NCBI GenBank assembly: GCA_947561395.2
Contig: OX387187.1
Span: 37,305,829 to 37,369,828, forward strand
Length of the DNA stretch: 64,000 nt
Direction: 5' to 3'
Source of the DNA: Buxus sempervirens
Taxonomy: Eukaryota; Streptophyta; Magnoliopsida; Buxales; Buxaceae
Shown here one piece after another: positions 1 through 64,000 of this stretch. The translations under genes were made by a program, and so were the position numbers. The notes beneath the pieces are model-generated. The model worked only from the letters and a program-made list of their open reading frames with translations, made no database searches and was not told the DNA's origin. Position 1 is the stretch's first letter; each line of letters begins with the position of its first letter.

Positions 1-473
1 TTGAATTTTTCCTTAAAATAAAATTTTTGGGGAGTTCGGAGTAAATAAATAGACAAGGAAATGCGATGCTGCCATGTGAAGCATCTTGCGGTGAGTATTT
101 TCAACAAGAAAAATCATTAAAATTTTCAAAAGCAAAAACTTTGCAGCCGTTGGATGCTCTACATGGCAACATCTTAAGTTCTCGTTTGCCCTGTTTGAAA
201 CCTTCCCTAACATTCCTTTTCTTGCCCTATTGGCTTCCTATTTTTGAACGCATGTGGGGCCTCGTAGAATCAAATTTGGGGCTGAAACTTCTAAGGTTGG
301 CTCTTGTCTTTTACACGTTAGTCTATCCTATTTTCTGTTAAACATCATAGGCTCTGATTGACTAAAGGAGAATTCAGTTAATTTCTTCCAAATTATACCA
401 CAAACTGTCTTCCCATAATAGATTGTCTCCCCTATTTTCTCCCATCTCTTCTTATCCTATCATTCCAGACAAG
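1..473. other. 5' flank of first inhibitor gene, no gene seen
   Basis: Ordinary AT-rich intergenic DNA. Short open frames here have no recognisable domain. The last ~60 bases lead into the TATA box of the inhibitor gene at 531. Confidence 0.5.
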
Positions 474-481
474 TATAAAAA
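474..481 (+). promoter_or_regulatory. TATA box of inhibitor gene 1
   Basis: The run TATAAAAA lies 57 bases upstream of the ATG at 531. Transcription would start near 505, so the in-frame ATGs at 423 and 495 fall upstream of the mRNA and the ATG at 531, which opens the signal peptide, is preferred. Confidence 0.6.
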
Positions 482-530
482 GGTCCTAAGGGGGATGAGC
501 AAAGAAAACCCAATCTTTCAAGCAACAAAC

Positions 531-1073
531 ATGAGGTCTTCTTCCTTCTCTTTGTTCTCCTTCTCTTTCTTTCTCTTCCTCTTCCTTCATGGTGCGGTAA
601 GCGCTAATCTTGTCGGCGAAACATGCAAGAAAGCATCACAGAGCAATCCAAAAATTAGCTTCCAATTCTGCTTATCGACTCTCCAAGCAAATCCGGCGAG
701 CAAAACCGCAGATCTTCAAGGACTCGGGGTTATTGCTACTGGGTTAATAGTTCCCAAAGCAAACAACGTTGCTTCACAAGCTGCCAAGCTTTTGAAGAAC
801 CAGAAATTGGATGCCTTTTCTAAGAAATGCTTGAATGATTGCTCCAGCCTTTACTCTGATGCCGTCCCCACGCTAAAAGAAGCTGCTAATGCCTTTAAGA
901 CTAAGGATTACTCTACAGCTAATGTAAAACTGAGTTCGGCCATGGATGCGTCTTTGACCTGCGAAGCTGGGTTCAAGGAGAAGAAAGGCTTGGTGTCTCC
1001 GCTAACAAAGGAGAACAATGAGTTCTCCCAAGTTACCTCCATTGCTCTTGCCATGACAAATATGTTCCATTGA
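531..1073 (+). CDS. Secreted invertase/pectin methylesterase inhibitor-domain protein (Pla a 1-like), 180 aa
   Basis: Single-exon gene for a small secreted helical-bundle inhibitor, a family that binds and blocks cell-wall invertases or pectin methylesterases in the apoplast. Residues 1-25 form a signal peptide, a Phe/Leu/Ser-rich hydrophobic run ending around AVSA. The mature part has the family cysteines: GETCKK and FQFC (first disulfide pair), then LNDC and SLTC (second pair), plus one extra Cys in KKCLNDC. The motifs TADLQGLG and DGF/AGFKEKKG match the Pla a 1-like invertase-inhibitor branch. The reading frame is open upstream to 423, but the TATA box position and the signal peptide argue for the start at 531. 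Its 3' flank is related to that of the next inhibitor gene, which suggests tandem duplication. The sequence alone cannot separate invertase from PME as the target. Confidence 0.85.
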   Translation: MRSSSFSLFSFSFFLFLFLHGAVSANLVGETCKKASQSNPKISFQFCLSTLQANPASKTADLQGLGVIATGLIVPKANNVASQAAKLLKNQKLDAFSKKCLNDCSSLYSDAVPTLKEAANAFKTKDYSTANVKLSSAMDASLTCEAGFKEKKGLVSPLTKENNEFSQVTSIALAMTNMFH

Positions 1074-1956
1074 TCCATATATCCATTTTTTTTTCTTTTG
1101 GGTTGAAGAAAGGCCAAATAAGGAGCCGTTTCAAGTGACCTTTGATCACTCTGGCTATTACAAATACATTTCACTGACCTTCATAAATTTTTAGTTAATT
1201 AATTTGTATTTTCACATCATGAAAGAAATGAACCAGGTTTTGAATATACAAGACTTGATAACCATATTTTCCTTGGTAATCTTACTAATATAGTGGAAAA
1301 TGATCTGCCAAATGATCACATTTGGCCATGTCAATCTTATAGGCTTGGATAGTTGAATTAAATGATTATTGTGTTATTATTTTCAGCATCAAGGGATTTT
1401 TTTTTCTTTCTAATTTTTAATAAACCATTGAGCTGGGCCCAATGGATGTAACATTGAACCCTAATTGGGCTATAAATAGTACGGGCCAGGCCAGGTTCTG
1501 ATCTTTCTCTTTCTTTTTTTTTTTTTTTTATTTAACATTTATTTCACTAATTTAGGGACTTTACTGACAAGTAATTTTAAAATTAGAATCTTAAAGGGTA
1601 GGTTATAGACGAATTCCATTTAATTAGATGCTTTTTAAATCAAGTGACAATGGTTATAGACTAAAATTTAAAATGTCGTTTGGATTGCATGAATCCAGTT
1701 GTGCAGATTTAATTCAGATATATAGGGATTGAAATCTGATCAGTGGTGGGACCCAGTCTGTTGCCGTAGGAGATGGACCGTATCAGAAGTGTAAATATTT
1801 TTTCCTCAAAAAAAGCTATCTTTTCTTGCCATGTAACGTAAAGACGTACGAGCAGTGCAAAAGATCGGTAGGACCAGTTTGTTACAAACTTAGGTAATAA
1901 GATTAATAATACAATTATTGTTGGTATCATTATGAGTTACATTCTTTTACTATACA
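1074..1956. other. 3' flank of inhibitor gene 1; part is repeated at 3384-3755
   Basis: No gene. About 1315-1640 is closely repeated at about 3384-3755, downstream of the second inhibitor gene; both begin with the same CACATTTGGCCATG segment. This points to an older tandem duplication that included 3' flank. The rest is AT-rich with T tracts. Confidence 0.6.
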
Positions 1957-2565
1957 GGGATTATTTCAACCATTTGATTTATACATTTAATTTGAAATTT
2001 TGACTTATTGTTTTTCAATATTTTTCTTATCCCAAATATAAAAAAAAAGGGTAGTGAATTCTAGTGGTTAAAATCAAGTTAGTTAGGTCTTGGCTGACCT
2101 AAGACCCAAGGGATGTTGGGTTCTAATCCTTTTCAAATGCATGATATATGTCAACCTCTAATGGTCATGACCTAAGAAAGGGTTCTTTAAAAAGGGATGG
2201 AAATCCTAATAAAAAAAACTTTATAATTTATTTTAGAGGTTGTTTTTTTAAATGTAACGGACTAATCACAAGCCCCTCGTTTATGTCATTGCACAATTTT
2301 TGTTGTAGATGATGTGTGCTCTTCCTTAAGCACAAACCCTAGATTTTCCCAAGCCAAAGAGACCCTTATAAAAAGAAGAAATAAAACAAAAAGAAATGGC
2401 TTCTGCTCCCAAAGCAAAACTAACTTCATTGGATGGTTACAGACTTAATATAAAATTCATTTCAAAGGTTTCCCAACATTCATTCTTTCCAATAATTTAC
2501 ACCCCTTTAGAGCCTTGTGGGGAAACTTTACTCAAAATTTCTGCAACTACCCATCTCTCCACAAC

Positions 2566-2574
2566 TATATAAAT
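2566..2574 (+). promoter_or_regulatory. TATA box of inhibitor gene 2
   Basis: TATATAAAT lies about 70 bases before the ATG at 2638, with leader ACTCACAACAAGGAG between. The matching site in copy B is at 33571-33578. Confidence 0.55.
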
Positions 2575-2637
2575 GAGATTTACTCACAACAAGGAGAAGA
2601 AGACAAAGAGTCTCCATCTCCAAAGAAGATTAAAAGC

Positions 2638-3186
2638 ATGGGGTACTGTTCCCTTTTCTTTTCCTTATCTTTCTTTCTCTTCTTCTTCAACACCTTCCTC
2701 CATGGTGCAACTGCAACAACTCTCGTCTCCAAAACCTGCGAAAAAATCGCAGAGGGCAATCCACACCTTCCCTGCAGTTTCTGCGAAACTACCCTTCAAG
2801 CAGTCCCCAGAATCCGCTGTGCAAATCTTCAAGAACTTGGATTGATCTCGATTGAATTGGCTCTATCCAATGCAAGCCACACGCGTCATTACATCAAAAA
2901 TATGTTGAAGAAGAAGCATGTTAACCACTACTTCAAAATACGGTTATCCGATTGCTTTGAACTGTACTCGGATACGATTACTGATTTAAGAGAGGCCATC
3001 AAGTCCTACAATTCTAAGAAGTATTTGGATGCCAACATACAAGTGAGTGCGGCCATGACCGACTCAGAGACGTGTGAAGATGGTTTCAAGGAGAAGAAAG
3101 GTGCAGTGTCTCCATTAACAAAGCGAAATTACGATATGGTCCTGTTGTCTGCCATGGCGCTTTCGATTATGAATATGGTTAAATGA
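2638..3186 (+). CDS. Secreted invertase/pectin methylesterase inhibitor-domain protein, 182 aa
   Basis: Single-exon gene. Signal peptide of about 25 residues (MGYCSLFF...HGATA), then the inhibitor domain with the four paired cysteines (SKTC, CSFC, LSDC, SETC) and the C-terminal DGFKEKKGAVSPLTK segment seen in gene 1. An additional Cys directly precedes SFC; the copy B partner at 33642 has Tyr there. The open frame extends upstream to 2515, but the TATA box at 2566 makes 2638 the sensible start. Compared with copy B there are about 20 substitutions in 182 residues and no length change, so both copies have been kept open. Confidence 0.85.
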   Translation: MGYCSLFFSLSFFLFFFNTFLHGATATTLVSKTCEKIAEGNPHLPCSFCETTLQAVPRIRCANLQELGLISIELALSNASHTRHYIKNMLKKKHVNHYFKIRLSDCFELYSDTITDLREAIKSYNSKKYLDANIQVSAAMTDSETCEDGFKEKKGAVSPLTKRNYDMVLLSAMALSIMNMVK

Positions 3187-3307
3187 CTGTTGGTCTTAGT
3201 TTTATGTATGTGATCCTTGTTATTGTCGTTGATGTTATGTGATTGTCATGTTTTACTTGTGTCAGCTTTTCTTCTCTTCTCTTCCTGTTTGTGTACTGCA
3301 TATCATA

Positions 3308-4005
3308 TAGAGACACTGTTATGGATTATGTTTCCTCTCTCCTTTTTTTTTCCTTAAGAAATTAAGTGCTTGTCTTGGTTATCACATTTGGCCATGTCAA
3401 TCTTATAGGCTTGGATGGTTGAATTAAATGATTATTGTGTTATTATTTTGAGCATCAAGGGATTTTTCTTTTTTTTTCTTTCTAATTTTCAATTAATAAA
3501 CCATTGAGCTGGGCCTAATGCATGTAACATTGAACTCTAATTGGGCTACAAATAGTGCGGACCGGGCCGGGTTCTGATTTTTCTCTTTCCCTTTTTTTTT
3601 TTTCTCTTTAAGATTTATTTCACTAACATAGGGACTTTATTGATAAGTAATTTTTAAAATTAGAATCTTAAAAGGGGTATTTTCGGAATTTAAAATTAAA
3701 ATATTTTACTTCATTAGGATATAGACGAATTCCATTTAATTAGATGCCTTTTATGTAAATTCCCATGCCTAGTTTGTATATTGAAAAATGTGAAATGACA
3801 ATGAAATGACATTTTATATTGAAAAATGTGAAATGTACAACTGCTATGGGATGTTGCACAACTAGGGGTGGCAATTGGGCAGATTAAACAGGTAACCTAC
3901 ACCATCCCTAATAGGTTAGGGTTTGGTATACCTAAGATCAGGTTAGGGGCAGGTTCAGGTTTAGCCCAACCCCTAGTCCAACCTTTATAAATTTAAAGTA
4001 TTTTT
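3308..4005. other. Block present in copy A only (~0.7 kb)
   Basis: Copy B passes directly from the sequence matching ~3308 to that matching ~4005. The extra block carries the second copy of the gene 1 3' flank (3384-3755) and a GGTGGCAATTGGG-type repeat remnant near 3867-3990 that looks like degraded transposon sequence. Either it inserted in A or was lost from B. Confidence 0.6.
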
Positions 4006-7000
4006 TTACAACATGTACAGCAAGAGACATTAATATGAGACCCACCAAAGTGAATAATCCGTGAGCCCCATATCACTGTGTCTTTCTGTTTGTGTTTTTC
4101 ATGGTTTGGGTATGTGTTGGATTCATCTATGTGAATTAACATAGAACTTATTGGTCTTCAGTCTATGTAAGTTTGTGTGAAGGTATTTGTGTGTGTGTGT
4201 GTGTTTTTTTATTTTATTTTAGATCTTAACAAGTAATCCAAGGGATGTAGTCTTCAAAAGGGATTTAAGATTTGCCAATATGTCAAGCATTGTGATGTTT
4301 ATTATTGATTCCAAGTTAAGGATGCATGATAATCTAAATAATTCCCTTTGGGATGTATTTGGTTTGATTCTAAGTTAAGGATTATTTATTGATACCTTTT
4401 GGTGCTCACTTGACTAAGGTGGCCATGAATGGTAATGATAAAGATGAGCTTACCCATTTTCTCTGGAATGTAAAAGACACTTTTAAAAAAAAAAATACTA
4501 GTAAACATGCACGTGCTTTGCACAGGGAAGGATTTTTAGTAAATAAAGAAATGAATATAAAATCAATAGATATAAATGGCATAATTATAAAAAGTGTAAC
4601 ATTAAATATGAAAGGAATCAATGACACCACAAAGAATAATGTCATATATCTTTTTGCCTAATATGTAATAACTATAATATATGTATATTACAACACAAGA
4701 TTGCAATATCGTCCTTTCTAGTTCCCCTCAATTTTGATCTTCTTTTGTTGGTGAACCATTTGCAAATCATTAGATTGTTACATGTGCCTTTTTGAAGCGC
4801 TCACTTCTTCGATAGCAGTTCATACCAAATATTTGTTAACAAACATGATAATAAAAAAACAGAAATTTTGAAAAACAGAAAATGATTTCTTAAGGAGAGA
4901 CATACTTAAAGTAATGATTTTAAGGGTTACTTTCCTCCTAATTTTTTTCTTTTTTTTAACAAACAGTCAAAAGTGCAACTAAAAAAAAGCTACATGAAAC
5001 AGATGATTTCTAACCATCCAGATCTCTCAAGTGTTTTTTTGAATACCTAAAATACTGATCTTCTCTAGATTAATGATTGAATTACAAAAGTACTATTTTC
5101 TTTTGTTATTTTTTATATTTATGCTTTTTCTTTTGTTACAAAAGTACTAATAAGACTTAGGTGTTATGAGTATAATATCATCCTAAATAATAATTTAAAC
5201 CTCAATTATACGTATCTAAAATATTTTGAATTAATATAACCATAATTATAGTTATTTCAGTAATAAATATCTAATTACTAAGAGATTATTTAATAATGTA
5301 GTGTAAGATTTTAATTTTGCTTAGAGATTTATTCTTGAATAAATATTGTCATTATTCATATCATAATACTTCTTCTCTAATACTTATCTAAAAGTATTTT
5401 AATTTAAAAGAATTTTCACTTATATTTAAATATTAAATTTGGAAATAACCTTTTTTTAGTTCTAGTCGTGAATGTATGAAAAACTTATGGAATTAGATAT
5501 TAGATAAACCTTAATTATATTATACTTATCTAAAAGAACTTTAGTTAAATAATATAAACCTAAATTAATAATTAAAATGATTTAATGTATTTACACACAA
5601 TATACAATTTCAAAATTATCTATTCTTATCCAAATGAATTTTATTTAAAAAATAAAGGAAGAGACAATGACTAAGAAAATTAATCAATTAATTATAAACT
5701 TTTTTTATTATGATGATAAATCTATTAATTAGAAGGAATTGGAACATGTTTTTAGTAGATAAGGATATAAAACAAGATATATGTTATTCAAAAAAGATAT
5801 ACATAGGAAAAAATAAGTTCAAAATATGTTTTTAATTATAATTTCAAAAATACGTTAACTAAGATTAGAAAATAAAAACATATAGAAAATAAAAACATAT
5901 GTCATCCAAAGAGTTTGAATTGAAATAAAACACAAAAAATTTGGTTTAAAATATAAGTGCAATTTTCATCGAATATGTCTAATAGTTAGTCACATGTCAG
6001 AGTTTAAGTAAGTAGAACATCCAATCAAATAAAAAAAAAAGAATCTTAGAAACCAATAAACACATGCAGGGATAGGAAATTCTGCAATTCAATGTGACAT
6101 AATGGACAAAAATAATCAGAAGGATCTTCTTTTGACGTGTAAAACAGATAAATATAGAAAACACAAGATTCATGAACAAATATCTATTGCAATCTAATTG
6201 AAGTGTAACTGGTAGCAATAAACAAATATTTTATGGATAACACAAATATGGAAAACAAGCCAATTGGAAATTAGAAAAAGAAAAAAAAAACACACTCATT
6301 CAGGCCACGTTAGAAAATTTTGGATTTCATTGAATGAAATTATTAATTGATGGAAAGTAATGAACTAACCTGGTTGATCTTCTAGGCTCTATCAGATTGG
6401 AGTCATGATAAGTCCTCTTTGTAATGAATTGTGACGTTTAAGAGAGCATGTTTTGTGATACTTATCTCAACTTTGAAAGGAGATAACGATTGGAAGAGGA
6501 TGGGATGGTAATGAATGGTTGTAAAAGTGGTTTGAAAAGCAGAGAAAATATAGAGAAGATGAGGGACATTTTAGGAAAGCAAAAATGGACAAACACTTGG
6601 GCTTCGTGCTTTTTATAGTAGTAAAGATTGTTCTTTTCCTCCTTTATCTTTTCTCTATTATTTTATCTCTAACACCATTTCTCACATAGGCAATGAGGAC
6701 AAAAATATTGTGAGCAATTTCAACAAAGTTGTAGCTTTTTCTAATCATGTCATAAAATACAAGAGAGAAAATTTTCTGGTTTTCTTATCAAATCTATTTT
6801 CACATGTGATTTTTATTCTCATGAACTATGGTTCACACTTGTCAAGTTCCAATTCCAACCCTCGAATTCTTATCATCCAAAGGCTACATTCCATGAAATA
6901 TTTGTTTATCCATTTACTTACAAAGCACAAGTCTAATCTTTTCAAATGATCGTCTTTATTACTGAAACTTTCAAATTGACAGGGCCACAAAGGCCTCACA

Positions 7001-7168
7001 CATATGGTCATGGGGTTCCCCCTAAACACATTCTAATTGACAGGGCCATTCCTGGGCCCAAAGCTATTGTCTATTTGGACCATACCCTTGCCCAAGGCCA
7101 TCCCATTTGCAGGTGCTAGAGGTCTTAGAGTAGATGGAATCCTCTATCCCATTTTGTCTTTTACTCTG
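4006..7168. other. AT-rich intergenic spacer, shared with copy B
   Basis: About 3 kb of strongly AT-rich sequence. Open frames such as those near 4389 or 6710 are short, lack domains and are not conserved in frame in copy B. No RNA gene recognised. The copy B counterpart carries a MITE insertion; the empty site here is near 5690-5705. Confidence 0.6.
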
Positions 7169-7608
7169 GTCCGTCACTAATCAAATCCTGTCATGTGGCA
7201 TGCTTTGGTAGCTGGGTCTTTACAATATTACCTATCAAAGAATGCTATATGAGATGTTTTGATTGATAGTAGACTTCGGTCCATCACTAATAAAATCTTA
7301 TCATGTGGCATGCTTTGGTAGCTGGGTCTTTGCAATATTATCTATCAAAGAATGTTACATGATATGTTTTGATTGATAGTAGACTCCGGTTCGTCATAAA
7401 TCAAATCCTGTCATGTGGCATGCTTTGGTAGCCGGGTCTTTGCAATATTATCTATCAAAGAATGCTACATGACATGGTTTGATTGATAGTAGACTCCAGT
7501 CCGTCACAAATCAAATCCTGTCACGTGGCATGCTTTGGTAGCCGGGTCTTTGCAATACTATCTCTCAAAGAATTCTACATGACATATTTTGATTGATAAC
7601 AGATCATG
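7169..7608. repeat. Four tandem copies of a 110 bp repeat
   Basis: Units start at 7169, 7279, 7389 and 7499, each opening with a TCCGTCACTAATC-like segment and containing GGCATGCTTTGGTAG. They sit in the 3' flank of the inhibitor gene on the minus strand. Copy B has only two units (37991 and 38101), so copy number has changed since the duplication. Confidence 0.8.
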
Positions 7609-7691
7609 AAACAAATATATTATGCAATAATTGATACTAACGGAAGGGAACTCATAAGTAAATGAACAACATGATCACAACAAGCAATCAA

Positions 7692-8222
7692 TTAAAACAT
7701 TGTGGTTATAGCTAGAGGTATAGCAGTCAACTGGGAGATCTCTTGATCATCCTTCTCTATTGGACAGACAAGGCCTCCCTCCTCGAATCCATCTCCACAA
7801 GTCGAAGACGCGTCCAACGCCGCACTGACTTTGATGTTAGCTGTTGGGTAATCCTTGGCCTTGAAGGCGTTGATGGCCTCTTTCATGGTAGGGATTGCGT
7901 CTGAATAAAGACTCAAGCAATCCTGTAAGCGTGTCTTAACAGATGGATCCAAAGTGGTGTCCTTCAAAAGGTCTGTAATATGAGAAGTTATGGTGTTTCC
8001 CTTGGAAATGACTAGGTCCATGGAGATGAGACCAAGTCCTTGAAGGTCTGCAGTTTGGCTCCTTGGATCAGCTTGTAGAGATGTCACACAGAAGTTGTAA
8101 CTCAGTTGCGGGTCGCCCTGTGATGCTTTCTTGCATGTTTCCTTGACGATATTGGCGATAACCAGTGCGCCATGAAAGGAGAGGAGAAGAAAGAAAGAGA
8201 AGAACAAGAACAAAGACCTCAT
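7692..8222 (-). CDS. Secreted invertase/pectin methylesterase inhibitor-domain protein, 176 aa
   Basis: Start ATG at 8222 opens a signal peptide (MRSLFLFFSFFLLLSFHG, cleavage about residue 23). The mature inhibitor domain shows KETC and YNFC, LQDC and SSTC as the paired cysteines, plus a fifth in LVCPIEK. The TADLQGLG motif is shared with gene 1, to which this gene is closer than to the 2638 gene. The frame is open upstream to 8450, but that extension has no signal-peptide character and most of it precedes or overlaps the probable transcription start. The partner in copy B (38293-38823) differs at about 15 of 176 positions. Confidence 0.85.
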   Translation of the reverse strand: MRSLFLFFSFFLLLSFHGALVIANIVKETCKKASQGDPQLSYNFCVTSLQADPRSQTADLQGLGLISMDLVISKGNTITSHITDLLKDTTLDPSVKTRLQDCLSLYSDAIPTMKEAINAFKAKDYPTANIKVSAALDASSTCGDGFEEGGLVCPIEKDDQEISQLTAIPLAITTMF

Positions 8223-8452
8223 TTTTCTGTTGCTTTTAAAAAAGTTTGGTTCTTCCTCTAGCATTCTCAACAGGTTGGGATTTATTGTGTGTTTGAAGTG
8301 ATAAGCATGGAAAGTATTAAAATGAATACCATTTTGGGATTTTTCTTTCCTTTTCTCTGGGGTATGGGCTTCATGCCATATTCTTCTATTGGCAGTTATT
8401 GTTTTAAGGTTTTGTGTGAGTATTCTCCCCATAAATCTAAGTTGATTCACAG

Positions 8453-8460
8453 ATATATAT
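8453..8460 (-). promoter_or_regulatory. Possible TATA box of the minus-strand inhibitor gene
   Basis: A TATATAT run on the minus strand about 230 bases upstream of the ATG at 8222, conserved at about 39050-39058 in copy B. A second ATATATAAC run nearby (8477-8484) is an alternative. Confidence 0.35.
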
Positions 8461-8554
8461 GGAAGTAATTTATACCATATATAACGCGAGGAGGTTCCTT
8501 GGGAACCATGTCAGCCATAATGTGCTAGTATATAGAATACTAATGGACCAGCAT

Positions 8555-8648
8555 GTTCTGCTTAAATAAAGAATAAATAAAAAAGTAAGATAAAATTAGG
8601 AGTTCTGCTTAAATAAAGAATAAATAAAAAAGTAAGATAAAATTAGGA
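8555..8648. repeat. 47 bp direct duplication
   Basis: GTTCTGCTTAAATAAAG... occurs at 8555 and again at 8602 with almost no change. Copy B has a single version, so this is a recent local slip in copy A. Confidence 0.8.
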
Positions 8649-9318
8649 CAAAAGGGAAGAAGAAAGGGGAAGACAAGACCTATTTTGCTTAAGGGGTCTT
8701 TAGATATTGAGGCCCAATATAGTGTTTGCCTAAGCTTTTGTCCAATTTGGTTTTTGCTGTGGATCCCTTCGATTGATTGTAAACAACAGTAAGAAATTTG
8801 TAGGTGCCTTGTGATTTAGGGTGCAAATCACCAACATCTTAAAAAGGTTTGAATGAGATTGATCTGAACCACCTTCACAAAGAGGGTGTGGAGAGTTACA
8901 GTTAAGAACAGAAAAAATTAAAAATAAAAATAAAAATTAAATTAAGCTTTAAAATTAAGGAATTCAAAAAATAAATAAAAAATGAAAATTGACTACTTAA
9001 TTCACAATAGAAAATAGAAATATTATTTTACTTTACATAATACATAACAAGTTGTGTAAGTTGAGAATTGAAAGAATGAACGAATGCGCACAATTAATTA
9101 GTTTTTTTGTTTTTCTTTATTTATTCTAGCTTTGTTTGGACCTTAACTTGTGAGGGATCCAACATATCAAAACTGAATGGGGGCTATCTGATTTGAGCCG
9201 GCCCCAACCATACTAAAAGCCCTGGATGTTGAGCGACCCAAATAAGAGCCCATGCAAAGAGAGGCATATTACTCGTTGCTCCAAAAAAGAGAAAAAAAAG
9301 ATTTTCAACCCAGAATTG
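8649..9318. other. Spacer between inhibitor gene and U2 gene
   Basis: No gene recognised. Contains purine-rich and A-rich tracts. The minus-strand 3' flank of U2 (about 9300-9318) includes a CA-N6-GGTTGAA arrangement resembling the plant snRNA 3'-box. Confidence 0.5.
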
Positions 9319-9514
9319 GTGGGGTGCGCCAGGCCCGTGCAATAGTGCAACGCAAGGGCGACGCGCGAAGACCCCAATAGCAAGCTACTGTGGCGGGCCC
9401 TCCCCCAAGAAAAATTAATTTAATATCATGTGGGCCGATGGCCCACGTATCAGATATTAAACTGATAAGAACAGATACTACACTTGATCTTAGCCAAAAG
9501 GCCGAGAAAGGTAT
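9319..9514 (-). ncRNA. U2 spliceosomal snRNA, complete (196 nt)
   Basis: Read on the minus strand, the RNA begins AUACCUUUCUCGGCCUUUUG at 9514, the highly conserved U2 5' end. The GUAGUA branch-site recognition sequence lies at about 9476-9481 in plus coordinates, followed by stem IIa/IIb and the GGGCCAUCGGCCC hairpin. The Sm site (AAUUUUUCU) is at about 9408-9416, and the 3' stem-loops III and IV end at CGCACCCCAC. Length equals the usual plant U2 size, with no internal gap. Together with an intact promoter this is likely an expressed U2 gene. It pairs with the branch point of pre-mRNA introns in the spliceosome. Confidence 0.95.
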
Positions 9515-9540
9515 GCTTTGTTATGTTTACTCGTTCGTCT

Positions 9541-9590
9541 TTTATATTCATCTTTGATCGCCTTTGTTTCTTGCTTAAGCGATGTGGGAT
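9541..9590 (-). promoter_or_regulatory. Plant snRNA promoter: TATA box and upstream sequence element (USE)
   Basis: On the minus strand, ATCCCACATCG (9580-9590) is a perfect match to the plant USE consensus RTCCCACATCG, and a TATA-like TGAATATAAA lies at 9541-9550. They sit about 66-76 and 27-36 bases upstream of the U2 5' end. This is the spacing of RNA polymerase II-type plant snRNA genes. Confidence 0.9.
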
Positions 9591-10139
9591 TATGTAATCG
9601 GTATCTGAGATGGGGAATGGCCAAGTTGAAATCTTTAGAGGATGGGATGATCTCGAATTGGAATATTAGAGCCGGATCATCCGATCTAGATATGGACCGA
9701 AATTGGCCGGTCTGGTGAACCATGATTATGATTTTTATTTTCTTGAGAATATTACGTTTGATGAATAGGTTCGGAGAAATATATATAAGATATTCTTCCG
9801 GTATAAATGAAATCGTAATGAGTAAGCTTTTGTTGTGGAAAGATTTAAAAAGTAATCTTTACATTTACCAGAAAATGTCGTTTTTTACATAGATTGTATT
9901 GAAAGAGTATTTTTATTTTTTGATTGAATATCTCTATTAACTACTAGATCTTAACTCTCTTATAATTATTAGTTTTTAGAACGTCTATTATACTATACTC
10001 AAGGTTAGAAAAAATGGGGAGAAATCTGAACTGAAATATAAATTTTTTTTTTGGATTTTTTCAAAAAATAAGAAACCTTTATATAGCTGCAATGTAATTT
10101 CCAAAGTTTCAATAGATGATTTTTATGTTAAACCCATGG
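9591..10139. other. Upstream flank of U2 copy A
   Basis: No gene seen. Sequence is shared with copy B apart from a 39 bp deletion there. Confidence 0.5.
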
Positions 10140-10781
10140 TAGGTTTGCATAACGGGCCAGCCCAGCACGGCACGTTTAGCCCGTGCTTGGCGGCCCGTGG
10201 GCCGGCATAGCACGGCCCACTTGGGAGATGGCCCGTGCCGTGCCCGACTCGTAACCCAATACCCGAAGCACACCCAAGCTCGTGGCAAGGTTAAGGCTGG
10301 GTCGTGGCACGCGGGCTAGTGGGCCACCCATGGGCCACATAATAAATGCATTAAAAAATTCTGAAAAATAGAAAAAAAGGAAAAATAAATAAAAATACTG
10401 AAAATTATAAAAAATATATATTTATTATTTACATACATTTTTTACATATATTGGAATAGAATTTTCCCCAAAATTGTAAATAAGAAGGTAAAAAAAACCT
10501 CAAAAAAGGTAAAAAAAACTCCATTATTTTTAATACAAGCCCATAGGCTAGCACAATATGGTCCGCTTAAAGAGTGCTGTGCCGCTCGTGTGCTTTGCTG
10601 GCCATGGCCCACCAGCCCATCGTGCTTGGCGAGCTGTGCCTTGATGGGCCTAGTGCCCAGTACCCTAGGCACAACACGGCTCGCTAATAGGTGCTAGGTC
10701 ATGCCATGCCGGGCTGTGCCAAGCACAAGCACGCTTTAAACGTGTTGGGTCATGTCGGCACCGGCCCGATAACCAACCCTA
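10140..10781. mobile_element. Non-autonomous hAT-like element, GC-rich ends (642 bp)
   Basis: The ends are inverted: left TAGGTTTGCATAACGGGCC, right the complement of TAGGGTTGGTTATCGGGCC. Subterminal regions are packed with GGCCCGTGC/GCACGGGCC words and the centre is AT-rich. CCATGG flanks both ends; because it is palindromic, an 8 bp target duplication cannot be fixed. The copy at 40784-41420 shares position, so insertion preceded the segmental duplication. No transposase frame. Confidence 0.6.
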
Positions 10782-11639
10782 CCATGGTTCTCAATGTTAG
10801 TTTAAAAAAACATACTGTTGAAATTTTGTTGGCACACCATTGGTGTCACTACATTTTTGTGTCATCAAACCAAAAAGCTTTGAAAAATCTTAAATAAAAT
10901 TAAAAGAAGTCCAAAAAATTTTTCAAAACAAAAGAGCAACATTTTTAAGAAAAAAATACATGTACATAACGTAAACTAATGTACATCTTAATATGTTTCT
11001 ATATATTTCCTTTTCTTATTTGCCTTTACTTGTTAAATAATTTGACTTTCAAAAAAGTTAAAAAAAATTATAAATTTTTATTGCTTGAACTTTTTTAAAG
11101 GTTGGTTTTAGTAAAAATAATATATTTTTTTAAGTTTTTAATATACACTTCCATGTATTTTGACTATTTGAGAATCATAAAATTATAAATAAATTAAAAG
11201 TACATCTAAAAGGTTCTTAAAATAATTAAAATTTTAAATTTAAATATATAAAAATTAAAATTATGAAGAAAGAAAGTCATCCCAAGTTGTAATAACTTAA
11301 ATCCCCAATTTTCTCTCCTCGCTCCCCTTTTCATCTCTCCTCTCTCTCTCTCTCTATCTCGCTCTCTCTCTCCCCCACTCTTTTTTCTTTTAACAGACCC
11401 CCCTCCCATAACTCTCTTTCTTCACCCTCTTTGTTTTTCTGTTTTGTGGAGCATAGAACAACTCCACTGTGTACACCTCCTCCCTCCCTCTCCGTCTAAC
11501 TTAATTTCCCTTCTCTCTCTTTAAGTTGCAATCAAGGGAGAGGTAGATGGAGAGGGAGGGAGGAGGCAAAATTTTGTCAGCCCTTGCTGAAAAAACCGGG
11601 AGGGAGAGATCTGACCTAGATCACAACTTAAGAAGGCTT
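10782..11639. other. AT-rich spacer and CT-rich LINE leader
   Basis: AT-rich to about 11280, then TC-repeat tracts (11335-11375) and a purine/pyrimidine-rich leader (11440-11640) that probably belongs to the 5' end of the LINE. No gene. Confidence 0.5.
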
Positions 11640-12696
11640 TTTAGTATTATGGACCAATAAGGTCATGTTAAATATTGTTGATTCTTCTGAATGGTTTATT
11701 TTGTCTCAGATCTCCTTTCAAGGTAGGGCGTGGCATATCCTCTTTATCCATGCAAGCTATCATATAGAGACCCAAAGTCACCAATGGAGATGTATAGAGA
11801 CCATGTGCTCAAGTTTCTTTACACCTTGGTTGCTACTAGGCGATTTCATTGCAATGTTATCCCGTAGGGATAAGAGAGGTCGAGCACCATTATCAAAGGT
11901 CCACAGTTTACGTGGAATAATGGTCAGCAGGGTTTTAATCGTATTTCAGAAAAACTTGATAGAGGTTTTGCTTCTATTGACTTTTTCAATCTGTTTCCTA
12001 ACCCAATTCTTTATTCTCAGCCTATTATCAATTCTGATCATTGTTCTTTAGTTGCTGATTTGTGTCATGAAAACAAAGGGAGAAGGAGGCTTTTTAGATT
12101 TGAAGCGTTCTGGTTACAGGAGGAGTCTTGTGAAGATTTAGTTGCTTCTTCATGGGGCAAAAACTTTAGATGGAATGTCATTGTCTACCAAACTAAATGT
12201 CCTGGCGATTGACCTCAAAAGGTGGAACCGGAACACCATCGGTAACATTCATAAAAAACTAGAACAAATTAAATTTGAACTGTCATTTGTTCAGGAATTA
12301 CTGTCTTTTTCTCAGGATGATAATCCTGTGATGAGGGAGAGCTGTTTGCGAAAAGAGTATGATAAGTTGCTAACTCAGTAGGAACTCCTTTGGTACCAAA
12401 AATCAAGACTAAAGTGGCTTCAATGGGGCGACAGGAATACTGCATTTTTCCACAAGACAACTTTAATCAGAAGACAGAAGAATTTCATTTATTCTCTCAG
12501 AACTGCTGAGAACGTGGAAATTGAAGATAAAGATGAATTGGCTTTGCACGTGTTATCTCACTTAGAAAATTTATACGAAGCCCAACAGCTGTGGACCAAT
12601 CTGGATTTGCTGAATTTATTGATGAAACAAGTGTCTCAAATGCAAAATCAACTTATTTGTTAGGTACCTTCTTCTCATGACATTTGGTTAGTAGTA

Positions 12697-13812
12697 GTGG
12701 AAATGCCTCCCTATAAGTGTCCGGGTCCAGACGGTTTCCTTGGAATCTTATATCAAAAATTCTGGAATACTGTAGGACTGGATGTTTGTGCTTCAGTCCA
12801 GGAATTCTTTAGAACGGGTCATATGGCCCAAAATTTTAACCATACACATATAGCATTGATTCCAAAGATTGAAAATCCTCGGATGCTATCTCATTGTCGA
12901 CCAATAAGTCTATGCAATTTTGTTTTTAAAATCGATCATTTCAAGACTTTTGGTAAAAAAACTAAGGTCTATTCTTCCGCACCTCATTTCACCTGTCCAA
13001 GCAGCCTTTGTCCCTAATAGAAATATAAGAGATAATGTTCTAATCCACCATGAGGTCTACCATGCTTTTAATAAGAAGTAAATCTGCCAAGAATAAGGGC
13101 ATTTATGCTCTTAAGATCGACTTTGCAAAGGCTTACGATAGAGTTAACTGGAGTTTCTTAGGAGCTATTCTACTATCTCATGGATTTCAGGAACAAACAG
13201 TGAATCTGATCATGGCTTGTGTCCAACCTGTCTCTTATAGCATCATGTTAAACGGTTCACCTGTTGGAAATTTCAAAGCTCAGAGAGACCTTAGACAAGG
13301 AGATCCACTATCTCCCTACTTGTTCATTTTGTGTCAACAAGTGCTCTCTGTAGCGATTAATAGACTAGAACTGGAAGGCAGATTTAAAGGCATTAAGATC
13401 AAACGTGGGAGCATTTCTTTATCCCATCTTATGTTTGCTGATGATATTATTCTTCGTGGAAATAATTGTCAGAGAGATGCCCACTGTCTTCTTAGACTTC
13501 TTTATAAATACTTCAGAGTCTGGTCAAGAAATAAAATTTTCAAAATCTTCAATATTGTTTAGTAAGGAATTTTGCAGGCAACAAAGGAGTTCAATCAGAC
13601 AGCTCTTCAATATAAAGAAGTCTACTGAACAAAGGAGGTACCTGGGGATTCCAATGTTATGTAGAAAACCAAAGGCCCGGGACTGTCAAGACTTAATTGA
13701 TAAGGTTTCGGCCAGATTAGCAGGCTGGAAATCCTTATTATTAACCCAAATGGGCCATGCTATGCTTATTAAATCAATTTTGAATGCCCAACCAAATTAT
13801 CTAATGTCTTGA
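12697..13812 (+). pseudogene. LINE reverse transcriptase remnant
   Basis: RT motifs lie in shifting frames: KCPGPDGF (12714), KIDFAKAYDRVNW (about 13112), LRQGDPLSPYLF (about 13291) and the catalytic FADDI (about 13433), followed by YLGIPM (about 13638). A frameshift near 13500 and stops at several places show that no functional enzyme is made. Confidence 0.85.
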
Positions 13813-14379
13813 TATGTGCTTCCTTAGGCTGTTTTGAATAAGTTGGACCAATTATCCAGAAGTTTCTTCTGGAAAAAGATGCTTTATCTCAAAGCTTGGC
13901 TACTGTTTGTTGGGATAAATTAACTATGCCATGGACGAGTGGAGGGGTTTAACCTGAAGAGATTCTCAACTATGAACAAGGCTCTGCTAATGTAGGCTGC
14001 TTGGCATCTATATACATGTAAACAATCATTATGGTTTAAGCTGCTCATGAAAAGTTTGTACTTTCCTAATGAGTCCTTTAAGGAAGCGCTTAAAGTCCAA
14101 TCAGTCTTTTGACTGGAAACAGTTGATCCAGCTTAGACCAATGATGGAAAAAGGCATCGAATGGATTCTAGTGAATGGAGATAAAGTTGATATATTCAAG
14201 GATGTGTGGTTGCAGTCGGGTGAACTAGTTCCAGAAGCTCAACTGTCTAAAGAGGGTCTCAATTCATGTAAAGTAAGTGGTCTCATACATCCAAATTCTA
14301 GTGAGGGGAACTTAAACATTCTAACTAAATTGTGGAATATAGAAACTGTGGCAAAGATCTCGGCTACACCTTCTTCGAG

Positions 14380-15383
14380 GAATCTGCTTGAGGATAAACT
14401 CATATGGAGATTAACTTTCAAAGGTCAATTTTCAGTTGCATCAGCTTATAGGCTTCTGTTGGGTAATATTCCTTAAATCAAACTACTTGGTTGTCTTGTT
14501 GGCATTTAAGCTGTCTTGAGAAGATTAAATTATACCTGCGGAAGTCTCTTAATGGGGTTGCACCTACTGCTGATTTATTAATCTCCAGGTTGAGATATAT
14601 TTCAGGAGAATGCTGTTTTTGCCAAAATAGTAGGGAAATAGTCGAGCACTTATGGCTCCATTGCCCATTCTCTGAGGCAGTGTGGATTCAAGCAATCGGA
14701 GGTTCAACTCAAGCATCCGGTCCTCAAGACTCACTCCTTACATGGTTCAACTTCATCTCATCTCTTAGAAGGCCTTTTTTTTTATATCAGTAAGAATGAA
14801 ATATTGACTACTATAGCTAATTTTGGATGGGCTATATGGATTCATTTCAACCAGATTGTTTTTGAGCAAGGGAAACTTAATGTCAGCTTGGTGGTCAAGC
14901 ATTTCAAACATCTTCAAAGCAATTCACAACTAATCAAGGAAAGGACAGGATTGCAAGGTAAAGTAAAACAAAAAGTGCTGATTCAATGGAGTCCACCTGC
15001 ATCACATTTCTGCAAAATCAACTTTGATGGTGCCTTAGAAGCTCAACTGGTCAAACATGTGTGGAAGCAATTATTAGGGATTCAAATGGCAATTTCAAGG
15101 GAGCAACAGCATCTATCTGTTATGCTACTTCGGCTATTGTGGCAGAAACCAGGGCGGTCTTGGAAGGAATTATGCTTGCAGAAAAAATGGGTCTCTCTCA
15201 TGTCATTGTCGAAGGGGATTCTTTAACTATGATTAATATTCTCAAACAGGAGAACTTGCAACAGCCTTGGTACTTGGTTCCTCTTCTATTGGAGATCAAA
15301 AGCTGTGTGTATAGATTTACTTGTATTAGTTTCTCACATATTTTTTAGGAAGGTATATTTGCTGCTGATTTACTTGCTAATTA
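14380..15383 (+). pseudogene. LINE zinc-finger RVT and RNase H remnant
   Basis: LIWRLTFKGQFSVASAYRLL (14398) and EHLWLHCPFSEAVW (about 14648) are typical of the zf-RVT region. FDGALE (about 15022), AETRAVLEGIMLAEKMG and VEGDSLTMINIL show the RNase H acidic residues, split across two frames. The domain ends abruptly at 15383. Confidence 0.8.
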
Positions 15384-16401
15384 TGCTATCAGCACCTCAT
15401 TTTTGCGCATCAAAAGTGTCAAAAATGAAAACCCTAATTGAAAAGTCAAACCCGGAAAGGTCAAAAGTTGACTTTTTGATCCGGTGCGAATTAACCACCA
15501 AACTTCATACCATTGGATAGAGGAATCCGATACGATTCTAATGACACCAAGTTTGTCCAAATTGGAGTCCAGATGAAGAAATTGTGAGATGGTCAAAACT
15601 GGGAATAGCAGAAATCGACTTTTTGCTAAAACCGAGATCAGCTGTTTGATCTAGCCCCAGCTGAGAGCACTTTGACACGTTTCCAACGCAATTGAGTTTA
15701 TTGGAATCGGGGTCTCGGATAAGAAATTATGAGCAAAACCGACTCCCGGGAGCAGTTTTGACTTTCTGATAAAAACTGATTTAGCGGCTTAATTTTGTCA
15801 CGGTAGATAGAGATTTCCGATACGATTCTATCGCAACTGAGTTTGCTGGAATCGGACTCCGGATGAAGAAGTTATGGGCCTGTCAAACCTGGAAATAGCA
15901 TAATTGGCTTTCTGCTAAACCTCAAAACAGCCACTCAAACTTATGTTAGCGAAAGAACATTTAGATACGATTCCAACGCAACTGAGTTTGTTGGAATCGG
16001 AGTCTTGGGTTGAAAGATATGAGCAAAATTGGCTCAAGGGGAGCAGTTTTCCGCTTTTGATAAAATTCCCAGTTTTTTGCCAAACTTTGGCTTAGTGGAT
16101 AGAATCTCGTGATGATTCCAACAACACTGAGTTTGCTTAAATCGGACATCAGACGAAAAAGTTATGGTCAGTCAAAATTTCAAGAAAACTGCTCATGCGG
16201 CGAAAGAGAGCAGAAAAGAACAAAATAAATAAAATTTCTTTTCATTTATTATTAAAAATAATAAAAATATCTGATTTTTGTAAATAAAATAAATGGAAAA
16301 GAAAAGAGAAAATCGGATAAAAATCCGAAATTCAATCAAATTGGAGAAAATGTTAGCGTCCGCACATATTTAACATGTGTTGACCGCATGTATATTGCGG
16401 T
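15384..16401 (-). mobile_element. Truncated LTR fragment, same family as 50748-53285
   Basis: Read on the minus strand, it ends in ...GCGCAAAAATGAGGTGCTGATAGCA, like the family end GGTGCAAAAATCAGGTGCTA at 53262-53281. It carries the same order of blocks: a dyad word, an AT-rich stretch, then three blocks of the GATTCCAAC/ACTCAGTTTG type. The outermost part is missing; the piece stops at the dyad word ACCGCATGTATATTGCGGT (16383-16401), where KAPA-synthase sequence begins. No target duplication is detectable, so one end was lost by deletion. Confidence 0.65.
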
Positions 16402-16672
16402 GAATGAGAGGATTGCTGTTTTTTCTGATGCTCCGAACCATGCATCAATAATCGATTGTATTCGTCTTGCTGAAAGACAAGGAGAGGTAGTGGTATTTGT
16501 GTATCAACACTGTGACATGTCCCATCTAAATGATTTGCTGTATGTTTTCTTATCTTAAAAGCTTTTGTTATTTTCATTTGTTATATCTAGTGCTTTTTGC
16601 TTCATGGTATTGCATTTGGGATTCAACAGATCAAGTTGCAGAATGGAGAAGAAAGTTATTTTGAGTGATGGA
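16402..16672 (+). pseudogene. KAPA synthase (BioF-type) gene fragment, 5' part
   Basis: Two exon pieces of a 7-keto-8-aminopelargonate synthase, the PLP enzyme of biotin synthesis. Exon 16402-16539 reads NERIAVFSDAPNHASIIDC, IRLAERQGEVVVFVYQH and CDMSHLNDL and ends at a GTATGT donor. Exon 16630-16672 follows an AACAG acceptor and reads SSCRMEKKVILSD. Splicing joins them in frame. The family normally continues into (T)DSLFSMDGDFAP, which is found only at 30609 after 14 kb of insertions. The upstream half of the enzyme, including the start, is absent, so this is a relic, retaining introns (not a processed copy). Identification rests on recalled family sequence. Confidence 0.75.
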
Positions 16673-17009
16673 TAAGTCATGTATGGTGCATCCATTGCTT
16701 TCAATTCTAATTGACTTGAGCAATATCTCATCATATGATATAGGCCATTGAATCCATCCCATGGTGCACATTTACCAATATGTCAATGGATATTAGGAAG
16801 TTGTCAGCCCAAGTGTCCAGACCTGACCATTGATTGGATTGGCAAATAGGGAATCTTCTAGGCCTAAATTTTCTTCTAATATAGATATTCCAGAAGGCCT
16901 AAACAGTCTTAAGAGTATGAGAAAACTCTAGAAATGTAAGAAGACAGAAGTTAGATGATTATAGTCATTTGGGTGGTTTGACACTTGGCACGGGATAATT
17001 CTTTGGTGG
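16673..17009. other. Unassigned sequence inside the KAPA-synthase relic
   Basis: About 340 bp without a coding match. It ends in GGGATAATTCTTTGGTGG, which reappears at 30608-30624, so a small local duplication existed here before the LTR insertions. Confidence 0.4.
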
Positions 17010-18900
17010 TGTGAGACATGGGAAAAATCACCGGAATGATCATCCCTCCGTCAACACATGGGCTCAACGCAAAAATGGGAGAGTCGCCACCATTCATGAT
17101 TTTGGGGTGAGAATGGACACCAAAGGATAAAAAATAAGCAAAAAAGAGACAAAAGAAACATTCTAGGATAAAAATAACCCTACTTGAAAATCAAATCCAG
17201 AGATGGGTAAGGGGATTAGATTATGAACGGGGGAAGGTGTTAGGCACCCCCATTCATCCACGCGAAGTGGTTGCCAAGTGTATGTTCATGCAAAAATAAG
17301 AAAGCTTGCTAAAATCATAGAAAACCTTGAAAAAGGACCAATGTATGATATTTTCACATGAAGATCTAAATGGATTCTAGATCCTCTCTCATGTCAATAT
17401 CATTTCAGGAATATCTCAAAAGATGGAAATCAAAGCTCAAGTTGCTCAAAACCAAGTTAAATCAAATCCGGAAAATTCGGTAAAAAGTATGCCATTTGCC
17501 TTGAAATCATTCAAATCCAATTCTAAATTGAACCAAACCAAATCCATTTGAAAGATTAGGGTAAATAAGAGTCTTATGCCAAATTTCACTTCATTCCGAT
17601 AAAAAACCTAGGAGTTATGCTCCTTTGAAGTTGCTGCTGGGGATTTTTAAAAGTGATAAGTGGGCAACTTTGGAAAATTGTCTAGAAAAATCCACTACAT
17701 AAAAATCCACGAAATTTGGTGTGATTGAAGTCTGTATGACCATCTTTCAACAGAAACTAGCCTCATACAAAAATCCCTTCGGATGTGCCTTGGGTGGTCT
17801 CCCGAACAGGCCCCGAAGATCACAGATTTACCCAGAAAAGTACAAATGAACAGTTCTGAGTAAATCGGCTACCAATAATTCAAATGGAATCCAAAAATTA
17901 TGAAACCAACTGGATTTGAAAATAGACTCATAAAGGAGTGCATAGAAACAAAGATCATTCGAATCGGACTTAAATCGAACACATGGCGCTCCGTCGAAGT
18001 GACAAGTTCTGTATTTGAACCTGAACTGTCCACTCAACTTCGACAGAGAGGTCAAAAATCCGCTAGATAGCAATTTGTGAAATTTGGTGGACATAAACTA
18101 GACAGCCTCACCTTTCCCATGGTTCTGGAATCGCCCCAAAATTCATCCGGATGATGAAGTTATGGGCGTCCGAAGTAGGGGTACAGGTGCTGTCAAGCTA
18201 AGCCATTCTTGAAGAAAAACCAAATCCGAAAATTGATACAAATATGTGATTCGTGCAAGATGAACACAAATACTTTAAAAATTATCCAAAAGGCATTCCA
18301 GAATTGATTGAGGCCATTTATTTGAGATTTATCACAATAAATGCAATAAACCCCAAATATGAGCCTATCCCGCCAAAATAGTGATATGTATGTGCAAGTG
18401 TAAAAAACCAAACAAGATCAATAGCATGCATACATATTCATCCAAATAGGGTTCTAAGACAGCCTAGGGTTCCGTTCCATTATCGTTTCCCTCTGTTCTC
18501 TCTCCCCGTTAAACACGGTTCTTCAAGATAATCAAGGGTACTTTGAATATGGAACGGTTTACAATCAATCAAAAAGGCCTTATGCTACATGGGTTCTAGC
18601 ACTAGGGTCAATCCCCAGTCTCGTTTCTCCTAGATCCGCCTTCACGTTTTACGGCTAGGGGAGTCTTGAGATACTTTGAGCCGGGGAAGGATTTCCACAC
18701 ATACAAACAAGGCTTTACACTACAGAAAGGTAGAAGAAGAGATCTAGATCTAGGAATGTAAAGACAGAAAATAAAAAGAAAAGTTGAGGCTTACCTGAGT
18801 TCTGGAGGCGATTCCGCAGCGGTTTTCTTCTTCTCTTGGAGTTCTTCTTTGCGAGAATTCAAAACAAGAGTTGAGTGCCCTTTGCTTAAGGAGGAGTCTC

Positions 18901-18910
18901 CTATTTATAG
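18901..18910 (+). promoter_or_regulatory. LTR TATA box
   Basis: CTATTTATAG, followed by GCAAAG as in the related LTR at 29518. It precedes the dyad-word array by about 155 bp. Confidence 0.5.
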
Positions 18911-19063
18911 GCAAAGGCTAAGGTCATTGGTAGACATAACTTAATGTCTAGAACCCCCCAACCTTAACCCTAAGGTTATTTCCGAGATTTCCCCTCATTT
19001 AATGAGGGACATGATGGTAACAAGTGATTTCTCTCGGAAAACCCTAATTTTGAGCAAAACTAA

Positions 19064-19168
19064 TGTATCCGGCATATCAGGCCGGATACACCAGAGCTTT
19101 AATGTATCCGGTACTTTCCACCGGATACAAAGAGAAGCACTTGTATCCGGCCTGAGTTGCCGGATACA
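19064..19168. repeat. Array of three 27 bp dyad words, 39 bp period
   Basis: Words at 19064-19090, 19103-19129 and 19142-19168. Each has perfect 10 bp inverted arms (TGTATCCGGC or TGTATCCGGT with its complement) around a 7 nt centre that differs in each (ATATCAG, ACTTTCC, CTGAGTT). A fourth, identical to the third, is at 27042-27068 in the right LTR remnant. Confidence 0.9.
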
Positions 19169-19208
19169 GGGAAAAAAGCCTTAGCGGTGCAATTTTGGGG
19201 TGTCTACA

Positions 19209-19629
19209 ACTGCCCCTCTTTGCTGGAGTTGTAGCACAATGAACAGCAAAGAATAGACACAACTCAAAATTGCACGGTTGAAAGACACCTCATTAATTGA
19301 ACTTGCTTTGGTCAAACAAATGAGTGATAAAAACATGGATTTGAAGATAGCCAATGAAACCCGTGCTGTGTATAGTTTGACGGGGTGGCGTCTCTTCCTT
19401 ATCTCAGATTTCTTTGAGCTCTCGTGGCTATGAAAAGAAATCTGAGACAAGCAAATTTTGAAAAGAATGTGGATTTAAAATTGACCTCTGCAAACTCAAT
19501 TGCTTTTGATGTTTTTCAACAATAAGGAAGGAAATATTTTATTGAATTTTCCTGATTCATTTTCTTATTTGATTTACCTGGGTGCATTTGATGCCCAAAC
19601 CTGTGCTTGAATATTCTGCAACTCGCGAG
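19209..19629. other. Internal remnant of the composite element
   Basis: Begins ACTGCCCCTCTTTGCTGG directly after the left LTR. No primer-binding site or coding motif recognised. Confidence 0.4.
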
Positions 19630-20479
19630 GTGCCGCCGAAATTTCGTATTTCGGTGCCTTAGCGGCACGAAAAACCAAATCGAAACCCTCGCCCCTGCGT
19701 TTCGCTGGGGTGCCGGCGAAACTCAGCGAAATTTCGCTGAGTTTCGCAAAATCCCAGCGAAACGCAGGGAAAATATAAATTTTTTTGGCCCCTCAGCGAT
19801 TCGCTGAGGTGCCAGCGAAGCGTTGGGGTGCGCTCGGCACCTCACCTTTTTTAAGGTGAGGTGCCGTCGAGATTTCGCCAGAACTGGCGAAATCTCGACG
19901 AACAGAAGAAGGGGGTTTCGAAAACCCCCAAATTTCAATTTTTTTTTGAATTTCTTCAAATTAGCTGTTCCATTCTCTTCCAAATCGAAGATAGAGAAGG
20001 ATTGAAGCTTGGGATTGCAATCTCCATCAGTTTTTGTGTGATTTGAAGCCTTGAAGAGTGTAAAATTGAGGTAATCATGTTTTTTCCCTTTTTTATGCTT
20101 GTAATTAACTTAGATTGTACTGATTTTTTTATATGTTATGTAACAACACCCGATCTATCGATGGGTGTTGTTACTTTTTTTTTCTCCAAAAATTAGTATT
20201 TTTTAATTTATTTGACACGAAAAATCATTTAAAAATAATTTTTAATTATTTTTTTAATACGAAAATAATTAATTATGTATTTAAAAATAACATATTAATA
20301 ATATAATGAGAATGTTTTATAGTATTAGACTATTAGTATTACTATTACAAATTTACAATAACAATAATAATTATTTATTTATTTAATACGAAAATCATTA
20401 AAAAATTTGAAAAAATTATTAAAAAATGAAAAAAAATTAGTAAAAATATGGATGAAAATATGAAATATTATATGAATGA

Positions 20480-21175
20480 AGCATGGATACCTAATTTATA
20501 GATGGGGGTGCACAATTTTATTTTTTGTAAAAAAGGAATAATTAATATTTATTTAATCCGAAAATCATTTAAAAATTAAAAAAAATATGAAAAAAATTAG
20601 TAAGAATATGAATTATATTTATGTGAAGCGTGGACACTCAATTTATAGATGGGCGTGCAAACTTTTATTTTTTTGTAAAAAATGAATAAATAATTGTTTA
20701 TTTAATCCGGAAATCATTAAAAAATTAAAAAAATTTAAGAAAATATGAAAAAAATTAGTAAAAATATGGATTATATTTATGTGAAGCGTGGACACTCAAT
20801 TTATAGATGGGCGTGCAAACTTTTATTTTTTTGTAAAAAATGAATAAATAATTGTTTATTTAATCTGAAAATCATTAAAAAATTAAAAAAATTTAAGAAA
20901 ATATGAGAAAAATTAGTAAAAATATGGATTATATTTATGTGAAGCGTGGACACTCAATTTATAGATGGGCGTGCAAACTTTTATTTTTTTGTACAAAATG
21001 AATAAATAATTGTTTATTTAATCCGAAAATCATTAAAAAAGTAAAAAAATTTTAAGAAAATATGAAAAAAATTAGTAAAAATATGGATTATATTTATGTG
21101 AAGTGTGGAGTCTGTGGACACCCAATTTTTAGATGGGCGTGCAAACTTTTATTTTTTTAGTTGATTATTTTCTAG
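20480..21175. repeat. Imperfect tandem repeat of ~158 bp, five units
   Basis: The marker GATGGGCGTGCAAACTTTTA (first unit variant) recurs near 20500, 20649, 20806, 20964 and 21132. Each unit also holds GTGAAGCGTGGACACTCAAT and a TAATCCGAAAATCATTAAAA segment. They lie between the hAT left end and the transposase start. Confidence 0.85.
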
Positions 21176-24100
21176 ATGGGTATGCTAAAGTGATACTTTG
21201 TTTAATTGTTTGTAAATTGGAAATTTGGAATTGACACTTCGATAGGTAACCTACTGTTTTCAGGTGATTAGGTAGCGGCCTAGCGGGTGATGGCATCAGG
21301 ATCTGGTGGTGGTGATGGTGCCGAGACGGGTGGACGTAAAGTAGATATTGGATGGCAGCATGGTACCCGCTATCAGGGAGACAGAAATAAGACAGTATGT
21401 AATTACTGTGGTCATGTATTCAAGGGGGGAGGTGTATCCAGACTGAAGATGCATCTGGCAGGTGGTGCCAAGGACGTCAAGGATTGTAATAGAGTGCCAC
21501 CTGCAGTTAAAAAGCAGATGTGTGAGCACCTACAGATTGGTGTGAAAAGCAGAAAAACGAAGCATATTATAGAGGACGAGATCAGACGGAGACTAGCAGA
21601 GCCTCCACGGGTAGCTGAGGATGATGATGATTTTGTCTACCCTAGCGGGATCGACACAGAGGCTGAGAGGGCCCAGTATAGAGCAGCACACCATGCATCC
21701 CTGGAGTCAGAGTTTGAGCGGAGAGAGATGCAGAGACATGGATTTGAGAGAGGCGGTCATTCTGGGGCTGGTGGGTCGGCTTCTTTGAGGCGTTCTCATT
21801 CTACGAGAATGCCTGATTATCCTGTGGACCCTGACACACATAGATCATCAGATGCGAAGCAGAAGAGGCTGAAAGATTCTTGGAGTGGAGGATCAGTTAG
21901 AAAGAAGATGGGTAAGTTCATATCTCGGTTCTTCATATTCAACCATATCCCTGCACATGTAGCTTCCTCTCCGCATTTTAAGAGTATGGTTGACGTTATT
22001 CAGGAGTCTGGGGTTGGAGTCCTACCTCCTACACCGAAAGAGATCATGGGGGTTTATTTGGATGATGAAGAGAAAGAGATGCTGACATTTATTAAATCTT
22101 TGCGTCCATATTGGGAGAGATTCGGGGTTTCAATTATGTGTGATGGTTGGACAGGCCCTACGAAGCTGTCAATCATCAACTTTATGGTCTATTGTAGAGG
22201 CAAGGCCGTCTTTTTGAAGTCTGTAGATGCCTCAGATAAAATCAAGGATTCAGAGTACATCTTTGGTTTACTAGAGGAGGTGATCAGAGAGGTTGGGATA
22301 CATCTCGTTGTACAGATTGTTACAGACAATGGGAGTGCCTTTAAGAAGGCTGGTCAAATGATACAGGCGAAGTACCCCATATACTGGACCCCTTGTGCTG
22401 CACATTGTATAGACCTGATGTTAGAGGCCATTGGGAAGAGGAAGAGGGTGAAGAAGACACTACAAGATGCTCGGAAGTTGACTACATTTATTTATAATCA
22501 TAATTATGTGTTAGCGAAGATGAGAGCAGTATGTCATGGAGATATAATCAGGCCAGGGATTACTAGATTTGGTACAAATTATATTGCCTTGGATAGCATG
22601 CTCCGACACAAGCAAGGATTGAGAACCTTATTTACTAGTGAGGATTGGGGTGCTTGCTCTCATAGTCGCACTGAGAAGGGGAGGGAAGTAGAGGATATCA
22701 TTCTTCGTGGCAGCTTTTGGGATGGTGTGAAGGAAGTTGTCGATATATTGGAGCCCATTTACAGGGTGCTACGGATTGTTGATACAGATTCATACCCGAC
22801 CCTCGGTTCCATCTATGAGAGCATGAGGGTGATGAAAGAACAAGTTCAAATTGCCGCAGAGTCGTCCTACCAGTGGGTCCACAAGATCATTGATGATCGT
22901 TGGATTAAATCGATGGAGCATCCCATACTTTTGGCAGGTAATTAATTTATAATATTAATTAAGGTTTGTTGATTTTTTTTATACTTATACTTCTTTGATA
23001 ATGCTAAATTGTTTATTAATTCTCATTTTCTTTTCAAACACAATAACAGCACATTACTTTAACCCAAAATATCACTACAAGGACAACCTTGGGATGCGCG
23101 CAGAGATGTGGACAGCTGTGCTGATGGTTTATTCCCACCTCGATCCCAATTCTACCGGGCAGGCAGATTTCGGCAATGAGGTAAATTCTATATAAATAAT
23201 AAATAAGTGCTCTATCAATTGTAATTTGGAATCTTTTCCTCAATTTTTACTAAATTCTGAACATGCTCTTGCAGTTGATCAAGTTTAGAGATGCAATGGA
23301 ATCATTTGGAATGACGACTGCCATTGCCTCGCGGAGTACGATGATGCCATGTATGTAATTTACTACATTTTGGTAAATCATTTAGAATTTCTAAATTTAT
23401 TTTATGCTTATTGAAAATCATTACACGTTTCAGGCGAATGGTGGGCCATGTACGGAGGTTGTGCTCCCACTGTGTCGAAGCTTGCGTGTCGGATTCTCGC
23501 TCAGACTGCATCCTCATCTGCTTGCGAGCGTAACTGGAGCACCTTTGCGTTGATTCATACAAAGCAAAGGAACCGGCTGGCCTATCAGAAGCTACAAAAG
23601 CTCGTGTTTTGTCACTACAACATGAGATTACGAGCGAAACAGCTGGAGATCGAGACACAGCGTAGTAGTGCATATGTTGACGACCCTCTGGACATCCTAT
23701 GTAGCACCCGGATTGATGAAGACAACCCATTCTCAGAATGGGTGAGGACTGCGGAGTTAGACGAGCCTAATGGTGGGCCAAGTTCAGTCGTTGCTCGCGC
23801 CGCAGCAGAGATGGGGATTGATGTTGATGCTGTTATGGAGGAAGAGAGGGGATTTCCTTCTGTTGACTCTTTTGATAGAGATACCAGCGTAGTGCCCCCT
23901 TCAGTTTCTACTAGGGGTGCAACTCGGTTCGGTTCGGTCCGGGTTGATGCCAACCCAAGACCAAACCGACACTACACATACCCAACCCAAAACCGAACCG
24001 AACCGAATTCAGAACCGAAAACCTAAAACCAAAAACCGAACCGATATTAAATAAAATAACCGAAACCCAAACCGAACCGAACCGATTTACATGAAATCAG

Positions 24101-24542
24101 GTCGGTTCGGTTCGGTTCGGAATTTCGGAACAAATCAAGGGCCAATTGAGTAATTACAATCGAACCTTCAGTCACTGCGTTATTATTGCATCGAAAAACC
24201 AGAAAGTCCGGTTTTCTCCGGCATGTCGTCCAAAGGGTTTTGAAGGGACGATCTCTCATAAGCCATTGGAGTGGAATAGATTTGGAAAACCAAGAGTCTT
24301 GTTTGTGTGCACAAACTTCTCTGCCAATCCCCAAAAATCTCGGATTTTAAAAGAGCTAAGAGAATTCCAGGGGCTTGGGGCACGAAGCAGGTTCTTAAGT
24401 GGAAAAAAATTGAGTTTCTCCGAGCTTCGAATTTTCGTTGGGGAAATCTCTGGCTCTGAGCTTCTGAAAAATTTTCCTCCCTCTCTCTCTCTCTTTACTT
24501 TTTGGTCTGGGGTTTCCTTATTTATGTTCTTCTACAGAAGGA

Positions 24543-24780
24543 GATGAACATGAGTCGAGAGACAGGTCAAGACCCCTGCAAAGCTTGGAAAGCTCTGTTG
24601 ACAGAGAGACCCAGAGATGTAATCTCGACGTCGATTAAAGGAGTAATAACGATTTTCCTCGTGGCTTCAGTTTCCCTGGTCGTCTATTTGGCTCTATCAA
24701 ACCAGTCGCCGTGGTTCGGATGCTCGGATTGTGAAGGCCTCTTCCAGAATTCACGCGACCGAAGCGAAAACTTCAACATA
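24543..24780 (+). pseudogene. Captured 5' exon, single-membrane-span protein
   Basis: After a TC-repeat leader (24480-24500), an ATG at 24544 or 24550 opens ~75 residues: a basic/charged start (MSRETGQDPCKAWKALLTE), a membrane span (VITIFLVASVSLVVYLAL) and a CSDC motif. This is the shape of the N-terminus of a type II Golgi-type protein. I do not recognise the family with confidence. The frame closes shortly after 24780 where a different gene piece begins. Confidence 0.45.
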
Positions 24781-24908
24781 TCCAGCGAGGGTTAGAGAAG
24801 GCTGGGTTCCAGAAGGAGGGAATCCTCAGAAAGTATTGGAGTCAGAAGGGGCGTGCGAGGGACATGTTTATGTATAGTTTCCTCTCTATCGATCCCAGGC
24901 TTGATTGA
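24777..24908 (+). pseudogene. Captured 3' end of a GNAT-type acetyltransferase gene
   Basis: Frame with RGLEKAGFQKEGILRKY (from 24786), then KGRARDMFMYSFLS and a stop at 24906-24908. This is the C-terminal pattern of RimJ/RimL-like GNAT N-acetyltransferases (xxLEKAGFxxEGxLRxxxxxxGxxxDxxxYSxL). It is out of frame with the preceding membrane-protein piece, so the two were joined inside the element. Only the last ~40 residues are present. Confidence 0.6.
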
Positions 24909-25139
24909 CCGATCTTAATTCATTTTTCAATCGTCTGATATTAAGCTAGAGATCGATGATCATGTAACTCAGCAGCTCATCCATGAACTCGAGCGAAATT
25001 GTTTTGCCCTGTAAGAGGGAATTACCACATCATCATGAGTCACACTTTCAAAGAATCTCTCTTGAAAGTTTTATAAAGATCATATAAACAAAGCATCTGC
25101 TACAATTTTCTTTTAAAAAAAAAAAAAAAAAGAGAGGAG

Positions 25140-25275
25140 AAGAAGAATGAAGCCAAGAGCAAATAGAAATTACCTGAAGCCGATGTACACCCGAATGAAC
25201 GATTGGCGGCCAACAATCTTGGCTGCAACTCGGCAAAGGGGTTTAGGGTTTCGGCAAAGGGGTTTAGGGTTTGAA
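25140..25275 (-). other. Possible third captured exon
   Basis: On the minus strand a short frame (AAKIVGRQSFIRVYIGF) ends at a GTAATT donor-like site. Upstream there are two GGGTTTAGGGTTT-like telo-box sequences in plus orientation. The gene of origin is not recognised. Confidence 0.25.
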
Positions 25276-27041
25276 ATGGTGAAAGAGAAGGAATGGTATG
25301 ATATATAAGACAGGGGTAGGGTTGTAATTTTTAAAAATTTTAAAGGTAAAGTTATATAAATTTTAATATTATATATAATAATTCGGTTCGGTTCGGTTTA
25401 GATAATACCTTAATTCGGTTCGGTTCGGTTTAACCGAACACCAAACCCAAAACCGAACCGATTTATTTCGGGTTAAGTTTTTTTGGACCAAAACCGAACC
25501 GAACTGTAAAAAAACCGAACCGAACCGAACCGAAGTCGGTTTGGTTCGGGTCGGTTTCGGTTTTATCCGGCCCGAGTTGCAGCCCTAGTTTCTACAGCAG
25601 TAGCGACGCCCTCAGTCCCAGTTCAGTCAGTTGAGGGTACAGAGTCTGACTCCGAGGATGGAGATAGTGGGGATGGTGGAGGGTCTGATGATGATGACGA
25701 CGATGATGGTGGAAATGATCATCAGGGAGGTGGAGGACAATCACATAGGCCAGGGGTTAGTCCTTTCACTGGGGAGGCAGTGTACACACATGCCACCCAG
25801 GACACCCACCATGGAGGGCGATACAGTCAGGGTGATCAGTCAGATCCAGAGCCACGTACTTTTCAGAGGCGGGGTAAGGGGAAGGAGAGGATTGGTGCCC
25901 AGGACGAGGATGAGATGTCTCGATCGTTTATGAGTATGGACATGGAGGGATCTAGCAGTACATCTTCACGTAGTTATGGGGATCAGAGTGGGCAGTATGG
26001 AGGATATGCATATCCATATCCTGGGCAGTTTCACACATCTGACAGCTATGGGTTATTTGATTTTCCCTCATATCCAGTTGCACCAGCTCCATATCCAGCT
26101 GCATACGGATATGGGTATGTCCCAGTGCCAGTGCCAGTGCCAGTGCCAGTCCCAGCTATCCCATATCCATATGGTTATTATCCTCCACCAGTCGTAGTAG
26201 AGGAGGAGGAGGAGGAGGAAGAGGAAGAAGATGAGGATGCGGGTGTTATTATTATGAGGGAGTATTATGATGAGTGTCCTCCTGTGGGCTTTATTGTGGA
26301 TTTAGATTAGGATGAGTATGAGGAGGTTGTGCGTCGTTACAGAAGTCAGTACGCAGGGCGCACGTCATGGAGGCGATATGTTCACATGCTTGAGAGACGA
26401 CGACAGCAACAACATCAGCATTTCCAGCCTTCTAGACATTCTACTTCTTATTGATCTTTGTAGTTTGTACTTTGTAATCTTGTGACTCTTGTCTCTTATC
26501 TCTTGACTCTCTTGTAGACTTCTACTTTGTATTTTGCATTTTTTGCAATTTGTCTTTTTAATTTTTATGATTATTAATCTATGTGCCTATGAGGCTATGA
26601 CTTTGTTTTACGCATGTAAGTATGTAACACATGTTACAAAGTGTGATGTAATGTGCTTACAGTTGTAGCCTTGTAATTGCTTATGTTCATGTGTTTGTAT
26701 TTGACTATTTGTTCATAAATTAGATCAAATACTTATTTATTCTATCTATTTTTGCATATAAATTGTATAAAATCATGTCTATTATGTTATTTTAGCTTAA
26801 TTATGTTTTTTATTTTTAAAACAGGCATTTCGTCGGCGTGCCGCCAATTTCGGCGAAATGGCCCTTCTGACAGTTTAATTTCATCTTTTTTAATCAAAAA
26901 AGGCGTTTCGGCGGCGTGCCGCCGATTTCGCCAAAAATGCTGTTTCGAGCCATTTCGTCGGAATTTCAGCGAAATTTCGTCAGAATTTCGTTTCGGCCGC
27001 CTACCGGCGCACCCCAAATCACCGAAAAGTCTATCCTTGCT

Positions 27042-27637
27042 TGTATCCGGCCTGAGTTGCCGGATACAGGGAAAAAAGCCTTTTTTCCAAATTTTAACAC
27101 AGGCAATACTTATTTACATGTAATATCGTTTAAGTAAATGTCCTCGTATTTTTTAATCTCCATTTACTTAAGATATTACATGTAAATAAGCAAACACCCC
27201 CCATTTGAATCCATTAAAAATAGTTCCAGACCCAAATTCCAAGTGAATAAAAAGTCAACTTTCCAATTCTAGGCAAAATTCCGATTTTTCAGGTCTGGAA
27301 AAAAGGTTCAATATGTTAAAACCAAGGTATTCGTCAAGATTTAAAATCTCAAAAAATTCTTTTATGCAATAACATGGCTAAAAACCTGATTACCGGGAAA
27401 AATTATCTTGAAATCTAGCTTTAAAAAATATTTCATTTTCTGGGGTCAAAAGTCAACAAAATTCAACCGGAAAAAGCTTGACTTTGGACAAAAGATTGAA
27501 TTCGGGCATTTTCCTTTTCCGTTTTGGATTCAAATGGGTTAAGTATCTCAAACCCAATACAAAGAATTGGAAATTCCAATAAAATATTTCTCTCCTTCAA
27601 GATTTATCAAAAATCGTGCAATTTTGGGGTGTCTACA
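27042..27637 (+). repeat. Right LTR remnant of the composite element
   Basis: Begins at the dyad word also found at 19142 and then matches the last ~560 bp of the LTR at 27686-30602, ending GGGGTGTCTACA. Its 5' two kilobases are missing. Confidence 0.65.
27109..27190. repeat. Long hairpin in the LTR end
   Basis: Arms of about 30 bp (CTTATTTACATGTAATATC ... and its complement ending TGTAAATAAG) around a ~20 nt loop. The same structure is at 30066-30145 with an almost unchanged sequence. Confidence 0.85.
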
Positions 27638-29517
27638 GGTGGCACTTGTTGAATGATGTATCTGATTACTCTGATGCCATTTGTGTGTGAGACATGGAAA
27701 TGTCATCTAGGATGACCTCCGATATCGTCACGTGGGGATCGATAAATGTAAAGAGTCGCCACCATCCAAGTTAAGGTGTGAATGGACACCAAAGGGTTCA
27801 TAAGAGCCAAATAGAGCCAAAGTAGTTCTAATACAAGGAAAAAATCTAGAGATCAGGTAAGGGGAATTAGTTATGAGCGGGGGAAGGTGTTAGGCACCCC
27901 TACTCATCCGTCTAAGACCGTTACCACATGCTTGCTTATGCTAAAGATTGTTTGCTAATAAAAAAAGACAAAGGATGCTTAAAAGTAATCAAAATGTAAG
28001 TGATTATTCCACATGAGTAGTCCAATAAATATGAACTCTCTCCATGGATATATCATTTCTTAGAACTTCATGAGTGAATAAAAATCAAGGTAAAAATTGA
28101 AGCGAAACCAATTCAAGGCAAATCTGGAAAAATCAGATTATGAGAACTTGAAAGCTTCGATTAACCATAACTCACTCAATTTAAATCCAACTCCAATGAA
28201 ACCAAAGCCATTTGAAAACTGGTATATAATAGAGTATACAGTAAAAAATTCAGCTCAATCCGATTTAAAACGAGAGAGAAATCCACATCTGAAATCTGCT
28301 GTTATAACTTGGAAAAAGTGTTAAGTAGGCATTTTCAAAATCCTATTCGTGGAGTTTGGCTAAATAAAATCCATGAAAATTGGTATGGAGGAAGTATGTG
28401 GTGCCATCTTTCCAAAGAAAAAAACCTCACACCAAACTCTATCTGAATGTGGCTTGTGTGCTCTCTTGAACAGGCCTAGAAGACCACAGATTAGCTCTGG
28501 ACTATGCCAGCGAGCATCTCTGAGTCAATTGAGCACCCAAGGCACAAAACAGATCAAAATCTGCTGAAACCAGTTGGAAATGAAAATAGACTTCTCAAGG
28601 AAAACTCAGGAATTGGAATCACTCAAAACGAATTAAAATTGAGCAAACGGTGCACCATCAAAGCGGCAAGTTCAGCAATCTGGGCTGAACTGACTTACAG
28701 ACTTTGAACAGATGGTGTCAAAAAATGGCTCCATAAAAGTGAACGAAATTTTCCAGATATGAAGTAGGCCAACTCATCTATCACATGTCTTTGGAATCAC
28801 TCAAAAATTCATTCGGAGGATGAAGTTATGAGCATTCTAAGACAGGCCACAGATGCTGCCATGTTTTGAAATATTTGAAGAGAAAGCCCAAAACTAGTGC
28901 ATGTGTGCAAGTGAATTCGACCAAAATAACTTGAAATCATGAAAAACAACTCATGAAGTCCTAAAAATTCATTCTAAGGCCAGAGATCTCAGATTTTCCA
29001 TATTGAGCATGGAGAATCCAAGATCTAGCCTATTTGATGCAAAACAGTGAAAAAGTGTGTGATATTGGTAAAAACACATATATAGGAGAAAATTAAAATC
29101 CATTGCTATAGATAGCATGGATCACATCTCTTCTCCAAATCTAAAACATGATCAAATCAGAAAAGCAACCATAGGTTCAAAATAACCATTAAACATGCTC
29201 TTCATCACATGTAGGTTCTAATCCTAAAGGATCCATCCCGTCTTCCTTTTCCCAAGGCTCTCTCTTCACGTTTGACGGCTAGAGAGGATTCCCAGGTACT
29301 TTGGAAGAGGTTTGGGGCTACAAAACAACACCCAAGGCCTTACACTACAGAAAGGTAGAAGTTGGGAGTTGGAAATGTAAAGAGGAAGCAATAAAACCAA
29401 ATGGAGCTTTACCTTTGATGACTTGAGTACTTGAGGCAGCAATCCAGCAGAGTTTCCCTTCTTCTTGCAGAGCTTCCAAGCTTCAAATTATCAGTCATTT
29501 GCAAGAGGAGGACCCCT

Positions 29518-29528
29518 CTATTTATAGG
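29518..29528 (+). promoter_or_regulatory. LTR TATA box
   Basis: CTATTTATAGG followed by CAAAG, the same arrangement as 18901. The dyad words begin about 200 bp downstream. Confidence 0.5.
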
Positions 29529-29726
29529 CAAAGCCAAGGGTAGAAGAGTCCTAAGGGTAGGCCAAAAAAGCCTTCTAGATTATTCCAATTCTCCTCCAAG
29601 GCTTGAATTGGAGTAATTTAGCAAGTTTCGGAGGGTGAAATAGGGAGTTCAAGTCCCTGAGAGAGAGGTAATATGCGTAAATAAGGCTCAGAGATCGAGC
29701 CATTTCGCAAATCCCCGAAACAGCTA

Positions 29727-30019
29727 AAACCGTATACTCAGTGCGGTTTCAACAGAACCGTCACTATAAGTACGGTTTTTATGCAAATTTAACCAAACCG
29801 CACATATGCAAATTTAACCAAACCGCACATACAGGGCGGTTCAATTCAGTTACACTCGTCATGATTCTTGTCGACGTGTCTCAACGGCCGAAGCTTCCGG
29901 AAGCCACGTGGCAGCTCACGCAACAAGCATGAATATCAACCGTGCTGTGTGTGCGGTTGCAACCGTACATACAGGGCGGTTCAAACCAAATTAACCAAAA
30001 ACCACACATATACTACGGT
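29727..30019. repeat. Dyad-word array, ACCG...CGGT type
   Basis: Words at 29727-29749, 29756-29777, 29821-29841, 29937-29959, 29961-29981 and 30001-30019, plus an asymmetric copy near 29795. Arms are AACCG(T/C) with the complement; centres contain ACATAC-like bases. Spacing is irregular here. Confidence 0.75.
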
Positions 30020-30065
30020 CATCACATTTTTGGTTGGTTTTGAGCCTTAGCTGCACAGGCCAGGT

Positions 30066-30145
30066 TTATTTACATGTAATATCGTTTAAGTAAATGTCCT
30101 CGTATTTTTTAATCTCCATTTACTTAAGATATTACATGTAAATAA
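30066..30145. repeat. Long hairpin in the solo LTR end
   Basis: Same ~30 bp arms and loop as 27109-27190, followed by a C tract (about 30152-30167) that is short in the other element. Confidence 0.8.
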
Positions 30146-30608
30146 GCAAACACCCCCCCCCCCCCCCATTTGAATCCATTAAAAATATTTCCAGACCCAA
30201 ATTCCAAGTGAATAAAAAGTCAACTTTCCAGTTCTAGGCTAAATTCCGATTTTTCAGGTCCGGTAAAAAGATTCAACATGTTGATACAAAGGTATTTATC
30301 AAGATTAAAAATCTCAAAAAATTCATTTATGTAATAACATTGCTAAAAACCTGATTACCGGGAAAAATTATCTTCAAATCTTGCTTTAAAAAATATTTCA
30401 TTTTCTGGGGTCAAAAGTCAACAAAATTCAACCTGAAAAAGTTTGACTTTGCATAAAAGATTGAGTTCGGGCCTTTTCCTTTGCGGCTTTGGATTCAAAT
30501 GGGTTAAGGATCTCAAACCCAATTCTAAGAATTGAAAATTCCAATAAAATATTTCTCTCCTTTAAGATTTATCAAAAATCGTGCGATTTTGGGGTGTCTA
30601 CATTGTGG

Positions 30609-30724
30609 GATAATTCTTTGGTGGCACTTGTATTTGTTTAGTATGGATGGAGATTTTGCACCACTGATTGAGCTTGCAAAGCTTCGTAGGGTGCACAAAT
30701 TTTTGCATGTTGGTAATTGATGAT
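30609..30724 (+). pseudogene. KAPA synthase (BioF-type) gene fragment, 3' part
   Basis: Continues the relic at 16402-16672: FSMDGDFAPLIELAKLRRVHKF (from 30634), which in the family follows the end of the upstream piece. A one-base shift near 30708 then leads to VIDD at a GTAAGT donor (30725), the expected exon end. No following exon is found, so the gene is broken on both sides as well as split. Confidence 0.7.
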
Positions 30725-32383
30725 GTAAGTGTGCTTTTGTATGCAGTGGATCTACATGATAGTTCCACACAAGCTGTGGGAATTCAAGATAAATGCAAGG
30801 AGCTTTCTCTCCAAGCCTTCTTGTGAAATGATACTCATCTTAGAGCTTGGGATTCGTGCTTCAGTGTGCTAGTCAAGAAGAAATCTTAGGCCAAAACAAT
30901 ATTAGTCTAAAAAAAAAAAAACACTGAGAAATAAAGGAGCTTTATGCATGATCTATTGAAGGCAAAAATGAAGAACCTAAAATCCTGCATAACCAATGCA
31001 ATGTTTGAACACTTCATAAAAATTATGATAGAAGAGAGACATATATGTTGGATGGATATTAATCATATGGGGTTAAATTATAGGACCCATCTGACCGAAT
31101 GACAGATTGATAGACTCATTGAGTGTGTAACGGATTGCTGGTGATTGATTTGTATCTGTCACAGTCCTCAAATTTGTAGCAAGAACTTCCCATACTTCTG
31201 TTCTACCGTTGATATTTGTTGTCAATTTGAGTAGTTTTAGTCCCATTTTATACAATGCAGCAGGTGATGTTCTAAAGCAAAAAACAAGGCTAGGGAATGC
31301 TGGAGAAGCATAGTTTAGCATTGCACCAGTCAGCAAAACATATATTGCTAAGGAGTGTTTTTTTTAGTCTTCTATTACAGTGTAAGAGTTTCAATCTCCA
31401 GCATATTCGTTGTTGATTATTCTCTGGATACCGGAGGATTTTAATAATTTTGGAAGTTTTTTCCTCTGGAATGGTGTGAGATTTATTTCCAACACTAGGT
31501 GGACTTTTTACTCTTACATGTACTTTGTTTTAGTTCATCAAAATACTGCTGTATGGATTTGATCATTTACCACTATACCTTAATTTTTTAGGGAAAAAAT
31601 GCTGTTGTTTCTGAATTCACAAACACCATTATTTATCCTTTTGGAATTTTTGTGGCTTATGGAAAATTGTGAGGATTTAGGCCCATGGTACATTTGTTTG
31701 TGGCAAGAATGGAGGGGGAGTTGCCAAGGAATTTAACTGTGAAAATGAAGTTGACATATGCACAGGTTGTCATGGTGGATTTGTAGCATGTAGGTAATAA
31801 TGGTCACATTGCTTTTTGTAGTGAAATCGTTGAAGGTCTTTGAAAAGACTCTAACTTGGAATGGATCTGTTATATTTTTTATTTTTTTTAATTGAGAATG
31901 GATTAAAATATTTTATTTCAGGGATGACACCTTCAGCTTAGTTTTCATTACGCATATGGATAAAGAATAAAGAATGGAAGCCAGAAGGAGGTATTGTGTA
32001 TTGATTAAGAACTTTAATCATCAAACTGTATGCTATCTTAACTTAAAAAGTGGCATAAACACTATTGATGTATGGTTAACCATAAAGGCATTGTACAACA
32101 TGCATTATCCAATATTTTATTCGATTATATCGATAAGCACCTTTGCTACTATCTGCATAGCTCCCCCCCAGTTAACAATCGTAGATATCGTAAAGTAACA
32201 TGATTCTATAGCACTTTCTGTACCATCTTTCATGTCATTAGATTGAGCTTGATAATAAGACAAGGATACTACGATGTCACTGTCTTGAGGACGAATAGGT
32301 TTTATTGATTATTATAATGAGAAATTTTCGTTCATGGCTACTGGGCAAATTAATTTCTACTTATTGCAGAAATTTGCTATAAA
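30725..32383. other. Spacer before copy B, nothing recognised
   Basis: No domain or RNA gene found. A minus-strand open frame at 31073-31336 (87 codons) has no family I recognise and no clear gene context. Sequence is AT-rich with short T and A tracts. Confidence 0.5.
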
Positions 32384-32761
32384 GGGATTATTTCAACCAT
32401 TTGATTTATACATTTAATTTGAAAATTTCGACTTAAAATCAAGTTAGTTAAATGTTGGCTGACCTAAGATCCAAGGGATGTTGGGTTCTAATTGTTTTCA
32501 AATGCATGATACATGTGTACATCCAGTGGCCATAAACCAATAAAGGGCTCTTTAAAAAGGGATGGAAATCCTAATAAAAAAATTAATAATTTATTTTAAA
32601 AGTTTTTTTTAAATGTAATGGACCAATCACAAGCCCTTTGTATATGTCATTGTATAATAGACCAATCACAAGTCCTTCGTATATGTCATTGCACAATTTT
32701 TGTTGTAAAGGATGCGTGCCTTTCTTTAAGCATATACCTCATATTTTCCCAACATAAAAAG

Positions 32762-33597
32762 TTTATAATAAAAAAGAAAAAAAATGAAAGAAATAAAACA
32801 AAAATAAATGGTTTATGCTCCCAAAGCAAAACTAACTTCATTGGATGGTTGCAGACACAAAATTATATATAGAATTCATTTTAAAGGTTTCCCAACATTT
32901 ATTCTCTCCAATGCTTTACACCCCTTTATTTCTTTATTTCCAGTATTTTATTGCCCTAATAGAGCCTTGTGGGGAAACTTTACTCAAAATTTCTGTTACT
33001 ACCCATCTCTCCACAACTATATATATGAGAGTTGCTCACAACTTTATAATAAAAAAGAAAAAAATGAAAGAAATAAAACAAAAATAAATGGTTTATGCTC
33101 CCAAAGCAAAACTAACTTCATTGGAGGGTTACAGACTTAAAATTATATATAAAATTCATTTCAAAGGTTTCCCAACATTTATTCTCTCCAATGCTTTACA
33201 CCCCTTTATTTCTTTATTTCCAACATTTTATTGCCCTAATAGAGCCTTGTGGGGAAACTTCACTCAAAATTTCTGTAACTACCCATCTCTCCACAACTAG
33301 AGTTACTCACAACTTTATAATAAAAAAGAAAAAAAATGAAAGAAATAAAACAAAAATAAATGGCTTATGCTCCCAAAGCAAAACTAACTTCATTGGATGG
33401 TTACAGACTTAAAATTATATATAAAATTCATTTCAAAGGTTTCCCAACACTTATTCTCTCCAATGCTTTACACTCCTTTATTTCTTTATTTCCAATATTT
33501 TATTGCCCTAATAGAGCCTTGTGGGGAAACTTTACTCAAAATTTCTGTAACTAGCCATATCTCCACAACTATATATATGAGAGTTACTCACAACAAG
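32762..33597. repeat. Inhibitor-gene promoter segment in three tandem units
   Basis: Units of about 280, 272 and 284 bp start near 32762, 33042 and 33314. Each runs from an A-rich AATAAAACAAAAATAAATGG segment through CTCCCAAAGCAAAACTAAC to CTCCACAACTA..CTCACAAC. Units 1 and 3 keep a TATATATATGAG box. Unit 2 has lost it (ACAACTAGAGTTACTC). Copy A has one unit. Confidence 0.9.
33571..33578 (+). promoter_or_regulatory. Proximal TATA box of inhibitor gene (copy B)
   Basis: TATATATA in unit 3, about 64 bases before the ATG at 33642. A second, distal TATA box sits in unit 1 at about 33018-33025. Confidence 0.55.
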
Positions 33598-33641
33598 GAG
33601 AAGAAGACAAAGAGTCTCCATCTCCAAAGAAGATTAAAAGA

Positions 33642-34190
33642 ATGGGGTACTGTTCCCTTTTCATTTCCTTCTCTTTCTTTCTCTTCTTCTTCAGCACCTT
33701 CCTCCATGGTGCAACTGCAACAACTCTCGTCTCCAAAACCTGCAAAAAAATGGCAGAGGGCGATCCAAACCTGCCCTACAGTTTCTGCCAAACTACCCTT
33801 CAAGCAGTCCCCAGAATCCGCTGTGCAAATCTTCAAGAGCTTGGATCGATCTCGATTGAATTGGCTCTATCCAATGCAAGCCACACGCGTCATTACATCA
33901 AAAAGATGTTGAAGAAGAAGCATGTTAACCACTACAAGAAAATACGGTTATCGGATTGCTTTGAACTGTACTCGGATGCGATTACTGATTTAAGAGAGGC
34001 AATCAAGTCCTACAATTCTAAGAAGTATTCGGATGCCAACGTACAAGTGAGTGCGGCCATGACCGAATCAGAGACGTGTGAAGATGGTTTCAAGGAGAAG
34101 AAAGGTGCAGTGTCTCCATTAACAAAGCGAAATGACAATATGGCCCAGTTGTCTGCCATGGCGCTTTCGATTATGAATATGCTTAAATGA
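33642..34190 (+). CDS. Secreted invertase/pectin methylesterase inhibitor-domain protein, 182 aa
   Basis: Copy B partner of the 2638 gene, same length, with about 20 amino-acid differences. Signal peptide MGYCSLFISFSFF...ATA; cysteines SKTC, YSFC, LSDC and SETC are all kept, and the extra Cys of copy A is Tyr here, as is usual in the family. It has three promoter units upstream, which may alter its expression relative to copy A. The stop is followed by a well conserved ~120 bp 3' flank. Confidence 0.85.
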   Translation: MGYCSLFISFSFFLFFFSTFLHGATATTLVSKTCKKMAEGDPNLPYSFCQTTLQAVPRIRCANLQELGSISIELALSNASHTRHYIKKMLKKKHVNHYKKIRLSDCFELYSDAITDLREAIKSYNSKKYSDANVQVSAAMTESETCEDGFKEKKGAVSPLTKRNDNMAQLSAMALSIMNMLK

Positions 34191-36004
34191 CTGTTGGTCT
34201 TAGTTTTATGTATGCGATCCTTGTTATTGTCGTTGATGTTATGTGATTGTCATGTTTTAATTTACTTGTGTCTTTTCTTCGCTTCTCTTCTCTTCCTGTT
34301 TGTGCACTGCACATCATATAGATCCCATTTACAGCATACACAGCAAAAAACATTAACGTGTAACCCACCAAAGTAAATGATCCGTGAGCCCCACATCACT
34401 ATGTTTTTCTGTTTGTGTTTAATTTCCATGGTTTAGGTATGTGTTGGATTCATCTATGTGAATTAACATAGAACTTATTGGTCTTCAGTGTATGTAAGTT
34501 TGTGTGAAGGTATTTGTGTGTGTGTTCTTTTTTTAATTTTAGATCTTAACAAGTAATCCAAGGGATGTATTCTTCAAAAGGTATTTAAGATTTGCCAATA
34601 TGTTAAGCATTGTGATGTTTATTATTGATTCCAAGTTAAGGATGCATGATTATTTAAATCATTCCCTTTGGGAGTATTTGGTTTGATTCTAAGTTACGGA
34701 TTATTTATTGATACCTTTTGGTGCTCACTTGACTAATTAAGGAGGCCATGAATGGTAATGATAAAGATGAGCTTACCCATTTTCTCTGGAATGTAAAAGA
34801 CACTTCAAGGAAGGTTTTTTAGTAAATAAACAAATGAATATAAAATCAAAAGATATAAATGGCAAAATTATAAAATTTGTAACATTAAATATGAAAGGAA
34901 TCAATGACACCACAAAGAATAATGTCATATATCTTTTTGCCTAATATGTAATAACCATAATATATGTATATTACAACTCAAGATTGCAATATCATTCTTT
35001 CTAGTTCCCCTCAATTTTGATCTTCTTTTGTTGGTGAACCATTTGCAAATCATCAGATTGTTACATGTGCCTTTTTGAAGCGCTCACTTCTTCAGTAGCA
35101 ATTCATACCAAATATTAATTTGTTAACAAAAATGATAATAAAAAAACAGAAATTTTGAAAAAACAGAAAATGATTTCTTAAGGAGAGCCATACTTAAAGG
35201 AATGATTTTAAGGGTTACTTAATTTCCTCCTATTTTTTTTAACAAATAGCGCACTGATCAAAACTGCAACTAAAAAAAGGCTACATGAAACAGATGCTTT
35301 CCAACCATCCAGATCGATCTCTCAAGCGTTTTTTTGAATACCTAAAATACTCTTCTCTAGATTATTGAATTACAAAAGTACTATTTTCATTTGTTAATTT
35401 TTACATTTATGCTTTTTCTTTTGTTACAAAAGTACTAATAAGACTTAGGTGTTATGAGTCTAATATCATCCTAAATAATGATTTAAACCTCAATTATACG
35501 TATCTAAAATATTTTGAATTAATTTAACCATAATTATAGTTATTTATAGTTATTCCAGTAATAAATATCTAATTACTAAGAGATTATTTGATAATGTAGT
35601 GTAAGATTTTGATTTTGCTTAGAGATTTATTCTTGAAATTGTCATTATTCATATCATAATACTTCTTCTTTAATACTTATCTAAATGTATTTTAATTTAA
35701 AAGAATTTTCACTTATATTTAAATATTAAATTTGGAAATAACCTTTTTTTTTAAGTTCTAGTCGTGAATGTGTGAAAAACTTATGGAATTAGATATTAGA
35801 TAAACCTTAATTATATTATACTTATCTAAAAGAATTTTAGTTAAATAATATAAACCTAAATTAATAATAAAAATGATTTCATGTATTTACACACAATATA
35901 CAATTTCAAAATTATCTATTCTTATCCAAATGAATTTTATTTAAAAAATAAAGGAAAAGACAATGACTAGGAAAATTAATCAATTAATCATATAATTATT
36001 TTTA
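34191..36004. other. AT-rich spacer, copy B
   Basis: Counterpart of roughly 4006-5700. No gene. Small indels relative to copy A. Confidence 0.6.
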
Positions 36005-36436
36005 GGTTAAATTACACTTACCTCCCTTGAGGTATGGTATAATTATACTTACTTCCCTTGAGGTTTCTGAAATAACACTTTCCTCCCTTGAGATTTGTGT
36101 ATGAGTCAAAATAACACTCTTTCATTGAAGTTTCCATCAAAACAGTAGTGATAGTTAGTAAAATAATTTGAACTGGACAAGATTACCCCCATTTAAGTTA
36201 AATGATAGTTATGTCTTAGGCCATTAAAATTTTTGTTCTCATCTTTATTAAGGGGTAATCTTGTCCAGTTTAAATTATTTTACTAACTATCACTACTGTT
36301 TTGATGGAAACTTCAATGAAAGGGTGTTATTTTGATCCATACACAAATCTCAAGGGGGGAAAGTGTTATTTCAGAAACCTCAAGGGAGGTAAGTGTAATT
36401 ATAGCATACCTCAAGGGAGGTAAGTGTAATTTACCC
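36005..36436. mobile_element. Mutator-type MITE, near-perfect palindrome (432 bp)
   Basis: Ends GGTTAAATTACACTTACC and GGTAAGTGTAATTTACCC are inverted, and the inversion extends through most of the element. A 9 bp target duplication TTATTTTTA is at 35996-36004 and 36437-36445, the size typical of Mutator-like elements. The matching place in copy A is empty, so insertion came after the duplication. No coding capacity. Confidence 0.9.
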
Positions 36437-36445
36437 TTATTTTTA

Positions 36446-37990
36446 TTATGATGATAAATCTATTAATTAGAAGGAATTGGAACATGTTTTTAGTAGATAA
36501 GGATATAAATAGGATATATGTTATTAAAAAAATATATACATAAGAAAAAATAAGTTCAAAATATGTTTTTAATTATAATTTTAAAAATACGTTAACTAAG
36601 ATTAGAAAATAAAAACATATAGAAAAAAAAGGAAACATAAAGATGTAGGAACCCAGAATATAAGTTAAAAATCAGAATCTCTATTTGGCTCATTATCCCA
36701 CCATTCTAAGTAATCGATTTCTTTAATAATAATATGCCATCCAAAGAGTTTGAATTGAAATAAAACACAAAAAATTGGTTTAAATGTGCAACTTTCATCC
36801 AATATGTCTAATAGTTAGTTACATGTCAGAGTTTAAGTAGAACATCCAATCAAATAAAAAGAAAAATCTTAGAAACCAATAAGCACATGCAGGGATAGGA
36901 AATTATGCAAATCAATGTGACATATATAATGGACAAAAATAATCCGGAGGATCTTCTTTTGACATGTAAAACAGACAAATATGGAAAACACAAGATTCAT
37001 GAACAAATATCTATTGCAATCTAATTGAAATGTAACTAGTAGCAATAAACAAATATTTTATGGAAGACAAGCTAATCGGAAATTAGAAAAAGAAAAAAAA
37101 AAACACACTCATTCAGGCCACGTTAGGAAATTTTGGGTTTCACTGAATGAAATTATTAATTGATGGAAAGTAATGAACTCATCCGGTTGATCTTCTAGGC
37201 TCTATTAGATTGGAGTCATGATAAGTCTTCTTTGTAATGAATTGTGACGTTTAAGAGAGCATGTGTTCTGATACTTATCTCAACTTTGAAAGGAGATAAC
37301 AGTTGGAAGAAGACAGGGATGGTATAATGTATGGTAGTGAATGGTTGTGAAAGTGGTTTAAAAAGCAGAGAAAATATAGAGAAGATGAGTGATATTTTAG
37401 GAAAGCAAAAATGGACAAACACTTGGGCTTCATGCTTTTTATAGTAGTAAAGATTGTTCTTTTCCTCCTTTATCTTTTCTCTTTTATTTTATCTCAACAC
37501 CATTTCTCGCATAGGCAATGAGGATAAAAATATTGTGAGCAATTTCAACAAAGTTATAGCTTTTTCTAATCATGTCATACAATACAAGAGAGAAAATTTT
37601 CTGGTTTTCTTGACTATTGATTTTTATGTTAAATCCTGTATTGACCATATTAACCTTATCAAATTTATTTTCACATGTGATTTTGTTTCTCATGAACTAT
37701 GATTCACACTTGTCAAGTTCCAATTCCTACCCTCGAATTCTTTTCAAATGATCGTCTTTAATTATTACTGAAACTTTCAATTCTAGTCCTCTAATTTCAG
37801 TTCCACAAAGGCCTTACACATATGGTCACGGGGCTCCCCCTAAACACTACATTCTAATTGACAGGGCCATTTCAGGGGCCCAAAGCTATTGTCTATCTGG
37901 ACCATACCCTTGCCCAAGGCCATCCCATTTGCAGGTGCTAGAGGTCTTAGTGTAGATGGAATCCTCTATCCAATTTCCTCTTTTACTCTG
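36446..37990. other. AT-rich spacer, copy B, continued
   Basis: Counterpart of roughly 5706-7168. A ~100 bp segment near 36635-36735 is not in copy A. No gene. Confidence 0.55.
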
Positions 37991-38210
37991 GTCCGTCACT
38001 AATCAAATCCTGTCATGTGGCATGCTTTGGTAATCGGGTCTTTGCAATATTACCTATCGAAGAATGCTATATGACATGTTTTGATTGATAGTAGTTTTCG
38101 ATCCGTCACTAATCAAATCCTGTCATGTGGCATGTGTTGGTAGTCAGGTCTTTGCAATATTGCCTCTCAAAGAATGCTATATGATATGTTTTGATTGATA
38201 GTAGATCATG
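37991..38210. repeat. Two tandem copies of the 110 bp repeat
   Basis: Units at 37991 and 38101, equivalent to the four units at 7169-7608. Confidence 0.8.
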
Positions 38211-38292
38211 AAACAAATATATTATGCAGTAATTGATACTAACGGAAGAAACTCATAAGTAAATGAACAACATGATCACACCAAGCAATCAA

Positions 38293-38823
38293 TTAAAACA
38301 TTGTAGTTATAGCTAGAGGTATAGCAGTCAACTGGGAGAACTCTTGATCATCCTTCTCTATTGGACATACAGGGCCTCCCTCCTTGAATCCATCTTCACA
38401 AGTCGAAGACGCGTCCAATGCAGCACTGACTTTGATGTTAGCTGTCGGGTAGTCCTTGGCCTTGAAGGCGTTGATGGCCTCTTTCATGGTAGGGACTACG
38501 TTTGAATAAAGACTCAAGCAATCCTGTAAGTGTGTCTTAATAGATGGCTCCAAAGTGGTGTTCTTCAAAAGGTCTGTAATATGAGAAATTATGGTGTTTC
38601 CCTTGGAAATGACTAAGTCCATGGAGATGAGACCAAGTCCTTGAAGGTCTGCAGTTTGGCTCCTTGGATCAGCTCGTAGAGATGTCACGCAGAAGTTGTA
38701 ACTTAGTTGCGGGTCGCCCTGCGATGCTTTCTTGCATGTTTCCTCAACGATATCGGCAATAACCAGCGCGCCATGAAAGGAGAGGAGAAGAAAGAAAGAG
38801 AAGAACAAGAACAAAGACCTCAT
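38293..38823 (-). CDS. Secreted invertase/pectin methylesterase inhibitor-domain protein, 176 aa
   Basis: Copy B partner of 7692-8222. ATG at 38823; signal peptide MRSLFLFFSFFLLLSFHG; cysteines EETC, YNFC, LQDC and SSTC plus VC near the end. About 15 of 176 residues differ from copy A, spread over the domain, with no frame damage. The open frame extends upstream to 39048 but, as in copy A, the signal peptide defines the start. Confidence 0.85.
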   Translation of the reverse strand: MRSLFLFFSFFLLLSFHGALVIADIVEETCKKASQGDPQLSYNFCVTSLRADPRSQTADLQGLGLISMDLVISKGNTIISHITDLLKNTTLEPSIKTHLQDCLSLYSNVVPTMKEAINAFKAKDYPTANIKVSAALDASSTCEDGFKEGGPVCPIEKDDQEFSQLTAIPLAITTMF

Positions 38824-40037
38824 TTTTTTGTTGCTTTTGAAAAAGTTTGGTTCTTCCTCTGGCATTCTCAACAGGCTGGGATTTATTGTCTGTTTGAAGT
38901 GATAAGCATGGAAAGTATTAAAATGAATACTATTTTGGGATTTTTCTTTCCTTTTCTCTGGGGTATGGGCTTCATGCCATATTCCATTGGCAGTTATTGT
39001 TTTAAGGTTTTGTGTGAGTATTCTCCCCATAAATCTGAGTTGATTCACAGATATATATGGTAGTAATTTATACTATATATAACGCGAGGAGCCTCCTTGG
39101 GAATCGTGCCAGCCATAATGTGCGCCCTCCTTAAAAAACACTATCGCATCATTCCTAAGATTCATTTATAAAGAGGGTATAATAGTCATAATTGTCTTAA
39201 TTCATTTAAAACTTAAGCACTTAAACTGTTCCTCCATTGTCTTTCTACATACGTGAAGTAATATACATCCACCTTGCTAGTATATAGAATACTAATGGAC
39301 CAGCATGTTCTTCCTAAATAAAGAACAAAAAAAAAAGGAAGATAAAATTAGGTCAAAAGGGAAGAAGAAGAGGAAGACGAGACCCATTTTGCTTAATGAG
39401 TCTTTAGATATGAAGCCCAATAGAGTGTTGAGCATGAGCTGCAATTATTTGCCTAAGCTTTTGTCCAATTTGGTTTTTGCTGTGGATCCCTTCAATTGAT
39501 TGTAAACAATAGTTAGAAATTTGTAGGTGCCTTGTGATTTAGGGTGCAAATCACCAACATCTTAAAATGGTTTGAATGAGATTGATCTGACCCACCCTCA
39601 CAAAGAGGGTGTGGAGAGTTACAGTTAAGAACAAAAAAAAAAAAAAAAATTTAAAGTAAGCTTTAAAATTAAGGAATTCAAAAATTAAATAAGAAATGAA
39701 AATTGACTACTTAATTCACAATAGAAAAAAGAAATATTATTTAATTTAACATAATACATAACAAGTTGTGTAAGTTGAGAATTGAAAGAATGAACAAATG
39801 CGCACAATTAATTAGTTTTTTTATTTTTCTTTATTTATTCTAGCATTGTTTGGACCTCAACTTGTGAGGGACCCAACATATCAAAACTTAATGGGGGCTA
39901 TCTGACCTGAGCCGGGCCCAACCATACTAAAGCCCTGGATGTGCGGTGGCCCATGCAAAGAAAGGCTTTTTAGTCCAACAAAACCTAACCTAAGGCATAT
40001 TACTCATTACTCAAAAAAATATTTGAACCCAGAATTG
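38824..40037. other. Spacer, copy B, with an extra ~165 bp segment
   Basis: About 39122-39285 is missing from copy A (which reads GTGCTAGTATATAG straight through). Part of it (TATAATAGTCATAATTGTC) resembles sequence near 59773, beside the third U2 gene, so it may be a small mobile repeat. No gene. Confidence 0.5.
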
Positions 40038-40188
40038 GTGGGGTGCGCCAGGAGCAAGCTACTGCGGCGGGCCCTCCCCCAAGAAAAATTAATTTAATAT
40101 CATGTGGGCCGATGGCCCACGTATCAGATATTAAACTGATAAGAACAGATACTACACTTGATCTTAGCCAAAAGGCCGAGAAAGGTAT
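40038..40188 (-). pseudogene. U2 snRNA pseudogene, 45 nt deleted, promoter USE lost
   Basis: The 5' half, including the GUAGUA branch-site sequence and Sm site, is identical in layout to 9319-9514, but a 45 nt deletion removes most of the 3' stem-loops (the sequence jumps from CGCCAGG to AGCAAGC in plus orientation). Upstream, a 39 bp deletion removes the USE: the plus strand reads AACGACAAGTTGG where copy A has AAGCGATGTGGGATT. The TATA box remains. Without USE and 3' domain it is unlikely to give functional U2. Confidence 0.9.
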
Positions 40189-40783
40189 GCTTTGTTACGC
40201 ATACTCGATCGTGTTTTATATTCATCTTTGACCGCTTTGTTTCTTGCTTAAACGACAAGTTGGAATCTTTAGAGGATGGGATGATCACGGATTGGAATAT
40301 TAGACCCGGAACATCTGATCCAGATATGGACCGAAATTGGCCGGTCTGGTGAACCATGATTATGATTTTTATTTTCTTGAAAATATTACGTTAGATTAAT
40401 AAGTTCGGAGAAATATATATAAGATATTCTTCCAGTATAAATGAAATCGTAATGAATAAGCGTTTGTTGCGGAAAGATTTAAAAAGTTATCTTTACATTT
40501 ACCAGAAAATGTCGTTTTTTACATAGATTGTATTGAAAGAGTAGTTTTATTTTTTGATTGAATATCTCTATTAACTACTTAGATCTTAACTCTCTTATCA
40601 TTATTAGTTTTTAGACAGTCTATTATACTATACGCATGGTTAGAAAAAATGGGGAGAAATCAGAACCGAAATATATATATATATATATATAGATTTGGAT
40701 TTTTTCAAAAATTAAGAAACCTTTATATAGCTGCAATGTAATTTCCAAAGTTTCAATGGATGATTTGTATGTTAAACCCATGA
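40189..40783. other. Flank of U2 pseudogene
   Basis: Counterpart of 9515-10139, with an AT dinucleotide run at about 40671-40692. No gene. Confidence 0.5.
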
Positions 40784-41420
40784 TGGGGTTGCTTAACGGG
40801 CCAACCTAGCATGGCACAGGCACATTTAGCCCGTGCTTGGCGGGCCGTGGGCTGGGCACGGCACGACTCACCTAGGAGATGGGCCGTGCATGGCCCGTAA
40901 CCCAATACCCCTAGCATGGCCCAGCCCGTGGCAAGGTTAAGGCTGGGCCATGGCACGCAGGCAAGCGGGCCACCCACGGCCCACATAATAAATGAATTAA
41001 AAAATTCAGAAAAATAGAAAAAAGGAAAAATAAATAAAAATATAAAAATTCTAAAAAATATATATTTATTATTCACATACATTTTTTACATATATTGGAA
41101 TAGAATTTTCCCCAAAATTGTAAATAAGGTAAAAGAACGTAAAAAAGCTTAAAAAAACCCAATTCTTTTTAATACAAGCCCATGGGCCGGTACGATATGG
41201 CACACTTAAAGAGTGCCATGTCGCCCGCATGCTTCGCGGGCCATGGCCCACCGGCCCATCATGCCTGGCAAGCTGTGCCTTGACGGGCCTAGTGCCCAGT
41301 ACCCTAGGCACGACATGGCTCGCTGATAGGTGCTAAGCCGTGCCATGCCGGACCGTGCCAAGCACAAGCACGCTTTAAGCGTGTTGGGCTGTGCCGGCAT
41401 CGGCACGATAAACAACCCTA
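40784..41420. mobile_element. Non-autonomous hAT-like element, copy B
   Basis: Same element and position as 10140-10781, with GC-rich inverted ends (TGGGGTTGCTTAACGGGCC / CACGATAAACAACCCTA). Confidence 0.6.
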
Positions 41421-42240
41421 CCATGGTTCTCCATGTTAGTTTCAAAAAAATTTTGTTGAAATTTTGTTGGCACACCACTAGTGTCACTACGTTTTTGTGT
41501 CATCAAACCAAAAAGCTTTGAAAAATCTTAAATAAAATTAAATGAAGTCCAAAAATTATTCAAAACAAAAGAGCAACATTTTTAAGAAAAACATATATGT
41601 ATATAACGTAAACTAATGCACATCTTAATATGTTTCTATATATTTCCTTTTCTTATTTGCCTTTACTTGTTAAATTATTTGACTTTCAAAAAAGTTAAAA
41701 AAAGTTAACAAAAATTATAAATTTTTATTGCTTGAACTTTTTTAAAGGTTGGTTTAGTAAAAATAAATTTTTTTTTAAGTTTTTAATATGCACTTCCTTG
41801 TATTTTGACTATCTGAGAATCATAAAATTATAAATAAATTAAAAGTACATCTAAAAGGTTCTTAAAATAATTAAAATTTCAAATTTAAATGTATAAAAAT
41901 TAAAATTATGAAGAAAGAAAGTCATCCCAGGTTGTAACAACTTGAATCCCCAATTCTCTCTCTCTCTCTCTCTCCCTCCCTCTCTCTTTTTTCTTTTAAC
42001 AGACCCCCTCCCATAACTTCTTTCTTCACCCCCTCTTTGTTTTTCTGTTTTTGTGGAGCATAGAACAACTCCAGTGTGTACACCTCCTACCTCCCTCTCC
42101 CTCTACCTTTCCTTTCTCTCTCTCTAAGTTGCAATCAAGAGAGAGGCAGATGGAGAGGGAGGGAGGAGGTAAAATTTTGTCAGCCCTTGCTGACAAAACC
42201 GGGAGGGAGAGATCTGACCTAGATCAGAACTTAAGAAGGC
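41421..42240. other. AT-rich spacer and CT-rich LINE leader, copy B
   Basis: Counterpart of 10782-11639, with a (TC)n tract at about 41957-41976. Confidence 0.5.
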
Positions 42241-44609
42241 TTTTTAGTATTGTGGACCAATAAGGTCATGTTAAATATTGTTCATTCTTCTGAATGGTTT
42301 ATTTTGTCTCAGATCTCCTTTAAAGGTAGGACGTGGCATATCCTCTTTATCCATGCAAGCTATCATATAGAGACCCAAAGTCACCAATGTGAGATGTATA
42401 GAGACCATGTGCTCAAGTTTCTTTACACCTTGGTTGCTACTAGGCGATTTCAATGCAATGTTATCCCATAGGGATAAGAGAGGTGGAGCACCATTAACTC
42501 GATGACAGGTGGACAACTTCGATAGTTTAATCCAGAACTGAAATCTCAGTGAATTATGCATGAAAGGTCCACAGTTTACGTGGAATAATGGTTAGCAGAG
42601 TTTTAATCGTATTTCAGAAAAAAATTGATAGTGGTTTTGCTTCTATTGACTTTTTCAATCTGTTTCTTAACCCAATTCTTTATTCTCAGCCTATTATTTG
42701 TGTCATGAAAACAAAGGGAGAAGGAGGCCTTTTAGATTTGAAGCATTTTGGTTACAGGAGGAGTCTTGTGAAGATTTAGTTGCTTCTTCATGGGCAAAAA
42801 CTTTAGAAGGAATGTCATTGTCTGCCAAACTAAATGTCCTGGCGATTGACCTCAAAAGGTGGAACCGGAACACTATCGGTAACATTCATAAAAAACTAGA
42901 ACAAATTAAATTTGAACTATCATTTGTTCAGGAATTACTGTCTTTTTCTCAGAATGATAATCTTTTGATGAGGGAGAGCTGTCTACAAAAAGAGTATGAT
43001 AAGTTGCTAACTCAGCAGGAACTCCTTTGGTACCAAAAATCAAGAGTAAAGTGGCTTCAATGGGGCGACAGGAATTAATATTGCATTTTTCCACAAGACC
43101 ACTTTAATCAGAAGGTAGAAGAATTTCATTTATTCTCTCAAAACTGTTGAGAACATGGAAATTGAAGATAAAGATGAATTGGCTTTGCACGTGGTATCCC
43201 ACTTTGAAAATTTATGCAAAGCCCAGCAGCAGTGGACCAATCTGGAGTCGCAGAATTTATTGATGAAACAAGTGTCTCAAATGCAAAATCAGCTTATTTG
43301 TCAGGTACCTTCTTCTCATGACATTTGGTTAGTAGTAAAGGAAATGCCTCCCTATAAATTTCCGGGTCCAGATGGTTTCCCTGTAATCTTTTATCAAAAA
43401 TGCTGGAATACCGTAGGACCGGATGTTTGTGCTTCAATCCAGGAATTCTTTAGAACGGGTCATATGTGTTGAACACCATTCCTACTAAAAGCTTAAGCTT
43501 ATAGTAGAGGTGAACTTTATGTATTTAATATATTCCTTAACACTCCCCCTCACGTGTGGGCCGGACTCAAACCCATTTTTAGGGAGGCCCTACACGTGGA
43601 ATAATTTTTTTCTCAACGGGTGGAGTGGAGGTTTGAACCCAGGACCTGGCGTTTGCCTAAGGCTCTGATACCATGTTGAACACCATTCCTACTAAAAGCT
43701 TAAGCTGATAGTAGAGGTGAACTTTATGTATTTAATATATTCCTTAACACTCCCCCTCACGTGTGGGCCGGACTCAAACCCATTTTTAGGGAGGCCCTAC
43801 ACGTGGAATATTTTTTTTTCTCAACGGGTGGAGTGAAGGTTTGAACCCAAGACCTGGAGTTTGCCTAAGGCTTTGATACCATATAGAACACCGTTCCTGC
43901 TAAAAGCTTAAGCTTATAGTAGAGGTGAACTTTATGTATTTAATATATTCCTTAACAATATGCCCCAAAATTTTAACCATACACATATAGCATTGATTCC
44001 AAAGATTGAAAATCCTGGGATGCTATCTCATTATCGACCAATAAGTCTTTGCGATTTTGTTTTTAAAATCATTTCAAGACTTTTGGTAATTAAAAAGACT
44101 AAGGTCTGTTCTTCCGCACCTCATTTCACCTGTCCAAGCAGCCTTTGTCCCTAATAGAAATATAAGAGATAATGTTCTAATCCACCATGAGGTGCCATGC
44201 TTTTAATAAGAAAAAAGTGAACAGGAACCACTCAAGAAGTGAATCTGCTAGGAATAAGGGCATGTTTGCTCTTAAGATCGACTTTGCAAAGGCTTACGAT
44301 AAAGTTAACTGGAATTTCTTAAGAGCTATTCTACTAATTCATGGACTTCAGGAACAAACAGTGAACCTGATCATGGCTTGTGTCCAATTTGTCTCTTATA
44401 GCATCATGTTAAATGATTCACCTGTTGGAAATTTCAAAGCTCAGAGAGACCTCAGACAAGGAGATCCACTATCTCCCTACTTGTTCATTTTGTGCCAATA
44501 GATGCTCTCTGTAGCGATTAATAGACTAGAACCGGAAGGCAGATTTAAAGGCATTAAGATCAAACGTGGGAGCATTTCTTTATCCCATCTTATGTTTGCT
44601 AATGATATT
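42241..44609 (+). mobile_element. LINE ORF2 fragment, copy B
   Basis: Endonuclease tail, then RT motifs (FPGPDGFP at about 43361, KIDFAKAYDKVNW at about 44274, LRQGDPLSPYLF at about 44453), cut off at the FADD motif, which reads FAND here. Interrupted by the TRIM at 43467-43957. Stops and shifts in several places differ from copy A. Confidence 0.8.
43467..43957 (-). mobile_element. TRIM/SMART-type LTR element with three LTRs and two internal parts
   Basis: Three 76 bp LTRs (43467-43542, 43674-43749, 43882-43957) alternate with two internal parts of 131-132 bp. On the minus strand each LTR runs TGTTAAGG...GTTCAACA. It is followed with no gap by TGGTATCAGAGCC, the primer-binding site complementary to initiator tRNA-Met, and each internal part ends in a GTGAGGGGGAG polypurine tract. 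The array has a 5 bp target duplication ATATG (43462-43466 and 43958-43962); copy A shows the empty site GGTCATATGGCCC near 12820. No coding capacity, so it must move with enzymes of other elements. Confidence 0.92.
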
Positions 44610-45212
44610 TTCTGTTTTCAAACTCTTTAAGTTACATTTCTTATTTATGGATCCACAAAGGTTAATTTGTTTATATTTTGCTACTAATTATTACTATCAA
44701 GCTCATTCCATTTATATCTTGTAGCATCCCAGTTAAGCAATTTTGAGAGTACTTGTCTATGCAAATTAACCCACCAAAATTGTCTTCACCATGCTCGTGT
44801 TAAGAATTAGTGAGCCCAAAAGCTTAATTTTATAGGTAGTCTTGTAGGGGCTCAAGATACGATCACAACTACTTCGCATTACAAGAGGCACAAACAAAAG
44901 AGTAACAAACACTACATGGTACACAATCCTTAAATATATATATATAGAAACATCCAAACATATGCCAAGGTTTACCAACCTTGGGAGTCGAATATTAGAC
45001 CTTCTCATGCTTTGATATCATACTAATCAAAGATTCCAACATACTCGAAGATCAGCAAATCCACGATCATATCACAAGCACACAACGACCAGAACATTGC
45101 AGGAACTTGTTCAAGAGAAACTAACTTATATATAAAACCAGTAGTGTATCACGACAGATACATGACCATTTTATCTCCTCCTTTAGCCATTAAAATGAGA
45201 TGGAAACAATCT
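44610..45212. other. Unassigned sequence between copy B and the kinase relic
   Basis: No gene recognised. A TTTGATATCATACTAATC segment near 45012 is reminiscent of a reversed tRNA-Met primer site of another small LTR element, but no LTR pair was found. Confidence 0.35.
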
Positions 45213-47330
45213 TCATAAAGATGGTGGTGTGGCATTGTTGGGGACTCCAACGGAGAGGGGATGAGCCCCATCATGACCTTCAGTTGCATGGGTAGAAGAA
45301 AGCTCTTGGACAGATTTTTTGCCTTCAAGAACACTCACCACATCAGACATTGTCGGCCTTGGGGTAGGGAATTGATCGATGCACAAAAATGCTAGCTAGG
45401 TTCAACATTGTGGTTACTTGTTCCCTGGAATAATCAAACCCATATACGACATATCTGTCAACCAAATCCAGAAGATTTCCAGCCTTCTTCAACTGATCGG
45501 CCTGCAATTTTGACCCCATTACTGATGTGATTACTTTGAAATGCATAAGACGGTGTGTATATTTTTATCTTTCTACTAGAGGAAATAACTCACCGTATCT
45601 AGAAGAAAAATAGTTTTTGATTTCCATAATGCTCTGCATTGCTCTTTCCGCTTACTATATCTAGCATGACAACTCCAAAGCTATAAATGTCTATCTTCTC
45701 TGATATGATACCTCGAATGGCATATTCAGGTGCCATATGTCCTCTGGAGCAACAGAAGATACAAAAAGAGACAGATGGGCATGAGAAAATGCAAGAGGCT
45801 CAATAGAAATTAATCGCCAAAGCAATATATATAATTCATTAGTTGTAAAGAAACTAGGAAGAGGTGGTTAGAACTAGTTATGTATGTCGTTCCTACCATT
45901 TTGGTGACCATAAGTAAGCTTTCTCCTTTATAATGCTTGGCCAATCCAAAATCTAATATCTTAGCCTTCAGATCTTTATCGAGCAGAATATCACTACATG
46001 TGATATCCCTATGAATAACTTTTGCACTTTAATGCAAAAAACTCAAACCCTTGGCTACTCCCATGCAAATGTCAAATCTAGTTTTCCAATCAAGCTTGGT
46101 TGTGGATGATCGATCTACAGATTGCTCGCGCTAGCTTTAACTGCAATAATATATGTTTGAAAAGTTGAAAAATAAAATTGAATCTTATGTACGTACATAC
46201 CAAACAATGCTTGGGCAATTGATTTCTTTTCCATGTAATCATACACTAGCAACAATTCTTTGTGTCCTGAATAGAATCTTAAAAGTTGGACAAGATTCTC
46301 ATGGTTCAAGGAGGAAATAATTTTCATTTCATTAGCAAATTCAACAATTTCTTGCATTGAGTTTGCTGCAAACCGCTTCACAACGAAAACTTTCCCTTTT
46401 TTAAGATCAGCCTGCATTTATAATTAAAAGAGATGCCTTTTTAATAACTGGAACAAGTTAAAAGAGTCCACGGGATAGATAGCAGATCAGGACCTTGTAA
46501 ACTGTGGCAAAACCTTCTTTTCCAATCTCCATGTCGGAATTAAATCTTTTAGTAGCGTCCACTATCTGTCAGAAGGTGATAGAAGTGTCGGGGAGCTTGG
46601 CTTGACTGAGATATATTATCAAGAAAAGAAAGTAAAAAATTTACGTTTTAATTAACTAGGCAAGACTATAATCTAGGCCTGCAGTCTCACCTTGATTGAA
46701 TGGACTTTCACATTTGAAAAAATCCATTTCCCAAAGTTTGGCCAAAACAGCAAGCACAACAGCTGAAGCTACTGTGATCATAATAATTATAGCCAAGGTG
46801 GAGAGCTTGGGAAGTCTAAAATCTGGATGTGGTGAAATAATATATAAGATGAGATAAAAATAAAGCATACATGGAATAATTATTTGTGCTCCATGCCTTA
46901 AATATAATATTAAGCAAGAATTTTTTTTTTCTTAGGTAAGAAGAGATTAGCATAGATTTTATTACTTTCTGAAGAATCTTACATATGAGCCTTCTAAGGT
47001 AATCAGTTCTTAGAAGTGAAGACAAAAAATCTGGAGGTCTTTTAGTCCAAATACAAGAAAAGTAGTCTAAATCAAAATTAGCCAAAAAGAGGAGGAATTT
47101 TATCACGAATACCTTCCTCGACTGGTAACCCCGCATTATTGCTGCCAGAGTCATATGGAGAGCTTGATCCAGGCCGGTGGATTTGATCAACACAAGATGA
47201 GTTCTGAGAACAAAGTTGCCAAATTAGGAGAGCGAGCAAGTTTTTTTTTTGGTAGAAGCGAGCAAGAGACTCATGAGAGCATGTTTTCCCATTTTTCAAT
47301 TTAATTGCACCAAGATGATGAAATTACTGG
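45213..47330 (-). pseudogene. Receptor-like kinase pseudogene (LRR-VIII-2-like kinase domain)
   Basis: Minus-strand exons in order: a poorly defined N-terminal piece (47330-47080), a membrane span (SVLST-like; LAIIIMITVASAVVLAVLAK, ~46740-46800), the glycine loop degraded to GKEGFATVYK (~46500), the N-lobe with VVKRF and LLLVYDYMEKKSIAQALFG (46200-46420), KLDWKTRFDICMGVAKGLSFLH then a stop, HRD and DFGLAKHYKG (45900-46100), APEYAIRG and [17 protein letters not shown] (45610-45760), and the tail from QADQLKK to a stop at 45213-45215. A stop just before the HRD segment and a frameshift near 45370 (before PTPRPTMSDVVSVLEG) break it. The extracellular LRR or malectin part is missing. YMEKKSIAQALFG and LDW..R..IC.G.A.GL.FLH favour the LRR-VIII-2 group over cysteine-rich kinases. 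Confidence 0.75.
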
Positions 47331-47378
47331 GTTCTAGCTAGATTTGTAATCACCTCATCTGCGAATCTCTCTTATATA

Positions 47379-48149
47379 GGCTATGTTTGGATAGCCGGAT
47401 TAAGTTGGAAAGTCAATTGGGAAAGTAATATGCCAGAAAGTAATATTCCGGAAATTGAAAGTTAACTTTCCTGAAAGGTGTTTGGTTGCATCCGGAAAAT
47501 TTATGAAAACTGATGGAAAATCCTATTGTGTTTTACCTTTTCCTATTTTACCCTTTAGTTTTGTCCATATAAAATTGAAAACAAAAATAAAGTAAACACT
47601 AACTCTTTTTATGAATAAACTTAATCTTTTTAATATATATAATATATTAGTAATCCCGTATATATATATATATATCCTTTTTTTATAAGGGACACGCAAC
47701 CTAATCCCCTAATTTTTTACTTAAAATTTTTTTAATAGGAAACAAGCAACAACCCAACCCAACCCCTATTTATTTTACTTAATTTTTTTTAATAAAATAC
47801 ATGCAACACTTTACCCCCTTTTTTTACTTTTATTTATTTATTTTAAATGAAGAACACACAACACCCCAATCCTTATTTTTTTTTTAACTTAAATATAAAA
47901 CACTAAAGAAAGAGGGTTTTAAAAAAAATGGGGGGCAAATAGGTAAAAATGCAAGTCATATTTTGTTTTCCCACAAAATCCGACCATTTTGATCGGAAAA
48001 TGAAACCAAGCAAAAAGGGCGTTGAAAGGGGTTTGACTGATTTCGTTTTCTGTGGGACCCACGCTTTCCGGCTATCCAAACGCACACATTTTGACGGAAA
48101 GTTCATTTTCTTGCAAATTCCGAAATATTCCGGCTATCCAAACGCAGCC
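47379..48149. mobile_element. Terminal-inverted-repeat element (771 bp), non-coding
   Basis: Ends GGCTATGTTTGGATAGCCGG and CCGGCTATCCAAACGCAGCC, flanked by ATATA at 47374-47378 and 48150-48154. The interior is AT-rich with no transposase. The superfamily is not certain. It sits directly upstream of the kinase relic. Confidence 0.7.
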
Positions 48150-48665
48150 ATATAGATCCATTCCATGCATCAACACGGCCTCTAATTATTTCTGCAGGCC
48201 CACCGCCCACCCCACAACGTGAAGAAAGTTTGATGTCATGTAATTATGGAAGGTGTTGGGCCCACCAACACATGGAGGTGTTGGGCCCACCAACACATGG
48301 GAGATGAAATAACTTTTTTATCAATTGATCACCGTCCTCATCTTATGTGTTAAAAAAGAAAGAAGCACACGGCTTGAGTCTGTGGTGGACGGTGGTGACA
48401 TTACCCTCATTTCAGCTTCTCCATTCTTGTCACTCCAGACTCTGGAAGTCTATCGGCTAAAGGATCCTTTGTCTCCAAGTTTTGTTCTCTGAATGCTTCT
48501 CTGAAATTTTTCTCAAGCTGTTACTACTTTCTCCCAGTTTCTTTTGACTACTCTTTGGGGTTTCTGTTAAAATCTGCTTTCACCTGTGTTGTCTTCTTTA
48601 ATCTGTGGTGTTGATTTCAGTAATGGATTGCTAATCGGGGTTATCCCTTAGTTCTTGTGATCATT
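48150..48665. other. LINE 5' leader and flank
   Basis: Contains a short direct repeat (GGTGTTGGGCCCACCAACAC at about 48251 and 48273) and then CT-rich sequence that probably is the untranslated leader of the LINE starting near 48400. No gene. Confidence 0.45.
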
Positions 48666-48691
48666 GGGGGGGGGGGGGGGGGGGGGGGGGG
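48666..48691. repeat. Run of 26 G
   Basis: Uninterrupted G homopolymer 17 bases before the LINE ORF1 start. The length is unreliable in any sequencing read. Confidence 0.9.
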
Positions 48692-51459
48692 CGCGTTCTT
48701 ATTGTACGATGGGGAAATTAGAGAACCAAATGAAGTCTCTTCTCATTCCTTCCAAACCGGATCGTGTTTTCTCGCTTAAAGAGGAGGAAAAATCTCGACT
48801 TGTGGATAAATGGAGCTACATACTTCTTCTGGATTCTATGGGTGTTTCCTTAACTACTAATATTGTAAGAAACTTTGTTTGCAAGGCCTAGCAATTTTCT
48901 AATGAGGTTGAGCTTTCAGCCATATCTTCATCGAGATAGCTTGTCCAACTCAGTCTACCATTGATAAAATTCTTTAAGGACATCCATGATTTATAAATGG
49001 TAACCTTCTGCTAATTGACTAGATTTTCTCTTTATCAGATGCGGAAACATTCTCCTCCTCCTCAATGGTGGTATGGACTCAACTCCATTCTTTACCGAGG
49101 ATTTTCTTTGACAAGCAAGTTGTGCGCACGTCGACCTGTGGCGCATGCGGGATGCAAGGGAAGAGGGGGGGGGGGGTTTAGGAGTCGCCATTGCATGATG
49201 GGGTGCAGGCAGACACCTGGATGCCTAAAGGATATCTATTAGGTGGTCTACGCATTGAGATTCTGGGAAAGGGACCGGTTACGGTTCGGGGAAGTCTGTA
49301 GATACCCCGGTCCGCCCCGTCAAAAGACGGGTCCCACGGGTCATCCTGGCTAGCTTTTAGCGAGTTAACTCATTTTTTACCCCACCCGTCCTAAGCAAGC
49401 ATGCTTACTTGATTTGGTCTTTGGTGGGGACCACATGCATGGCGTAGGTCCCCTTTTGTTTTGATTTTTATCTTTTTAGACCATGTAATATGAATGGTGG
49501 GCCTTGTTGGAAGGCTCACAAAATGCCAAGTTTGGGCTAGGGTAAGCCCAAGTCCCGTTTGGATTTGGCTTATTTGATTTGGATGTGACTTAAATATGTA
49601 AAATTGTTAAGTTGGTTTAGACTTTTAATGAGGGCCTAATGAGCTTGAAGGAGGCCCAAAGGTTTGGTCAAGTTGCCTTTAAAGCCCACCATTGGAGTGG
49701 ACTTGGATTGGGCAAGACGGGTGTGGGCCCCGTTGGAAGGCTCACATGGAAGCACCATTAGGCCCGAGGTGGGCCCAAACCGCACTATGTATACAGGTGG
49801 ACCCGAAAACCTTAGCAGTTTGATTTTCAGGGGAGGAGTAGGGGCCCCAACCCCCTGTGAGTCTAATGCAAAGTGGGGGTCATTCAACCAACCCACAGAG
49901 ACTTCCAAATTCAATTTTAAATGCCTAAATCCTAATTTTTAAAGCTTTTTTCAAAAGAGGAAAGGAGGGAGAAAGCTTGGGACCTCTCCCTCTCTTATTT
50001 TGAGCTTGAAACCCAAGGTAAGCAGGGACCTTAGTTGTCCCTGTTTTAGTGTATCAAGGACATTCCCCCCATCCCCTCCATGCAAAGGGGGGAGGCGGTG
50101 GCCCGGTAGGCTCGTGTCCATCTCCAAGGCGGCCAAACCATTCATTTATACATGCAACGAACAAGACATGTAAATGAACAAAAATGGAACATCAAAACCA
50201 TGCTAAAAGTAGTGGAGTGTGTGCTTCGAACCAGTGTACATAAAGAGTGAAAAATCATGCCTTAAACAAATATCATGGCATGCAAGTAATGAGGAGCTTG
50301 TGTGTGTTACATGGAATGTGTCTTAGAGATCAAAAACATATTAGGAAGATGAAATCAAAGCATGTAGATGATAACTAATAACAGCAAACAAACTCATGCT
50401 ATTACATGCCTATTCTAGTTAACAAGATCATGAAATCAAGAGCATATCCATCTAAGGAACTAACCCATGCATCAAGAGAATAAAAATGAGCTAATTATAG
50501 AAAGGAAGTGGGGGGTAATTAGGGGTACAGTGATCCAAGCGTGGGAGGGAGAAGCATATATAGGACTTTTCAATGAGAACATGACCTTAAATGGCCTCCC
50601 AAGACATCAAGACTTCCCTCTCTCCCTTACACGACCTCCATAGCACATCTTACCTCGCATGAATCACTTTTTGAAGGATGGATACCATCATAGAAAGAAG
50701 AAGGGAAAGGAAAGAATCCAAGGCTATGGAAACTTGAACACACTTTTTGTGCGCACCTAAATCTAGATCGCACACGGGGCGCACGTGGAAGTGCGTGCCT
50801 CGGGACTTTAGGAGTCACCACTGCCTGAGAGGTGTAGGCAAACACGGTGATTGCCTATATGGGTCTAAATCTGGTCTGCGGCTTTTTAGAGATCTAGTTA
50901 AGTCCTCGGTTACGTCCGGGGAAGTCCGGAGACACCCCGGCCCGCCCCGTCGGTTTGATGGGTCCTTCGGGTCTCCCTGGTTTTTGAGTCAGTTTCACCC
51001 TTCCTAGACCAGCATGCCACTTTGTTTGGTTTGGCAAAGCCTTCTGGAAGTGTGGGTCCCCTTTTATTTTATTTTATCTTTTATTTAGGTGAGGTGGGTC
51101 GGATGTGGGTCCCATGGGTTACCAAGATTGGGCTTGGGCCCAGTAGGGTTATTGGGTAACCCTTTTTTGGTTATTTATTTAATTAAATTATTTACACATG
51201 TTAGGGTTTGATGGGCTTGGATTTGGCCCATTAGCTAGGGATCAGGTGGCCTTGGGCCCGTTTGTTGAAAACAAGCCTGGTTTGGGGCCGATCAAAGGTG
51301 GGACACTTAAGTGGGCCCATGGGAGTCTTGGTGGGCCCATGGTCTTTCAATGGGCTAAAAATAGCCCAAATAGCCAATTTGAGTCGGGTTAAACCAACTT
51401 GGGTCGGTTCAAGCTCATTCGAATCGAAAAAGTGATTTTTTAAGTTATTTTTCAATTTA

Positions 51460-51562
51460 ACCGTATTTGATTCACGGTCTGGTCAGAACCATAAATTTAA
51501 TACGATTCAGGCCAGACCGTGTATCAAATATGGTCATGCCTGGACCGTAAATTTAATACGGT
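51460..51562. repeat. Dyad array, four 19 bp words at exact 28 bp steps
   Basis: Words begin at 51460, 51488, 51516 and 51544 (for example ACCGTAAATTTAATACGGT). The 9 bp linkers are CTGGTCAGA, TCAGGCCAG and CATGCCTGG. Confidence 0.92.
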
Positions 51563-52378
51563 TTTCGCCTGATTTGCGTTTTTTGCTCCGATTCTGGTCG
51601 GGATCACTCCGGCAAGCTTCTTGGGACCTCCGGCGACCTCAGTTGTAGTTCTCAGCACTTCTGTTGTAGTACATTTGCTTTCATCCATCTTCAAATCCTC
51701 TTTTTATCCGATGCTTTGATATGGAATAAGATTCCATTCTTCTTCATTGGGTTAAGTCACCTTCCGGTTGTGCAACAAGAGAAAGGAAAGTGGGAATAGG
51801 ATAGGGTTACATTAGAGATTCTAAAGAGGTCAAATCCCTCTTGCATTAGCAAATGAAATCAATTAAATATGTTAGTTCTCATATTTTCTTTCTTTTGCTT
51901 GTTTTACTGATCCACTCTCTTCCTTTTTCATAAAGAGACATTCATTTGTATGGGAGAACTCCAACAAAAGTGAAGCAAACGAGTTAGTAGCAAGGTAGTA
52001 GAATGAGAAGAGTTCAAAATTGTTTACATAAGACAATTCACATATATGTTGAAGAAGAAGTTGCTAGAAGAGTTACCACACTGTTACTTCTTTGATTTGG
52101 TGAGGTCGGGGTTCTCCGAGAATTTCGGCAGCGCTTCCGCGTCTCTATGGATTTCTTGAATTGGCTTTGAAAGGGGTTCTTTGGGTTTTCTATGCTTAAA
52201 GGGTGAAAAAGGAAGGTTTAGGCAAGGTTTAATGGTAGCCTAAGGGTATTTTGGGTATTTTGAGGTTTGGGTATTGAAAGTGGTAGGACTTGGGCAAAGG
52301 TTGGTCGTGGAAATGACAAAGAAGGAGAGGGAGGGTGGCTAAGGGGGCTAGCTTCCCGAAATGGGGGGCTGGCCCCCT

Positions 52379-52388
52379 CTATTTATAG
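52379..52388 (+). promoter_or_regulatory. LTR TATA box, inner element
   Basis: CTATTTATAG, 15 bases before the second dyad array. The equivalent in the outer LTR is at about 53624-53633. Confidence 0.5.
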
Positions 52389-52402
52389 AAAAATTTTCCG
52401 TT

Positions 52403-52710
52403 ACCGTATTTGATATACAGTCACGACATGACCATGTTACAAATACGGACATGGCACGACTGTATATCAAATACGGTCGCCGTCCTCGTGCTCAAATCTT
52501 GCAAGAATCACCAGCTGTCCCTCCGTACAGCGACGCTTGTCCTGCTTCCAGAAGGCTTGACCGTACTTCAAATACAGTCATGCCCTGACCGTATTTAAAA
52601 TACGGTCACACAAATCTTGCCGAATCGCCGTAAGGGACACGTGTCGTGCTCCCAGAAGCCGTGACAGTATTTGATATATGGTCACACCTTGACCGTATAT
52701 CAAATACGGT
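52403..52710. repeat. Dyad array, seven 19 bp words, 28 bp steps within groups
   Basis: Words begin at 52403, 52431, 52459, 52560, 52588, 52664 and 52692. Best examples ACCGTATTTAAAATACGGT (52588) and ACCGTATATCAAATACGGT (52692) have perfect 7 bp arms. Linkers between adjacent words are 9 bp, CATG/CACG-like at the left and (C/A)TG-like at the right. Confidence 0.92.
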
Positions 52711-53644
52711 CAGGCACGTTTTTAAAATGATTTGGATTCCAAAAATTTTGTTAATTTAACTTATTTAAAGATTTTATTCGATTTTCTTATTATTTTATTA
52801 AAAAATCTTAAGATTCTTCATCATTACAATTTAAAATATCTTTTATTAAATGTTCTTTTGCTTATTTTATTAATTTATGGGCAGTTTTGCAGCTGTTTTT
52901 ACCACATTGGCAGTTTTCTTGAAACTTCAACTGCCCATAACTTCTTCATCTGGTGTCCAATTTCAGCAAACTTTGTGTTGTTGGAATCGGCTCGGAACCC
53001 ACTATCCACTGGGATCAATTTGGGTAGCTGCATTGGGGTCGAGCACAAAGTCAACTTTTCGCTCCCCAAAAATTTGACCGGCTCATAACTTCCTCATCCG
53101 GACTCCGATTTCAGTAAACTCAGTTGCGTTGGAACCGTGTCGAAGTGCTCTTTTCAATGAGATGAAGTTGGATGGCCAAATTCATTTGAATCAAAAAATC
53201 AATTTTTTGACCCCCTCAGGGTTTGACTTTTAGTTTGACTTTTCATTTTTCTTTATTTTAGGGGTGCAAAAATCAGGTGCTAACACTTTTCATTTCATTA
53301 GTAAGCAATGTATATTACACCAAATAAGGAAAAGAAAGTTTACCTTATTGAAGGAAGGCACTTGAAGGCACCTTGGACTCCTTTGAAGACTTTGACAGTA
53401 GGTAGAGATCTTTCCTTCCTTCTCCAAGAGAAGCCTTGAGGTTGTTCTTGGTGAGGATGAAGAGAGGGAAGAGAGTTGGTGAGGTTTGGAGATGATTTGA
53501 AGTAGTTTTGATGGATTTGGGAACTTGGGGAGGGAGAACAAGATGATTCGGAGGCTGGAGTAGCTGAGGAGAAGGAGAAAAATCAGTTAGAAAAGACCAA
53601 CCCTGGTCCTGTGTTTGGGTTTTCTATTTATAGAGCACAGGCAG

Positions 53645-53869
53645 AAATCCGCACATATTATACAGTTTGGTCAAAACCACATAGTATGTGCAGTTTCGCC
53701 ATGCCCGCATACATTATGCGAACATGGCGCGTCTTTTCAACATTAATTAGGGGACAAATCTGATGCACGCAGTGCGTCGGTCATGTGTAGACGCTTTTCG
53801 TCCACCGTTTGTCGCGATTGGCCGCTCAAACTGCACGCCACAAAAATTGACCACATACTATATGCAGTC
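53645..53869. repeat. Dyad words of the outer LTR
   Basis: Words centred near 53656, 53685, 53713 and 53859, with arms of CACATA/TATGTG or CGCATA/TATGCG type. The first three are about 28 bp apart. They start about 15 bp after the CTATTTATAG box at 53624. Confidence 0.7.
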
Positions 53870-54796
53870 ATGACAAATCTTTCATATTTGCCCTTTTTCT
53901 CCCCTTTTTGGCTTGAGTTGACGGCTAAGATGACTCAGCCGCCCACTCCGAACCAATCAGTTTTTTCCAATTTTCATTTTTTCATTTATCTTAATTAATT
54001 TAATTAAGATAATTTAAGCTTTGACTGATATGTCCTTTGTTCTGTCTTTTCCCTATTTCCGCCTTTTAGCCCTTAAATTTGTCATTTATCAAGTGAGGCC
54101 CGCACACTTGCCAAGTGACGGGTCCTTCTGTGCTTAATTTACCATTGGGGTTGTTTTGCTCATATCTTCTTCATCTAAACTCCGATTCATGCAAACTTAA
54201 TTGCGTTGGAACCGTGTCAGGATTCTCTATCCATTAGGATAGGGTATGGCAATTAATTCAAGCTCGAACAGAAAGTCACTTTCTGCTCCTTTGGGTTTTG
54301 ACCTGTCTTTTAGGGTTTTGCTTTCTGACTTTTAGAGGGGTGCAAAAATGAGGTGCTTATACAAGTGGTGGAAAGATTGGGTGAAGCCTATGGAAGAGTA
54401 TTGGCGGTGGAGATTCCGGATAATCCTGATTTTCCCATTGTTTGTCTAAAATGGGATATTCCAATGGACAAACCCCTCCCTGTTGGGATCTATGTGGAAG
54501 ATCTAGAACAGAGAAAGATCTTGGTGACATTCTCATTTGAAGGTATTCCGGAATTTTGCTTTAATTGTGGTTTTATTGGCCATAATTTGAATGATTGCTC
54601 TAAACTTCTTCCGGGTAAATCCTTTTGTATGCCGGATAGTGGTTCTCATCGCTTGTATTCCAACGCTAACAAAGTTCTAAGCAGGAAGAGAAGAAACCTA
54701 ATTTTGCAGGAGGTTACAATGGAGAAGAAGGACTCATCCAACTCCTTGGAATCGATACCTGGTATTTCAGGTAGAAAGACCCATGGTCCTGCTATG

Positions 54797-57700
54797 TGTA
54801 ATATGTTCTAACGCCCCGAACCCAGGTCAGTGCAAAACAAGCACCCAACCCAAACCCGGTTCGCTACTGTAACAACCCAAATCCGGTTCAACAACCAAAC
54901 CCGAGGTGTTACCAAAATAATGGGGTCAGAATGAACTAAAGATAACAAGGAATTTTAAATCTAATTAACTACATTAGAGTTATGGTGGGAAATAAAGCAA
55001 TTATTTATTCAAGTTAATTCAAATAAATTTACAATGAAGAATCTAAATATTCATGATGAAATCTACAATGGCAATTTCAATTCTACCCATAAACTTTTCT
55101 ACCCCATCTTCACGACCTCTCCAAGCAAAACCTGAAAAATAGGTGAAAACAAAGTGAGATTTACATCTCAGCAAGTAGTAGGTGCATGCAAATAAAAACA
55201 GTATAATTTTAAAGAAACAGTCATGAGGTATTCGATTAACCCACGCCAAAGCGATAAATCTAGGTCAGCCAGAGATAATTCCAAATAAAGCGATAAGATA
55301 TGCAAACATGCGTGAAATACTAGCAATAAAATGTTATTGATAGAATAAAGTCGACAAAAGCGATAAAACACTTATGTCACTGCAGGACTCGCAAAGATAG
55401 ATAAGTTTTTGAGAAGACACTCGACCAAATGCAATACCACCGTGCATCTTATGGACAAAGCTACTAAGACACTCAAACCCAAGACATCTCCCTAGATAAG
55501 AACCGTAGTCATCGACTTATTGCGTACGAACTCAACAGAGTTGGCATGTACCACCAGTATGCAGCACCGAAATCAATACATGGAGATGACCGTTTATCCA
55601 TATGTACAGGAAATCACCAGCGACGCATCAGGGTGTCCCTTCAAACATAGGACCTTCCAGAGCAAACTAACTTGCAAAGGAAGCGCACTCGCACCAGAGA
55701 GTAACCTAATCCAAAAGAAATACCTCTTAATTGTTTAGCATATCCTATGGATCCATACTCAGCTATGCCCACTAGACAAAACCACGAGAAATCAACACAC
55801 GGGAAGACACCCTTCTACTGTAGGAGGCATACACACATTTACCGTAAAGGATTACACATCTTTACGTAGAGGATTACACATCTCTACAACAAAGGATTAC
55901 ATATCTACATTAAAAGCTTGTATCAACTCAACCACAAGAAGCAGTATCACTCAACCGTAAAAGAAAACAAATAAACATAATACCACAATCCAATCCATAA
56001 ACCATATCTAGAATTCATTACAGTAACCAAAATATCCAATTCCCATGTGAAATTCCAAGACTCAATCTCCATAACCAAGATAAAACCTTTTGCAAGATAA
56101 CATATGAAATTTCTCAATTATATTCAAAATAAAGCTCCTGAGCATAAATTCAATGGAAATCAAAATTAATACAATTCCAAAAAATCAGTATTCACATCTA
56201 GAGCACATGCACTATTAATTTAAGACTTGCCTAAAGTTACCTTATTAATCCTCTAGTTAAATTTCAAGTTTCTATAATTAAGACCTAAGATAGCAACTAT
56301 TCCAATTTCTGTATTTTTAGTTCCAGCACATTCCATAGACTTAAAACATAGCTTAGAAGATGATTTTAACACATGAATACAAGTTGGTATTATTCCTAAT
56401 CACTATTTCCCATATTTTGGCCCTTTTATGCAATCACCAATCTTTATGGTTCCAAATAAATTGGTTTATTACCAAATTGGATTAGTAAATTTCTACACCT
56501 CAATTTAATCCTTATAAAGATGTTAAAATAATTATATTACTAGAAAAATTATCAAACATCTTTTCCTATTTGAAAATCCCAATTTTCTAAATTTTTGTGT
56601 ATAGCCTACCTCAAATCACCTGGGCGCCCCTAAGCGCCAGTGCAATTCCGACTAATTTTTCCCAAACTTAACAAGTTCTGATTTTTCGGCTTTTTCTTTA
56701 GGTTTATTTAATTGTTCTAAATTAATTCCCTAACATCCTAAATCATGCCTAAAATACTCTAGATTAATTTGCACCTATTATTTACTATCCTATAATTATC
56801 TACATGATCAGATCTAGATTTCTTCAATACTTTTGTGAAATTCTTCAAGAATACAAAACCCTATGAATAAGATCAAACGATTCCATGTAAATTCATTACA
56901 GACTAATCCGATCAAACCATATTAAATCACAAAAACCAAAACCATGCAATTCTTCCAGTTTTCAAGAGTTGCTACTTGCCTCATACGCTAATTCCATCTT
57001 CTTTTTAGAATCGAAATCTGAGCCGAACTTCTGCTCCTATTCACAACAACTTAGAGTTCTCCAAACCAGATCTCCACTGTTCAGATTGTAGTTCTACCAG
57101 CCGTAAACTAAACTTCCAAATTTGAGGCCGTTCCAACGGTTGGATTTTCCCCGGTTGTTTGAAGGTGGCTGGTCGGACATCTCTGCAGTAGCCTTCTCCT
57201 CTTCTTCCCTCTCTTTTCTCTCATTATTTTCCACACGAAAATTTTCTAATTTCCCCTCTTGCTCTTCTATTTATACTAGGCTAGAAAAGTCCTAAACTAA
57301 CCCTAATAAGCTCTTTTAAATTGGCCTAACCCTAGAGTGATCTAATTAGAGTCAAACACTTTCTAATTAATTTCTACTTTTTCTCCACCTTCTAATTTTT
57401 TTTACTAATACTATACTAATTAGATTTTTCACTATCTAAACTCCTCCTTTTAACTTATTTTCGTGCATAACACCTACTTAATTCCTAAATATCACCCAAC
57501 GCCCAATTAAGTTGCTTTTTCTCCCAATTAAGGCCCGTAATTACCTGATTACCCTTTTTCCTCTTTTATGCTTTAATTATCACTATTTTATTTCTAATTT
57601 GCCTTAATAAATTAATTCCTTCTCCTTTCTAATTCTAATTATTATTTAATAACTTATTTCATAAATTAACCTTTCTGAAAATTACCAAAATACCCTTTTA

Positions 57701-57859
57701 GGTTAATTCCCTTAAAAATTCTCCTTTATTTACTAATTATTATTTATTTGAATTACTAATCCTCTAAATTTTACTTTTTATTTTATTTATAATTTAAACT
57801 CAAAATTTTCTTTTATTTATTTATGCCCTAATTATTATGTAAAAATTCGGGATCTTACA
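54797..57859 (+). mobile_element. Solo LTR of a different family (3.1 kb)
   Basis: Starts TGTAATATGTTC...CGCCCCGAACCC and ends TTCGGGATCTTACA. It is flanked by TATG (54793-54796 and 57860-57863), so termini are TG...CA with a 4 bp visible duplication. Removing it keeps the LINE ORF1 frame. A TATA-like CTATTTATACTAGG is at about 57268. The shared ATATG makes the left edge ambiguous by a few bases. No coding region. Confidence 0.7.
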
Positions 57860-58572
57860 TATGTTGACAGATCCAAAGTCCAATGCAAGTGCAACTAAGC
57901 CCATAAGCAATGCCTTATATGAATCGGATAAGAGAGCCTCTCAGTTAGGTTCGTCCAAGGCCCAAGAATCCAGTACTTGGGAAAAGATTACTAGTATGAC
58001 CAATTCACGTTTGGCCCGCCCCATATTTCAACTCTTGGGTAATATGCAAATGTCACAGCATAAAGATCCGAGACTCAATTTTGTGTTGTCTAATCTCACC
58101 ACTCCGGGTCCTAACCATGGCACCCTGAATGACTTGAGCTTTATTTCAATCTTCTCCTTATCTCAAACTTTATGATATAAGCAGGTGCCTCTCCTCTTGG
58201 AAGCCTAAGAGCAAGAAACCTATATCTCACAGAGCTTTCTCAAGTAGTCCGGTCGAGAACTTCCCAACGATGATCAGGAACTTGGGGATAGCCTTAGCCC
58301 ATCCAAGAAACGAAAGTTCCACTCTTCACCTGCCATCCAAATCTCTTCCCCTACATCTTTGTTGTCAGACTCGCCTGAGAGTTATTATAACTAATGAAGA
58401 TTTTGTTTTGGAACTGTCGTGGGTTAGGTCGCCCTGTGACACAACACCATTTGCAAACCAAATTTTTTGTCATTCCCCAAATATTGTTCTATTATCCGAA
58501 ACTCTGCTAGGGGAATAATCAGCCAATTGGATTGCTGGAAGATTGGGTTTTGCTAATTTTTTTGTCAAACAG

Positions 58573-59005
58573 TGTACCGGTCCCGGATTGAGCTGCCTCG
58601 CTTTGTGGAAGCATAAGTTTCTGCTTCAGCTCCGTCAAGAATGATGACTCTTGCTGCCTTGTCTACGGACAACTTCAAAAAGAAAGCAATTAGAATATAT
58701 ATACTAGAGAACAAGGTTTGTGTATGAATAGAAAGTGGCAGGCAATACCATGAGATACTCATCAATGTCAGCCTTCATCTGCTTCGCTTTCAAAGCAGCA
58801 TCAACCTCAATCAAGATACGTGGAGGTTGACCTATTTCTGGTAGCAAATCAATCTGATAGTGGGGATGGAAACAAAAAGTAAAATGTGTTGTTTAAAATA
58901 GGATATGTTGAAGATTAAATCAGATGGCCAACCAGATACCTTTAGATTAGGTGTAGAAGGATCAGGCAGCCTCATATTACGTGGGAATGCACCCAGGATC
59001 GCATT
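58573..59005 (-). pseudogene. NOT1 (CCR4-NOT scaffold subunit) gene fragment
   Basis: Minus-strand exons: about 59005-58940, NAILGAFPRNMRLPDPSTPN(LK), ending at a GTATCT donor; 58853-58749, IDLLPEIGQPPRILIEVDAA...KQMKADIDEYLM; and about 58672-58573, with SFLTELKQKLMLP in a shifted frame after RRQG. These match the C-terminal NOT1 domain in order. NOT1 is the scaffold of the mRNA deadenylase complex. Introns are retained, the last exon is frameshifted, and both sides are cut by other sequences, so it is a relic. Recognition is from family memory. Confidence 0.75.
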
Positions 59006-59186
59006 CCCCTAAACATTCGCATGTCGGTCCGACCCAGGCCCGGTTCCACCCAAGACGTTAATCCACTACGACCCAATTCGGAGCTCCATCTAATTCTCAC
59101 ATGTAACCGGGCCTGGTCCAACCCAAACGGCCTCACTATCTTTCAAAACAAACCCTAACACCAGCAAACCGTTTCCTTAAAGATTG

Positions 59187-59382
59187 GTGGGGTGCGCCAG
59201 GCCCGTGCAATAGTGCAACGCCTGGGCGACGCGTGAGGACCCCAGAAGCAAGCTACTGTGGCGGGCCCTCCCCCAAGAAAAATTAATTTAATATCATGTG
59301 GGCCGATGGCCCACGTATCAGATATTAAACTGATAAGAACAGATACTACACTTGATCTTAGCCAAAAGGCCGAGAAAGGTAT
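59187..59382 (-). ncRNA. U2 spliceosomal snRNA, complete (196 nt)
   Basis: Third copy, outside the segmental duplication. Same 5' end (AUACCUUUCUCGGCC), GUAGUA branch-site sequence, Sm site and full 3' stem-loops. It differs from 9319-9514 at a handful of places in the 3' domain (CCUGGGCGACGCGUG-type changes in loop regions). The flanks beyond the promoter are different, so it reached this place by another route. Probably functional. Confidence 0.95.
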
Positions 59383-59407
59383 GCTTAGACCAATGCATTC
59401 GAACGTG

Positions 59408-59458
59408 TTTTATATTCATCTCTCACCGCCCTTGTTTCTCGCCTAAACGATGTGGGAC
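59408..59458 (-). promoter_or_regulatory. Plant snRNA promoter: TATA box and USE
   Basis: GTCCCACATCG (59448-59458, minus strand) is a perfect USE, and TGAATATAAAA lies at about 59408-59418, in the same spacing as in the first U2 gene. Confidence 0.9.
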
Positions 59459-61377
59459 TATGTAATCGATAGCTCAGACGGTTCTGACGCTCATATGTTA
59501 GCACTTGATTTACTTATAGTTGCGACATAACCACAAATACTTCATTTGTGGAAGTAAATAGTCTCTGAAATGGAGAGAATGTTTGCGATGGTCATAAGCA
59601 CAGAATCCAAACGTAATCTGCCATGCAAAAGCATTAACGGAATGGTCCCTATCCTGCGCAAGTGTGCCAGTGCCTAGTCTATACCATGCATAACGGGAAT
59701 TGCCTCGATGGAAATCCCACCAACTAAAATGTTCGACTTATTAGAATAGCCTTTACACTTAATTAATAGAAGGATATAATGATCAAAATTGTCTCAATTT
59801 CTCTAAAACTTAACAATCAGTTTTGCAGTTGTTCCCTCTTATATCTCCTTTCGTCCTTTCCATTTTTATGTATTTGTAATATTGCGGGTGCTCCCTATTA
59901 GTGTTTTAAAACCAAAGCATCAGTTGCTGAAGGGTATATTTTAAAATCCAAATTTAATGTTTTCAACAAAGATGTAAACATGCATTGTGGTGGTAAACTT
60001 GTGAATTTATTCGTATACCTTTTTATGTAACAAATAAGGATGGCATCGAACGGATTTTGGCAAACTTAACTTGCCTTGTCAGGTTGCTAAAAGGCCAGAC
60101 GGGTCTGGAGAATGCCAAAAAAAAAGTGTTTTCAAAAATAGAATATAAATAATATATTTATTCATTAAATAATAATATTTTGACATATAAAAAAACATTT
60201 AATATATTAAGGTTAGGGCGAGTAGATTGGGCTGAACTTAGACTAAGGGGCAAACCCTAACCCACCTCTATAAGTTGGGGTTGATATATAAAATGCCCAA
60301 AAAAATGTGTTTTTAAATAGAATATATAAATTAATAATATATTTAGTTTACATCTTACCTGCTTTATGCAATACCAAATGGGATGGAGCGGGTTGGTACC
60401 CTTTTAACCCGCCCCAATGCCTAACAAAAAATGCCAAAATGGGATTTGCTGCTAGGGATGGCAACAGTTCAGTTTTGGTTTGGTTTTGCAAAAAACCAAA
60501 ACCGAACCAACAAGTTTACAATCGAAACCATAACCGTTACGATTTACTAATTTTAAAACCAAAACCATTTAACTTTCATATTCTTAAAACCGTAACCGAA
60601 CCAAATTGTTTCACATTACCCAAAAAACAGTGCTTGTTAACAAACGAGTTTCTTGTCACTTGTTTTCAAAAGCCCCAAAAACAGTTGTAACTGTTTTTAG
60701 TTTTCCAACTGTTTTTAGAAAAAATGTTACCAAACGGCCTCTTAAAACTTTTTCAACTGTTTTTGAGTTTTTGAAAACAGGTGACAAAAAACCCGTTTGG
60801 TAACCATTGCTGTTTTTTTGGGATTTTTAAAATAGGTGACAAAACCCCCGTTTCGTAACAATTACTATTTTTTGGGTTTTGTTAAGTATGTTTGTATATA
60901 ATTATACTAATTTTTTACAGTTTTTTCAATTAATTTTTTTTTATATATATTTATCTTTCATATACAACTTTTTTTTTACAATTTTATATTTATGTATAAT
61001 TTTAAAATTTTAAAATTCAAAAATCATTATATATATATTATAAATATTTATCAATATAGCCATATATATAAAAAGAGGGCTTACGCCCTTCTTTCAAAAA
61101 CTACACCCTTCTTTAAAAAACGAGCCTTCGTTCTTTACGTTAGGCTAGCAGCAAGAGACACAGCCGCACGGTGAGCACAGAGGCTAGCAACGAGAGAGAT
61201 GGACTGAGAATCGCTCATCTATAAACTTTACATTAGCTCAATGGGTCTCTTTCAAATCACCCAACAATCATCAATGAAAACAGTTTGTCGACAAAGATCA
61301 TCAAAGCATGAAATCTAACAGCTAGACGGGCAGCTACTTCCATGATGCCGCCTAATTATTGTGGAGCCAAAATATCA
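59459..61377. other. Intergenic DNA with degraded repeats
   Basis: A repeated AT-rich segment (AATGCCAAAAAAA...AATATATTTA) occurs near 60115 and 60294. A GGTTTGGTTTTGC/AACCGAACC-rich zone (60450-60605) resembles ends of non-autonomous hAT elements. Near 60640-60850 inverted GTTTTTGG/CAAACGG words form another small TIR-like region. No gene. Confidence 0.45.
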
Positions 61378-61962
61378 ATAAAAATTGATTTTTTGTGATA
61401 TTTTTGAAAATAATTCTGATTCAACCCCCAAATTTTGGATAATTAGACATCAATGATATTTTTTCTATATGTCAGAAAATGAGTGACGTTTATACTATTC
61501 ACGGACAACAATGTCATTAGTGTGTATCTCTTAGGGACTTGTAAACTCCATTGATAGACCTGTAAATCAACTTCAAATCCTTGTAAAATTACTTTACGAA
61601 CTTGTAAACTATGTTATGAGACTTATAAATTCATTTGTAGATTTGTAAATTCAGTTTAGGGACACTAGCAAACCCATTTTTTAAACTTGTAATTCCATTT
61701 TATAGACTTATAAACCCTTTAATAGACTTGTAAAGCCAACTAAGAAATTTTTAAATCTAGTTCACAAATTTGTAGGCCATGTCATTAGACATGTAAATCC
61801 AATATGGGGACTTGTAAAAGATACACATTAAGGGCATTGTTGTTTATGAACAATAAAATGATACTGTTTTCAAATATCTTAAAAAAAGTATCACTAATGT
61901 CCAATTATCCAAAATTGGTTGGATGACTAGACCTGAACTATTTTCAAAAAGTATAACTATAA
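61378..61962. mobile_element. Inverted-repeat (MITE-like) element, approximate limits
   Basis: About 170 bp at each end are imperfect inverted copies (left AATTTTGGATAATTAGACAT, right complement of the same with changes), and the middle has many copies of a GACTTGTAAA-like word. No coding frame and no clear target duplication. Confidence 0.6.
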
Positions 61963-62850
61963 CTCAATTCTACCTATATGAACATAAACTTGCCGTGGTA
62001 CTAAGTTGTTTGTTTACATTGGAAGGAAAACAATTAGTAGTTCAGTATTATTCTTGTAGGTGTGCTCCAATGGATTAGATTTTGAAGGTAAGAGAATAAA
62101 ATCGATCTACTTGCTGCTTGCAAGTGCAGGTAAGGAAATTAGTATAGGCAAGCAACAGAAACTAAAAAGTAATTGCATATTGGCGGCCTAGCGTACTCCC
62201 GAGTCTGCATGGTTCAAGCTCGGTAAAGAACGATAAGGCAAGTGCGGGTGATATTTTTTAGGAACTACGAGGGATGTCCCTGTTGGAAGTATGTAAATAA
62301 TCTTATGGTAAATGAACTACTTGCAGTAAAGGAAATGCATGCACCATTTTGGCTCATAGCAAAGGAACTAAGAAAGTGCAGATTGAAGAAGATGCAAAAC
62401 AAATTAATCAATGCCATTAGTCGATTGCGGCAAGTACGTACCATGTGAAGCATAAATAGTTTTTCAAGAAGTTGTCCAACTACTTTCAGAATTTAGAGAT
62501 TTTTAGGTCTTGTTTGTTCCAAGACTTACAGTTAGAGATGACAGCTGATTTAATTGCTAATCTGTGTTTTAGCTTAGGTTGCAGGTATACATGGTCCAAT
62601 AATTTTTCAACAACCACTTTGGAACATATAGCTAGCCAAAGCTTATGAAGAATACAGTTTAATATAATAAATTTCGTTACCCAAAAAAGAAAAATTATAA
62701 TACATCTACTTGCTGGTAGGACTAATAATAGTATCCACAAGCTTATAATGAGATTAGAGTTATCGGTTGCAATATTGTTGCAATGTATTTTTGTGCAATG
62801 CAACTACGTATTAACAACTTACATTGAAATCACTTGGGATCTTTGATTCT
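61963..62850. other. 3' flank of the S-domain kinase gene
   Basis: No gene recognised. A plus-strand frame at 62242-62448 (68 codons) has no known domain. Confidence 0.45.

Positions 62851-64000
<1,150 letters not shown>

Follow-up and report, generated by a model that had tools for sequence, protein, structure and literature searches.

The window, i.e. the whole stretch of 64,000 nucleotides of Buxus sempervirens DNA that was analysed, carries on its minus strand a long terminal repeat, LTR A, and a related neighbour, LTR B (Table 1). The PBS beside LTR A, TGGTGACTCC, was taken to be tRNA-Arg-like. The initial annotation had placed eleven dyads of the form ACCGTAT-n5-ATACGGT within an LTR, and all of them were present at their positions in LTR A, with 0-3 mismatches. 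The exact 28-bp step likewise held inside each of four blocks (51460-51562, 52403-52477, 52560-52606 and 52664-52710); the dyad distances between the blocks were 859, 101 and 76 bp, i.e. not 28. The linkers, which had been described as similar, were only loosely alike between units. The second array had been assigned to a position 15 bp after the TATA box, but the strand was wrong in this assignment. Since the LTR start (53285), the TATA box TATAAATAG (52387) and the PBS (50820) all lie on the minus strand, this array is located upstream of the TATA box in the U3 region, and the first array is located downstream of it.

The motif was matched 14 times in the window against 1.14 matches expected, and none of 100 shuffles reached 14. 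The three matches beyond the eleven were at 29729, in the U3 of another LTR, at 62640 and at 16383, the last of which was dropped because by eye it reads like a coding exon. The arms of the LTR A dyads extend to 9 bp, the array being TGACCGTAT-5-ATACGGTCA-5, and 23 of the 99 arm pairs are mismatched when nine-base arms are considered. U3 blocks 2 and 3 are parts of an 86-bp direct repeat with a shift of 104-105 bp. Block 1 with 2 bp on each side (52401-52479) was the most self-palindromic 79-bp stretch among 63,921 window positions, and 51458-51536 was the second best of that length; 51486-51564 was not outstanding, with 27 window positions equal to it. Nine unit pairs were compared, and three of them (51460/51516, 52403/52459 and 52664/52692) have fully reverse-complementary spacers.

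Table 1. Positions of LTR landmarks and dyad arrays in the window
Feature	Position	Strand	Remarks
LTR A (TGTTAGCACC... to ...CA)	50822..53285	-	Located by start motif and PBS; LTR B has homologous ends
PBS TGGTGACTCC of LTR A	50811..50820	-	Position beside LTR end
TATA box TATAAATAG of LTR A	52379..52387	-	
U3 block 1 of LTR A	52403..52477		Three dyads at steps of exactly 28 bp; TATA box lies 15 bp downstream
U3 block 2 of LTR A	52560..52606		Two dyads, 28-bp step
U3 block 3 of LTR A	52664..52710		Two dyads 28 bp apart; tandem copy of block 2 with a 104-bp shift, diverged
Downstream array of LTR A	51460..51562		Four dyads at 28-bp steps; TATA box lies about 825-930 bp upstream
TATA box of LTR B	53624..53632	-	Related neighbour of LTR A; U3 start at about 54360
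Array of LTR B	53648..53722		Three diverged dyads (ACCGCAT-like) at 53648, 53676 and 53704
Single further dyad of LTR B	53850..53868		ACCACAT-ACTAT-ATGCAGT
U3 of further LTR (TATA box 29526)	29729..30019	-	ACCG-n11-CGGT-like dyads
U3 of LTR D	19064..19168	-	Three dyads TGTATCCGG-n9-CCGGATACA, exact 39-bp step
Landmarks of LTR D	19208, 18909, 17089	-	Start (by eye), TATA box and PBS, respectively

The array of LTR B lies at the same distance from the TATA box as that of LTR A and shows the same 28-bp step; outside the TATA box, 43 of 101 bases of the array stretch are identical to LTR A. When a template of three dyads at 28-bp steps was applied with Watson-Crick pairs alone, 410 of 63,920 window positions fitted as well as LTR B. 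With pairs one transition away also counted, five positions did so, i.e. LTR B itself, three positions in the LTR A arrays and 62710; the last was the only fit outside the arrays of LTRs A and B and lies near the weak dyad match at 62640. Among 1,430 combinations of offset and step scanned in LTR B, the TATA offset of the array with a step of 28 ranked second, and the top rank (offset 30, step 42) represents 14-bp half-steps of the same array. A further LTR, with its TATA box at 29526, carries dyads in its U3 at 29729, 29757, 29822, 29939, 29962 and 30001, of which the first two stand at a 28-bp step with an inner gap of 6; its other steps are irregular. No array was seen by eye at a fifth minus-strand TATA stretch at 57275.

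LTR D carries a word that is unrelated to the LTR A dyad, in a similar architecture that is not CpG-rich. Besides its dyads, the window contains no triple of perfect eight-base arms with equal steps, and 10 mononucleotide shuffles produced none. The outer units of LTR D match in inverted orientation at 7 of 9 positions. A dyad identical to that of LTR D was also observed near 27046 (27040-27070), within a segment that resembles a U3 and has sequence in common with 30162-30461.

In the B. sempervirens genome (676.5 Mb, 247 contigs), 4,904 dyad sites were found within one mismatch, compared with 112 for a reversed control. With exact arms, 11,266 sites of the C-C form, 1,381 of the A-A form and 6,698 of the mixed form were counted, 19,345 in all in the one genome, with a control count of 0 for each form. 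From contig 1, 34 loci of 5 kb around perfect dyads were taken, representing 34 of the 35 separate sites among the matches listed, and these fell into 10 clusters by sequence. The steps between successive dyads in these loci, counted up to 60 bp, numbered 91, of which 72 were exactly 28 bp, six were 56 bp and three were 27 or 29 bp. On contig 1, the 90 exact sites of the three forms located below 8.79 Mb gave 41 steps of up to 120 bp, 24 of them 28 bp and 31 of them multiples of 28, and different forms occurred together within arrays. Exact pattern matches in prokaryote genome contigs numbered six, all in bacterial records, and four patterns gave no match in public viral contigs.

Because these loci had been chosen by the dyad, further copies were obtained by a search with the TATA flank (window positions 52080-52392), which gave 40 scored matches among 1,859 candidates. 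From the 39 non-self matches 32 were fetched and, together with LTRs A and B, made up a set of 34 TATA-anchored LTRs, in which degenerate copies (e.g. L050, L062, L071 and L073) were kept. The best dyad at 9-18 bp from the TATA box, a distance measured from the 23-base word, had on average 6.76 of 9 positions paired, against a shuffle mean of 4.47 and a largest value of 4.85 in 200 shuffles. At 28 bp beyond this TATA-proximal dyad, a position that involved no further choice, mean pairing was 5.88 of 9; the other offsets between 18 and 39 gave no more than 3.26. The initial annotation had named copies lacking the arrays, or a step that was not kept, as evidence against its proposal; both the arrays and the 28-bp step were present in the copies.

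The position of the arrays relative to the promoter recurred as well. The dyad-picked loci contained 50 TATA-like matches, 24 of which had a dyad within 700 bp upstream, at 12-17 bp in 13 of the 24; the remaining 26 matches had no upstream dyad. A second array about 800-930 bp downstream of the TATA box was observed in 18 of 20 longer loci, with at least one dyad at +797 to +932 in these 18 and at least two in 16 of the 20. L063 had no dyads downstream, and L064 had dyads at +1412 and beyond. Arrays thus also occur far from the TATA box, i.e. downstream in the LTR or, in cluster 2, in the internal leader, and the number of units varies between copies.

Several classes of word were distinguished among the arrays. 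LTR A and L054 carry TGACCGTAT, most copies carry TGCCCGYA, seven loci (L047, L048, L051, L063, L064, L065 and L076) carry AACCGCAC-like words and LTR B carries AACYGYAY-like words. The words differ by subfamily as whole arrays with a common core CCG(T/C)A, and the upstream and downstream arrays of one LTR can differ in bases outside the core. Across the classes the core CCGYA is kept, as are the 28-bp step, the 7-bp gap and the distance to the TATA box. Arms carry the core as CCGYA/TRCGG, and the linker register reads CGGTCA-n5-TGACCG. In the 32 TATA-fetched loci, convergent half-sites were separated by 7 bp in 106 of 195 pairs and by 35 bp (7+28) in 74, and divergent half-sites by 9 bp in 62 of 100 pairs and by 37 bp (9+28) in 19. 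Convergent pairs in shuffled loci totalled 1.2. With the strict core, the window itself showed a convergent gap of 7 in five of eight pairs and a gap of 9 in none of the divergent pairs listed. The observed/expected ratio of CpG was 1.24-1.51 in the arrays of LTRs A and B compared with 0.53-0.67 in their flanks, and in the copies it was 1.29 and 1.32 in the arrays compared with 0.46 in the LTR sequence that separates the arrays. The distal U3 of the copies, which is AT-rich, reached 1.46. D (0.61) and E (0.92) were not CpG-rich.

The nature of the carrier element could be followed in cluster 2, where a PBS-like TGGCGACTC... is followed about 1.1-1.3 kb on by the array and then by a Retrotrans_gag domain, which was detected in L012, L014, L028 and L034. 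In L028 a minisatellite with units like GGGCCTCTGAAAGCCTTTGAATTTCAGA was seen by eye at about 2690-3400, after the dyad array of the leader and before gag. Each locus had two TGGCGACTC matches separated by 74-85 bp, either of which may be the PBS, and TGGCGACTCTGCTGGGGA was found in L028 and L034 and in near-identical form in L012 and L014. A 4-kb piece downstream of L028 (L077) contained RVT_1 and RT_RNaseH domains and ended inside RNase H; the L028 array, Retrotrans_gag and, in L077, RVT_1 follow one another within 9 kb. With gag and reverse transcriptase in line with the array, cluster 2 was identified as Ty3/gypsy, its array lying in the internal leader and not in the LTR. Array-bearing loci contained Retrotrans_gag and RT_RNaseH_2, and the PBS TGGYGACTC. 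The open reading frames scanned, which are fragments, yielded gag, reverse transcriptase, RNase H, G-patch, a copia piece in L032 or nothing, and the copia piece is on the opposite strand from the TATA box of the L032 array. An 825-aa open reading frame with a G-patch domain (E 6.4e-06) was observed in an Ogre-like element at L077:1-2475. The PBS of cluster 2 presumably matches tRNA-Arg. An Ogre-type PBS is described as antisense to tRNA-Arg in the relevant passage of PMC9289625. The carriers appear to be Ty3/gypsy elements of the Tat/Ogre type, to which the family of LTR A may belong, as judged by its related PBS and LTR ends.

No named LTR feature of this kind had been known to the initial annotation, but one exists in another superfamily, namely the RM boxes of Sireviruses (Bousios et al. 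2010, PMC2829016). As described in passages of that paper, these are repeated palindromes with a CGG-CCG core that are element-specific, are clustered upstream of the TATA box and form CpG islands; the boxes were absent from the classic Ty1/copia elements compared, and its authors were unable to name a common binding factor. The arrays described here share with them, so far as these passages go, the palindromic word with a CGG-CCG core that differs by element, the U3 cluster shortly upstream of the TATA box (except in cluster 2, which has its array in the leader) and the richness in CpG, which applies to LTRs A and B and the copies, unlike D and E. Copy number is also alike, with 11 in LTR A and 3-14 per 3' LTR in Sireviruses (PMC2829016, Table 3), and extra copies occur elsewhere in both, before env in Sireviruses and, in the present elements, in the leader or further downstream within the LTR. 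The carriers differ, Sireviruses being Ty1/copia elements with a tRNA-Met PBS and the carrier here being Ty3/gypsy where testable. Further differences are the strict 28-bp step and the 12-17 bp to the TATA box, with no fixed step stated for Sireviruses in the passages cited, and the two alternating half-site spacers of 7 and 9 bp.

Other systems showed more partial likeness. VANDAL elements are DNA transposons. Their motif arrays, of C-type and T-type, differ by subfamily and are described as bound by the element-encoded anti-silencing protein VANC (PMC5735166, PMC10398659). Unlike the dyads found here, VANDAL motifs are, according to the passages cited, arranged in one orientation, and their binding protein is known and element-encoded (PMC5735166). 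The likeness, as far as the descriptions go, lies in arrays of a short motif in non-coding DNA of a plant transposon, with a type that differs by subfamily. The Ty1/copia element Tnt1 has U3 boxes, including the BII tandem repeats, which are repeated cis-elements in a plant retrotransposon LTR. A symmetry of its box I is mentioned in PMC2829016. Tnt1 resembles the present arrays, by description alone, in having repeated LTR cis-elements, some of them symmetric, and differs in superfamily and in sequence. The SNBE has a 6-7-6 layout. It is described as a 19-bp semi-palindromic NAC site (PMC4141820). The dyads, when written as ACCGTA-n7-TACGGT, share its total length of 19 bp and its 7-bp middle gap, at the level of that description; their half-site letters do not fit the SNBE consensus. 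No report of such arrays was met in the literature on Ty3/gypsy or Ogre LTRs, of which coverage was partial, so that this is weak evidence of novelty; the passages cited of PMC6911290 and PMC10794571 do not report them.

The initial annotation had offered two readings of the arrays, operator sites for a dimeric protein or a run of RNA stem-loops. The former gave the best fit to the fixed core, the 7-bp gap, the 28-bp step and the narrow TATA distance in copies that had not been chosen by the dyad, the protein itself being putative. The geometry of the arrays, their recurrence in the genome, their position relative to the TATA box and the differences of words as whole arrays with the core kept were observed directly. 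We consider it probable that the arrays are DNA half-site rulers for a putative two-fold-symmetric protein beside the promoter, and we infer from them a protein, its dimeric state and an activation of transcription. Two convergent six-base half-sites with the core CCG(T/C)A and a 7-bp gap would constitute one two-fold-symmetric site; such sites would repeat every 28 bp, and the most constant array has its start 12-17 bp from the TATA box of the LTR, on the upstream side. The sites may be occupied by a dimeric DNA-binding protein, most likely encoded by the host, which would probably bind cooperatively and might then switch or boost LTR transcription. The second array, located in the transcribed LTR or, in another family, in the internal leader, might act as a downstream element. 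LBD/LOB proteins may be one lead to a candidate binder.

The arms were examined for compensatory changes, as had been proposed in the initial annotation. In the first dyads of the 34 LTRs (29 distinct), 78.9% of cells were paired, and 33 cells were changed on both sides compared with 17.7 in shuffles, a value reached by none of 500 shuffles; neither the pairs with a double change (5) nor the pair types (12) were more numerous than in shuffles. At one arm pair, the 73 U3 dyads comprised 49 C-C, 23 A-A and a single mixed dyad. Mixed dyads accounted for 7 of 32 in downstream arrays and for 8 of 94 in the dyad-picked loci. In the genome as a whole, pair 3 was close to independence, with 11,266 C-C (11,042 expected if the arms were independent), 1,381 A-A (1,157) and 6,698 mixed (7,147), and F was 0.063. 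These genome-wide counts represent copies and not events, i.e. they are weighted by copy number. The near-independence may partly reflect copy number, since the same mixed words recurred often among the matches listed. The rarity of mixed dyads in the sampled loci indicates that most mixed sites belong to families outside the sample. On uncorrelated arm mutations, which the initial annotation had also named as evidence against its proposal, the outcome was mixed: arm changes went together in U3 but were almost independent in the copy-weighted counts for the whole genome. As proof of an RNA structure the compensatory arms were rejected, given that the covariation in the alignment of 34 LTRs comes from few subfamilies and that the copy-weighted genome counts are near independence. 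A stem would likewise produce the arm agreement seen in U3; we attribute it to a small number of switches in which a subfamily changed its whole array. In our reading, each arm separately matches the half-site, and the U3 arrays have been homogenised by type.

An action of the arrays as RNA, with the U3 at the 3' end of genomic RNA forming long hairpins which either are useful to the element or yield, when diced, silencing small RNAs, is considered unlikely. Folds of the sense strand compared with shuffles gave z values of -10.6 for the U3 array, -8.4 for the downstream array, -3.0 for B, -9.9 for D and -2.9 for E, but the plus strand folded about equally (z -9.1), as any DNA dyad array would. 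The nested palindromes of the blocks, with their reverse-complementary spacers in three of nine unit pairs, and the covariation of arms in U3 are in agreement with hairpins. Palindrome clusters of Sireviruses, moreover, are described as attracting small RNAs and argued to be cis-regulatory (PMC10760457). Against stems stand the mismatches of LTR A, which were without wobble bias (7 of 23 being of plus-strand and 8 of minus-strand wobble type), and pair 7, which is C-A on the sense strand in 13 of the 34 first dyads and so forms no pair in sense RNA, but G-U in antisense RNA. Mixed A/G arms were also about as common genome-wide as independence predicts, in counts weighted by copy number, and Rfam gave no match at the gathering threshold in window positions 50700-54500. 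The stem-loop reading is thereby weakened, with the U3 covariation still in its favour.

A small chance is given to the arrays being targets of an element-encoded, sequence-specific regulator similar to the VANC of VANDAL elements, the words switching by coevolution with the protein. Word classes that change as whole arrays by subfamily with the geometry kept, much as described for C-type and T-type VANDAL arrays (PMC5735166, PMC10398659), would fit such a regulator, as would the occurrence of arrays in several non-coding places of the elements and the extra open reading frames reported for most Ogre/Tat/Athila superclade elements (PMC6317226). However, no candidate gene was found among the open reading frames scanned, all of them fragments, the VANDAL motifs are described as arrayed in one orientation (PMC5735166), and the differences outside the core between the two arrays of one LTR do not favour this explanation. 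In its fullest form, which we regard as rather improbable, a Ty3/gypsy lineage would possess its own control system, in which an element-encoded symmetric protein reads the 28-bp ruler in the U3, the transcribed LTR and the leader, and thereby relieves its own subfamily of silencing or sets how that subfamily is transcribed. Under such a system words would switch as whole arrays and the CCGYA core and ruler would stay. If true, it would be, to our knowledge, the first system of the VANC type from an LTR retrotransposon and a case of convergence with the Sirevirus boxes. It is similarly doubtful that the arrays are a neutral by-product, with slippage and template switching during reverse transcription making palindromic tandem arrays that are spread by copying. 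U3 blocks 2 and 3 are indeed diverged tandem copies, and unit numbers vary between copies, but slippage alone would not keep the core, the 7-bp gap and the narrow TATA distance while words and spacers vary, and the U3 of LTR D repeats an unrelated word at a 39-bp step.

On the preferred reading of the arrays as half-site rulers, they are best read as a repeated-motif box of the Sirevirus type in another superfamily, provided with a strict ruler. Palindromic LTR boxes were described as Sirevirus-specific among the Ty1/copia elements compared in the cited passages (PMC2829016). Their shared core and position in an apparent Ty3/gypsy lineage suggest either that one host binding activity has been exploited convergently or that a regulatory strategy is shared. 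The range of word classes and spacings that occurs naturally might make the binding factor findable, and thousands of potential binding clusters in the genome could affect nearby genes.

Further repeats were observed in the window. Very dense palindromes (GCGAAATTTCGC-like) are located at 19600-19900; of the 500-bp bins, the one at 19500 has 32 dyad matches, and the mean per bin is 5. Downstream of these, plus-strand open reading frames at 21284-24023 encode a BED zinc finger, DUF659 and a hAT dimerisation domain, and 158-bp tandem repeats at 20571-21070 lie between the dense palindromes and the hAT-type frames. Long homopolymer runs of G and C were seen by eye at about 48666-48691 and 30153-30168. 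About 11 kb are repeated in the same order at 2376-13372 and 32788-44533, about 30.6 kb apart, most matched pieces being 85-96% identical, and the first of the two copies contains pectin methylesterase inhibitor-like genes (Pfam PMEI).
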